Shown here piece by piece: positions 1 to 64,000 of a stretch of 64,000 nt of DNA. Below the pieces are notes generated by a model. It had not been told where the DNA came from. It saw nothing but the letters and a program-made list of their open reading frames with translations, and made no database searches. Source of the DNA: Narthecium ossifragum (lineage: Eukaryota > Streptophyta > Magnoliopsida > Dioscoreales > Nartheciaceae); the NCBI GenBank assembly GCA_963920575.1, contig OY986972.1, positions 17,836,502-17,900,501 on the forward strand, written 5' to 3'. Positions within the stretch are counted from its first letter, which is position 1. Each line of letters opens with the position of its first letter. A program made the translations under genes and the position numbers.

Positions 1-152
1 GACAAATACCGAAAACTTAACTTAATAGTGGAATAGAGAAAGATGGGTTAGCTGGTGTTTTGAGGATTGATTGCAACCAAAATTGATTGTGAGAGTGGTG
101 CTGAGGTCGACTGTCAGCATGCGCTGACTCAAAAATAGAGCCGTTGGAGAGT

Positions 153-352
153 TACAATATTATATATATTATACACTTTACGTACAAACATTTGAATTAA
201 TATAATAATTAATTTAAATATTATAATCTTAACCCATTAGCTAACTCACTATTATAATATTATATCTTTTATACACTTTACGTAGATACATTTGAATTAA
301 TTTAATAGCTAATTCAAATATTATAATCTTAACCCACTAGCTTGCCCATTAT
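153..352. repeat. Two-copy 100-bp AT-rich tandem repeat
   Basis: The stretch from about 153 is repeated exactly 100 bp downstream: the block with ATACACTTTACGTA at 171 recurs at 271, and TTATAATCTTAACCCA at 221 recurs at 321 with one change. Copies differ at scattered bases. A related AT-rich segment appears near 6640-6710. A 7-bp inverted repeat (371-387) follows it. No coding capacity is seen here or in 1-152. Confidence 0.75.
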
Positions 353-387
353 TATAATACTAATGGAAACCCGTGCCCCTGGCACGG

Positions 388-772
388 ACGTTGATTGTAT
401 TGGAATGAAAATAAATGCTTGCTGCTAGCACGGTTGAAATTCGAGATTTATGTAATCACAAATTTATTATGAAAACACTTTGTAAACCTCCTACAAATGA
501 TTCATTGTCAACTGAATTGTAATGACACAGTTCAAATCATACCTTAACGCTACCCTGTCAAAATGATCCAAAGCATCATATAATAAAACTCCAGGTGATG
601 TGCTTCCAATTTGAAAGATAGAAACACTTTGAATATGGCACTCTTCGCAAAAACACTCACTCAACTTTTCAGCAATTAAATCTATCAATAATTAAATTAA
701 GAATAGAAACTTGTCAGTAATTAAAAAACCCACGAAATAAGGCTGGCATCGCCATCGGCTGAGCGTTTAACC
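388..772. other. AT-rich spacer without recognisable gene
   Basis: This stretch is AT-rich. It holds one short minus-strand open frame (688-491, 65 codons) whose protein I do not recognise. No promoter or RNA gene is evident. Confidence 0.5.
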
Positions 773-1177
773 ATGCCTCTTCAACAACCACTCAACGTGG
801 CACTTCATGTCCTCATGGCCCGAGCTCTGCCATGGCTCGCCGGCGGTCCCCTTGACCTCATGCAAGCCCGCGCGGCCCGCACCAAGCTCGACCTCCCTTG
901 TTCCGTCGACGCCCACGAAAAAGCCGACCCCCAACGGCCCCCCGAAGCCCTCCATGCAAGATCTCCTTCTTAGAGGACGCCATTGACGGCATCAAGACCG
1001 ACCCAATGCTCGTCGTTTGGGGTGGGGCGTCTTCGCTCAGAGGACCCCATTGTCTTCGCCATCTTCATCGACTGCGGTGAACATCTCGACCCGCTGATGC
1101 CGGAGTCCTACTTCGACGACGTAATCCGAGCGAAGGGGGCCGGAGGAGCAGATTCGAGCGGCGGGGGTGAGATCTGA
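773..1177 (+). pseudogene. GC-rich coding-like fragment, possibly BAHD acyltransferase-derived
   Basis: This is a GC-rich island in AT-rich surroundings with two overlapping plus-strand open frames (773-973 and 983-1177). The second reads ...IDCGEHLDPLMPESYFDD..., which resembles the DCR..LDPPLP..YFGN segment of plant BAHD acyltransferases. The HXXXD and DFGWG motifs of that family are not visible, and the two frames do not join without a shift. If the likeness is real, this is a small decayed or captured exon piece. The similarity is short and could be chance. Confidence 0.2.
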
Positions 1178-4100
1178 GCGGCAGAAGGCCGGAGGAGAGT
1201 AGAGCACTTAGATATCAAAAAAGGCAAATCACTTAGATACAAATCTTGATTGTTGTTGCAAATATAGTTCAATCTGATCAGAGGAGACAATTCTCTACAC
1301 TTGTTAAGATAGACCACTCTGTTTTTTTCTATCTCAGAATGAGCTACCAATAGCAACAGCTGAACATGATTTTTGCCATACAATATAGAATAAACTACTA
1401 CCTTCTTTGATCGACTACAAAATCCTTGAGATTATGAGCAAGGGAGTCAGCCTTTAGCCTTATCTGGTATTCAGCACATGAGACACAGATTTCTGAAAAG
1501 AGATTAAGCAATGGTGCTTCGCTTGAGCTGTTATTAATTATTGGCTCATCACAGATGGTACATATTTATTTTGAAAGTTACATGCATATCAGTCACCGTT
1601 GATCTAATGTTCTAATGTTACAGGAAGGGCAAAGCAAATCATTCCCATTGCCAAATTGGCGTGGTCACGGCCTGAAATTGGAGATGGGAAGAGTTTGGGA
1701 ACCAGCAGACATATCAGTAGATCCCGGGAATGATCCTGTAAGGCACCCTGTTGCAGTACATTTTCCAGTACTTGCCATACCTAGAAATAGTACATCAAAA
1801 CAATTATTTATGAGAACAAAAAATGCCTGTACCAAACAGCGGGAGCAATAAACAATGAACACACACTAAAATCCCTGGATGTAATAGGTAATAACCAAGT
1901 TATTGCACCCATTCCGAGCAGCAGGTATGAATTTATGCAGCAATTGCATGAATAAAAGGGAGTACACTACAACAATGGTGGTGAGCTGGGCTGGCTGGCA
2001 ATTGCAGCAGGGGAAAAGGATAAAGAAATAAAAGGGACGCTTGACCTGTGCAGTTGGAATTTATGCATCCAACCTCAGGCACTCTGTGGCTGTGGCTCTA
2101 CTATTCTATAAACAAAAAAGGTTGCTTCAATTGGTGGCATAGCTGAGCAGCAGTAAAATAAGGAATCAAATCTACCAAACTCTAGCAAAAATATAAGCTT
2201 ATCTCATCTTGACCTTGTCAAAAAACAATTTCTATAGGCCTCTTGTGAATGATGATCTGTGTCAAAATAATTCAACAGTGCAGAAGGGTGTGGAGTGTAA
2301 GGTACAGAATACCCTGGAACTTTGGTGTATCCGCTTGGGTTCTTTTTCACGCTTATACCTACCTAATTGTGTAAAAACCTTCTGTAAAATTATTCAAATA
2401 GCAGACATGTCCTCCAAAATCTTCTGTTTTCCATACATGTCCTTGACTCTGATTAGTTTTCAAATGACCAAAACTGAGTTTGAAGTTTGAATGAAGACTA
2501 ATGTAAAATGATGGTTAAATATGCAGAATGACGAAAATATCGTTTATTTTTTAATTTAGTCTAGCAATTTTGATCTTAGACAACCACTTCACAGTATCTA
2601 CTTAAAAAATTGAAATGGTGTTTTGGTTGTTTTACACTCAAATAGTCAAAAGTTTGAAATGGCCGCAATTCATGAGAAATGGCAAAAAAACAGGATAAAA
2701 TCAAGATGAGTTTGAAATTTGGGGTTGGTATTGGACTATTTATGGCAGAAACCAAGCTCAATTGTGGAGGTTCTAAAATACTCAATATGTTATAACCCTA
2801 ATAGAATAATGTGTATTTATCCAAACTATACTTCAGATCTTATTAGCTGAGGGATAGATTAAAACAAAAAGAATGAGGCCAAAAACTTAAAACTAATTAA
2901 GCACCATGGCCAGCAATACATATCCAACAAAAGCTAAAATATCAAAAGAAAAAGAACCTTACTCAGATAAGGGAAAAAGGACAAAAAAACCATTATAATC
3001 CAAACTACGACCAATCAGTAAACGCAAAATGGTCACAGAAAAGTTTAAGCTAATTCCTCAGCTTTATTCCACACAAAAATGAGAGAAAATCTGAATGTCG
3101 GTTAAAGATGAGTGTGGAGCAACGTAGACTTGAGAACAATTGATTGGATTGAGCGAAGATGAGGTTAATTCAACTTATTTATGATATAGGATGTAGGAAA
3201 AAAAATTCTTTATGGTAATGAGGCCACCACTCATGACATCATGGTATATCATGACATTAGACTTGAGAATGCAGTGAAGTCTTTCATGAAAATGATACAG
3301 AAGCAAAATAGATATATCATGAAAATACAAAAAGCACAGAAGAAACAAAATTTCGTGCGATTAAACAACTTAATATATCTTAGATGGCAACATAAAACAT
3401 GGACAATCAAAATCTTCTGAGCAATCAAATACTTTTGCTGCATCTCTTACTAACATCCACTTTGATACTGTCCAGTCCATTAAAACCATCAAGATGACAG
3501 CCATTTTGACTATGGCTTTTGGACTGAGCAATCAACCATGTAAACTAAAACATCAAACAAATCATCTACTTTGATCAGCATGAAAGAATCAAGCATCAAA
3601 CCATTTTTGAAAGACACTACCAGGTTTTTTAAATCATCTTACATTTGGTAATCAACAAATACTTAAAAACATCCTCATCTCCGTATCCACCCACACTGTA
3701 TACCACCATAACCCATCTTACAAATAGTTGCTTGATAAAACATCATTCAAAAAAAAAAATTATGTGCAAACCAGTTTCATTACTTTAGAAGCAGAGATTG
3801 AATAAAAGACGAGATTACCTTCATTTATTGCAAGCGCAAATTAGTTGGTCGAACTCCCTCCCCGATGCACACCATTGCAATTTGCAAGTATTGGTACAGA
3901 ACATCAGTGCTATTGTACATTCAGGTATGGCTGTCTTCTCTACCTCCCCCTCCCGTCCCCCAAAACTCAGCAAGTTCTGAAACCAATGGAAAAATTAAGA
4001 GTAAAGAAAGTTTTCTAATGCCTTCTGATCAACACCAATAGTTAACCCTCAAAGTACAACATATCCCGACGAAGTGGCTTCTAGTTTACCATCTCCGCCT

Positions 4101-4229
4101 TTTTTATCTCTACACCCAAGTTTAAACTTAATCCAAAATAAAACAAACTTACTTCTCAGTGAGGTTCGAGTCCCCAAAAGGATTAGAATCATTACAAATT
4201 ACTCAAGAAACATATAAATTTCGGCAAGA
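1178..4229. other. AT-rich region, no supported gene
   Basis: About 3 kb of AT-rich DNA. It holds only short open frames (the longest about 93 codons, 2209-2490) with no family motif that I recognise. Poly-A runs and simple AT tracts are common. I see no RNA gene or terminal repeat. Confidence 0.5.
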
Positions 4230-4405
4230 GCTCTAATAAAAACTACAAATTTCTTTGCCACCTCCAAAGCCTAGAAGATAAGAGCTCCAATAAAAACTAC
4301 TCAAGAAACTTATAAATTTCGACGACTCGCACGTAAACTGAACAGAATTGGCACCAAATCCAAACAAAATATAAACAGAATTGGCACCAATACAAACAAA
4401 AATGA
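4230..4405. repeat. Short local tandem duplications
   Basis: Two small overlapping duplications. A segment with ACTCAAGAAAC.TATAAATTTCG and AATAAAAACTAC is present twice about 110 bp apart. A 36-bp unit containing AACAGAATTGGCACCAA is repeated head-to-tail around 4339-4401. No coding sense was found. Confidence 0.55.
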
Positions 4406-4779
4406 AGAAAGGAGTCACTCCATCGATCTCAACATCCAACAATCCTAAACATGATTCCAGTTGGAACCCCCCGCTGACTAACTAATATATGTGAATGAAC
4501 AAATGATAAATAACAACTGATATTAGTTACTAAGTCCTCAAAAGAAAGAAACAGACCAACTAATATTGAGCAAGAAGATGTTGTCAATCAGCAGCTTGAA
4601 GCCAAATAAGCAGGTAGTTACAGTTGAAGCCAAATAATTCATCTTCAGATTCAACTCAAAAGGAAGAGAACACTGATTATAGAAAGAAATCTAGATAGAT
4701 GGCCAAACATAAAGGGCGACAAAGTGAAAGAAACTGTAGAAAGAAATTGGAACTCAAAGCATAATAGGAAGTGGAGGAA

Positions 4780-5300
4780 ATGACATAGCTAACAACTCAA
4801 GAAACAGAGCTTGGCAGAGGAAGTAGAAATTGGCAGCGCTTGGCAGAGGAATGTGAAGCAAGAGGGAGAGGGAGAGGGAGAGCTTGGCATAATAGAAATT
4901 GGAACTCAAGAAAGAGGGAGAGGGAAGTGAAGCAACATAGCTTGGCAGAGGAAATATGGTGATGCTGGGCACGGGAAAGCTTGGCAGCAGAAATATGGTG
5001 ATGCTATGGTGGTGCTTGGCAGAGGAAAGATTGTCAGAGATGAGATATACCGGGAGAGGATCACAGAGGGAAGTGATGTTCTAAAGACTAACATTAAATC
5101 GAGGTCAGAGAAACTTGTCACCCTTCCCACGACCTCTAAAGACTAACAACTGCCATTAATCACCCTTCCCACGACCTCTAAAGACTAAAGTTAATTAGAA
5201 GCATCGAGCAGAGGATCACAGAGATGAGATATACCGGGAGAGGATCACAGAGGGAAGTGATGTTCTAAAGACTAACATTAATTAGAAGCTTGGCAGAGGG
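4780..5300. repeat. Local purine-rich direct repeats
   Basis: Short GCTTGGCAGAGGAA and AATATGGTGATGCT motifs recur several times. A segment of about 60 bp at 5036-5096 is duplicated at 5220-5280 (offset 184 bp), and a segment of about 28 bp at 5119 recurs at 5161 (offset 42 bp). The pattern suggests replication slippage or unequal exchange. No gene is supported. Confidence 0.6.
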
Positions 5301-5929
5301 AAAGCTCACCGGAGATATGGCGGTGCTGGGCGCGGCGAGGCTTGGATGACAGCGGGGATGTCTAGATCAGCAGGATCCGGCGACAGGAGACATCGGCCTC
5401 ACTCCTCATCCTTGGCCGGCCAAGAAAAATCCCATCAGAATGGAAAGCAATCCAGTTGGGTATTGGATTTTTTTAACAACGGCACGAAGGCCATGAGAGC
5501 ATTATAACTTCAAGAATTCACAATGGTCTGTTCAACTTCACTAAAATAAGAAATCAAACCATCTCAAGAATCCAAAAGAATGGGAGATGGATTAGAAGAG
5601 TCAAAGAGGAGCACCTTGCATCCAAGAGAACAGAACCGGAATGAATCCAGGAGACTCCGGCAGCAAATCTCGCATGTGTTGGTGACCCCTTTGCCATCCA
5701 CGGCAACGCCGACTCCAATGCGAAGGACCCGCACCGCCCTAGAAACGCCGGGCAGACCGCTGCACCGCCACCAGCGGTTGGGAGGGTTCGGCGTGCTCGC
5801 GCATGGGGTCGGGGAGGTGTGAGGAGCGGAGGAGAAGTGGCGAAGAGAGAGATGCGGTTGGCGAGAGGGGAGCGGATCACGAAGGCTCTGTGGACAGAGG
5901 GTTGTCGGAGGCGGAGAGGAGGATCGGGG

Positions 5930-6400
5930 TGGTTTGCGAGAGGGGACGGGAAGAGTCGAGGGAGAAGAGGATCGGGGAGGGGAAGTGGGGGAATGGAAGA
6001 AGTGGATCGGGGCGGTCGGAGAGGTAGTGGCTCCGAGGGAGAAGAGGATCGGGGAGGGGAATCGTCTGCGTCGATCAGGGGACCCGATCGGTTGCTATTG
6101 GTCTTAGGGGTGGTTTGCGAGAGAGGACGGAGGGAGTCGAGGGAAAAGAGGATCGGGGAGGGCAAGTGGGGGATCGGGGCGGTCGGAGAGGTAGTGGCTC
6201 CGAGGGAGAAGAGGATCGGGGAGGGGAATGGTCGGCGTCGATCAGGAGACCGATCGGTTGCTTTTGGTGGTTGCTATTGGTGGGGTGGTTTGCGAGAAGG
6301 AGAGCGGAGGGAGTCGAGGGAGAAGAGGATCGGGGAGGGGAAGTGGTGGGGGTGGGCTTCGAAACTGAACAGCGTTAAAAGCCACGCGGGATGACATGTA
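5930..6400. repeat. GC-rich purine tandem repeat, 175-181-bp unit
   Basis: TGGTTTGCGAG starts units at 5930, 6111 and 6286, giving two full units and a partial third. Within each unit the motif GAGAAGAGGATCGGGGAGG recurs about twice. Long open frames on both strands here (5819-6394 plus, 6165-5554 minus) are explained by the lack of stops in GC-rich repeats. Neither translates to a recognisable protein. It may derive from the 5' end of a gene or the GC-rich part of an LTR element. Confidence 0.6.
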
Positions 6401-6528
6401 GGACATTGGATGCCAAATAAGATGCCATTAGGACAATGAAAAAACACCATCCTTAACCATATGAACCCTGATTGGGCGATGCACATGACATGTAGGCAAT
6501 GCACATGCCCACGTGGCATGTACCTCAA

Positions 6529-6613
6529 CCGTTGGATTGAATCGGGATGTGTGCCCGATTCAATCCAACGGCCATGATTTGTGTACATGGGTACATCCCA
6601 TGTACACAAATCA
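6529..6613. repeat. Two back-to-back perfect inverted repeats (hairpins)
   Basis: First hairpin: an 18-bp arm at 6529-6546 and its exact complement at 6554-6571, with a 7-nt loop. Second hairpin: a 17-bp arm at 6575-6591 and its exact complement at 6597-6613, with a 5-nt loop. Only 3 nt separate the two. Both arms are perfect, which is unusual in decayed surroundings. It could be the subterminal structure of a Helitron or a foldback MITE. No terminal repeat pair or target duplication was identified. Confidence 0.7.
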
Positions 6614-8039
6614 TTTTTGTAACCATATTGCTATATATAAGTGATTATATATTTTATACATTTTACAACTTTATCCTTATCCCAAGCTTAACTCACTAAC
6701 TTACCCATGTTTCTGAGCCAAACGCCAAAAGTGAGTTAAGTTTACTCTCATTTCATATCTCCACTTTTTTACCCCTAACCCTCTTAACCCTATTCCCCTT
6801 AACCCTGAATCAAACGAGAGCTTTGTCCCTAATTAATAAAAAGGGGCTGTTAGGGTATTTCTCGGTAACTTGTATGGTCGTTTTCCCAAAACAATAAGAA
6901 CGCTTTATGCTTGCTAGCCCATGGACGTATGTGATTCTCACCGAGCCATGTTAAATCTGTGTTTTGTCTTTGTTTATTGTTTATTTGCATAGATCTTGTG
7001 CGCAGCAGTCTCTAACATTAAACAATAACCATATTTGTATTCCATATTTGCTGTATTTTACAACAAAAACATAACTTTGACCATGTCTCACCCATGTTGA
7101 ACATCGCCATGCCAGTTCTGGCCTTCGACATGATCAACACCGATCCCTCCATGATACTCGGCAACTCAAAGTGTCACCAGTTAATATTTTCGTACATTAT
7201 ATAAAAGCTCTTATGTTGTGAAAAATATGCATAATTACCACAAGTACGTATTTTACAAAATTCTTGAATTACATACCTATTGGCAATGGAAGCATAAGAT
7301 ATACCGACAATGCTCGCATTGGAGTTAGGGTAAGAGTGCAAGCTAGCTTAAGCCAAACAATCTTCATAAACGATCTTCTTGGAGGCTCGACATGTATGTT
7401 TTCGCCTTTTTGGGCTCCAAGATGGATAGCAAGAGTATGAGCCACACAATGGCTTGCACCACTGAAATCTGCACGACAAGATCCGGTGCTGAAGTCCCGT
7501 ACATACGTACATCGCATGGAACAATGGCACTCCAACGACCAATGAGCTGGTTAGCGTCGACAGAGAGAAGCTAGAGATTGACCATCAGTAGCTCCCTTTT
7601 CTACTGACGATCCGCCACCAACGCACCGATGCGTAGCCGAAGTAGAACCTATCTCAAAATCTATTCAGATATCTCAGAAAATACTAGGAATAGAGAGAAA
7701 GAAAGAGATCTCTCAATTTTGGTTTATCAAACCTCAAAAACTGAAGGTAAATCTCAAAAACTGAAAAATTACAAGTCTCATATTCAGAATCTATAAAGGA
7801 CCAATCCTAATTCATGGAGCACCTGAACTTGCCCAAAATAGCAAAATCCAAAATTTACCCAAAATAGTAAATCCGGGACAAACTTAGGAAACTAAAATAA
7901 ATAACAATCCTAAGGACACTAGAACTGACGGAATCAACTTCCGAGTTTGCTATAAAGGGAAATGAGTAAAAGAAAAACTTTTCTAAAATAGCCGATTACT
8001 CTACCCTTCATCAGCCTAAAAACTTCCTCTCCCATCGCC
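6614..8039. other. Intergenic, no supported gene
   Basis: AT-rich sequence with short open frames only. A minus-strand frame at 7535-7269 contains a GASHCVAHTLA stretch faintly like the C-terminus of LINE-type RNase H, but this is too weak to call. The rest shows no motif or repeat that I can name. Confidence 0.4.
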
Positions 8040-8400
8040 GAAGACCCTCCTCCAAGGAACCTAGCGTCGGCCACTACTGATCTCGTTACTCACGACATCC
8101 CACAAAACCTTGAAACACGTCCATAAGCATCATCAGGCCACCACGAATCTTCCCCAACACTCGTAGAGACCGATCGGAGCTTAGATTGTCGGCTCCCAAC
8201 TCCGGTGACCCTCCACCACCAACGAAATCCACCGATTCAGCCGCCCTCTGGTGCCTCGTGACTCTATGAAGCTTTCAGAAGCCTCAGGAGGTCTCCCCGA
8301 CACTTCCTCCTCCTTCCCCAACCCCGATCAAGGCTTGGATCGTCAGATCCCAACTCCGGCAATCTTCCACCGCGCCATCCGCCGTAGTTGTGACGCCACC
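8040..8400. other. GC-rich block related to the nested element's GC-rich region
   Basis: A cytosine-rich block with a repeated CCCAACTCCGG motif (near 8197 and 8350). The phrase CAACTCCGGCAATCTTCCAC near 8352 also occurs, inverted, around 24070-24090 inside the nested antisense retroelement. This suggests the block is a remnant of the same or a related element's 3' noncoding region. Confidence 0.4.
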
Positions 8401-8854
8401 ACCCTGGCTAGTAATTATAATTAGCAATCAGGGGTATTTTAGTCTTTTTTTTATTATGCCAGCCAAATAAACACACGTGGGGATATAACCTTAAAAGCAT
8501 ATAAGGTGGGTTTTTTTAACCAATATTGTTGCATTAAATGGGGTTAATGCTAATTAACTATAAAAACAGTATGGTGTTGAACAAGTTGGAGCTAAGCTTA
8601 GGGAGTGATTTGGTTTGGTTTGGATGAGGTTTGGTAGAGTGGGGATGCCGGTGGGGTGATGCTGATCTTGGATGGTGCTGCAAGAGTAGGTGAAGGCGGT
8701 GTTGTAGGAGGAGGAGGCTGGAGGACGACGAGGAAAGCGAAGGGGGTGAGGTTGGTGGTCGTTTGGAGGAGCGGGAGAGGCCAGAACGGCCTCAAAATCG
8801 TGCGGTAGTGGTCGACTTGGGAACGTGCTGATCGAGCCACAGATGAGCGATAAC
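8401..8854. other. Spacer before the LTR array, no supported gene
   Basis: A short T-rich tract is followed by a G-rich segment with minus-strand open frame 8870-8598. The predicted protein is proline- and serine-rich with no recognisable domain. The left edge of the first LTR copy runs into this segment without a clear boundary. Confidence 0.4.
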
Positions 8855-9033
8855 GCTTGAAAAGTGTCACAACTTAACGTGCATGATCAAAACACCCATG
8901 TAATTTGGCTTTGTTGGTCTCCAAGCAACGCTTCACTGACTACTTTTATCCCATTTCAGGTATAACAACGCATAATAGGAGTTAGATCAACTTTGGAGCT
9001 AAAAGAACGTATTTTGGCAATTCTGGCAAGTAG

Positions 9034-9194
9034 GATCGATCCGACTCTATTAGTGCGATCGATCCTACTCGCCCAGCGACGGGACAATGAACAATAGAAG
9101 GATCGATAGTACTCAGCATGACGGATCGATCCTCCTCGGGACGTAGCGTAACAACATGTGAACGATCGATCGGACTCGATAGGTCCGATCGATC
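9034..9194. repeat. Paired GATCGATC boxes, LTR copy 1
   Basis: Three pairs with 15-nt spacers: 9034-9041 with 9057-9064, 9101-9108 (last base changed) with 9124-9131, and 9164-9171 with 9187-9194. A fourth pair near 9230-9257 is mutated in this copy. Each octamer is a perfect palindrome, so each pair is also an inverted repeat that can form a hairpin. Confidence 0.85.
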
Positions 9195-9320
9195 CCTCTC
9201 GGGGCGTCACCAGCAATTGAAGGAGTCGGATTTATCCTACTCCATAGAAGGTTCGATCCTTTGCAGCCAGAATTAAAGATCAACGGCTCAGATCTAATCC
9301 GTGGGAGATGTTTGCTTAGG

Positions 9321-9330
9321 CTATAAATAG
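9321..9330 (+). promoter_or_regulatory. LTR TATA box
   Basis: CTATAAATAG lies at the same LTR position in all four copies (also 10831, 12340 and 30341), about 110 bp upstream of the leader ORF. It is the likely promoter TATA box for retrotransposon transcription. Confidence 0.65.
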
Positions 9331-10543
9331 TCAATGTTTAGGGATTTTTGGGGGCTTTTTCCAGACGTTTTTGGGGAGAGTTTTCCTATCTTTTTCTACA
9401 CTTTTCTTCGGCGATTCTTTGGAGGAGATCCATGGCGGGAGTAGATCATCAACTTTCATTGATGGATCGACCCCTAAAGATGAGTAGTTCAAACCATAAC
9501 CATGGGATTCTTATGATGTAACTAAAGTTTTTCCTAATGATTTCTTAGATCTAGGGCTTGTATACACTCTTGTTTGATTTATATGGATTGCTTCCTATTT
9601 TCTTCATACCTTGGTGTTGATTTCTTGCTGGATGTATGGATAGTTCTGGTTTGCACTTGATTCTAGAGCTTGTGTATATTAGGGCTTGGATTGGATTCAT
9701 CCAAATAAAAGGATCATGTTAGTCCCTTGGTATCTCGGATAGAATCTTCTTCGTGATTAGGGATTGTATAGGTCTAGTCTCACTATAGTAGTGCTAATCC
9801 CACTACGTTCCATCCCTAATCCTTCATGCATCTTACCTTTGTAGTTTCGGCCATCGAGATGAAAAGTCATCTCGATCATACGCCTAAATCCATATCCATG
9901 TTATTATTTGCGATGAATTCATTCTAATAAGAGGGTTCATTAGCAATGAACGTAACTAATCATTCGGTCACTGACATTTAGATAATTGTTCTTGCCAACA
10001 AGGAATCCTAACCAGAATTTGTTGAGTGATAAGGAGAACTAGCCATTCACTTATCAATTATTAGGAAGCCACTCATCGTGTTTGCATGCCCTGATCTTAG
10101 GAAGACTTGGTAAAACCTTAGTTTTTGATTAAGAATCATGTGGTCCTTTCTCTCATATTCATAAATCTTTTAGTATAAATTTAGTTAATTTCAACCCGTA
10201 ATCTTTTCCCAACTCATTAGTAAGAAATTTGCTAAGTGTTCGATCTCAATCACTTAAATCCATGTGGACTCGACTCGGATTCTCCACTATCTACTATTTC
10301 TTAGTAGTAAAAGTAGAGCACCGGAATTTATTGTAATTTTGGTTAGACATGTTACGCCGCGACACTTTTCAAGTTCTTATAAGACTTGAAAATTCCACAA
10401 AACACCCTTGTAATTTGACTTTGTTGGTCTCCGAGCAACTCTTCACTGACTACTTTTATCCCATTTCAGGTATAACAGCGTCTAATAGAAGTTAGATCAA
10501 CTTTGGAGCTAAAAGAACGTATTTTGGCAATTCTGGCAGGTAG

Positions 10544-10768
10544 GATCGATCCGACTCTATTAGTGCGATCGATCCTACTCGCCCAGCGACGGGACAATGA
10601 ACAATAGAAGGATCGATCGTACTCAGCATGACGGATCGATCCTCCTCGGGACGTAGCGTAACAACATGTGAACGATCGATCGGACTCGATAGGTCTGATC
10701 GATCCCTCTCGGGGCGTCACCAGCAATTGAAGGATTCGGATCGATCCTACTCCATAGAAGGTTCGATC
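10544..10768. repeat. Paired GATCGATC boxes, LTR copy 2
   Basis: Four consecutive pairs. The first three octamer pairs are spaced by 15 nt and the fourth (10739-10746 with 10761-10768) by 14 nt. The first pair extends to 12-bp arms (GTAGGATCGATC and its complement), so it could form a stable stem-loop. Confidence 0.85.
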
Positions 10769-10941
10769 CTTTGCGGCCAGAATTAAAGATCAACGGCTCA
10801 GATCTAATCCGTGGGAGATGTTTGCTTAGGCTATAAATAGTCAATGTTTAGGGATTTTTGGGGGCTTTTTCCAGACGTTTTTGGGGAGAGTTTTCCTATC
10901 TTTTTCTACACTTTTCTTCGGCGATTCTTTGGAGGAGATCC

Positions 10942-11001
10942 ATGGCGGGAGGAGATCATCAACTTCCACCGATGGATCGACCCCTAAAGATGAGTAGTTA
11001 A
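10942..11001 (+). CDS. LTR leader micro-ORF, 19 codons
   Basis: An ATG about 100 bp downstream of the TATA box opens a 19-residue frame, MAGGDHQLPPMDRPLKMSS, ending at TAA. The same frame is present in the 3' LTR. Diverged but alignable versions exist in the relict antisense LTR and the nested element's LTR. In copies 1 and 3 the stop is altered and the frame runs on to 29 codons. It may be a uORF in the retrotransposon leader. It is not a known protein and could be incidental. Confidence 0.35.
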   Translation: MAGGDHQLPPMDRPLKMSS

Positions 11002-11886
11002 AACCATAACCATGGGATTCTTATGATGTAACTAGGGTTTTTCCTAAGGATTTCTTAGATCTAGGGCTTGTATACACTCTTGTTTGGTTTATATGGATTG
11101 CTTCCTATTTTCTTTATATCTTGGTGTTGATTTCTTGCTGGATATATGGATTATCCTAGTTTGCACTTGATATTAGAGCTTGTGTATGCTAGGGCTTGGA
11201 TTGGATTCATCCAAATAAGAGAATCAGCTAGTCCCATGATATCACGGATAGAATCTTCTTCGTGATTAGGGATTGTATAGTGCTAGTCCCACTATAGTAG
11301 TGCAAATCCTACTACGTTCCATCCCTAATCCTTCATGCATCTTACCTTTGTAGTTTCGCCCATCGAGATGCGAAGTCATCTCGATCATACACCTAAATCC
11401 ATATCCATGTTATTATTTGCGATGAATTCATCCTAATAAGAGGGTTCATTAGCAATGAACGTAACTAATCATTCGGTCACTGACATTTAGATAATTGTTC
11501 TTCCCAACAAAGAATCCTAACCAGAACTTATTGAGTGATAAGGAAAACTAGCCATTCACTTATCAATTATTAGGAAGCCACTCATCGTGTTTGCATGCAC
11601 TGATCATAGGAAGACTTGGTAAAACCTTAGTTTTTGATTAAGAATCCTGTGGTCCTTTCTCTCATATTCATAAATCTCTTAGTATAAATTTAGTTAATTT
11701 CAACCCGTAATTTTTTCCCAACTCATTAGTAAGAAATTTGCTAAGTGTTCGATCTCAATCACTTAAATCCCTGTGGACTCGACTCGGATTCTCCACTATC
11801 TACTATTTCTTAGTAGTTAAAGTAGAGCACCGGAATTTATTGTAATTTTGGTTAGACTTGTTAAGCCGCGACACTTTTCAAGTTCT

Positions 11887-13400
11887 TATAAGACTTGAAA
11901 AGTCAACAAAACACCCTTGTAATTTGGCTTTGTTGGTCTCCGAGCAACGCTTTACTGACTACTTTTATCCCATTTCAAGTATAACAGCATCTAATAGGAG
12001 TTAGATCAACTTTGGAGCTAAAAGAACGTATTTTGGCAATTTTGGCAAGTAGGATCGATCCGACTCTACAAGTGCGATTGATCCTACTCGCCCAGTGACG
12101 GGACAATGAACAATTGAAGAATCGATAGTACTCAACATGACGGATCGATCCTCCTCGGGACGTAGCGTAACAACATGTGAACGATCAATCGGACTCGATA
12201 GGTCCGATCGATCCCTCTCTGGGCGTCACCAGCAATTGAAGGAGTCGGATCGATCCTACTCTATAGAAGTTTCGATCCTTTGTGGCCATAATTAAAGATC
12301 AACGGCTCAGATCTAATCCGTGGGAGATGTTAGCTTAGGCTATAAATAGTCAATGTTTAGGGATTTTTGGGGGCTTTTTCCCGACGTTTTTGGGGAGAGT
12401 TTTCCTATCTTTTTCTACACTTTTCTTCGGCGATTCTTTGGAGGAGATCCATGGTGGGAGGAGATCATCAACTTCCACCGATGGATCGAACCTTAAAGAT
12501 GAGTAGTTCAAACCATAACCATGAGATTCTTATGATGTAACTAGGGTTTTTCCTAAGGATTTCTTAGATCTAGGGCTTGTATGTACTCTTGTTTAGTTTA
12601 TATGAATTGCTTCCTATTTTCTTTATATCTTGGTGTTGATTTCTTGCTGGATATATGGATTATCCTGGTTTGCACTTGATTCTAGAGATTGTGTATGCTA
12701 GGGCTTGGATTGGATTCATCCAAATAAGAGAATCATGCTAGTCCCATGATATATCAAATAGAATCTTGTTCGTGATTAGGGATTGTATAGTGCTAGTCCC
12801 ACTATAGTAGTGCTACTCCCACTACGTTCCATCCCTAATCCTTCATGCATCTTACCTTTGTAGTTTCGGCCATCGAGATGCGAAGTCATCTCGATTGTAC
12901 ACCTAAATCCATATCCATGCTATTATTTACGATGAACTCATCCTAATAAGAGGGTTCATTAGCAGTGAACGTAACTAATCATTCAGTCACTGATAATTAG
13001 ATAATTGTTCTTGCCGACAAGGAATCCTAAACAGAACTTGTTGAGTGATAAGGAGAACTAGCCATTCACTTATCAATTTTTAGGAAGCCATTCATCGTGT
13101 TTGCATGCCCTGATCTTAGGAAGACTTTGTAAAACCTTAGTTATTGATTAAGAATCATGTGGTCCTTTTTCTCATATTCATAAATCTTTTAGTATAAATT
13201 TAGTTAATTTCAACCCGTAATCTTTTCTCAACTCATTAGTAAGAAATTTGCTAAGTGTTCGATCTCAATCACTTGAATCCCTGTGGACTCGACTCGGACT
13301 CTCCACTATCTACTATTTCTTAGTAGTTAAAGTAGAACATCGGAATTTATTCTAATTTTGGTTAGACTTGTTAAGCCGCGACACTTTTCAAGTTCTATCA
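11887..13400 (+). mobile_element. Athila-type 5' LTR (tandem copy 3, adjoins internal region)
   Basis: The third copy is the functional-position 5' LTR. It ends ...CAAGTTCTATCA at 13400 and is followed by the primer binding site. It starts at the fused junction, not at an intact TGATAAG. Its paired boxes are at 12053-12277, its TATA box at 12340 and its leader ORF at 12451-12540, the last extended by loss of the early stop. Confidence 0.9.
12053..12277. repeat. Paired GATCGATC boxes, LTR copy 3
   Basis: The same four-pair layout with some decay. 12053-12060 pairs with GATTGATC at 12076-12083 (15-nt spacer), and 12248-12255 pairs with a mutated partner at 12270-12277 (14-nt spacer). Spacing is kept although individual octamers have mutated. 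Confidence 0.8.
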
Positions 13401-13406
13401 AAATTT

Positions 13407-13424
13407 TGGCGCCATTGCCATGGA
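13407..13424 (+). promoter_or_regulatory. Primer binding site, tRNA-Asp-like
   Basis: TGGCGCCATTGCCATGGA lies six bases after the LTR end. It closely matches the TGGCGCCGTTGCCGGGGA primer site known from Athila/Tat elements, complementary to the 3' end of plant tRNA-Asp. A few positions differ. The downstream leader 13425-13772 has no other recognisable feature. Confidence 0.8.
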
Positions 13425-13772
13425 TTATACGGTGTTTTGAGTTGTTTACTTAGTGTAGTTTCTTGCTTAATTAGCTGTTATCCGTCATTTATTATATAAA
13501 AAAATAAATATAGTTTTAATACTAATATTTCCATATCTTTTTGTGATCAGTTGGTGAAGAAAGACGCGGCATCCTTCCAAGTGGTGAAGGAGCAATCGCC
13601 AACAAACACATCATTGAGAGTGCACTGTTTGTATTTCTAAACCTTGGTTGAGCTTTATGATGTGTGAAGGAGTGATGATAAGGACCTAGATCTTTCTCTT
13701 ACGTTGAAAGAATTTTTTGCTTCGTGTTCTACATCACATAAACTATTAGTATCTTCTCCTACTCATTCAGTC

Positions 13773-16700
13773 ATGGATAATCCTGAAGGCCATCCTGAAC
13801 CTAATATCAATCCGAACCAAACTGAGGATCAAGGTCGTAGGACCATGAAAGATTTTTATGTTCCCACCTCATTCACTTCCAATTCTTGCATTCAAACCCC
13901 GGTGATTGGGGCAGCTCATTATGAGATCAAGCCATAATTTTTACAATCCTTATCAACTTTTCACGGACTATCTCATGAAGATCCCTACAATCATATCGAA
14001 GAATTCATTTTGATTAGTTCTACAGTAAGAGTCAATAACTTTACCGAAGATGCTTGGCTACTTAAATTATTTCCTTTTACTCTTAAAGGTAAAGCTATAT
14101 ATTGGCTTACTTTTCTAGAACCTCGATCTATCACCACTTGGCCTCAATTACAAGCTCAATTCCTTGAAAAATTCTTCCCGATTACCAAGACAAGTGACCT
14201 TCACCATGAAATTTCTTCATTTAGACAAGCCGATGATGAAGCATTTCATGAGGCTTGGGATCGTTATAGAGAACTCCTTAGAAAATGTCCCCATCATCAA
14301 TTTCCTCAATGGGCTATAGTAGAACATTTCTATAAGGATCTTAAGGAAAAACATCAGTTGACTATAGATGCTGCATGTGGGGGAGTTTTCATTACCAACC
14401 CTCTTGACGATTCTTGGAGACTTTTTGAGAGACTTGCTGAAAACTCTCAACATCACGCCACTTCTTCTAGGAATAATCATGGATCTTCAACCCAATCTAA
14501 TCCTAGAGGAATCATTGAATTAAATGAGTCAACCCGTCTTGCTCAACAAGTTGATGCATTAAGTAGGAAGCTTGATCAAGTTCTTACCCAAATGACAAAT
14601 CAGGTTGATTCTTCTATTCCTCCTATGCTTCCATCTTCGGGAGAAATCTGTTTCTTATGTTCTGCTCTTGGTCATGATGTTACTGACTGCCACTTAGCAT
14701 GTCATTATCCAAAGTTAGTACATGAACACATAAACGCAGTTTATGGACAATCTAAACCGGCTTATGATCCTTATTCCAATATCATCAATCCTGGTTTAAG
14801 AGATTATCCAAATTTTTCTTGGAGAACACCTAGCCAACGACCAACTTCTTTTAATTCTAGGCCATCTATAGGTACTCAAGTTCCAATTTATCCTTCAAAG
14901 TTTCAACCGTCATATCCTACAAATTCTCAAGGCCAAACTTCATCGTTTCGACCTCCATATCGGCCTTTCGAAAATCAACCATCTCAACCTTGGGGAAATA
15001 AACTGTATGTACCTCCGCAAAGTCAAGGACCTCAGAATCAATCATCTCTTCCTCCACAACAACCAAATCAAGGTCCAATCAACGATGAGTTAACCCAATT
15101 AGTGCATTCTCATTCTCAAACTCTAGCGAAGATAGAGGCCCAATTGGGTCAGTTGGCTAATGCATTATCTAGGAGAGAAGATGGGCACTTACCTAGTCAA
15201 CCCATTCCTAACCCCAAAGGCCAACATTATGTAGACTCATCGCATGAACAAGTACAAGCTGTGACAACCCATCGTAGTGGTAAAACTTTTGTCAACATTG
15301 AGCAACCTGAAGAAACCACATATAATCAAAATTTACATGCATCACATTCTTAGTCATCATTAGACAACGATTCCCATGCATCAAAAGAGCTTAATTCATC
15401 CTCTGACACCCCACGTTCAAATCCACATGATTCCATTGACAATATACATGCATCACCAAACATGGCATCATCTCTTGAGAAAGAACCGAATCCCACGGCT
15501 TATGTTCCTAAGGTTCCTTTTCCTGAAGCTTTAGCAGATCCTACCTCCACTCTATTCAGAAATTCAAAATTAGATGAAATAATGGAGGTGTTTAAGAAAG
15601 TTCATATTAACCTTCCTCTGCTTAATGCCATCAAACAAATTCCATCCTATGCTAAATTCCTCAAGGATCTTTGCACTCATAAAAGGCAATCTAGATTGCA
15701 CGTATCTAAAAAGATTTTCTTGACTGAGCAAGTTAGTTCAATCCTTCGATGTGATCTTCCTCCTAAGCTCAAGGATCCTGGCACCCCCACAATCTCATGC
15801 ATTATAAGAAATCGTACGATTGATGGAGCACTATTAGATTTGGGTGCAAGTGTCAACCTCATGCCCTACTCTTTGTATTCTAAGTTTGGCATAGGAGAAT
15901 TGAAACCAACGGCCATGACCCTACAATTAGTCGATCGATCAATTAAAACCCCAAGAGGAATCCTTGAAGATGTTTTGGTTAAGGTTGATCAGTGTGTATT
16001 TCCGATTGATTTTGTAGTTCTGGACATGGAACCCGGAGTGTAAACTAAAAAATCTGTCCCTATAATCCTTGGCCGACCCTTCTTAGCTACGGCCAATGCT
16101 TGTATTAATTGTAGAGATGGTTACATGATAGTTACATTTGGTAATATGGAATTGTGTTTGAATATATTTCATGTTTCAAAGAATCATGCGTATGATGATG
16201 ACTGTTTCATGGTTAATGCATTGGTTAATGAGGATGAAGTGAATAGTTGTGTTGATGATACATTGCCTGCATTGTTGTTGAATGTTGATACTCCATGTAG
16301 GAGTTTTGAGAATAGTTGTGATATGTCTATTGTGGTTGAGGATGATGTTTTTGATCAATATTTTTCAGCTTTGCATGAAGATGTTCTGAGTACGGATGTA
16401 GTTTTTCCGGTTGTGAATGATGAGAAAAATGATTTAAATGAGTTTTCACCGGTTTTCAAGTCTGAAAATGAAGAGATTTTAAATGATTTTAATGATCTTG
16501 ATTTGGTTACTGATGTCTGCGGTATTTCATGGAAAGAGCCTCTCATTGAACCTTTACCTCCTACCTCCTCAATTCCCGCTATACCTTCTTTAGTTATACC
16601 ACCATCTTTGGAGTTGAAAACGTTGCCTTCCAATTTAAAATATGCCTTCCTTGGACCTGGGTCTACCCTTCCAGTAATTATCTCGCCTGCATTAACCACT

Positions 16701-19427
16701 GATCAAGAGCATCAACTACTTGAGATTCTTAAATTGCATAAACGAGCTATAGGGTGGTCTATCGGTTATCTTAAAGGCATTGATCCCTCGATTTGCATGC
16801 ATCGCATACTCTTAGAGGATGAAACCAAATGTGTAAGGGAGATGCAACGCTGACTCAACCCTCTTATGAAAGATGTTGTCATGAAAGAAGTAATTAAACT
16901 CTTAGACGCAGGGATAATATACCCTATTTCGGACTCTAAATGGATTAGCCCTACTGAAGTTGTTCCTAAAAAATCTTGAATCACAGTGGTTAAAAATGAT
17001 AAAGGGGAGGATATCCCAACTAGACAGACCACAGGGTGGAGAGTTTGTATCGATTATAGACGTCTTAACGCTTTAACTCGTAAAGATCATTTTCCATTGC
17101 CCTTCAACCAGATTTTAGAGAGACTATCGGGCCAATCCTATTATTGCTTCCTTGATGGTTATTCTGGGTATAATCAGGTGGCCATAGATCTTAATGATCA
17201 GGAGAAGACAACCTTTACTTGTCCCTATGGAACATTTGCATATCGTCGCATGCCCTTTGGCCTTTGCAATGCACATGCTATATTCCAACTCTGCATGCTT
17301 GCTATCTTTGGAGACATGATTGAACAGTTCTTAGAGATATTTATGGATGACATCTATGTTTTTGGCCAATCCTTTCAGTCATGCCTTGAAAACCTATCCA
17401 AAGTTCTTGCTAGATGTGAGAAAACCAATTTGGTGTTGAGTTGGGAAAAGAGCCATTTCATGGTAACAGAGGGTATCGTTCTTGGTCATGTAATTTCAAG
17501 TAGAGGGATTGAGGTAGATAAAGCGAAGTTAGAACTTATTTCTAAACTTCTGCCTCCTTCTTCAGTGCATCAAATTCGGTTATTCCTGGGCCATGCCGGG
17601 TTCTACCGGCGATTTATTAAAGATTTTAGTAAAATCTCCAGACCGTTATGTGCCTTACTGGTTAAAGATGTTCCATTTGTGTTCGACAAGTCTTGTCTCA
17701 ATGCTTTTAATATCCTCCGTGATTCACTCTCTTCAGCACCCATTGTTCATTCTCCAGATTATAACCATCCTTTTGAAATCATGTGTGACGTGTTTGATCA
17801 TGCTGTGGGTGCCGTTTTAAGACAAACTATTGATAAACTTCATCGTGTCATTTACTATGCTAGTAAAATGTTAAATGAAGCGCAGGTAAATTACACGACT
17901 ACTGAGAAAGAATTACTTGCTGTGATCTTTGCCCTAGAAAAGTTTCGTTCCTATCTTCTTGAATCAAAAGTCATAATCTTTACCGATCATTCAGCCCTCA
18001 TGTATCTTGTCACTAAGAAAGAGCTTAACCTGGTTGCAGATCACCTTTCTCGTCTTCCTTTAGATGTCATTAACGATTCATCCCCTATGGATGATACCTT
18101 TCCTAACGAATATCTCTTAGCTGTTGATCAAGCACCGAGACCGTGGTTTGTGCACATAGTAAATTATCTTGTTTCTGGATTCACTCCTGCTCACTAGAAT
18201 AAACAAGATCGCGATAAATTCTTTTTGAAAGTTAAATCCTATGTTTGGAATGATCCTATTCTCTTTAAGCACTGTCCGGATCAAATTATGCGATGTTGTG
18301 TGTCCGAATCTGAAATTATTTCAATTTTGACATCATGCCATTCTCATGCATGTGGGGGACATTTTTCAGGCCATAGAACCACAGCCAAAATCTTTCAGTC
18401 CGGTTTTTATTGGCCTTCGATTTTTCGTGATGCTCACAGTTTTTCTAAAGCTTGCATTCGTTGTCAACAGTTGGGTAGTATTTCTCATCAAAATGAAATG
18501 CCTCAGAATCCGATTATTGAATGTGAAGTATTTGATGTTTGGGGTATTGATTTCATGGGTCCGTTTCCCCCTTTGAATGGCTACATTTACATTTTATTAG
18601 CTGTTGACTATGTTTCGAAATGGATTGAAGCTATATCGATTAAGACTAATGATCCCCGAGTCGTAGTAAAATTCCTTCATTTGAACATTTTCTCTCGATT
18701 TGGTCATCCTCGAGCTATAATCAGTGATGGTGGATCGCATTTTATGAATAGGTATTTTCGTCACACCCTAGATAAATATAACATCTCCCATAAGGTTGCC
18801 ACCCCCTATCATCCTCAAACCAGTGGGCAAGTGGAGGTGTCTAATAGGGAAATCAAACGCATCCTTGAGAAAGTAGTGCGTTCGGATAGGAAAGACTGGT
18901 CCATGCGCTTGAATGAGGCTTTATGGGCATATAGAATGGCATTCAAAACACCCATAGGGATGTCACCATATAGGTTGGTCTATGGTAAGCATTGCCGTTT
19001 ACCATTAAACCTCATGGATAAAGTATGGTTAACTATTAAGGAGGTTAATTGGTTACCTACAGGCCGGAGTGCTCGTTTGCTTCAACTCAATGAGTCGGAG
19101 GAAATACGTAATGAAGCCTATGACAATGCTCTTATTTATAAGGCTCGAACTAAAGCTTACCATGACAAGTTCATTATTCAGAGGACTTTCAATGTGGGTG
19201 ATAAGGTTTGGTTATTTAATGCTAGACTACGGCTTTTCCCAGGAAAACTTAAATCTAGATGGACTAGTCCATTCGAAGTTACTCAAGTTTTTCCTCATGG
19301 GACTGTTGAACTCCGTCATCCTAACTCTGATTCTACTTTTAAAGTAGATGGCCAAAGGTTAAAACGTTACATAGAAAATCCTCTTACCTTAGAAGCCACA
19401 CAACGGTTTCATGACCCAATTTCTTAG
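13773..19427 (+). pseudogene. Athila-type gag-pol polyprotein with six in-frame stops
   Basis: One reading frame covers the whole region, starting at the first ATG of the open stretch. Domains in order: gag capsid (about 13980-14450), CX2CX4HX4C zinc knuckle (about 14649), aspartic protease DLGAS (Asp near 15837), reverse transcriptase with FLDGYSG and FMDD (17346-17351), RNase H, and integrase with an HHCC finger and a D,D-35-E core (about 18549-18836). Stops lie at 13935, 15351, 16041, 16851, 16977 and 18195, with no frameshift. About 27 residues usual before the VADHLSRL motif at the end of RNase H are missing near 18018. The FMDD and DLG forms are normal for Athila. The protein would drive copying and integration of the element, but this copy cannot make it full length. 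Confidence 0.9.
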
Positions 19428-19500
19428 TAATTGCATTGCCGTTGGGTCGAGCTAGAGACGTTAAACCAAGCGCTTGATGGGAGGCAACCCATTCTTGATT
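19428..19500 (+). other. Conserved post-pol noncoding motif
   Basis: Just after the pol stop lies GACGTTAAACCAAGCGCTTG followed by TGGGAGGCAACCCA. The nested antisense element has the same block at 24545-24600 on the minus strand. Similar GGGAGGCAACCCA blocks follow pol in many Athila/Tat elements. The function is unknown. A subgenomic splice or structural RNA element is possible. Confidence 0.6.
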
Positions 19501-19747
19501 TGTTTTTAATTAGTTTCTTTTCTTTTTTTGTTTTCTTCGCATGCTTGCTTCATCTTTACTTATTTGCATATTTGTTTTTGATTGTCTAATAATGCTGTCA
19601 TCGCTGTGAGTGGATGGTCGTGTTAATTGTTAGCTTGGGATGTCCTTACTTGATTTCATTTGGCCTGGAGAGGTCCGTATTTTTAGATGGTGTTTAGAGG
19701 CTTAATTCTCAGGTTTATTATGTGTTTTATCATGTTTCTTTGAGAGC

Positions 19748-20349
19748 GATCGATCCGTCCTCACAAGGTAGGATCGATCCTCCTTTGCTTCACGCATATT
19801 TTTCATTGGGCATTAGTCGGATCGATCCCACCTACCCCCATGGATCGATCCGAGGTGGGTTTTTAAATTTGACAGAATGTTGTGTTTTCTTCACTACACC
19901 TTCCGATCGATCCATCTATCCCTCCGTCTAAACTCTACTCCGTAAGGTAGTCGGATCGATCATGCCATGGGAGAGCGATCTATCCTACTTGTTCATTTAA
20001 TCGTGACCGAACGTAGTGTATTTTGCACTACACCTTCCGATCGATCCATCTATCCCTCCAGTAATAATAGAACATCTAAGGTAGTAGGATCGATCCCTCC
20101 TCCAACGTGGGATCGATCCTAGGTGGCTATTTATTGGTGACAGAACGTGGTGTTTTGGACGAGTCACCTACCGATCGATCCGTCTATCCATCCTTCTCAA
20201 TGAGTCTAGTCGAGTAAGTCGGATCGATCTTTATCGATCTTTCTAAATTAGCTCGATCGATCGGGCCTGTTTATTCACTTTTTCATTCGATCGCACCCGA
20301 TGCGTCCACGTGGCGACGGATCGATCCGACCGGTCTAGACCGATCGATC
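19748..20349. repeat. Internal array of paired GATCGATC boxes
   Basis: At least four pairs have 15-nt spacers (starting 19820, 19954, 20088 and 20319) and one has 16 nt (19748). Single boxes at 19905, 20039 and 20173 are exactly 134 bp apart and mark an imperfect 134-bp tandem repeat. The array resumes past the nested insertion at 26383-26413 (15-nt spacer) and 26451-26486. 19501-19747 holds only T-rich noncoding sequence. Confidence 0.8.
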
Positions 20350-20373
20350 CGACTCTCTCTTACCACGTTTTAA

Positions 20374-20378
20374 GTTGC
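20374..20378. repeat. Target site duplication GTTGC, left
   Basis: GTTGC here matches GTTGC at 26358-26362, which follows the TGATAAG terminus of the nested antisense element. Joining the two flanks restores a continuous GATCGATC-rich host segment. Confidence 0.6.
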
Positions 20379-21831
20379 GTTTTGCTGATTGCTCACAAAC
20401 GTCGTCGTTAAAACGTATGCAAAACGCAATTTAGAAATTTGTAAACCTTTCTTTCAACACTAAATTAATAAGATAGAATAATAGTGAAATACGGGGTCGA
20501 TCAGCAGGGAAAACGTTGGAAATCAAAATCAATTCTCAAAACCCTAAAACTAAGTAAAAGGATCAAAGATAGGATAGAGTTATCTAAACTAATAAAGAAA
20601 AGAAATAAAATGTTGATCAATTTGAATCAATGGATAGGTGACTTACGTATTACACAATCCGCCCTAGTTTCATCTTCAATCTTCTCTAGTTATCCTCTTG
20701 TTCCCTTCTCTAAACATTATGAATCCACAGCTTCTTAAGCTTACATGAATCCCTAAAATAAGGTTTATGTTTTCAACGGCATAATCTATCTTTGTTTAGC
20801 ATAAATCATCTTTGGTCCTACGATTACATTAAATTATTCTACTCCTAATGACCTTAGCATGACTTATCTTCACGTAGCATAGACTATCTCAAAGGTAAAC
20901 CAAAAACCACATGAAAACCATCCTATGAATCTCTACAATCAATCACAGAAATCATGTAGGACTGAAAATACATCAAGAAACTCTGTTCCCTCAACTCTAT
21001 TAATAATAAAAAGCAAATTCATAGGATCATGTCTTGAGAAGAATACAAGATTCAAACCAAAGAAGATAGAAAACTATGCTAGGGTTTCATGAATAATCCT
21101 GAGTACAATAACTAGCAACTCATCTTTTGGATGAAAGCCATCGGGTTGGAATAGGAAGCTGTCACCATCCACATCCTCTCCTTCTTCTTCTTCCTCCTCC
21201 AAAGATTGACAAAAAGATGAGAAGTTTTGCTGGAATAACCCCTTTATATAATAAAAACCCTTAATCCCGGAATTAGGGTTATGGCTAAGTTGAGTTGGAC
21301 CTCAAGTGCAACTCGGATTTCCTGGTTCAACCCTGACATCTCATTCCAATCGCTACTGGGTTCAACCGGTCCAGAATTTGAGAATGAGTCCAACACGAAA
21401 GATGTATATTTGGACGTCTTCTGTCCTTTCCCGAAGAGTTTACAATATTTGGACTTATCTAGAATATTTGGCGAATATTCTCCTGGGAGTCGACGGACCA
21501 GTCTTCGAGCAGCTAAATATCTTCATCTTCTTCAAAACTGCTATCCATCCATCAGGAATCTCTGAAAGTGTCCAACATGAAAGTTGTACGTCTTGATGTC
21601 TACTAGATTTCACCCAAATTTCAGAATATTTGAACATAAGAATAATTTCTGATGAATATTGTGCTAACAGTCGACAGAGCAGTGTATTTCAGCATATTAA
21701 CCGAATTTCTTGCATTTCTTCTCAAAGCATGATTAAACCTGAAATCAACTAACAAGCTATCAAATACAACTACTCTAGGCATAACAAAGCTAAGTTAAGG
21801 GGTTGAATCAGGAACATTTAGTGGCTTATCA
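20379..21831 (-). mobile_element. 3' LTR of the nested antisense element
   Basis: Read on the minus strand, the LTR starts TGATAAGCCACTAAATG at 21831 and runs to about 20379. It has a TATA-like TATTATATAAA at 21253-21243. The terminal bases at 20379 do not form a canonical CA end. The boundary rests on the GTTGC duplication, so it is approximate. Its first 544 bp repeat at 25815-26357. Confidence 0.7.
21112..21168 (-). CDS. LTR leader micro-ORF, 18 codons (nested element)
   Basis: Downstream of the TATA-like box the minus strand opens an 18-residue frame, MVTASYSNPMAFIQKMSC. An internal Met lies eight codons before a KMSC ending. The position and the ..PM....KMS. pattern match the 19-codon frame in the larger element's LTR, although the DNA is diverged. 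Whether it is translated is unknown. Confidence 0.3.
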   Translation of the reverse strand: MVTASYSNPMAFIQKMSC

Positions 21832-21845
21832 CACCCCCAACTTAC
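21832..21845 (-). promoter_or_regulatory. Polypurine tract of the nested element
   Basis: On the minus strand AAGTTGGGGGTG directly precedes the LTR start TGATAAG. It matches the AAGTTGGAGGGTG tract of the outer element (29874-29886). It would prime plus-strand DNA synthesis. Confidence 0.7.
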
Positions 21846-22380
21846 ACTTTGCTAGTCCTCGAGCAAAGAAAAGATAAAAAGAGAGAAATAAAACTAACTA
21901 GCCACTTTCGTAGGTCTCACGATTGCACTTAGCATGTGCAACAAGCCTTTAAACCCCTGAGTTACCCCAGTAGAGGAGTTATAGTCTCCAGAGGGTTTTC
22001 AGGGATGACACCGACAAACATCTATACGTTCATTTGAATATACCATTAGAAATCAATCACAATATTCATCAACTCTAATGCATGTAATAGAACTAATATC
22101 CATAAATATACCCTTTAACTCATAGTCACATAAAAACATAGTAAATCAAAACATGTCATAACATATTTCCAATACTTTAACATATTTAATCATGACTAAA
22201 AATAACTTTAACACTCCTGTGTGTGAATGGGGTTCCACATGCTTCAGAGCATCAATTATATCTAAACACTTCAATTATTCAAGATCACAATCATATTCAA
22301 GCACATATTTTCCACTTATCACATAACAATCTCTGGTTTTTTATTTCATTTTTCTTTTCATTTTTTTTCATGCAGGAATT

Positions 22381-22526
22381 TCAACTGTTTTACGCGAACA
22401 ACACACCTTGTTAGGCACATTGCCCGGTTACTAAGTATGAAACCCTTATTTTTTTCTTTTTTTCCAGGAAATTCAACCGTTTTACGCGAACACCACGCTG
22501 GTTAGGCACACTGCCCGGTTACTAAG
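22381..22526 (-). repeat. Duplicated noncoding motif before the 3' LTR (nested element)
   Basis: Two copies (22381-22436 and 22472-22526) of a block of about 55 bp, containing on the minus strand ACTTAGTAACCGGGCA and AAACGGTTGAA, each followed by a homopolymer-rich stretch. The same two-copy arrangement occurs at 29187-29330 in the outer element, about 550 bp before the LTR in both. 22540-23590 otherwise holds AT-rich noncoding sequence, part of it matching 28740-29180 inverted. Confidence 0.65.
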
Positions 22527-23597
22527 TTGAAAATCCTTTTTTTTCTTTTTTTTCACATACTCAGATAATTGCATGTGTTCATGTATTTTCTGCGTCATGA
22601 TATAGAATTATAAATCTATCCCAGTACCATGCTCAGAATCTAATATCAACCCCTTAACATTTGGAAGTGAACATGTGCATTAGGATATGTCAAGCTATCC
22701 TTAGATCATGGTAAAAGTGTTAAAGTATAGAAATAAGATCATGCATAACAAAATTTACTATCCCTTATAAGACATACAAATCTCAGAATAATTCATAAGA
22801 TAAATTTCTAAAACATGCACCTTTGTCAAATTATATCATAATTTCATTCTTTTGACATAATTCAAGGGATGTATAATATTTGGTTACCAGAAAAATAATA
22901 AGTATGAATTCCTAGAATTCTACCCCCCAACTTAAATGTAATCGTCCCCAATTACCCTAAGTAATAAAATTAAATCAAGGAATAAAGGGTAGAGATAACC
23001 ATAATGAACGCTACAAAAATAAATTTCTCTCTCTTTCGATTTAAGTTTAGGTACCGCCATCATTGAATAAATATTTCCTTCCCACCATAACCTGTCACAG
23101 AAATATATACCTTTCCAAAAAGATCAAATATAACAAATAAAAGTCCATAAAGGTATTAGAATCATCGAAAATTTCGGTAGAGTCACCTTTGTATTTTCAT
23201 GATATATTAATCTGTACAAACATTCATCACATAAAAATAAAAATGCACAGGCAAAAGTAAAGGATATACCATCCTCATCATCATCCCATATCAACACAGC
23301 ATCAGGCATGAATAATGATCAACACCCAAAACTTCCAAAAAAAAAAAAAATTTCCACAATAGTACTAATTTTCAGTAGAGTCCCTAAGATCAAGCGGTCG
23401 AGTGGAAGTTGAGGGGTAAGCATGCAAAGACTACGCAATCCTAACAAAGCCATGACGAACCTCGGCCATAAGTCATCAAGTCATAGAGTCATCTACTACT
23501 ATAAGTGCAAAAATCAACCTCGAGAAAGGTCCGGACTGACTCGGGTCGTCGAACACTACATCGCAGACAACTCGTAAACTTCGATCATGTGTCATTC

Positions 23598-24272
23598 CTA
23601 AAGACTACTAATCCTAGGACTCAATGAAAATAGTAGGCAACAAGCTGGGATGTAGTAGATGAGATGTGGGTAGTCTGGAGTACTTGAGTGTGGTCCTGAT
23701 TGAAAATCTAAACCATCGGATGCAAAATCGGAGCGTTCTACTACGTGGATCATGACTGCAGGCAATCGGATGGCTGAAAACATGCCGGCGGCAGATCGAC
23801 GGTGAAACCTCGTCGCCGGAGGACAGGGAAGGTATAGGAAGAATCGTGGTGGCCTAAGGAGTCCTTCGATGTAGTCTGATCGAAGAATTGGGGCTTCTAG
23901 GCGGCGGATTCGAGATGGCCGGCGCGGTGAGTTCGTCGGAGTTGGATTCCAATGATCCGGGCTGTAATTGAGGTAGAGGATGGTGGAGGGAGGATCGTGA
24001 TAACCTAAAAAAGGTTTAAGTGGTGATTCAGGGCTGCGGGAGGTCGTGGAATGGAGGAATGATGTTGGCCGGTCGAGTGGAAGATTGCCGGAGTTGAAGT
24101 CCGGTGATCCAGGCAGCAAAGAATCGTTTTGATGGTGGAGGAGGCTTCGTGGTGGCCGGAGAAAGGTTCTGGAGGTATTACACGGCGGTGGGCGGCCATG
24201 GATAAGGAGATCAGCGGCGGCGGAGAAAACAGGGGAGCTCACCGGCGTCGGAGGAGAGGGTATCGATGGCAA
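23598..24272 (-). CDS. GC-rich ORF of unknown function in the nested element
   Basis: A 224-codon minus-strand open frame, rich in Pro, Ser and Arg, in the GC-rich part of the nested element between the post-pol motif and the duplicated motif pair. No domain is recognised. It sits where the outer element carries its extra ORF, but I see no clear sequence match. It could be a decayed extra ORF, a captured host 5' exon, or chance openness in GC-rich DNA. Confidence 0.25.
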   Translation of the reverse strand: MPSIPSPPTPVSSPVFSAAADLLIHGRPPPCNTSRTFLRPPRSLLHHQNDSLLPGSPDFNSGNLPLDRPTSFLHSTTSRSPESPLKPFLGYHDPPSTILYLNYSPDHWNPTPTNSPRRPSRIRRLEAPILRSDYIEGLLRPPRFFLYLPCPPATRFHRRSAAGMFSAIRLPAVMIHVVERSDFASDGLDFQSGPHSSTPDYPHLIYYIPACCLLFSLSPRISSL

Positions 24273-24544
24273 AGAAGGTCATGGGAGGATAGGGGGAAGG
24301 ATGGCGAAGGTGTTGGTGGTGATTTGTAGGTAAAGCAGGGCCCAGACTGTGGATAATGGCGGCGGCGGCCGTCGGCTCGGGGACGAGCAGGAGGTCGGGG
24401 ATGATGAACAGTAGGGGGAGAGAGAATAGTCCAAAAGAAAATACGGAATAATAGGACAAAGGGAAAAAATTGTGGAAAAATTCGGAAAAAAATAAAGGAA
24501 AACTCCTAAAAATCACAAAAAATCATAAAAATTAATAGAAACTC

Positions 24545-24600
24545 TTAAGAACTGGGTTGCCTCCCAGCAAGCGCGTAATTTTACGTCTTTTGCTAGATGC
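24545..24600 (-). other. Conserved post-pol motif of the nested element
   Basis: The minus strand reads AAAGACGTAAAATTACGCGC then TTGCTGGGAGGCAACCCAG, equivalent to 19445-19490 of the outer element. It survives although pol itself has been deleted. That fits retention of a cis-acting element. Confidence 0.6.
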
Positions 24601-24686
24601 TCCCGAAACAAGATTTAGGAGGCCGATGGTTCCATATGAAGAAATACATGACCCGAAGGATAGTGAAGGTATGCAGACATGATTCA

Positions 24687-25838
24687 TCAAAGAATAAAAA
24701 AGAAGTCATTATCAAACAAAATATGCATAGAATTGGAAATTTTGATACGATCTTTGAGGAATGGACGATAGGAATTGGCATGGTCTTCACTCACAACAAG
24801 GTTCTCCTCGTCACAAAGTTCAACTAATGGGGATGATATTAAAGATAGAATCTCAACATGAGGCTCTAGAGAAGGAATATTGCTAACACCCTCATCCTCA
24901 TTATGTTTATTACTAATATGCATATCAACATCATTCAACTCATCATGTAGAAGTTCAACTTGAGGTTCCTGACAGAGGGTTTCACTATTATGCTCAGCCT
25001 CATTATCATCATTGTAAATAGATATATTATCATCATTCAACTCATCATAAATAAGTTCAACTTGAGGTTCCTGACAGGGGGTTTCACTAATATGCTCATC
25101 CTCATTATGATCATTGTAAATAGACATATTATCATCATTCAACTCATCATGAACAACCGGCGATTTAGCATAACAACTCTCATCATCGCTATCATCAACA
25201 TCATCAACTGTATCATCAAAAGTTGGGAAAATCGTATTTTCAGCAGCTTCCAAAACATTATCAATAACATCATGAACTGGCAAAACATCACAAGCATTAT
25301 AGCATGCATCAACATCATTAGAAACATAAGCATCACAAGCATTGCCATAACAAATAGAAGGAACATAATCATCATCTGAATCCACCATACAAGCTAGTTG
25401 TCCGCTTTGTATCTCTAAATTCTTAATTGATTGAGCGTTAGAGTTAACATTAGTCCCTATCAAAGAAATTATGCTCCTAAGCTCAGTCGTCATGTCATTC
25501 ATGTTAGCAATGATGTTTGCATTCATGTTTTGAAGTGCACTCATGATTGTGCTCAAAGTTGGTTCAGAGGGTGTTTGTGGGGGAGGATATTGTTGTTCAA
25601 AACAAGGTTTAAAATTTTGAGCCGGTGTTTCTGTGTTCCATGATTGAACATTAGGAGGTTGGTAACCTTGAAATTGCCAACTAGGGTATGTATGATTTCT
25701 AAAATTCGGATTATAATGATATGAATGTGAATTATATGTCGGATTAGAGAAACCATATGTGTCATTATTGTAAGCGGGTCCATAGCCAAAAGGCAAATCA
25801 TCATTGGACTTGGCAGTTGAGTTGGACCTCAAGTGCAA
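24687..25838 (-). pseudogene. Gag C-terminal remnant with acidic repeats
   Basis: A 383-codon minus-strand ORF. Residues 1-8 are read from LTR sequence fused to gag. Next comes an Asn/Tyr/Pro-rich tail and a LEIQSGQLA segment like the EAQLGQLANALS segment in the outer element's gag. After about residue 210 there are roughly three 34-residue acidic repeats (DELNDDN.SIYND.NE.EH.SET.CQEPQVEL). The capsid core and zinc knuckle are missing. A functional Gag is unlikely. Confidence 0.6.
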
Positions 25839-26357
25839 CTCGGATTTCCTGGTTCAACCCTGACAGCTCATTCCAATCGCTACTGGGTTCAACCGGTCCA
25901 GAATTTGAGAATGATTCCAACACGAAAGATGTAGATTTGGAAGTCTTCTGTCCTCTTCCGAAGAGTTTACAATATTTGGACTTAGCTAGAATATTTGGAG
26001 AATATTCTCCTGGGCGTCGACGGACCAGTCTTCCAGCAGCTAAATATCTTCATCTTCTTCAAAACTGCTATCCATCCATCAGGAATCTCTGAAGTGTCCA
26101 ACATGAAAGTTGTACGTCTTGATGTCTACTAGATTTCATCAAAATTTCAGAACATTTGGACATAAGAATAATTTCTGATGAATATTGTGCTAACAGTCGA
26201 CAGAGTAGTGTATTTCAGCATATTAACCGAATTTCTTGCATTTCTTCTCAAAGCATGATTAAACCTGAAATCAACTAACAAGCTATCAATTACAACTACT
26301 CTAGGCATAAAAAAGCTAAGTTAAGGGGTTGAATCATGTACATTTAGTAGCTTATCA
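25815..26357 (-). mobile_element. Truncated 5' LTR (U3 only) of the nested element
   Basis: 543 bp that match 21288-21831 closely, starting TGATAAG at 26357 on the minus strand and stopping before the TATA box. It is fused at 25815 to gag sequence. The duplication GTTGC follows at 26358-26362. Confidence 0.85.
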
Positions 26358-26729
26358 GTTGCGACGCTGCCATGTGGACCTCGATCGATCCCTCTCCACA
26401 GGATGGATCGATCCGAGTCGTGTTATTTCGGGGTTTAAAGTCAGGGGGCCAATCGATCCTAGGGCATTCATATCCTACGATCGATCCACCACCCCCGTTC
26501 TGTTTCGCTCAGTCGCCGTCACCCTTCGTTCACACCTCCGACCGGTGCTCGGCCTCGTCTCCGGCAAGACCTCCTCACCCCCGTCCTCTACCGCACTCTA
26601 TTACCTTCCTTCAACCCTCTTCCCCACTCACGACCTCGCCGTTTTCCTCCAAATCCATTCAAACCCTTAACGCGGGTTCTTACTCCCTGTCGAGCATCGC
26701 CGGCGCCGTTCCTTGCCTCCCACCCCATC

Positions 26730-28160
26730 ATGGTGCGTGCGAAGAACGTGATCCGGAAGGGCATTGGTGGCAAGCGGAAAGCGGTTGCCGCTTCATCTTC
26801 CACTCCTCCCGCCCGACGACCACCTTTGCCCGCGACTCCGACAAGTGAATCTCCAGCAAAATCCACATCTTCTCTGGGATCCTCTCCTTCTCCACCTCCG
26901 TCACGACCGGTCCGTACTTCAAGAGTTCCACCTACTTCTTCGACGGCTGCTAGTCCTTCCTCCGGCAAGCGGAAGGCGCCAGCTGTCGCTTCCTCCTCCC
27001 AACCACCCCAGCGGCAAACGAAGCGCAAGAAGTCCCAGCCGTCGACTGCTCCAACCTACACTCGCGCCCTCCAACCTCGCTGGCAGCGCGAGCTTAATTT
27101 GGAATACACCTTCGACGTCGACTTCTTCCGGATGATCGAGCACGCCCAAGACACTATTGCGACCCTCGAGCGCCGGGGTCTACTACAGCTGTGCACTCCT
27201 TCCACCTCTGTGTATCCTCGGCTAATCTGCATGTTCTATCAGAACATTCAACCTATTCCGTTTGGGGACGAGCGCGACAAGGATACCTCCCGACGATACG
27301 CGTTCCCAGGCTTCACCTCCACGATCGATGGTATCGAGGTGTCTTTGACTCTCCGGGTAGTTTGCGACGCATTATCGATTCCTAAACACTGTCCTGGCCT
27401 CCACAGAGCCACGCCTGACGAGTTGTACGTCCACGAGTCCGTTGTCGAGCTTTTTCTTCATCCGGGTCGCCACAACACCGACACTTTTACTCGCGCCGAG
27501 CTGCCGGCGCACATGTGGCTGGTAGACGATGTCTTGCGTCGGAACGTCTTCTGGAGCGGTCACGATCAGTACGGCTCCAATGATTGGCTCACCACGTTGT
27601 GGCTTCTGGCCAAGGACTAGGCGCTCCGTATACCGCAGATGATCTTAGAGGACATTGCCCAGTTCTATCGACGAGCGGTGCTGGAAATGCGACCGAGTTA
27701 CGACGACGCAGCCTTTCCGCATCCTCGACTTATCTCCGCTTTTCTACAGAGCCAGGACCGAGTCCCAGAGGGGGAGCCGACCGTGTCAGCTGATGCACTT
27801 AAGGCGGCACGATTTGGTTCCGCCACTTGGAGCAAGGTTCTCGACCACATGCGGAGAGCTCGCGTCTTTACTCGCCAACCGCGCCCCCGACATTCGCAGC
27901 ACGCGCCGGAGTTTGGACCAGTCGACCATCCTACGCTGGGTGAGATGTACAGAGAGTTCCGTGCTGAGTTGGCACGCTTACACCAGCGCTTGGACAATGT
28001 CGACGCACGAGATGCAGCTTTCCCGGCGGACCTCTCGTCCATCCGGACGGACCTCTCGTATGTTTTTACGCGTCTTGACGACCCCCATCCCCCTCCGCCA
28101 GTGACTGCTATCGTGCCTTTTCGCCCATTGTCTTTTCCTGGGTCACGTCCTCAGTCCTGA
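26730..28160 (+). pseudogene. Extra 3' ORF of the Athila-type element, one internal stop
   Basis: A 476-codon frame broken only by TAG at 27618-27620; the two halves are in the same frame. Residues 1-105 are Ser/Pro/Lys/Arg-rich and probably disordered. About residues 110-290 hold a globular region with YPRLICMFYQNI...GFTSTIDGIEVSLTLRVV. This resembles the plant-transposon-protein domain (PF20167-like) in extra ORFs of Athila/Tat elements. The C-terminal half has a possible coiled coil (EMYREFRAELARLHQRLDN). It is markedly GC-rich compared with gag-pol. The function of such proteins is unknown. Confidence 0.65.
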
Positions 28161-29186
28161 GTCTCGACCTTAGATGCTTGCTTAGAAATCCTGTACACCT
28201 TTTCGGATTCTTGCATCTAAGGCCGTGCGCTGGCATGTTTTGATTTGACTTTTGTGGTTGATGGACTCACTTTTGTATGGGCTTGACTCTTTACATCAAA
28301 TTTTGGCTTTTGGATATGGGTGGGTGTACCAGGGCATGCAGGAAGCTGAATGTGCTAATCTGTATTTGTGGGAGTGGCTGAATTTTGTATTGTGTGATGC
28401 AGGTGGAAGCTTAGGCTAGTTTACTTTGTCTGTCCGTGTGTGATGAATGTTTGTACGGCATGTGTGCTTTCTGAATAAATAGAGGAAATGCTGCCAAATT
28501 TTTCTCCATTTTTAATGCTTATTCTTAATTTCCATCAATGCGATCATGGGGTATTCCGTCTATGACTTTACAGGGCACCTATGCTATGGACTGCACAGCA
28601 GGTGGACTTCATGATATTACTTGGTTTTCACGACTAACCTTTATTTGCAACGTTGTTTTCATTTGTCTCAACCTGCTTATTTTCGTACGAAGCTTCTCTA
28701 GGTTATCTCTACCCTATATTCTTTGATATCCCTTTTTATGACTTCGTGTAATTGGGGACAATTACATTTAAGTTGGGAGGTAGAATTCTAGGAATTCATG
28801 TTTATTTATTTTATGAAGACCAAAAGTTTATACATCCCGTATAACGTGTCAGACGAATGAAGTTATGATGATTATTGATAACGATGCATAACCTAGAGCA
28901 TTATTCGATGATTTATTCAGAAGTTCATATGTCTTGTAAAATTCAGTAAATTTAGCTATGCATGGCATGAGTTCTGTACTTTAACACTTTTATCAAGGTT
29001 TAGGGATAACTTGATAAATCCTATTGCACTTAAGCACTTTTACAGGTGGATGAGTTGAAGTTAGATTCTGAGCCTGAAACTAGGATAGACTTATGATTTT
29101 AGGACATGGCACAGAAGATACATGGATACATACAGTTTTCTGTCTACAAAAAAAAAAAAGTAGCTGTGTATGGAAAATGGAGGGGT
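28161..29186 (+). other. 3' noncoding region of the Athila-type element
   Basis: No coding frame of note. From about 28740 it is homologous, inverted, to 22540-23040 in the nested element, which shows this is element sequence and not host DNA. Confidence 0.6.
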
Positions 29187-29330
29187 TCAACTTAGTAACC
29201 GGGCAATGTGTCTAACCAGCATGCTGTTCACGTCAAACGGTTGAATGTCCTAAAAGAAAAAAAAAGATTTCATACTTAGTAATCGGGCAATGTGCCTAAT
29301 AAGGTGTGTTGTTTGCATAAAACGGTTGAA
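29187..29330 (+). repeat. Duplicated noncoding motif before the 3' LTR (outer element)
   Basis: Two copies (29187-29245 and 29271-29330) of ACTTAGTAA.CGGGCAATGTG..TAA followed by AAACGGTTGAA, each trailed by an A-rich run. It is the counterpart of 22381-22526. Retention of both copies in two diverged elements suggests a cis function. Confidence 0.65.
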
Positions 29331-29873
29331 GGCCCTTGTGAAAAAAAAGAAGAAAAAAAAATAAAAGAAAAAGAACAGAGATTGTTATGTGATAAATGGA
29401 AAATATGTGCTTGCCTAGAATTGTGATCTTGACTAGTGGAAGGTTTGGATATAAAGGATACTCTGACACATGTGGAACCAAATCCACACACTGGAGACTC
29501 AAAGTTATTTTTGAATCATGATTAAATATGTTGAAGTCTTGGTACTATGCTTTGATTGATCATTATTTACTTTATGTTTATATGACTATGGATTGAAGAA
29601 CAGGCTCATGGATAGTGGTTCCATTTAGTGCATTTGAATTAATGAGTATTATAATGGAGTTCTGATGATATGTCAAAAGGGGATGTATAGATGTTTGTGG
29701 GTATGATCACTGGAAACCTTCAGGAGACTATAACTCCTCCTTTGGGGTCACCCAGGGGTTTAAAGGCTTGTTGCACATGCTAAGTGCAATCGTGAGACCT
29801 ACGAAAGTGGCTAGTTAGATTTACTGTTTTAATTTTAATTTTTGTTTGCTTTGCTCGAGGACTAGCAAAGATC

Positions 29874-29886
29874 AAGTTGGAGGGTG
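29874..29886 (+). promoter_or_regulatory. Polypurine tract
   Basis: AAGTTGGAGGGTG immediately upstream of the 3' LTR start TGATAAG. It would prime plus-strand synthesis. Confidence 0.8.
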
Positions 29887-30053
29887 TGATAAGACTTGAA
29901 AAGTGCACAAAACACCATTGTAATTTGGCTTTGTTGGTCTCCGAGCAACGCTTCACTGACTATTTTTATCCCATTTCAGGTATAACAGCGCCTAATAGGA
30001 GTTAGATCAACTTTAGAGCTAGAAGAACGTATTTTCGCAATTCTGGCGAGTAG

Positions 30054-30278
30054 GATCAATCTGACTCTACAAGTACGATCGATCCTACTCGCCCAGCGAT
30101 GGGACAATGAACAATTGAAGGATCGATCATACTCAGCATGACGGATCGATCCTCCTCGGGACGTAGCGTAACAACATGTGAACGATCGATCGGCCTCGAT
30201 AGGTCCGATCGATCCCTCTCGGGGCGTCACTAGCAATTGAAGGAGTCGGATCGATCCTACTCCATAGAAGGATCGATC
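30054..30278. repeat. Paired GATCGATC boxes, 3' LTR
   Basis: Four pairs with spacers of 15, 15, 15 and 14 nt: 30054/30077, 30121/30144, 30184/30207 and 30249/30271. Seven of the eight octamers are perfect; the first reads GATCAATC. Confidence 0.9.
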
Positions 30279-30452
30279 CTTTGCGGCCAGAATTAAAAAT
30301 CAATGACTCAGATCTAATCCGTGGGAGATGTTTGCTTAGGCTATAAATAGTCAATGTTTAGGGATTTTTATTGGGCCTTTTCCAGACGTTTTTTAGGAGA
30401 GTTTTCCTATCTTTTTCTACACTTTTCTTCGACGCTTCTTTAGAGGAGATCC

Positions 30453-30512
30453 ATGGCGGGAGGAGATCATCAACTTCCACCGATGGATCGACCCCTAAAG
30501 ATGAGTAGCTAA
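30453..30512 (+). CDS. LTR leader micro-ORF, 19 codons (3' LTR)
   Basis: Same 19 residues and length as the copy at 10942, ending at TAA in ATGAGTAGCTAA. It is about 100 bp downstream of the TATA box. Confidence 0.35.
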   Translation: MAGGDHQLPPMDRPLKMSS

Positions 30513-31402
30513 AACCCTAACCATGGGATTCTTATGATGTAACTAGGGTTTTTACTAAGGATTTCTTAGATTTAGGGCTTGTATACACTCTTGTTTGGTT
30601 TATATGGATTGCTTCTTATTTTCTTTATATCCTAGTGTTGATTTCTTGCTGGATGTATAGATTGTTCGTGTTTGCACTTGATTCTAGAGCTTGTTTATGC
30701 TAGGCCTTGGATTGAATTCATCCAAATAAGAGGATCATCCTAGTCCCATGATATCTCGGATAGAATCTTCTTCGTGATTAGGGATTGTATAGTGCTAGTC
30801 CCACTATAGTAGTGCTAGTCCCACTACGTTCCATCCCTAATCCTTCATGCATCTTACCTTTGTAGTTTTGGCCATCGAGATGCGAAGTCATCTCGATTGT
30901 ACACCTAAATCCATATCCATGTTATTATTTGCGATGAACTCATCCTAATTAGAGGGTTCATTTGCAGTGAACGTAACTAATCATTCGGTCACTGATAATT
31001 AGATAATTGTTCTTGCCAACAAGAAATCCTAAACATAACTTGTTGAGTGATAAGGAGAACTAGCTATTCACTTATCAATTTTTAGGAAGCCATTCATCGT
31101 GTTTGCATGTCCTGATCTTAGGAAGACTTGGTAAAACATTAGTTATTGGTTAAGAATCCTGTGGTCCTTTCTCTCATATTCATAAATCTCTTAGTATAAA
31201 TTTAGTTAATTTCAACCCGTAATCTTTTCTCAACTTATTAGTAAGAAATTTGCTAAGTGTTCGATCTCAATCACTTGAATCCTTGTGGACTCGACTCGGA
31301 CTCTCCACTATCTACTATTTCTTAGTAGTTAAAGTAGAGCACCGGAATTTATTGTAATTTTGGTTAGACTTGTTAAGTCGCGACACTTTTCAACTTCTAT
31401 CA

Positions 31403-31782
31403 CTAACCAAACTGAATAGTTTTTCTAATGGTTGATAGGTGAATGGTTAGTTCTCCCTATCACTTAATAAGTTCCGGTTTGGATCCCTTGTCGGCGAGAG
31501 CAATTATCTAAAAGTAAATGACCTAATGATTAGTTATGATCACCGCTAATGAATCCTCTGATTATGACCGATTCATCGTGAGAAAATAATAACAAGTGGG
31601 ATTTAGGTGTAAGATTAAGATGGTTTTAGCACCTTGATGTAGCCAAATAGAATGTATCAAGGATTAGAAGTTACCCTAGTGATTCTAGCACTAGCGTAGT
31701 GGTTCTAGCATTACGAAATCCCTAATTTTGAAATAAGATGAATAACGGATTAAGATTTGGTCATAATGGTTCTAGCATTACG
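31403..31782 (-). mobile_element. Relict antisense LTR, fragment 1
   Basis: On the minus strand this is a diverged relative of the adjacent Athila-type LTR. Shared blocks include the segment around ACTAACCATTCACCTATCA, the TAACTAATCATT.GGTCA block and the GTGCTAG...CACTA repeats. It is interrupted at 31782 by an insertion and continues at 36728. Confidence 0.65.
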
Positions 31783-34171
31783 TGTGAGGACCCGTTCCTC
31801 CAACCCGGTCCGACCGCGTTAGGTCGAGGGCTTGGCTTGGTTGGTGTTGGCCCAGTTGGCCTTGGGTTGCGATCGATTGATCGCATCGCTATTTTGGACC
31901 CCAAGGGCAATTTGGTAAATTACATCTTCGCGGTCGGTTTCACACCCGCGTAGTGCACACACAGCCTTGATTGATGTACGTGATTGAATAGATCCAATAG
32001 GAGTGTTCATGATCGTCAGATCCGGACGAGATTGCAACGAGATCACAATTTGGGGTCAAATCGGATTCAGTCCGATTAACTGACTCGGCTAGACCAGCTC
32101 AGCCACTTAAGTGCCTTAGCTTTCTCTCTCCTCTTTTTCCCTTTTTCTCTCTTTCTTTTCCTTCTTTTCCTCTTCCCTGCCATCCCGTGCCCGACCCTTA
32201 CCTATCCTCCTTCCCTTTCTTCCCCCGCGCCGGCTTCCTCCTTCTCCGGCCATCTTCCCCGGCGACCAGAAGCGGCGGCGACGGTTCCCCTTCCCTTTCT
32301 CTCTCTCCCATGGCTGTCTCTTCCTTCTCTGGCGACGGCAGTGGACGTGGGAGGACCCCCGGCGGCTCTCCGACAAGCTGGAGACGGCGGCGGCGACGTG
32401 GGACGGCGGATTAGCAAGGATTGGAGCTTGGATTTGCTTTTAAGGTAGGGTTTCAACCTTGATCTTTAGATTAGGCTAGACCTAGGGTTTGATTGTTTGA
32501 TCTATTGTTTCTTTGTGCTAATTAGTCCCTCTAAGCATGCTTAACAACTGATCTAAGCTTGGTAGGATTTTACTCGGATTTAAGCTGGATTTATACATGT
32601 TTTTCCCGGATTTTATTGAAGCTCTGTTTTTCTGTGAGCTGAGCCGTTCTAGCTCAGATCTTGGCTCGTACGTGCATGATCTCGTTTGATCATCAACACA
32701 AGAGTTGTAGATCTACGAAGCTACTTTCAACTACTGCTGATTTCATAATTTTCAAAATTTTCTATGATTTATGGTGATTATTCTTCGGATCTGTGTCGAG
32801 ACCAAAATTAGTGAATTGATTAGTGAATTCCGGGAAGATTAGCCATTAGATTAATCCAATTCTTGGGCTGCATGTTCCTAGTATGCTAATATACATTTGC
32901 CCAAGTTTGATTTCCAATTTGACGTCGTTTGGACGTTGAATTGATAAGATTTCATCGCCTCTAACTAGGGTTTAATGTAGAAATCCAGAAATTAGCTTGT
33001 TAGTGGAATTTCGATGTTTTATCGTGTTTGATTCTTCGGGGTTCATGCGATTGGTATTCCTAGAGATCTCGAGGGCTAGCATGTTCTAATTGGTGGTTTT
33101 TAGATGATTAATTGTTTGATTTTCGGCATGATTAGTTTGTTATAAATCATCATTGTTTAATTAGCAATTAATTGCATGTCATGCTTATTTACATGTATAG
33201 TTAGCTTGTGGTTGAACCAAGGGAGTTACGCCCCTTGGGATGTTTAGATGATTGAGCGGGCCGCTGGTGTGCCACTCGTGTTAGATTGTTTAATTGTTGT
33301 GTATCGTTTGGTCGGGGTTGTATCCCGTTGTAGAAATTGCGGTTGACGGCTGTGGATCTCCGGCAAGCTTGATGCTTCACCTAGCCCGTGTATGTTGTCT
33401 TGGCATATTGTTGCATGTTACTATTCATGTATTCCTGTGCCTGAGCATTGCATGCATTTGATTTGCATTAGAAGCATCAGGCTAGGTGGTAGACGATGGA
33501 TTCGATCGTCGATCTGGGGTCCTCGGGTAGCCCGGATCTAGCCCTAGGACCGGGGTTTGGGTAGTCGAGGATTAGGATGTGATTGTCATCAATGATTATC
33601 CTTGAAATCATTCGAGGATTATTAGGTAGTCGGACTGGAATATTGTATTATAATGTTTGAGGTTTAGAGGTCGTGTCGCTCTCCCCGACCGTGTGCTAAG
33701 GTTGTAATCGATTGTTCCCGATGTGGTCCCCAGGCAGTGGTATCCCTGCTGGGTAAGGGTGATCCTGCATGGTACTGTTCCCCTATTAGTGCTTAGGGTG
33801 ATCTTGGTAACATGTTCAAGAGAGAGGTTCATGACAGGAGCCCTTAGGACATCGATGGGTTATGGGGCCCGAGACATACCTTAGATTCAGGCGGGAAGCA
33901 ACACTGTTGTGTTCCCTTTCCTTTGTGAGTGACGTAGAGTAAAACCCTATTGAGCTTTGTTGCTCACTCCTACCCGGACTGCATCGGCGATGCAGGTTGA
34001 TGCAGTTCCTTCTTTTTCAGGTAGTTGCGGCCTGGAGGCGGCACTCCCCTTGGTGGTGCGTGAGATCGAAGATATCATCACTTTATCTTATTCAATTGAT
34101 GTACAACCTTGAATGTATAAATTGTAATTTGAAGGAGAAATGTATTTGTATTCCAATTTGATGTTTACATG

Positions 34172-36640
34172 TGTGAGGACTTGTCCCTCTCTTCCGGTAG
34201 CTCGTTGTTAACCACAAGGGCAATTTGGTAAATTGCTCCTTGTCGGTTAGTTACTCACCCGTGTGCACACACAGCCTCTGATTGATGATTGTGTTTGACT
34301 AGATCCAGCTAGGTCTTGGATCGATCCGACTTAGTCTTAGATCGATCCGGATACTGTAGCATGTCGGCGTCTTTCTTCCTTGAGAGGACGGCCGTCGTGG
34401 CCGTCGTGGCCGTTGCTCTTCGCTGTCAGGGGAGAGAAGACTTTCTCTCCTCTGCCCCCCCCTTTTCCCCTCCTTCCCCGACTTTCCCCCTTTCCTTTTC
34501 CTTCCTCTTCCTCCTCTTCTCCTTCTCTGCTGCTTCCTTCTTCTTCCTCCTCTTCTCCTTCTCTACTGCTTCCTTCTTCTTTCTTCTTCTTCCGTGAGCT
34601 CTGCTTCCCCTATTCCGGCTGAACCTTCTTCTCCACCGTTCTCCCTCCTCCGGCCACCATTTTGAGCGTTTGAAGGCTCGTTGGAACCGTGGTGGCATGA
34701 GGAAGATCTCTGGTGTGGTTTGAAGCTCTGTTGGTGACCGGTTTGCGGGAAATCTGCCGAGGATTGCGTTTCTGGTAGGTGTTCTACCAACGTGAGTTGT
34801 TTTATGGGTTTCTCTTAATCTAGCCGTTTGATCTTGCTGTTCTTTGTGTTATTGGCTTCCTCTTGCTTAGTATAATTTCTGGTTTAAGTTTCATAAGCTT
34901 TGGTTGAGATTTTAATAGGATTTAAGGATGTTAAAGCTTGAATTTGTTCTGGTTTTGCTGTTCCTGAAGAAGAGCCAAATTAAGGCTCATTTTTCGGTCA
35001 ATACAAGCATGATATTGACCTATGATGAACATAAGAGTTGTAGATCTCTGCGTTATCTTTCCATTCCAGCTTATGTCGTACTTTTCCGATTTTTCTACAA
35101 ATTGTAGTGATTTGTCTCTTGGCCTGCGACGAGACTTATCTGAAGCTGGTATGAAGCCTGTTTGGATCGATCCAATATTTTCTGGATCGATCCAAATGTT
35201 TCGGATCGCTCCCAAGCCTGACTGATGGTGTTTTATGGACTATTTTTAGTGGTTTTGATTAGCATTTTTCCCGGTAATCAAGCTGTTGGATGTGTTTGGA
35301 TCTTGGATCGATCCCGGTTGCACCCAAGATGGTCTGTTCACTGAGGGCAAGTCGGATCGATCCATGGGTATGTTTGGATCGATCCAGTGTTTCCCAGGAA
35401 CAGTGTCTGAGGGTAGCAGAGAATGACTTTCTTGGTTTTTCCAAGTTGGATTGATCCGAGTGTGTTGGATCGATCCAACGTACACCAGAATTCGGATTTG
35501 GTGGTTTTGCCCGCGGGGCTCGCCATGATAGTTTAGTGATATTGCTATAAACTGTTGTTTGTTACCGCTTTGTGGTTGAACCGGGAGTGTGATGACTCCC
35601 GGGATTGTGTAGAATAAATGGGCTAGTGGTATGCCCTTTATCGCTTTGTGGTTAACCGAGGGAGTCATGAACCTCGGGAATGTGTAGAATAAATGGGCTG
35701 GCTGTATGCCCTTTATCGCTTTGTGGTTAACCGAGGGAGTCATGAACCTCGGGAATGTGTAGAATAAATGGGCTGGTAGTATGCCCTTTATCGCTTTGTG
35801 GTTAACCGAGGGAGCCATGAACCTCGGGAATGTTTAGTATAAACGTGCCGAAGGTATGCTATTGATTGTTGCTTGCTTATACTGTTGCATGCATTGTTGA
35901 TTGTGCATTAGAGGCCTAGGGTTTGATTGTAGTGTTGTTAGTCTGTTATTTGAGGTCGGGTTAGCTCTTTTGCTTGGAGTACTGAGAGTTGGTTGTCATA
36001 ACCACGGTTGTTCCGCCAAGTGTGGTGATCCCGCTTGGAGAGGGGTGTCCTACTGGTATCGTCAAGTCCACCCTATGTCAGGAATGTCGGAGAATGTCCA
36101 CCCATGAAAAGTGGCTGTCGAAAGACGTACTTTAGACAGGTACCCTTCGGGTTATTGACGGGATTTATGGGGTCCTTGGTAGGCCTCAGTACATGGCACA
36201 GAGTTAGTTCAGTTGTAGTTTCCCCTTCCTTATGTGTGTCGTAGAGTAGAACCCTACTGAGCTTAGTTCTCACTCCTACCCGGGCGGCGTTTGCAGGTGC
36301 AGGTACCAGCTCTCCTTCGGTGGGCCCCAGTTGCTCGTCCTGTGGTAGTACGACGACATCAGGGCATGTTTGAGGGCCAAGATGGCTTCTGCTGTGCCTT
36401 CCGGGAGACCTCTGTTGATGTAACATTTTTGAGTTTTATAACATCTTTTTTACATGAGGACTGGTTTATGTAAATCTTAATGTAACTCTGTTGTATGTAC
36501 AGTTTTGTAATACTAATTCTTAGATTTACTTCTGTCCTCTATTTGTTGTAACTGTTTCCGCCAGTTAGATGTTAGTAGATGTAGGAACCCCCCCTCGTGT
36601 CCCGGTCCGGATGGGTTTTCCGGGCCGAGGCGCGACAACA
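34172..36640 (+). mobile_element. Long LTR-like unit 2, nested in unit 1
   Basis: It starts TGTGAGGACTTG and ends GAGGCGCGACAACA, about 2.47 kb. It shares the head and tail blocks of unit 1 but is diverged. Paired GATCGATC-type boxes lie at 34319-34347, 35165-35211, 35355-35384 and 35449-35475 with spacers of 11-14 nt. A 75-bp tandem repeat lies at 35563-35860. No target duplication is visible, so simple insertion is not proven. Confidence 0.5.
35563..35860. repeat. 75-bp tandem repeat, about four units
   Basis: Units begin TATCGCTTTGTGGTTAACC at 35639, 35714 and 35789, with a diverged first unit from about 35563. Because 75 is a multiple of three, it produces a repetitive minus-strand open frame that is not a gene. 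Each unit contains an inverted repeat around CCGAGGGAGTCATGAACCTCGG. Confidence 0.85.
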
Positions 36641-36727
36641 GGGGAGGCTCTCGCCGTTTGATTTTAGAGTTTAGGACCCTCACGTCCCGGCTCGGATGGG
36701 TTTTCTGGGTCGGGGCGTGACGTTACG

Positions 36728-37182
36728 TGTAATGGTCCTAGCATCACAAGACTCTTAATCTCGAGAAGAAAATCCTCACATCCATGGTTTTAGCATGAAT
36801 GTTTTGATGTGAATCTCTAATCTCAAGTCCTAACATGCCTAGATCTAGACATAAAGGAACAAATCATTCATCCACTAATAATAAAATTATACCAAGTTCA
36901 TAAAGAAATTAAGATTAATCCATACAAACCATTCAAAGAGGTATACAAGCCCTAAATCTTAGGAATCCCTAATAGAAATCCTAGTTATATCATAAGAATC
37001 CCATGGCGAGGAGGTTAGCTATTCATCTTGAGGGTTTGATCCATAGATGAAGGTTGATGAAGCTCTTCCGCCATGGATTTCCTCCCAAAAGATTCTAAAA
37101 AAAAAAGTTAAAAAGAGGAAAAAGAAATTAAGAAAGAGTGCTCCCTCTGCTTGGCCTTCAAGTAGCCAAGAGAAAGAGTCTA
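36728..37182 (-). mobile_element. Relict antisense LTR, fragment 2
   Basis: Continuation of the antisense LTR from 31782. On the minus strand it shows GAAATCCATGGCGGAAGAG, a leader micro-ORF (37074-37015), then CCATGGGATTCTTATGATATAAC and TAGGGCTTGTATAC, all matching the Athila-type LTR in order. Interrupted again at 37182. Confidence 0.7.
37015..37074 (-). CDS. LTR leader micro-ORF, 19 codons (relict LTR)
   Basis: MAEELHQPSSMDQTLKMNS, the same length, internal Met position and KM(S/N)S ending as in the intact LTR, although about half the residues differ. Frame and stop are preserved despite the decay around it. Confidence 0.35.
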   Translation of the reverse strand: MAEELHQPSSMDQTLKMNS

Positions 37183-39429
37183 TATGAGGACCCGTCCCTC
37201 TACTCCTGTGGCTCGTCGTGGACCGCAAGGGTAATTTGGTAAATTGCGCCTTGTCGGCTTGTTTCACACCCGCGTGTGCACACACTGACCGTGTTTGTGG
37301 TAATGTTTGGTTAGAACGGCTAGTGGGACCCGGGATCGAAAGATCTGGACTTAGGCTTGTGTTCTTGCCTAAGTTTAGCATTCAGCACGAAAAGGATCGA
37401 TCTTCTCTAGCTAAGAGATCGATTTTCTTGTGCCAGAAAGTCAAGTGCGATCGTCATGAAGGATCGATCTTTGCCTAGGGGAAGATCGATCATTCATAAG
37501 TCGGTTCGTTTGCCTATAAAGTAGACGAGACTTTCTTCCTTGAATCCCTTTTGAAATTCGGAGATCTGAGCTCATATCTTGCGATTTTTGAAGGCGTTTG
37601 AGGAGGTTCCAAGGCCTAGCTACTTGGATTTAAGCTGCTCTTGCTCCTGTAGGGATTCCTACCTACATCTTTTTCGGGTTTTTGGAGTTTCCAGTTTGAT
37701 TGTGTTCTTTGGCTTAGATCTGTAGATACACATGTTGGTTTTACGTGATTTAACCGGTTTTGGACTCGTGGGATCTTGATCTATCAGATCCCAGAGTTTG
37801 GTTGTGTTTGGATGTATCTTCCGGCGGTATTCCTCGCCGGAAGGGCGCCGGAGAACCCATCCGGATCGATGCTTCTTGACCCTCTGGGTTGGTCATGCTG
37901 CGCCCGATGAAGGATCGATCCTCTACTTGGAGAAGATCGATCCTGGGTCTTGGGTAGCATGGTTACCCTTCGTTGCGAAGAAGATCGATCTTCCTGGGAG
38001 GAAGGATCGATCTTTCTTGGTGCGACATGAAGGGCACCCTCTGTCTCGAGAAAGATCGATCTTCCTGGGAGGAAAGATTGATCTTCTTTGGCTCGACAGT
38101 GAGGGAAGCTCACTGTTACTTAAAAGATCGATCTTTTCTTAGAAAAAGATCGATCCTTTAGTAGCAGAGAGGATTTTTTCATGACCTTTACCCGCGGGGC
38201 TTGGTATGTCAGTTTTCTTTGCCGTTTTATACCTTGTACATATGTTTAAGCATGTTAGCCCTATAATAGGGTAGTGGTGAACCGGGGGAGTGATGACTCC
38301 CGGGATGTTTAGAATAAACGGGCGGGTAGCCCTACAGCTTTCCCTAGCCTTGCATGCCGGCGTGTGCCGAGGGCTTTACCTGTTATATATGTGAGCTGTT
38401 GTTTGCGGGGCTGCGTCCCGGTGCAGGTTTTGTGGTGGACTGCTGGCAGTTGGTGGTGGTACCACTGCAGCAGTCCCTAGACCTTATCTATCTGTTCACC
38501 ACCCCGGGCCGGCAGGGTGCCGTGCCCAAACCTTGTCTTTGTATATCATCACATACTGTTGCATGTTTATCTGTATTATCCTGCGCATGTTCATACATGC
38601 ATTGTGTTGTGCATTAGTTGCATCTGTGTAGGGCGTTGCCGATCCAGGGTTTTCGGGTAGCCCGGATCTAGCTCTAGGACCGTTGCGGGTAGCTTGGTCC
38701 AGGACACGATTTGTAGTATTCAGTCGTTCTCGATGATAGGGTTAGATGACCTGAATACATGTTGTTTGATGTTTAGAGGTCGTGTCTGCCTTGAGCCAGA
38801 TGTTGTGGGAGCAACCGGTGTCGGTTCTTGTCTTTGGGGGCCGTCGGAGGAGTCCAGCCCAGGCAGTGTCTGTTCCTGCCCGCACTAGGTGTATCCAGGA
38901 TGGGCCTAGTCCCTTGGGGTGACCATGGTTGGGTATGCCTAGAGACACCAGCAAAGGGTTATGAGACCCTTGCTGCATACCCAAGTCTTGCTTGAGAGCG
39001 ACACTGTTGTGTTCCCTCCCTTGTGATGTCGTAGTGTAGTGTCCATGCTGAGCTTAGTGCTCACTCCTACTCGGGCTGCGTTTTGCAGGTGCTGGCGCTA
39101 ACTCTTCTTCGGTCGCCCCTACCGGGCCGGTGTTTGGTGACGTGGCGGCGTCTGGCGGTGCTTGAGAGGTGGCGATCTTACAGTTTTATACCTTTTTGTT
39201 ATAGATAGTCTACTACGGGAGTGATAAATGTATAATTTCCCTGTTTGAGGATTTGTAATATTATATCAGTTCAGTCTTCGAGATATGTATTTGTGTTAAT
39301 ACAGGATGTTTAAGAATTGTTAGGGTAACCACTATGATTACAGGGAAACCTCGCCAAAATTTCCGCAGTAGGTTAGGTTCCGCTTCGCGTCGCTGGCCCG
39401 GTTGGGCCTACGCGGGTCGGGGCGCAACA
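37183..39429 (+). mobile_element. Long LTR-like unit 3 (solo LTR)
   Basis: 2247 bp flanked by GTCTA at 37178-37182 and 39430-39434. The first bases are TATGAGGACCCG (probably TG mutated), and it ends GGTCGGGGCGCAACA. It shares the GGTAATTTGGTAAATTGC head and the CTCCTACTCGG...GCAGGT tail with units 1 and 2. There is no internal coding region, so it behaves as a solo LTR. It carries six paired GATCGATC boxes. Confidence 0.65.
37395..38155. repeat. Six paired GATCGATC boxes, 14-nt spacers
   Basis: Pairs at 37395/37417, 37462/37484, 37913/37935, 37983/38005, 38054/38076 and 38126/38148. In all six the spacer is exactly 14 nt. Ten of twelve octamers are perfect (the others are GATCGATT and GATTGATC). 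Flanks and spacers differ between pairs; only the boxes and the spacing are constant. Confidence 0.9.
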
Positions 39430-39434
39430 GTCTA

Positions 39435-40218
39435 GAGAGCCCCCTTGGTTTCAGTTTTGTTTAATTTCACCCTCTCCATTCTTTATGAATTTTTTTTTCT
39501 TTGTTTTTTTTTCAGTTTTGTTTAATTTTTATTTTGTTTTTTAATTTGTTTTGTTTTTTTAATAAGTTTTATTTATTATTTCCTGGGGAAAGAGACTGGG
39601 GGTCCTTTGTTTGGACCCAATCCGGTAATTAGACAGACAAGAAGTTTCGGATATTTAGTTTATTTTGAAGAAAAAAAAGTCCACAATACCCTTCCCAAAG
39701 CACCTTTTCATATTTTAATTTATTAAGACATCAAATCATAAAAATTTCCAATTTCAAATATTAAAATTTTCAAAATTTAAAAATGCAAATTAAAAATCAT
39801 ATAAATTTCAAAATTTTAAATTTTAAATTATAAAAACTTCAAATTTGAAATCATAAATATTTAAATTTTCAAATTGTAGAAATTTTAAAATTTAAATTTA
39901 AAATCGTACAAATTTTAAATTGTTGTGATATGTGGATGACCACCACATGAATAATTCTAGAAGATTGAGAAGATAAGCATTTGCATGCTTACATAAGAAT
40001 TTGTCTTGTACTATCCGCTCATGCCTATATGCTTGGGGAGGTATGAAGTTTGATGAATGAAAATGAAAGGAAATAAATCCTCCTCTTACACTTCATTTTC
40101 GGTCACTTTAGAGTCACACCTCCCTCCCCTGCTCTCTCCCTCTCAGCCTCACCTTCTCTCTTCCTAGAATAGAGTTCTCTTTTTATCCATCACTTTTCAT
40201 AATTCATAGAAGAACATT
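39435..40218. other. AT-rich low-complexity spacer
   Basis: T-rich tract (39480-39590), then repeated AAATTT/TTTAAA-type low complexity (39700-39930). Part may be the continuation of the relict antisense LTR after 39434, but similarity fades. No gene is supported. Confidence 0.5.
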
Positions 40219-41999
40219 ATGGATGACTATTTCGGCTCATTTTGAGATAGTTGTTCATTTGAGAATGATATTTCTAGTCGGGAGATCATCTCTATCAACA
40301 GTCACGATTATAGAGCCGAATTTACCACATATCAAGTTAGTTATTATCGTTGTTTTATGTTAAGACTGCATAATGTTGCACTTATACATCTTCGTTATAT
40401 TTTTTATATAGATATTTCAAAGTAGAGAATATATGATAAATTGGACGAATATAGTTGGTTTGGAGAATGGTATTGTGACAGCTATTAAAAATTCTGGTAA
40501 ATTAAAAACCCGGCAAACTGCCAAAGTGCCATCTTACGTGTGAAAGAGGAGGAAAGTACAAACTAGCACCAAATCTGATTGATGGGCAATGCTTAAAAAA
40601 AATTGGAACTAAAAAATATGAATGCCCATTTGAGCTGCGAGGTAATTTCTCTAGATGGTGTGATGTAGGGTTTAAGGGTTGTCTATGGTTTCCATAATCA
40701 TCAATCAACAGAAAATATTGATGGCCATGAGTACCCGTGTAGGTTAAAACCAATGGAGAAAGAATATGTGCTTGACATCGCCAACAGCACCGCACCTCGT
40801 GAAATTCTTAGTATTTTGAAGAAAAAGACCCGTCAAACAGTACGGTGATTAAAAGCATTTACAATGCCATTTTCATAAATAAATCCGCCAAACGGGACGG
40901 TCTAAATTCTGTTCCGTATGTCTTGGAGCAATTAATTAAGAAAGAATACCTTTACAATTACAGTACAAATCCAAACACTAACGAAATCACATATATTCTT
41001 TGGGTTCATCCAAAAAGCCTAGAGCTGTCTGTTAACTTTCCGTCCGTGTTAATCATTGATGCCACATACAAGACCAATGAGTTTCGAATACCACAATTGG
41101 AGGTTGTGGGTACCACATCCACAATGCGAACTTACTCGCTTATGTTCACATATCTTAGTAATGAGAGGGCAGAGCAACTGATATGGGTAGTAGGTACCTT
41201 AAAGAAGTGGATGGTTGAAAAGGGGGCATCGTTGGCATCAATGTTTGTTTCAGATCGGGATTTGGCGCTTATTAATTGCATTGAAACATGTTTTCTCATG
41301 ACATATCACATCCTTTGTATTTGGCACATAAACCAGTACGTAATGAAGAAATGCACCCTTATGCTTGGTCTGGAGTGGAAACACTTTTCTGCATCATGGC
41401 ACTCGCTCATTAATTCATCGATACAGTGGATTTACCTGCAGAAGTGGGAAGTCATGCAAGAAGAGTATCGACGATTCGAGGGTATCCTCAAATACCTTCA
41501 GAAGACACGGTTACACCCTTACAAAGAGCGGTTTGTTTCAGCATGAGTTGATACATATATGCAACTGGGGAGCAATTTAAGTCAAAGGTATAACCACTTT
41601 ATAGCTTTACTATATCAATTATGTTCATTATTGTACTATTTTAATTCTGTTCACTATTAAAACACAATGCATTTTTTTGTTGCAAGATGGAGTTTGCACA
41701 TGCGAGGCTGAAGTCATATTTGGGAGATACCATGTCAACCCTAGAAACATCTTTTGAAAAAATACAAAATATGTTGAGAATTCAGTTCAAGGATATTAAG
41801 AAGTCGTTCGAGAGATCTCTCAACATTCCACGCCATCAACATTTACATGATGACATTTTCAGTCAAGTAAAGTGTCGGATCTCATTAGAGGCAATGGAGT
41901 ACATTTCTGGTCAACTGAAATGCGCTGAGAAAGCATCTCACCAGCTAGCCAACAGATGCAACTATTCAATCAAAATAGTATATTTTCTAAACACAAGTT
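40219..41999 (+). pseudogene. MULE transposase remnant (FAR1-like)
   Basis: An ATG at 40219 starts a broken frame. After a probable 76-bp GT-AG intron (40336-40411) it reads FQSREYMINW...NGIVTAIK and KYECPFELRG, the FAR1-type zinc-finger N-terminus, with several stops and shifts. ORF 40845-41546 holds the MULE core: LIIDATYKTN (Asp near 41058), VSDRDLAL and CIWH. A second probable intron (41588-41686) precedes 41687-42001, EFAHARLKSYLG..., the conserved C-terminal part. It would act as a DDE transposase for Mutator-like elements but cannot be translated whole. Terminal repeats were not found. Confidence 0.75.
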
Positions 42000-42003
42000 G
42001 AGT

Positions 42004-42751
42004 TTATCAAGATTCATGGGCAAGGTTATGATAGAGCTAAGAACATATAGGGTGACCTTAAAAGGCTAGAAACTTTGATTTTGAATGACAATAAATTTGC
42101 ATTTTATGTTCATTGTTTTGCACATCAGCTTCAACTGACACTTATGATCGTTACTAAAAATCACATTGATATTACTTCGCTTTTTAGTTTGATTGCTACT
42201 TCAGTAAATGTTGCTAGGGCCTCTTCTAAAAGAACAAATATTCTCATGGGTAAACAATTTGATAACGTTATTGAAGCACTAAATAAGGGTGAACTTTTCA
42301 GTGGACGACATTTGATTCAAGAAATTAGTTTGAAACGGCCTGATGATACGCATTGGGATCACATTATGAGATTGTTCTAGACTTAATTTTGTTGCTCCCT
42401 TCTGTGATTGAACTACTTGAGATTGTTGAAGATGATGGTCTACCCTCTGAACAAAGAGTTAAAGCTCGTTATCTTGTAAACTCCATACACTCTTTTGATT
42501 TTGCCCTCACTTTACATTTGATGAAAAGTGTATTGAGAATTACAAATGAGTTGTCTTTGCCTTTACAAAGAAATGATCAAGATATTATGAATGCTATGAC
42601 ATTAGTCAAAGTGTCTAAGAAACGATTGCAGATGATGAGAGACAATGAATGGGAAATTTTGTTGAATAAAATGTCCTCTTTTTGCAAAAAAAATGACACT
42701 GATATCCCAATCATGAATGATTTATTTGTGGTTCGTGGGAGGTCATGGCGA
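42004..42751 (+). pseudogene. hAT transposase remnant (ZMYM1-like), 5' part
   Basis: Reads GQGYDRAKN then FYVHCFAHQLQLTL (42075-42380), and after a one-base shift LILLLPSVIELLEIVEDDG...ALTLHLMKSVLRITNELS (42353-42751). This is the core of plant hAT transposases related to zinc-finger MYM-type 1 proteins. It starts mid-gene immediately after the MULE remnant, so the N-terminus is missing. It is interrupted by a GC-rich insertion and resumes at 44329. Confidence 0.75.
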
Positions 42752-43111
42752 TAGGGGTGTCCATCCGGGCCGGGCAGGGTTGGAGGCAATACTCGGTCCG
42801 ACCCTTGTAATCATCCGGACCCAGCCGGGCCAGTGCAGGGTCCAATAGGCCTTCCACCTGGTCCGGCCCAGGTATGACCCTACCCAGCTTGAAGACGAGC
42901 TGGACCAGACCGGACCGGGCCAAACCCGGTCCGGTTCCTTTTTTTTAAAAAAAAATTCCTCTGTTTCTTTAAGATCCCCAAATCCTCCTCCTTCCACTCG
43001 TCCGACGAAAGGGTTGGAGATGGGGGGACGAGGGGGTCGAGATTTTCGGATCAGCGGTGGTGCCGGCGTGGCTCAGGGTTGGAGACAGGGGGAGGAGGTG
43101 GGAACAAGAGC

Positions 43112-43395
43112 TGTGAGACCCGAGGTACCTAGGTGTCGGTGTTCGACTGAAGGACATGTAGCCGAGCTAGGTAACCGGGTAAGCAACCCCACGGAGATAA
43201 TAAGTATATTAATAACCCTTATAAGACACAACGCGTTATAAAACCGTGATGGCAGTGATCCGCCAGAAAACTCCAAGGTTAAGCGAGCTTGCCTTGGAGC
43301 GGTCCCGGGCGGGATGGGTGACCCACTGGGAAGTTTTCCCAGATTTCTGCGGTGAGCCAAAAGGGGACAATATTGTGTCGGGTGGGGCCCTCGAG
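43112..43395 (+). mobile_element. Cassandra-like TRIM LTR (solo, partial)
   Basis: It starts TGTGAGACCCGAGG. It contains 5S rRNA-like sequence in the middle and the phrase GGACAATATTGTGTCGGGTGG near the end, a layout known from Cassandra terminal-repeat retrotransposons. The exact 3' end and target duplication could not be fixed. No second LTR or internal domain is seen. Confidence 0.55.
43256..43341 (+). ncRNA. 5S rRNA-derived segment (not a functional rRNA gene)
   Basis: Two blocks match plant 5S rRNA in order and orientation: CTCCAAGGTTAAGCGAGCTT (near 43271) and GGGATGGGTGACCCACTGGG (near 43311). These cover the box A and box C region of the internal RNA polymerase III promoter. The first half of 5S is not recognisable and the middle differs. 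It fits the 5S cassette of Cassandra LTRs. Confidence 0.65.
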
Positions 43396-44328
43396 TGATA
43401 GATCTAGCGACGAAGGGCGCGAGGAGGAGAGATAGAGAGCACCACCATAGGAGGAAGGTCGCGAGGATGTGGATTAGAGTTGAAGAGAAGCATGCGACTA
43501 CGTGGAGCTTCAAGGGCTTCCGGTCTTCGGCATCCTCACCGATGGGAGAGGAGGAGGACGAGGGAGTCGATAGCCTTGAGCTTGAGGTCGATGGCTCCTA
43601 TTTGGAGGCGAGTTAAGACGTCCAGGACGAAGAGGGCAAGCTCCGCACGGGAGGCAGAAGGGCATGGGAGTGAGAGGATGAAGGCATTGGCGTCGGAAAC
43701 ATGCCTTCTCTAGGCGGAGCTCCGACAATTTCCAATGACCCCATCCATTGGAGACGACTGTGTACGCTTAGAGATCACGACCCTTTCTCCTGTCCTCTCT
43801 CCGATAGGAGATCACGACCCTCTCTCACCCCTTCTGTCCCTTTCTCCTCTACTTTCCCCGGCCTTTCTTCGGTTGATGACGACGGATCGAGGCCCTTTCT
43901 CCTCTCCTCTCTCCGGTTGATGACGGCGAATCGCAGGCTATGAAGGCCTTCCTAGTTGGAGAAAGGACGGCGACCTCGGGAGGAGGTGGTGTCGTGGTTG
44001 GCCAGTGAAAAGGGTCTCGACGGGGCAGCTTGGTGTGGACGACGTCGGAGGCTTGCGGGATGAAGGAGATGATCGGGAAGGAGAGAAAAGAGGCGACGAA
44101 GGCTTTGGGCTCCAACCGGTCCGGAGTCCGGCCCGATCCGGCCCAGGTAAACCTTTAGAGGCCTTCTTTAAACCCGGACCAGGCCGGGCCGGGCCAGACC
44201 GGGTTTTTGACCAAGGGGCCCAAGTCCGGCCTTGAACCCGGATCAGCCCGGTCCAGCAGAGCCAACACCCAGGTCGGACCCATACCAAACCTGGCCATTT
44301 GGGCGTTTTGGACACCCCTACACGACAA

Positions 44329-44905
44329 AAATCTCCACAAGTGTCAAATTTACACCTTGTTCTGCACCGTTATTGATATGCAGATTCAGGATCTTAACAG
44401 CCATTTTACAAAGACGAACATAGATTTGCTTCTTTGTGTGGCTTGTTTCAATCCTAATAACTCTTTTGTGGCTTTTGATAAGAAAAAATTGATCCAACTT
44501 ACTAAATTTTATCTATTTGAATTTCATGAGATAGAGCTCTTAGCACTTGATCAGCGACTTCATAACTATATTGTTGATATGTGTTCTACCAACGAGTTTG
44601 TTGATTTAAATGGAATTGGTGATCTTTCTAAAATGTTGGTAGAAACAAAAAGGGATCTTGTTTAACCTTTAGTCTGTTTGCAAGTGAAATTAACTTTGAT
44701 ACTACTTTTGCTACTACAAGTGTTGGAAGAGCTTTTTCAGCGATGAAGTACGTGAGAAACCTGTTGTGTAACCATATGATTATATGAGAGATTAGTAGAT
44801 AAATGATTGCTTGATTACATACATTGAAAAAAATGTATTTAACACCATTAACAATGAAGCTATTATGCAACGATTTCAAAATATGAAAACTCGCCGAGAA
44901 TAACT
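44329..44905 (+). pseudogene. hAT transposase remnant, C-terminal dimerisation part
   Basis: Continues the hAT frame after the insertion: VIDMQIQDLNSHFTKTNIDL, LLCVACFNP, FYLFEFHEIELLALDQRLHNY. After a stop at 44663-44665 come degraded pieces equivalent to the TATVERAFSAMK-type hAT dimerisation motif (about 44700-44760) and EAIMQRFQNMKTRRE. Several stops and shifts. Confidence 0.7.
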
Positions 44906-45105
44906 GTAGAAGTTCATGTATAAACTTTTTTTTGTCAAGACAATGATATCAATAGACTATGATCATAATATATTATGATTTTGTTTTGATTATAATTTAA
45001 CTTATTTTATATGTGACTTTGTTGATTTGTTAGTGATAGGTATGAATTAAAATAAAAGGTTTGCAATATTTATTTCATTTATATTTCTTCTTTGACACCA
45101 CTGAT

Positions 45106-45128
45106 TGAAAACCCCGGAGTCGCCCCTG
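45106..45128 (+). repeat. Probable 3' terminal inverted repeat of the hAT
   Basis: CCCCGGAGTCGCCCCTG is the complement of the CAGGGGCGACTCCGGGG-type end common in plant hAT elements, and it lies about 200 bp after the transposase remnant. The matching 5' end was not found, consistent with a 5'-truncated element. 45129-45506 is anonymous AT-rich sequence with a 21-bp duplication near 45471-45505. Confidence 0.45.
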
Positions 45129-45506
45129 CTTTTGGGGGGCAAATTGTTTATAAAATTTCTACAAAGTAAATGTAAACTACTTTTTCGTGTAAGAAATGAC
45201 AAATTGAGTAGTATTAATTCGCAAATTCGTAGAACCGTACTAGATTTGGAGCTATAGTCACAGATTTTATAAACAGGAAATTGAACCAATTAGATTGAGT
45301 TCAAGCTTATTGGATTCAATTGGATCAAGTTGGATGAAGTATGAAGTTTTAGAGTTTAAATCTAGTGGATCATCAGAATACTTCCCGGCTCCATCTAGGA
45401 AAAATCCGCTTTCAATGAAGGTAATGTTTGATTTTTAACTTTGATAATACTCAGAGACAATACCACTCGCTTCTTTGGACCAGGGTTGTGCTTCTTTGGA
45501 CCAGGG

Positions 45507-46022
45507 ATGTGCAATGGGTCAGGTAACGAGCGGGTCATTGACTACTAAAAACAGATTGGGTCCAACCCGACCCTTACAATGAAAAGCAGGTCGGGTATTG
45601 AGTATTCAATATTTGGTTAACAAGTAACCCGTTCTTCCCGTTTAAAATTTAAATAATTTAAATAATTTAAATATCATAATAATAGTTAATAAAGTTACCG
45701 TGAGGCACTAAGGCGTAAGCATTAACTATTAGATCTATTGATCCTGGTCAGTTCCATCCTAGTCCTATTAGAAAAAATGTATTTTTCTTGTGGTTGGTAT
45801 TTGGTAAATAATTTAAATATCATGCGTGTTTCTAATTTTTCTTGTGATTGGTATTTGGTAAATTCATATGCTAATAACATGTAAATGGTTTACCAGTACT
45901 CGTTTACCTGTTGACCCGTTATGATAAAAAAACAAGTTAATAGGCGCATCTAAAGAGTGTGCAAAATTAACAGATCATGTCCAACCCGCACCTGTTTACC
46001 TATGACCCGACCCGTTGCACTG
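45507..46022. mobile_element. MITE-like element with GGGTC-rich termini
   Basis: TGCAATGGGTCAGGT near 45510 is nearly the complement of ACCCGACCCGTTGCA near 46005-46019, giving imperfect 15-bp terminal repeats around an AT-rich centre of about 500 bp. Subterminal GGGTC/GACCC motifs recur on both sides. It probably is a non-autonomous hAT-type MITE. The target duplication is not clear. Confidence 0.5.
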
Positions 46023-46738
46023 GACATAGAAAATCTTTTAGTTTAATATCATAAAATCTCCTCCAAACATAGAGCTTTTCGGTCCACTTAAGATACTTAA
46101 TCTGAAAAAAAAAAACTACCAGATTAAGATACAAAATGACTAAGATGTGCTTGGATACGAAAACAAAAGTCTGAAAATAATATAGATATACCTAATATTG
46201 CTAGAAGTAGTTTAGTAACGTCTTCTATAAATTTACATCTCCCATGGGGTTGTTTGAAATGACAAATGTTTTCAGGAGGTTCAGTGATGTTGTCATAAAT
46301 TTAGAGGGTCTTGTGACATTTAGTATGATCGGACAAATAACGAGGGTCGCGTCTATAATTTCCAAAGGTTACCATGTGACTATTGACTAATTTACAAGGA
46401 GGTAAGGTTGCATCATGCTTATTTAAGCCATAATTATAGTGATCCATGAACATCCAAGCTATCAGCAATCTTTTTAGATTTCAAAGATAGATAGTTTAAG
46501 CTAGCTTCGCCATCAAGCCCTCCTTCCCCTATAAGTTTTACTACTTTAAAGCTCCAGATTCACTGCATTCACAAATTTCAACACAGAGCTGCTCCTAAAT
46601 TACTCTTCCATGATTCATGGCCCATGAACTAAGGACAGAACACAGGTCCCAATACTTTCGTATTAATCTTAGGATCATTTTTAAAACCATCGAAAACATA
46701 GGATCATTTTAAAAACCCCAAGGGGTTAATTTTAGGGG

Positions 46739-46936
46739 GAATTATAAATACACCACACTTTAAAGTACACCACACCTTTTTGGTAAACCACCAAATCTAT
46801 CCCACCGAACATATAAAAATATTTTTAGTTCGGTCGTTGCCTGCCGAACATGTTAACATATAATTCAATGATTCCCCACCAAATGAAAATAATGTGTGAT
46901 GTACTTAACAAAAAGTGTGATGAGTTTAGAATTGTC
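46739..46936. mobile_element. Small MITE-like inverted-repeat element
   Basis: The left end GAATTATAAATACACCACAC and the complement of the right end (GACAATTCTAAACTCATCACAC) align imperfectly over about 40 bp; length about 200 bp. No coding. 46023-46738 to its left holds nothing I can name. Confidence 0.4.
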
Positions 46937-46949
46937 CTAGTTATGATAC

Positions 46950-47075
46950 AAATAAATAGACGAAATTAGTAAACTACCATAAGCAATAATTGGTATATCT
47001 ATGCATTTTTCAAATTTTTCTCTTAGCATTCAAGGGCATCTTAGCCATTTCACAACCTATTCTTTTTATGCTTTT
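46950..47075. repeat. Dispersed repeat, copy 1 (second copy near 57340-57480)
   Basis: Shares AGTAAACTACCATAAGCAATAA-type and GGTATATCTAT blocks with 57360-57450 in the same orientation, followed in both by CAAGGGCATCTTAG/CAAGGACATTTGAG. An anonymous repeat, possibly the edge of an uncharacterised element. Confidence 0.5.
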
Positions 47076-47271
47076 TATGATTAAGTCTCTTAAGTGCATA
47101 CAAGGAGTTAAATGATACACTCATATTATCCTAGAGTTTTGTGATGTTGTCAGAAATTTAGGAGATTTTGTGATATTTAGTATGTTTTCAGGGGATTTTA
47201 TGATAAAAATCTTTTTTTCCATATATATGATACTAGAGCTGATATGTTTGCAAGGATAGGGCGTAATGACT

Positions 47272-48199
47272 CTTTTTTTTTTTTTTGACAAAGTGAGCCC
47301 GCAGCTAAGAAAATAAATTACAGCAAACTAGTCTTGGCCTTAACAAGGCCCCCTCGTAGCCTCACCACTTACTCTTCCAAATTTAGCCAGACGATCCGCC
47401 TCCCTATTGTCTCTCCTGGGGATGAAATGTATGTGGACCTCTTCTAGCTCAGCTGCAAACTAGCAGAACTGTTGAAGCCTATCCTTTAGATGCACGGGCC
47501 ACACGCGTCGATCGTTCACACACTCCACCATGTCCCTTGCGTCCATCTTGATCATCATCCTGCGCATACCCTGTTGCTTGGCCAGCCTCACAGCACCTTC
47601 CATTGCTTGTAACTCTGCATCTATCACATCCTCCGCCCTCCCATAGTCCGACCATTCCCATACCTGCCTTCCATCTTCATTCCAGCAAATAGCCCCAAAG
47701 CCAGCGGACCCATCACCGCTATGGAAGGATGCGTCTGATCGGATATGTACCATCCCTTGGGTCGTCTTCTCAGATCTCTCCCAGCCATCCCTCCTTCTCC
47801 GTAGGCCCCACTCCTTAGAGAACAAGATAACCGAGCGTACGACCTCTATCGGAGGGGCTCCTTCACGGGCGAAGACTACTCTGTTCCGATTCTTCCATAG
47901 GCCCCATAACCCATACCCGATCTTTGCCCGGCAGTCATTTTTCGACGTTGGGGCCGATGAGATGATGTCCTTCCACGTCGCCCATCCCTCTGCTCTTCTA
48001 AAGTTTCTATCTTTCCAAAAGACTCTCTCCCAGACTTCCTTCGAATGAGCACAATCCACAAGTAGATGTTGTAGGCACTCTGCTTCCGCCATGCACCTTG
48101 GGCACCGATCATCTTCCATTGCACCCACCCTGTGTAAGGCCGCCTTCGTGGGAACCTTGCCATGCATGAGTTTCCATAAGAACGCTCGATCTCTAGGAC
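47272..48199 (-). pseudogene. 5'-truncated L1-type LINE, zf-RVT and RNase H end
   Basis: Minus-strand ORF from 48167 to a stop at 47460 begins HGKVPTKAALHRVG...CPRCMAEAECLQHLLVDC, the zinc-binding RT-associated region (zf-RVT). It continues with IRSDASFHSGDGSAGFGAICW and ...MKMDARDMVECVND, an RVT_3-type RNase H. After the TAG, FAAELEEVHIHFIPRRDNREADRLAKFG completes the RNase H. A poly-T run at 47272-47285 is the poly-A tail on this strand. Reverse transcriptase and endonuclease are absent, as usual for 5' truncation. No target duplication was identified. Confidence 0.85.
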
Positions 48200-48493
48200 A
48201 TTAATATCGTTATGCATCTTTTGCATAACATTTGTAATTGTAGCTAGCGTAGACCTGTACTGCTCAACGTGCTGCAATGAAATGATTACGAAATAAAATA
48301 ATATTTACATAAAAGGGAAAAGAGAAAACTCCAAACATTGCAACTAAACCCTATTTCATAGTGTTGACATCAATTTTAGCTAAGGCTAAGTCAATAACAT
48401 TTGCGGAATTTCCCTGATTAAATCCGCATGCATCAAATCCAAACTGGCTCATACACAGTCGAGTCCATCCAAACCCCCTACATATTCCCGGTT

Positions 48494-49345
48494 GAGGTTT
48501 TTACATATCTATCCTTCAAAAGTTTCTAAATATCATAATTACCCCTATATTTTTTCAGCTTACTAAAATACCCTTGAAATTTTGAAAAATCCGTAAACCT
48601 ACCCCTCCGTCTACCTCCGTCTATCCATCTAACTTAACCATGGTTTAATCACTAATCGGGGCATGTAAATTACTTAATTACCCCATTTCGCTTACCTGTG
48701 TTTTCATCAATTTTGACCTGTGTATTTTGACTGCTGTCGCTGACGTAGGAGATTCCTTGATTTGCTGACGTAGGCAATTTTGACCGATTTGTTACGTAGG
48801 CAATTTTGACCGGCTATTACTGTTTTCCTTGGTTTGTTGACGTAGGAAGAGAGAGAGACAGAGTTAGGACTCTTTAAATCCATAAGCTCATGGCTACCTA
48901 CATGGTGTAAATGGTGCTCGCGTTATGGAGAAAGAAGGGAGGCAGGTGATGCTCCAAAACAGCTAGGAGATTCTTTGTCTCGCTTCTGTTATCCACTGGC
49001 TGCCCTCCAATCCTCGTAGCTGCATCCACAAGCTGTCCTCAGAGCCTTTGTGGCAGGAGAGGGGAGGAGGTGGGGAGGAGGAGGAGGTCGGAGAGGGAGG
49101 GGAAGACGAGGGACCAGACGAGGAGGAAGACAGTGACGTAGGAGATGAAGAAGAGGGCGAGGAGGTCTTTTTACATTGCGCCGTTAAACGGCGTTAGGAA
49201 TATTCCATGAAGATTCACCGGTAAGTGACCCGAGGGGTAGGTTTATGGATTGTTCAAAATTTGAAGGGTATTTTAGTAAGCCGAAAAAATATTGGGGTAA
49301 TTATGATATTTAGAAACTTTTGAAGGATAGATATGTAAAAACCCC
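48494..49345. mobile_element. Foldback/MULE-like element with long terminal inverted repeats
   Basis: About 108 bp at 48494-48601 is the near-perfect inverted match of 49238-49345. Ends are G(A/G)GGTTTTTACATATCTAT. TCCCGGTT at 48486-48493 and 49346-49353 is an exact 8-bp flanking duplication. The interior has a repeated TGACGTAGG motif and a GGAGGAGG tract and no recognisable gene. Long inverted repeats suggest a MULE, but an 8-bp duplication is more usual for hAT. Confidence 0.75.
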
Positions 49346-49679
49346 TCCCGGTTTTGACGGCATCCTATACAAACCGGTGGAACAAGGGTATTTTGGGAAT
49401 TTAGACCAAAAGACATGTCTAAATCTCCCATTACACTCCAAAATAGCCCTTACATAGCTTTGACGGCATCCTAAATAAGCTGTGTAAATATAGGGGCATA
49501 TTGGTAATTTTCCACAACATCAGGGGCATTATAGAAAATTCCCTGAAATAAATAAAGGAAATATCCGAAAATTCAAAATAAACCCAAACATATACCCAAA
49601 CTCAAATTTGCCTAAGTCCCGGCTAGGGCGATGCGCGCGCCATGCTCGGACACATGACTTGCATACATCAAGTCTAAAA

Positions 49680-49870
49680 TTTGCGCGTCACATGATGCGC
49701 GCGCAGGTGTCCATGACACGTGCAACATAGACGCATCGTCATGCATCGCGTCCAAATTAAAATATGCCCAAATCTCGACAAAAATATACATGCGCTACAT
49801 AATGTGCGCACGTGTCCATGACACACACACAAGTCGCGTTGCCATGCGTCGCGCCTAAACAACCAGACCG
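49680..49870. repeat. 105-bp imperfect tandem duplication rich in GCGC
   Basis: Two units with GTGTCCATGACAC at 105-bp spacing (49708 and 49813), rich in GCGCGC and CATGC. No coding sense. The flanks 49354-49679 and 49871-50300 hold AT-rich runs and repeated ATTCAAA words only. Confidence 0.55.
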
Positions 49871-50480
49871 AAAGGGTATTTTGGTCATTTAACTCCAAGG
49901 GGCATTTTAGTCATTTCACATCTTCAGGGTTGTGAAAATCTAAAATAGAGGTATTTTCTCTACCCTGGGGGCATTTCGGTCCAAAATACATATGATCGAG
50001 AAAAATGGTATTTTGGTAATTTACAACCAGCTTGCCCGGGGATATTCAGTAAATTCTCCAAATATCATATAAAATTCAAAATTCAAACAAGACATTCAAA
50101 ATTTGAACAAATGTCCGACAGCCGGATAATTATTCAAATTCAAGATTAACACTTGAAAATTGAATAAATATTCAAAATTCAAACAAGTTCACACATGAAC
50201 TTGAAATTTAAATGGGACATTCAAATTTAAACAAAGTCATTCAAATCTTCAAATGGACATTTGAAATTTAAATGTCAAATCCCAACTCCCTAATCTAAAT
50301 GGTTAGGAAATCCTAACCTTCCCGTATCTCAACAAATCCCCACATCCCAACCTCTCAACCTACCAACACCCTAACAGAGAATCAAATCTCAACACTAGGA
50401 TCTCATGATATCATCAGCTTCCCAACAACCTGGCTGAGAACCAAATCCTAACACCCGGATCTTAACAAACAACCCCTGCC

Positions 50481-50489
50481 TATAAATAC
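50481..50489 (+). promoter_or_regulatory. Candidate TATA box
   Basis: CTATAAATA followed about 30 bp downstream by a change from AT-rich to GC-rich, purine-rich sequence, like a promoter and leader. The transcript it might drive is not identified. It could be the promoter of an unrecognised LTR. Confidence 0.35.
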
Positions 50490-50821
50490 AAGCGTAGTGG
50501 AACAGATCCGGGGCTGGCATAAAAAAAACATATTGAAAGGAGGAGAGGCTGGCGAAATAGCAAAGGAGAAGAAGCAGAGCAAAGAAAAAGAGAAGCAGAG
50601 AAGGCTTGGACGCCCGGGAGGGAGGAACCCATCGCCGTCGCCGGCCATGGGCCAGTCCGAGGTCTTCGTCGTCGGCGTCCAGCCCAAGGAGCTCGCCGTC
50701 GCCCAACCCGAGGAGGAACCCATCCATCGCCACCCTTCAAGGAGCTCCATCGCTGTCCGCTGATCCAGCCCAAAGGGGAACCCATCGTCGTCGTCATCTT
50801 CCTCTGTTCCAGCCAGCGGAG

Positions 50822-51010
50822 CTCAAAGAAACAAGGAGACCAACGCCATCTTCTCTGTTCCAGTCAACAGAACTCAAAGAAACAAGGAGACCGACGCCAT
50901 CTTCTCTGTTCCAGTCAACAGAACTCAAAGAAACAAGGAGACCGACGCCATCTTCCTTGATCTAGCCGGCGGAACTCAAAGAAACAAGGAGACCATCGTC
51001 GTCTTCCTCT
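50822..51010 (+). repeat. 51-bp tandem repeat, about four units, in-frame
   Basis: CTCAAAGAAACAAGGAGACC starts at 50822, 50873, 50924 and 50975, exactly 51 bp apart. The plus-strand open frame 50606-50965 therefore carries a 17-residue repeat (ELKETRRPTPSSLFQST). I do not recognise the protein. The rest of 51010-51790 shows no recognisable gene. Confidence 0.85.
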
Positions 51011-51789
51011 GTTCCAGCCTGCGGAACCCAAATAAACGAGGAGACCGTCGTCTTCCTCGCCGTTACCGGTCTTGAACCAGCCCAAAGAACCCATCGCTGT
51101 CGTCCAGCCGGCGGAACCTAAAGAGATTTGCCACCCAACCCGCGGCGGCGAGGTCCAAACCCAGGCGCTCTCAAGCTTCTAGCCGACGTCATCAAGCTTC
51201 CAGCCGACGTCCCCGAGCCCCAGCCGCTGCGTCCCTTGTTCCAGTCGCTGCAATCCTCTGTTCCAGCCAGCGGAAGAATCCAAAGAACTCGTCGGAAGAA
51301 CCCAAAGAACTCAGCTGGCGGCCATCTTTGGTCCGTGTTCAACGAAAACTTGCTGCTGATTAGTTGCTAGAAGACAAAGCAAGTTGTAAAAGTCTGTTGC
51401 AGAAGAAAAGAATTGCTTGATGCTGGGTGTTCAAATATTGTGCCGGTTGCTGCCAAAGAAAGCTTTGAAAGCTTAAAGATTAAGAGCTGCCATCAGAACT
51501 TTGAAGCCGCATAACTTTCAACAAATCCGACGACAAAACTCTAACAAAATCCCGTCAACTTCAATGACTTCAAAGATCCCGGCGATGAAGGTGGTGGTCT
51601 CAAATATTTTTTTAATGTAAAAAGCTTATCGGATCTAGAATCGGAGGTGTTCCCTACGGGGTGTAAATGATGAGTTTGCCTATTTGGCGATCCACGGGTG
51701 TGGTGCCTGCAATTTCCTTGAACAAAATTAAAAATGATATGCTCGGAAATAAAATAGAGATCTCGTCCCCGCGAGATCGACGTTTTATT

Positions 51790-52095
51790 CACGAACACAT
51801 AGTTATTCTCTTTTTGCAAAGAGAATACTGACATTCATTGATGTATATAAATGAGAAAGAGAAAAGAAAATACCGGGAGGCATTTCTTGAACACAAATTG
51901 ATATTCCATAGGTATTCTCTTTTGCGAAAGAGAATCTTGCCAAATATATACATGAAAATATTTCAAAAAGAGAAAAGAGAAAAAATGCAAACAACAAGCA
52001 TATCACTATATCCTATTTCATAGTTATTCTCTTTTTCCAAAGAGAATATTGACATACATTCATGTATATGAATGAAAAAGTTTTCAAGAGAATAC
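51790..52095. repeat. Hairpin satellite array, left part
   Basis: One and a half monomers of the satellite described at 53152-56200, including TTATTCTCTTTTTCCAAAGAGAATA and GCAAACAACAAGCATA blocks. Split from the main array by a solo LTR at 52096. Confidence 0.8.
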
Positions 52096-52334
52096 TGTAA
52101 GGAATCATGTCTAGATTCCATATTTATTGGCAATTTTGTTGATTTAATCTTGAAATTAATTAGATTTGTATTATGGTTCATAGAAGACTAATTGAAGGTA
52201 AATTGGATCAAGTGGGATCAAATTGGCTCAAGTCAGATCAAGCTAATGACAAAGTTTAATCACCGCCGTTGGATTGGAGAGAAGCGGAATCGGATAGCTT
52301 GGATAAATAACCTAGTTGTTACCTGTGCATATAT

Positions 52335-52361
52335 GGGGGGGGGGGGGGGGGGGGGGGGGGG
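52335..52361 (+). repeat. Poly-G run of 27
   Basis: Twenty-seven consecutive G within the solo LTR, preceded by ATATAT. Length may be affected by sequencing or assembly. Confidence 0.9.
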
Positions 52362-52419
52362 TTGGGACTGCATATGGAAGAGGCTCTCTGGGCTGCCATG
52401 GAAAAATAGAGAGGAAGAA

Positions 52420-52800
52420 CCGTGCGGAAGAATAGAGAAAAAAGAGACAGGAGGGAGAGCCGCTGTGGAGGAGAGAGAGAGAAGTGAGTGTACGGGAGAG
52501 AATAAAGAGGAGAGAGAGAGAGAGAGGGCTGTGAAAGGCTGTGCGGGTGAGAGAGAAGAGAGTGTACGAGAGAGAGAGAATAAACAGAAGAGAGAGAGAG
52601 AGAGAGAGAGAGGGGGCTGTGAGAGGCTGTGCGGGAGAGAGAGAAGAAAGTGTACGGGAGAGAGAATAAAGAGAAGAGAGAGATGTTGCGTTGACTGGTT
52701 GTGTGTGAGAAAAGAGAGATGAGAGAGAAAGTGCCGGCTGAGGGAGGAAAGAGAGGAGAGAGAGAGAGAGGGGTGGCTGTGAGATGAGAGTGGGAGCGAA
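52420..52800. repeat. GA-rich microsatellite and imperfect repeat of about 90 bp
   Basis: Multiple (GA)n tracts, longest around 52589-52612, embedded in an imperfect repeat containing GGCTGTGCGGG and GTGTACG. The long open frames on both strands here are artefacts of the dinucleotide repeat. Confidence 0.8.
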
Positions 52801-53151
52801 TGCAGATGAAAGGTATTCGTCAGACCAAATGAACCGATGAGTATAACCAGGTGGAGGCGGTCAATCAAGAAAAGCGGAGTTGCGGACCGTGATTCGGGGA
52901 GTCGAGCAAGTGCGAGGACGACGACGTGTATCTGATAAGTCAGTATAGTGAGTTCGTCTTGACTTGTGTAAACGGTACTCTTGCATTTAGTGGATTGGTT
53001 TCGCCTGGTCCTGCGTTGGACCCGTGGTTTTTTTCCCGTGACGGTTTTTCCACGTTAAAAATCGTGTGTCTTCCTTCTTGTGCATGTTTGATTTATTTTA
53101 TATCTCTGCTTCCGTGTATTTCAGGTAATCTGTGGGGTCTATTTAATTTCA

Positions 53152-56100
53152 AATACTCACTTAGGTATCCTCCTTTCCAAAAGAGAATCCTGACAACCTA
53201 CTCAGGAAAATTATTCATAAAGAGAAAAGAGAAAAATGCAAACAAGCATAGCACTACATACTATTTCATACTTATTCTCTTTTTCCAAAAGAGAATACTG
53301 ACATACATTGATGTATATGAATAGAAAACAGAGTTGCGAGAAGACCTAATCATCATTTATAGGTATTCTCTTTTTCGAAAGAGAATACTGCCAAATGTAT
53401 GCAAGAAAATATGAAATAAAGAGAAAAGAGAAAAAATGCAAACAACAAGCATAGCACTACATCCTATTTCATACTCATTCTCTTTTGAAACTTATTCTCT
53501 TTTTTCAAATGAAAATACTGACATACATTGATGTATATGAATGTAAAATAGAGTTGCGAGAATACCAAATCATCTTTTATAGGTATTCTCTTTTTCGAAA
53601 GAGAATACTGCCAATTGTATGCATGAAAATATGTCGTAAAGAGAAAAGAGAAAAAATGCAAACAATAAGCATAGCACTACATCCTATTTCATACTTATTC
53701 TCTTTTTCCAAAAGATAACACTCACATACATTGATATATATGAATGGAAAACGGAGTTGTGAGAATACCAAATCATCTTTTATAGGTTTTCTCTTTTTCG
53801 AAAGAGAATACTGCCAAATGTATGCATGAAAATATTTCATAAAGAGAAAAGGAGAAAAATGCAAACAACAAGCATAGCACTACATCCTATTTCATAGTTA
53901 TTCTCTTTTGAAACTTATTCTCTTTTTTCAAATAAGAATACTGACTTACATTGATGTATATGAATGGAAAATAGAGTTGCGAGAATACCAAATCATCTTT
54001 TATAGGTATTCTCTTTTTCGAAAGAGAATACTGCCAAATGTATGCATGAACATATGTTATAAAGAGAAAAGAGAAAAAAATTCAAACAACAAGCATAGCA
54101 CTACATCCTATTTCATACTTATTCTCTTTTTTCAAAAGAGAACATTCGCATACATTGATGTATATGAATGGAAAACAGAATTGCGAGAATACCAAATCAT
54201 CTTTTATAGGTTTTCTCTTTTTTGAAAGAGAATACTGCCAAATATATACATGAAAATATTTCATAAAGAGAAAAGGAGAAAAATGCAAACAACAAGCATA
54301 GCACTACATCCTATTTCATACTTATTCTCTTTGTCCAAAGAGAATACTGACATACATTGGTGTATATGAATTGAAAACAGAGTTGTGAGAATACCAAATC
54401 ATCTTTTATAGGTTTTCACTTTTTCGAAAGAGAATATTGTCAAATGTATGCATGAAAATATTTCATAAAGAGAAAAGAGAAAAAATGCAAACAACAAGCA
54501 TAGCACTATATCCTATTTCATACTTATTCTCTTTTTCCAAAAGAGAACATTCGCATACATTGATGTATATGAATGGAAAACAGAATTGCGAGAATACCAA
54601 ATCATCTTTTATAGGTTTTCTCTTTTTCGAAAGAGAATACTGCCAAATATATACATGAAAATATTTCATAAAGAGAAAAGGAGAAAAATGCAAACAACAA
54701 GCATAGCACTACATCCTATTTCATAGTTATTCTCTTTTTCCAAAGAGAATACTGACATATATTGATATATATGAATGGAAAACAAAGTTACGAGATTACC
54801 AAATCATCTTTTATAGGTTTTCTCTTTTTCGAAAGAGAATATTGCCAAATGTATGCATGAAAATATTTCATAAAGAGAAAAGGTGGAAAATGCAAACAAC
54901 AAGCATAGCACTACATCCTATTTCATAGTTATTCTCTTTTTTCAAAGAGAATACTGACATACATTGATGTATATGAATGAAAAACTCTTGAGGAGAATAC
55001 TCACTTAGGTATCCTCTTTTGCAAAAGAGAATCCTGACAACCTACTATGTAAAATTTTCATAAAGTGAAAATAGAAAAATGCAAGCAACAAGCATAGCAC
55101 TACATCCTATTTCATACTTATTCTCTTTTTCCAAAAGAGAATACTGTCATAAATTGATGTATATGAATGGAAAACAAAGTTGCGAGAATGCCTAATCATC
55201 TTTTATAGGTATTCTCTTTTTCGAAAGAGAATATTGCCAAATGTATGCATGAAAATATGTCATAAAGAGAAAAGAGAAAAAATGCAAACAACAAGCATAG
55301 CACTACATCCTATTCCATACTTATTCTCTTTTGGAACTTATTCTCTTTTTCCAAAAGAGAATACTGACATACATTGATGTATATGAATGGAAAACAGAGT
55401 TGCGAGAATACCAAATCATCTTTTATAGGTATTCTCTTTTTCGAAAGAGAATACTGCCAAATGTAAGCATGAAAATATGTCATAAAGGGCAAAGAGAAAA
55501 AATGCAAACAACAAGGATAGCACTACATCCTATTTCATACTTATTATCTTTTTTCAAAAGAGAACACTAACATACATTGATGTATATGATTGGAAAACAG
55601 AGTTGCGAGAATACCAAATCATCTTTTATATGTTTTCTCTTTTTCGAAAGAGAAAACTGCCAAATGTATGCATGAAAATATTTCATAAAGAGAAAAGGGG
55701 AAAAATGCAAACAACAAGCATAGCACTACATCCTTTATCATAGTTATTCTTTTTTTCCAAACAGAATACTGACATACATTGATGTTTATGAATGGAAAAC
55801 AAAGTTGCGAGATTACCAAATCATCTTTTATAGGTTTTCTCTTTTTCGAAAGAGTATATTGCCAAATGTATGCATGAAAATATTTCATAAAGAGAAAAGG
55901 GAAAAATGCAAACAACAAGCATAGCACTACATCCTATTTCATAGTTATTCTCTTTTTCCAAATAGAATACTGACATACATTGATGTATATGAATGAAAAA
56001 GTCTTGAGGAGAATACTCACTTAGATATCCTCTTTTCCAAAAGAGAATCCTGACAACATACTCAAGAAAATTATTCATAAAGAGAAAATAAAAAAATGCA

Positions 56101-56200
56101 AACAACAAGAATAGCACTAGATATTATTTCATACTTATTCTCCTTTTTCAAAAGAGAATACTGCCAAATCTATGCGTGAAAAATATTTCATAAAGAGAAA
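53152..56200. repeat. Dimeric hairpin-bearing satellite, about 203-bp unit
   Basis: GCAAACAACAAGCATAGCAC recurs at 202-203-bp steps (53658, 53861, 54284, 54487, 54690, 54892...), with 220-221-bp steps where an extra 18 bp containing TTATTCTCTTTTG is present. Each unit has two related halves. One carries ATTCTCTTT-TTCG-AAAGAGAAT (9-bp arms), the other ATTCTCTTTT-TCC-AAAAGAGAAT (10-bp arms). About 14 units. Variant units with GAGGAGAATACTCACTTAG lie at the 53152 junction, about 54990 and about 56005. Short ORFs along it are repeats of the same decoy peptide. Confidence 0.9.
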
Positions 56201-56209
56201 TGAGTTAAG

Positions 56210-57545
56210 AGAAATCTGAAAAATTAGAAAATTATTAAAAAACCGGACATTATTCATGAACTCCAAATCCTACTTCAAAGGTATTCTCTTTTTACAAAGA
56301 ATACCGACATACACTCAGATCAATGATCAAAGAGCGTGAAAACACCGAATGTATACAGTTTATAGACATAAATCACCAAAATTACCTATGAATAAAATGA
56401 AAAATAGAAAAGAGAAAAGAATCTAACAACAACGAGTGTTTAACATAGCATCTATAGTAAATCATACATGAATGGATCTCAGTATTCAGTTTGTGAAAAG
56501 AGAATTCTGAAGTATTCTCTTTACAAAAAGAGAATACCTAACAGAAATGGAGTGAAAAAAAATTTGTGACATAAACCACCAACATTACCTATGAATTTGG
56601 TGGAAAATCGACCATAAATTATCCCCATACTAACATCAAACAGTAGAAATAAAACATATCCAAAGATTGGAAGAAAAAACTATCCGAAGAAACTTCATGG
56701 CAGAGAAACACATATAACCTTGAATAGCAACGACACCAACGGCCAAAAAAACAGAAAAGTCGAAGAAAACTATCCAAGGAAACTTCACGACAGAGATAAA
56801 CGGATTAGCTGAATACTAATCTTGAATACCAACGAAAACGACGGCAACATAAACAGAGAGGCGATGAAATATAACAATCAACACGTAACGACGGCAACAA
56901 ATGGGCGCTTCGTAGATCGTCCGTTAGGGTTTCCAAGTGGAAGACGACCAAGCCGCAAGAACAAAAAGGAAACGGAGAAGATCATGCCGCGATCAATTCG
57001 CTCCGGATTCGATTTGAATGGATTTCACCAAATATGGAAATAAACATACCAACCCGTAACTGCCTCATAAGGATGATAGAGATATATAATGCCTCAGATG
57101 CAACATATAATAAGCAGGGGTAGAACTGTCATGTAATATACTTAACCTCCCATAACAGCTTTAAAATGGTGTTTACACATTAAAACATCATATGGTGGTG
57201 TGTACCAGTAAATAAGTTTACTAGATTTGGTGTAAACACTAATTATCTAGTAAAAAAACCCTTGTACTTTTTATAATCTCTTACAATCCTTTGGAACACA
57301 TAGGTTCATTTCATATTACTCTTTGGGGCTAGTTTAATGCGAATATTTAGAAGAATATACTAAACTACTCCAAGCAATAATGGGTATATCTATATATTTT
57401 TTAAAACTTTAGTGTTAATGTTCAAGGACATTTGAGTCATTTGACAACTTAATCGTGCAATTTTTCTACCATATTTTATGTTTTTTTTAAATGAAGGGAA
57501 GGATTTATATGAAATGAAGTTATGTTTTTACGTTTTAGAGGGTTA
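56210..57545. other. Satellite edge and anonymous sequence
   Basis: Two more degenerate ATTCTCTTT hairpin words occur (about 56280 and 56513), then AT-rich DNA with a 73-codon open frame at 56822-57043 whose product I do not recognise. 57340-57480 is copy 2 of the dispersed repeat at 46950-47075. No gene is supported. Confidence 0.5.
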
Positions 57546-57609
57546 GGTTTTATTAATGCTACTGTCAAATATGTAGGAGGCTCGTGATATTAATGCTACT
57601 ATCAAAAAT

Positions 57610-57740
57610 GTCAGGGAGAGCAGATGTGACGCGCGAGAGGCAAACAAAGTTGGGATATACCCTTTGGCAGATGTGGAAATCAAAAAACAAAATGGAGTTC
57701 AAAGGTGTTATAGAGAGCGCAATGGATGTGGCGAGATAAG
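57610..57740 (+). pseudogene. LINE 3' fragment, left part (split by the copia element)
   Basis: The plus-strand frame reads TKLGYTLWQMWKSKNKMEF KGVIESA, like the LW.IWK.RN..VFEG linker between zf-RVT and RNase H of plant LINEs. It is broken by the copia insertion at 57741 and resumes at 63222. Confidence 0.6.
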
Positions 57741-58244
57741 TGTTGGAGAAATTGGAAGACGTCGGAGAAAGGAAAGAGGGTCTGAAGCGGATTGATAGAA
57801 CTTCGAGGCACGTTACGGATGTTGCTACCCTTAAGGGTTGATTCCCCCCACCAGATTGGTAGTACAACGGGTCTCCGGCGAATCTCCTTTAGGATACAAC
57901 GAGGTTCTCACTTTCCTGCGTTAGTACCGACGAAGGAAAGTCTGTAGGACACTGTTAAATTTTTGGCAGAAGATTTGAGAAGGTTTTTGGAGAAAGATCC
58001 AGTAAAAACAACCATGGTACGTATGAGTTTATATAGAGCAAAAGATGAAAAGAAGCGATTGTTTAGAAAAAATGCAACCGCTCGCGGCGTATGTCGCGTC
58101 CGTTCGGAAACGCGAAACGCGAAAAGTCGCATGTCGCGTCCGTTCGGAAACGCGAAAAGTTGCGTATGTTTGGAACGGTTCTGAACAGACGCGATGATGC
58201 ATTTTGAAAAGTCAATGAAGCTTTATTTTGAAAAGTCTCTGACA
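57741..58244 (-). mobile_element. Copia 3' LTR
   Basis: 504 bp with TG...CA ends (TGTTGGAG... and ...CTCTGACA on the plus strand). Contains AACGCGAAA/GTCGCATGTCGCGTCC repeats. Confidence 0.95.
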
Positions 58245-58258
58245 ATCCCCCACCATTT
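58245..58258 (-). promoter_or_regulatory. Copia polypurine tract
   Basis: On the minus strand AAATGGTGGGGGAT directly precedes the 3' LTR. It is the plus-strand primer of reverse transcription. 58259-58795 is noncoding 3' sequence with no other feature. Confidence 0.8.
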
Positions 58259-58795
58259 TCAAAATAAAATAAAATAAATTTTGAAAAAGATCATATATTC
58301 TGCCAAGTAAGTCATTTGCATAAATAAAGGTGTCTTGCGACTTGAACCTCTATATAGTAGAAGCATTACAAAATTGACTAGAAGATCCCAGTGGATAGTA
58401 CCTTGAACTTTGAACTCATATTGTCAATCGGTTCTGCTCCACGCAAACTCCTTCAATTATTTCAGTATCCAAACCGCTAGTTGACACCATTATGGCCATG
58501 TGTCTCATATCCTTTCATTAATGCTTAGAGTTAAAGTCCCTTAAACTCTTAGAAGCGGCCCCACTTCTGCATTAATATAGGTGAATCAAACAGTGTTCCC
58601 AGAAACAAACACTTGGACTTAAGATTTCTTGACTCATTAAGAGCATTAGCTCACCTTCACTGTAAGCACTTATGGTACCAAACATCTTATCCTTGGGATG
58701 AAATTTATGTGATGTTTGCATTAATTAGCATGATGTACTATCACTCATTGAACTCAAAACATGAAGTTTTCATGAGTTAAGTTGAGGTTCCATCA

Positions 58796-61700
58796 TTAAT
58801 TAAATTTTGAAATGGACTTTAGACCCATCCCACGAGCTGTCTTGTAGACTAAGTCTCTAGACAAACCTTTTGTTAGAGGGTCTGCCAAATTCTGGCAGGA
58901 TCTAACAAAATCCACAGTGATAACACCATCTTGTATCAACTGTCTCACATAGCTATGTCTCAGACCTATGTGTCTAGATTTTCCATTATAGGTATTGCTA
59001 TACGCTCTAGCCAATGTTACCTGGCTATCACAATGAATAGAAATATGAGACATAGGCTTAGGCCATAACGGTAGCTCTAATAAGAAACTCCTAAGCCATT
59101 CTGCTTCTTTTCCTGTTGCAGCTAAAGCTACAAACTCAGAAGCCATGGTGGAATCAGTTATACAAGTCTGTTTCTTGGATCCCCAAGAAATAGCTCCCCC
59201 ACCAAGCAAGAAAACCCATCCACTAGTTGAAGAGTGATCTTCTAAATTTGTGATCCAACTCGCATCTTTGAATCCTTCTAAAACTGTTGGATCTCCGGTA
59301 TAACATATGCCATAGTCCATAGTTCCTTTTAAATATTTCAAAACTCTATGAATAGCATCCCAATGTCTTTGTCCAGGATTGCTAGTATATCTACTAAGCT
59401 TTCCCACTGCAAAAGCAATGTCTGGTCGCGTACTAGTCATAGCATACATTAAGCATCCAATGACTTTTGCATATTCCAGCTGTGACACTGCCCTACCAAT
59501 ATTAGGTAGCAATCTATCACCTGAAGCAAATGGTGTAGATACTGACGAACAATCGAAGTGCTCGAACTGTTTGAGAATTTTCTCAATATAATGGCTTTGA
59601 GTTAATATCAAACCATCAGATCTTTTCAATATTTTAATGCCTAAGATCACATTAGCTTCGCCCATATCTTTCATGTCAAAACTGCTAGATAAAAGTGTTT
59701 TAACAGATTCTACTTCATATAAATCGGAACCAAAGATAAGCATATCATCAACATATAAACATATAACTACTCCTTTCCCCCCACCGAATCTACTATAAAC
59801 ACATTTATCTGATTGATTAACAATAAAATCATTAGCTAAAATTACTTGATTGAATTTTTCATGCCATTGTTTTGGAGCTTGTTTTAAACCATATAAAGAG
59901 CGTATTAGTTTACACACTTTCTTCTCTTTTCCTGGCATGATAAAACCCTCAGGTTGCTCCATGTATATTTCCTCATCTAATTCACCATTTAAAAAAGCTG
60001 TTTTAACATCCATTTGATGAATTACTAACTTATAAATCGAAGCCAGAGCTATTAGGGTACGTATAGAAGCCATCCTAGCTACCGGGGCATACGTATCAAA
60101 GAAATCAATTCCTTCTTTTTGTGTAAACCCTTTAGCTACTAATCTAGCTTTGTACTTTTCAATAGTACCATCGACCTTTCTTTTCCTTTTAAATATCCAC
60201 TTGCAACCAATAGGTTTGGATCCAGGTGGAAGATCTACTAATATCCAAGTGTTGTTACCTGTTATTGAGTCCATCTCATCTCTAATAGCATCCTTCCAAA
60301 GACTTGCATCAGAAGATGCCATAGCTTCTTTGAAAGTTTTAGGATCAGACTCAATCATCAAACTAATTGGTGTTTGACACACAACATTATTAGTAGTTCC
60401 TTCTACTAAGAACATATAGAAATCATCTCCATATGTTTTAGCTACTTTAGGTCGTTTGCTTCTCCTTAGTTCTGTAATTTCATTAGGAACATCCTTAGAA
60501 GCTTTTATTTCAATGCTAGATTCTTTAAGTTCCTGAAATTTAGGTAAAGAGGTAAACCTTGATTCATCAAATATTGCATCCCTAGACTCTATAACTGTGT
60601 TAACAATTATATAATCATTGGGCTCAACAACCATGAATCTATATGCTTTACTATGTTCTGCATATCCTCAGAATACACACTCAAGTCCTCTTTCACCTAA
60701 TTTCTTTCTCTTAGGCTCAGGAACTCTAACTATGGCTCTACAGCCCCATACTTTGAAATAACCAATGTTGGATTTTCTATTTTTCCATGCCTCATATGGG
60801 GTAATAGATTTCCCTTTAGTTGGAACTCTATTTAAAATATGACAAGCTGTTAGTAAAGCTTCACCCCAATAACCATCAGATAGTCCGGAATTAGACATCA
60901 TGGAATTAACCATTTCCATTAATGTTCTATTTTTCCGTTCTGCAATACCGTTTTGTTGCGGGGTATACGGTGCTGTCACTTCATGTATAATCCCATTGGA
61001 TTCAAAATATGAAGGACTATAAAATTCACCTCCTCTATCTGATCTTAAGCATTTAATCTTAGTACCACAGTGGTTCTCTACTTCAGATTTATAAATTTCA
61101 AATTTTTCCAAAACTTCATCCTTATATCTAAGCAAATATACATAGCAAAACCTTGAGCTATCATCTATAAATGTCACAAAGTATTTCTTACCTCCTACGG
61201 TTGGAGTAGCATGAAGATCACAAACATCACTATGTATTAAATCTAATAATTTAGAGTTTCTTTCCACACTAGGAAAAGGTTTCCTAGTTATCTTTGTCTT
61301 CATGCAAGTAGTACAAACTTTATTAATGTCTAGCTTAGGAATCAAGTCTAATTTCATCATGTCCTTCAATTTTTTATAATTAACATGATCTAACCTATTA
61401 TGCCACAATTCAGAAGACTCAACCATGTAAGCAGAAACATGAACTTTATTAATATTCAATTTGAACAATCCATCATACATATAGCCCTTTCCCACAAATA
61501 TCCCACCCTTGGACAGTATAAACTTGTCAGCCTCAAATACAAGTTTAAAGCCATGCTTATTTAGCAGGCTACCAGAAACTAAGTTTCTACGTACTTCTGG
61601 TACATACAACACATTCTTTAAAGTAAGTAGTTTTCCAGAAGTGAACTCCAACTCCACTGTACCATGGCCTTGCACATTATTGCTGCTTGAATTTCCCATG

Positions 61701-62663
61701 TACAGCACCGTTCCATCGCTGCTAGGCTCCAAAGTCTTAAACAGGCTTTTATTGTTGCAGATGTGCCTAGTTGCCCCAGAATCTATCCACCAAGAGGTGT
61801 TGTCTTCGAGTACATTAGTCTCGAAGATCATGGCTGCGAAATTGTCTTTATTTTCATTGCCTCCCTCTTTCTTTTTGCGGGACCGACAATCTCGCTTAAA
61901 ATGCTCAGGCTTACCGCAGTAGTAGCAGTTACCTTTCATCCTCTTGTTATTCTGGCCCTTTTCTTTGCTGAATTGATTGGAACGCTTCTTGTTGGAGGTC
62001 TTACTAGTATTTGAAGTTTCTGCTACAAGCACTTTCGACTTGTCATCCGGTGGTGGATTATTTGCTCCTTCATTTTTCCGATATTCCTCCTCAATTTTGA
62101 CATGATTAAACAAGTCTTCGAGAGAAATATCCTCCTTGCGGTGTTTAAGGCTGCGTTTAACATCCTTCCAGGAAGGGGGCAATTTGTCTATGATGGATGT
62201 CACAACTATTGAATCATCCATATTCATGTTATTTTGCTTAATATGTTGCAAAATACGAGTAAGCTCATACAATTGCTCAGTAACAAGCCTACTATCAACC
62301 ATTTTGTAATTAAAAAATTTACTCACAAGAAACTTTTTGCTCGCAGCATCTTCAATCATGTACTTTTGTTCTAGTGCATCCCAAAGATCTTTTGTTGTTA
62401 TGTGATGCTGATACGCATCGAACAGATCATCAGACATTGAATTCAGCACATGCCCGCGACACATCAGATCGTCATTCTCCCATTTCAGTCTTTGGAGAGT
62501 TGCTTCAATGGTCTCATCATCAGGATTTTCAGGTATTGTCGGCTCTGGTGTAGACAGCACGCACGTACACAATTTTCAGCGTCGCCAATAGTAGATGCAT
62601 ACGCTTTTGCTATCGCTTGAAATTTGTACCATCGAAGCGTTGCAACTTTAGAACATCTCCCAT
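58796..62663 (-). pseudogene. Copia gag-pol polyprotein, nearly intact
   Basis: An ATG at 62663 opens gag (GDVLKLQRFDGTNFKR). A TAG follows at codon 18, and a 4-bp duplication (CACGCACG near 62560) shifts frame. From there one frame runs to 58796 with a single TGA at 60668-60670. In the long ORF from 62572, zinc knuckle CYYCGKPEHFKRDC is at residues 216-229, protease DSGA at 264, and integrase zinc finger at about 391-423. Integrase catalytic residues are D449, D512 and E545. In the second part from 60634, the RT YVDD is at residues 294-297, followed by RNase H ending NLADPLTK. All catalytic motifs are present. Apart from three lesions it could encode a full polyprotein. Confidence 0.9.
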
Positions 62664-62713
62664 CTCCTTCAGAACGGTCAGAACCGTTCCGAACGTGAAT
62701 CAACCCTTAAGAT
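62664..62713 (-). other. Copia leader with inverted LTR pieces, no standard primer site
   Basis: Between LTR and gag, the plus strand holds GAATCAACCCTTAAG (62697-62711), the exact complement of LTR bases 62802-62816. It also holds TCAGAACCGTTCCGAAC (62678-62694), the exact complement of LTR bases 63140-63156. TGGTATCAGAGC, expected next to a plant copia LTR, is absent. Confidence 0.85.
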
Positions 62714-63216
62714 TGTTGGAGAAATTGGAGGACGTCGGAGAAGGAAAGAGGGTCTGCAGCGGATTGATAGAACTTCGAGGCACGTTACGGATGTCGCTAC
62801 TCTTAAGGGTTGATTCCCCCCACCAGATTGGTAGTACAACGGGTCTCCGGCGAATCTCGTTTAGGATACAACAAGGTTCTCACTTTCCTGCGTTAGTACC
62901 GACGAAGGAAAGTCTGTAGGACACTGTTAAATTTTTGGCAGAAGATTTGAGAAGGTTTTTGGAGAAAGATCCAGTAAAAACAACCATGGTACGTATGAGT
63001 TTATATAGAGCAAAAGATGAAAAGAAGCGATTGTTTAGAAAAAATGCAACCGCTCGCAGCGTATGTCGCGTCCGTTCGGAAACGCGAAACGCGAAAAGTC
63101 GCATGTCGCGTCCGTTCGGAAACGCGAAAAGTTGCGTATGTTCGGAACGGTTCTGAACAGACGCGATGATGCATTTTGAAAAGTCAATGAAGCTTTATTT
63201 TGAAAAGTCTCTGACA
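62714..63216 (-). mobile_element. Copia 5' LTR
   Basis: 503 bp, nearly identical to the 3' LTR, with TG...CA ends and followed by the ATAAG duplication. Confidence 0.95.
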
Positions 63217-63221
63217 ATAAG

Positions 63222-63590
63222 TTCCTATGGCTAATATTTATCAAGAAGTAAGGCTGGAGGAGGAGTAGAAAGATCACGCTGGTTCTGGAGACTAACTCTA
63301 AAGATACCGTTGATATGATTAATGGTTGCATGAGAAGGCATGAGCAGTACAAAAGCTGTTTACAAAGGATATATTGGATGGCGGCTTATATGGAGGATAT
63401 CGTGTTTATTTTCATTCCAAGAGATATAAATCAAGTTGCCGATTGGCTTGCAAGGATAGGAACGACTAGTCATGTTCCACTATGGTGGGCCACCAAAGGG
63501 AGATCGGGCCCATCCTGACTCCATCGTTTTTGTTATGTAAGGAGGATTTTGTATTCTACAAGCCTTTGGCCTCAACTGATCTAAAAAAAT
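63222..63590 (+). pseudogene. LINE 3' fragment, right part
   Basis: Reads ITLVLETNSKDTVDMINGC...DIVFIFIPRDINQVADWLARIG, the second half of an RVT_3-type RNase H as in plant LINEs, ending at a TGA at 63516-63518. The 3' noncoding sequence ends in an A-rich stretch (63581-63599). It is continuous with 57610-57740 once the copia element is removed. The first part of the RNase H is decayed. 63600-64000 shows no gene or repeat. Confidence 0.65.
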
Positions 63591-64000
63591 TTTAAAAAAG
63601 CTGCTTGGTGCTATGTGATATTGGCCGGATGATTTAATGTTACTACAGAAGTAATTGTTATGATACAATATTGTGTAATTTTTTTGTGACAAAATACCAT
63701 TTTGTTGGAATAGACATTGCGTGTGGAATGAATTTAACACGTGAAAAGTAATTTTAGTGAAAAGTCTGATAGAATTGTGTTCTCGTGTTAAAAACTAAAA
63801 AGGCTTTGAACAGATAATTTTCAGCCCTTTTTGACAATCAAGCCCGCCAAAAGTAATCTTCATCATTTTTGGCTTCTTGCTGGTCATCTCTTTGCTTGAA
63901 GATATGCACATGTCTGGAGAATAATCGCCTACCAATGGGCTATTTGTTTCCTCAAACATGTTTTGTTTGTTTTGGTTGAGAATATCTTTTTAGAAAACGA

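Follow-up and report, generated by a model that had tools for sequence, protein, structure and literature searches.

Paired palindromic boxes ahead of the LTR TATA in several Ty3/gypsy families of Narthecium ossifragum: probable cis-regulatory arrays

The palindromic 8-mer GATCGATC (hereafter, the box) is arranged in pairs on a genome-wide scale in Narthecium ossifragum; in several LTR families the pairs hold a fixed place relative to the TATA box, and they are constrained in the lineages that spread. We propose, with a probability of about 0.8, that these pairs are cis-regulatory arrays bound by one predicted dimeric DNA-binding protein in several Ty3/gypsy families.

Box pairs in the window

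The window is the whole 64-kb stretch of DNA that was analysed. It contains 59 exact boxes, compared with a mean of 1.05 and a maximum of 4 in 100 dinucleotide shuffles. Unit 3 carries six pairs in which every start-to-start step equals 22, that is, a 14-nt spacer (starts 37395/37417, 37462/37484, 37913/37935, 37983/38005, 38054/38076 and 38126/38148). The first-pass annotation had reported exactly this, and we confirm it with the additions that a single mismatch occurs in two of the 12 boxes (GATCGATT at 37417 and GATTGATC at 38076) and that a further pair has decayed. This seventh pair, of which a remnant stands at 37864, is kept in most of 31 aligned family copies, and its partner box is deleted in unit 3. 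In these 31 copies the family layout is seven pairs, 14 boxes per LTR, with box steps of 22-46-22-380-21-40-22-48-22-49-22-50-22. The 11-14-nt spacers annotated for unit 2 were likewise recovered, with a one-mismatch box in two of its five pairs. The features used below are (window positions):

9034..9258 (+), box array of Athila-type LTR copy a; the last box (one-mismatch) starts 70 nt before the TATA
9321..9330 (+), TATA box of Athila-type LTR copy a, CTATAAATAG; position read off the sequence ruler
10544..10768 (+), box array of Athila-type LTR copy b
12053..12255 (+), box array of Athila-type LTR copy c
19748..20349 (+), 14 exact boxes of the Athila element, between pol and ORFx
26383..26486 (+), three exact boxes upstream of ORFx (ATG about 26730)
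30054..30278 (+), box array of Athila-type LTR copy d
34172..36637 (+), unit 2 LTR, TGTGAGGAC...GCGCGACA; flanks ACATG/ACAGG, one mismatch
37178..37182, unit 3 TSD, left, GTCTA
37183..39429 (+), unit 3 solo LTR; LTR ends read directly, GTCTA on both sides
37395..37424 (+), unit 3 box pair 1, promoter-proximal, -119/-97 from TATA; second box GATCGATT
37462..37491 (+), unit 3 box pair 2, promoter-proximal, -52/-30 from TATA
37514..37520 (+), unit 3 TATA box CTATAAA, 22 nt past the last promoter-proximal box
37864..37871 (+), remnant of the decayed seventh pair of unit 3, GATCGATG
37885..38180 (+), unit 3 downstream array, pairs 3-6, foldable into long hairpins of ~70 nt each
37913..37942 (+), unit 3 box pair 3
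37983..38012 (+), unit 3 box pair 4
38054..38083 (+), unit 3 box pair 5; second box GATTGATC
38126..38155 (+), unit 3 box pair 6
39430..39434, unit 3 TSD, right, GTCTA

Box pairs across the genome

Pairs were counted in the 379.4-Mb assembly (150 contigs) with the reversed pattern as control. The pattern GATCGATC-N8-18-GATCGATC was found 78,157 times (control 34), and 33,313 of the pairs have exactly N14 (control 3). Randomly placed sequence (20 stretches of 10 kb, 200 kb in total, from contigs 1-10, first 17.5 Mb) contained 126 boxes distributed over 15 of the 20 stretches. In this sample GATCGATC was 44-fold above its first-order Markov expectation and the top over-represented 8-mer among those counted at least 20 times and containing more than two letters.

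Host elements and kinship of the LTRs

Unit 3 shows LTR ends and a 5-bp target duplication without an internal region; its LTR starts with TA, and that of unit 2 with TG. At locus L014, two LTR stretches 88-91% like unit 3 lie on either side of a Ty3-type pol with RVP_2, RVT_1, RT_RNaseH and Integrase_H2C2 domains (rve below cut-off); in the C-terminal integrase piece, where a chromodomain was sought, SH3_Tf2-1 was the only domain found. Judging from these sequences, unit 3 is a solo LTR of a Ty3/gypsy family, which we take to be a Tekay/Del-like chromovirus. The window's other Ty3/gypsy element, for which an Athila-type gag-pol was found, presumably belongs to the Athila clade. Its RT is 35.6% identical to that of L059 and 35.8% identical to that of L014.

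The first-pass annotation had described unit 3 as an unrelated LTR-like unit without other similarity to the Athila-type LTR. The word 'unrelated' was wrong as regards units 2 and 3: they have three colinear blocks of 78-88% identity in common, and we regard them, on this alignment, as related by descent. The lack of other similarity to the Athila LTR holds inside 37183-39429, since the Athila LTR gave no BLAST match at 1e-3 to the unit 2 or unit 3 LTR and the single Athila-LTR match in the cut unit-3 stretch, inverted and 74-80% identical, lies outside the LTR at 36891-37122. Alignable flanks across all three, a possibility also raised at that stage, are present between units 2 and 3 and absent for the Athila LTR. 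Box-masked clustering of 44 arrays, possibly including some beyond LTRs, gave clusters of 17, 9, 5 and 4 and nine singletons at cut-offs (E 1e-6, 60 bp) that deeper kinship may escape; L019 groups with the Athila LTR. The same paired-box design is therefore met in LTRs that failed to align and that come from deeply diverged Ty3/gypsy lineages. Boxes at 1-236 of L059 were at one point regarded as element-internal; this was dropped, as they sit in an insertion within L059's LTR.

Several observations concern the elements themselves. The Athila-type LTRs stand three head to tail with a period of ~1510 bp, followed by the internal region and a fourth LTR at the far end (LTR-LTR-LTR-internal-LTR; window 8888-13402 and 29889-31398). 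An insertion with ~544-bp terminal repeats, 96% identical, occupies 21288-26357 between the element's two internal box clusters, and part of it resembles, inverted, the stretch preceding the Athila 3' LTR. For ORFx, the ORF downstream of the Athila pol and a candidate env, the best Pfam match was PF20167 (E 0.025, below cut-off) and no homologue scored in the search made for it. Elsewhere in the window are a copia element (57741-63218; LTRs 98.2% identical) with zero exact GATCGATC boxes and a satellite with a ~203-bp unit in about 15 copies (53162-56163).

Position of the boxes relative to the TATA box

To relate boxes to promoters, we considered 113 flank sides (at least 60 nt) from 60 groups of at least two exact boxes. 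A TATA-like site within 130 nt of the boxes pointed away from them on 21 of the 113 sides and toward them on 2, whereas 77 of 1,640 random 130-mers contained such a site (Fisher p 2.8e-5 and 3.3e-7 for box flanks); the counts are non-independent, some groups being copies of the same family. Genome-wide, GATCGATC-N40-69-CTATAAATAG occurs at 6,107 places, compared with 0 for the control. Among the first 100 places listed, all on contig 1 and many from the same families, the offset is N61 in 1, N62 in 18, N63 in 54, N64 in 24 and N52 in 3, the last being about one helical turn shorter than N61-64.

The last pair stands at about -93/-71 in Athila-type copies b and d and in L010, L019, L039, L045, L047, L052, L054, L056, L080, L082, L083, L084, L085, L087 and L092 (L080, L082, L083, L084 and L085 are longer stretches taken around L042, L050, L053, L041 and L046). 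The places of boxes before the TATA recur from one array cluster to another. More specifically, boxes lie at -287/-264, -220/-197, -157/-134 and -92/-70 in Athila copy d, at -155/-133 and -93/-71 in L019, at -166/-143 and -93/-70 in L045, at -155/-134 and -93/-72 in L056, at -164/-143 and -93/-72 in L083, and at -155/-133 and -92/-70 in L084. The promoter layout of the unit-3 family differs from that of this group, with pairs at -119/-97 and -52/-30. Given these positions, the boxes look like promoter elements. No recognised TATA follows unit-3 pairs 3-6 or the internal boxes of the Athila element.

This survey covered 34 hand-chosen stretches, 11 of them without a TATA under the first pattern, and a further 15 stretches. 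When the pattern was widened to GATATAAATAG variants, the arrays of the L023/L041/L046/L055 cluster fitted too, as did the L053 place; the TATA sites first assigned to L041 and L055 under the narrow pattern were false. No convincing TATA was seen at the usual distance in L012, L013 (9332-9495), L043 with its wider fetch L081, L044, L048, L051, L086, L088, L089, L093 and L094; some of these arrays are short pieces and some are in downstream LTR parts like unit-3 pairs 3-6.

Over the 62-nt interval from the -71 box to the TATA, seven of nine arrays are 40-69% identical to one another in every ungapped pairwise comparison. The other two, L052 and L054, which have a longer offset, are 27-39% identical to those seven and 100% to each other, and by eye share some of their core sequence. 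The motif AAAAT-AA-GG...GATCTAATCCGAG recurs as a promoter core in this interval in L010, L019, L039, L045 and L056. Because the core is alike between box and TATA, the promoter of the -93/-71 group is likely of common descent; between this group and the Tekay-like elements, descent, transfer or convergence may have been at work.

Gaps between pairs (n=19, a small and non-independent sample) cluster near 40-42 and 48-51, with a best period of 10.3. Intermediate gap values exist and the unit-3 family does not fit, its pair interval being 67-68 nt compared with the ~62- and ~72-nt registers of the other families, so we rejected strict helical phasing; phasing of the modules is suggestive only.

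Constraint on boxes in spreading copies

The expectation that boxes are conserved over their flanks among genome copies was borne out in both families for inherited non-CpG substitutions. In the unit-3 family (31 copies: 30 of 39 other copies scored plus the window's copy; variants present in at least two copies are called inherited), inherited non-CpG variant columns amount to 2/84 in boxes and 143/637 elsewhere (p 8.5e-7); with CpG columns included, the figures are 11/112 and 186/699 (p 4.7e-5). In the L019-like family (21 copies, 20 of them picked by eye from the first box-TATA places listed) they amount to 7/54 in boxes and 150/299 elsewhere (p 1.8e-7), a count that leaves out the last box and the TATA, which are fixed by copy choice (7/60 with them). 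Both tests ignore phylogeny and define boxes on the majority row.

Private non-CpG mutations of the unit-3 family were counted in boxes (24/2581), arms (130/10196) and the remaining sequence (112/9464), and boxes and other positions (242/19660) are alike (p 0.21). Since inherited substitutions avoid the boxes in this family and private ones do not, the data argue for constraint in spreading copies that is undetectable after insertion. In the L019-like family private non-CpG mutations are rarer in boxes (7/1016 vs 86/5758, p 0.040), a difference not expected from constraint on source copies alone. The contrast of inherited with private mutations over dispersed copies provides a simple way of splitting spreading constraint from dead-copy decay.

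CpG sites behave in their own way. In the L019-like family 4/18 CpG columns in boxes and 9/22 elsewhere have shared variants, and the box CpG columns of the unit-3 family hold nine variant sites common to copies; we take such shared box variants to be recurrent deamination. Protection of box CpGs from decay was rejected, as private CpG changes in the unit-3 family stand at 16/860 in boxes and 30/1919 elsewhere; an 11-copy preliminary sample had suggested the opposite, i.e., protection.

Hairpin folding and arm complementarity

The pairs could also be read at the RNA level, with the hairpin as the functional unit: tandem stem-loops of ~50-70 nt in the LTR transcript, the box forming the stem core, that would serve packaging, dimerisation, RNA stability or as substrates for a small-RNA pathway. 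We consider this improbable, although several results speak for it. The array 37885-38180 folds far better than its shuffles (z -9.35 on the + strand and -10.30 on the - strand; 0/200 shuffles as stable on either). Outer and inner arms of 134 non-redundant pairs are complementary beyond between-pair permutation (z 11.5 and 13.2), a signal mostly due to flank patterns common within arrays; under within-array permutation the outer arms retain z 3.6 (p 0.0002) and the inner arms z 2.3 (p 0.014). The flanks and spacers had been annotated as variable, which is true of their sequence and incomplete as a description, since they are partly complementary. Four compensated inherited stem pairs occur among the 31 copies. 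Sirevirus palindromes offer a precedent: the cited parts of PMC5311732 and PMC10760457 describe copia LTR regulatory palindromes with strong predicted structure, which in maize are small-RNA mapping hotspots. The structural feature is the same here; the host element differs.

Other results stand against RNA-level selection. Oriented hairpins (n=61) showed no G.U excess (GT 33 vs AC 27), nor did inherited stem changes (GT 33 vs AC 25 sites; private 26 vs 30; p 0.35). The arms are conserved no more than the remaining LTR sequence in the 31 unit-3-family copies, own outer arms are no better complemented than swapped ones in 8/25 arrays, and hairpins do not predict a fixed TATA distance. Without a G.U excess RNA-level selection is not preferred, in what is a small sample; the data agree better with dyad symmetry at the DNA level (e.g., of a symmetric protein complex) or with template-switch correction at the palindromic boxes. 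Long arm complementarity goes beyond what a binding site by itself needs. The box palindrome was rejected as its sole source: the hairpin partner is modestly better than the palindrome partner (outer 151 vs 122, inner 165 vs 124 of 409; pooled p 0.0036), though the two tied for inner arms in a smaller first set (87 vs 86 of 252), and both layers may exist. None of the arrays had an Rfam match at gathering level. The window's single match lies elsewhere, a snoR71 hit of 43.8 bits (cut-off 40) at 14197-14302 (-), inside the Athila gag ORF and antisense to it.

Proposed mechanism and alternatives

In the mechanism that we favour, palindromic GATCGATC sites would act two per module, ~22 bp (two helical turns) apart, just upstream of the LTR TATA, with a second array downstream in unit 3 and some other LTRs. 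One putative sequence-specific and probably dimeric protein would bind both boxes of a module on one helix face, and the bound protein would activate, or help to de-silence, LTR transcription. Elements losing boxes would stop spreading, so that boxes stay fixed and flanks drift. Action at the DNA level is suggested by the offset to TATA, by a step of two helical turns and by the absence of a G.U excess. Binding, dimerisation, activation and a factor common to all families are what we infer from this arrangement. A design common to non-alignable LTRs, together with box constraint, fits one trans-acting factor; selection by one host factor was among the readings put forward in the first-pass annotation. 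The factor is more likely host-encoded than element-encoded, and GATA factors that bind a GATC core are a candidate, as a lead only.

A target-array system of the VANC type, in which an element-encoded trans factor lifts silencing through tandem target motifs, is unlikely. Its design is parallel, since the short motifs there form repeated arrays outside the coding parts of the element; however, VANC proteins act on particular VANDAL families according to the cited part of PMC10398659, and the boxes extend across several families. We regard it as very unlikely that unrelated elements each acquired a mobile or self-propagating cassette of boxes. In favour of such a cassette are the occurrence of one pair design in LTRs that failed to align, tandem runs at 20-22-nt steps, which point to local duplication, and the lack of the -155/-133 pair in 6/21 L019-like copies (L097, L098, L099, L102, L105 and L106); in five of these six only 37-41 nt separate the next upstream pair from the -93 box, as though an entire ~62-nt module were missing. 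Fixed TATA offsets are nevertheless unexpected for a freely moving cassette, and the promoter core common to the -93/-71 families indicates descent there rather than repeated acquisition. Finally, the box is identical in its 8 bases to the Chicago proximity-ligation junction (PMC5288721, in the part cited), which would make it an assembly artefact. This explanation was rejected and has a negligible chance of being right: boxes occupy the same place, with fixed spacing, in 31 and 21 dispersed copies and a fixed TATA offset in the 21-copy set, a pattern that random junctions would not give.

Returning to regulation by a DNA-binding protein, one could go further and suppose that a single trans-acting regulator controls most Ty3/gypsy retrotransposons here by one promoter grammar, consisting of GATCGATC pairs with a ~22-bp step, modules of ~62 or ~72 bp and a last box at ~-71 or ~-30. 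This is possible and, in our view, doubtful. If true, a single regulator would operate across long-separated lineages, and one protein could switch much retroelement activity. The cis-regulatory reading itself, if true, would supply a sequence-readable rule for the transcription of several abundant retroelement families of this plant, predict effects of spacing, open a way to the factor, whether host- or element-encoded, and extend the Sirevirus RM idea to Ty3/gypsy elements.

Comparison with known systems

No description of GATCGATC arrays in LTRs was found in the literature searched, which covered subscription journals sparsely and mostly at the level of titles. By analogy, the closest counterpart is the RM boxes of Sireviruses. 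As the cited part of Bousios et al. 2010 (PMC2829016) describes them, RM boxes are a short palindrome present many times per LTR shortly upstream of the TATA, near-identical despite divergent flanks and low overall homology between elements; extra copies lie 5' of env in env-containing elements, and that part identifies no common factor. CpG islands border the clusters of RM boxes. Here too there are many palindromic boxes per LTR (14 in the unit-3 family, 10 in the L019-like family) with divergent flanks, placed shortly upstream of the TATA. However, Sireviruses are Ty1/copia elements whose boxes have a CGG-CCG core except in Tnd-1 (ACAATCGATTGT), whereas here a single 8-bp core, GATCGATC, is found in Ty3/gypsy hosts from two deep lineages. 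Because core and host superfamily differ, we regard the present boxes as a parallel to the RM boxes and not as a member. They also differ in forming ~22-bp pairs with partly complementary arms. As to extra boxes 5' of env, the Athila element carries boxes at 19748-20349 and 26383-26486 between pol and ORFx, an ORF that might be env.

VANC targets in VANDAL elements (PMC10398659, in the part cited) are similar as arrays of short motifs in non-coding element regions, where they recruit a trans factor; unlike here, where the factor is a prediction, the motifs differ between elements and the proteins are known and element-encoded. Outside retroelements, GATCGATC is a predicted rice cis-element (PMC6918188, PMC8207140): in the cited parts of these studies the same 8-mer stands in host-gene promoters, without LTR arrays or pairing, and the former mentions GATC-core binding by GATA12/GNC/GNL in connection with it.
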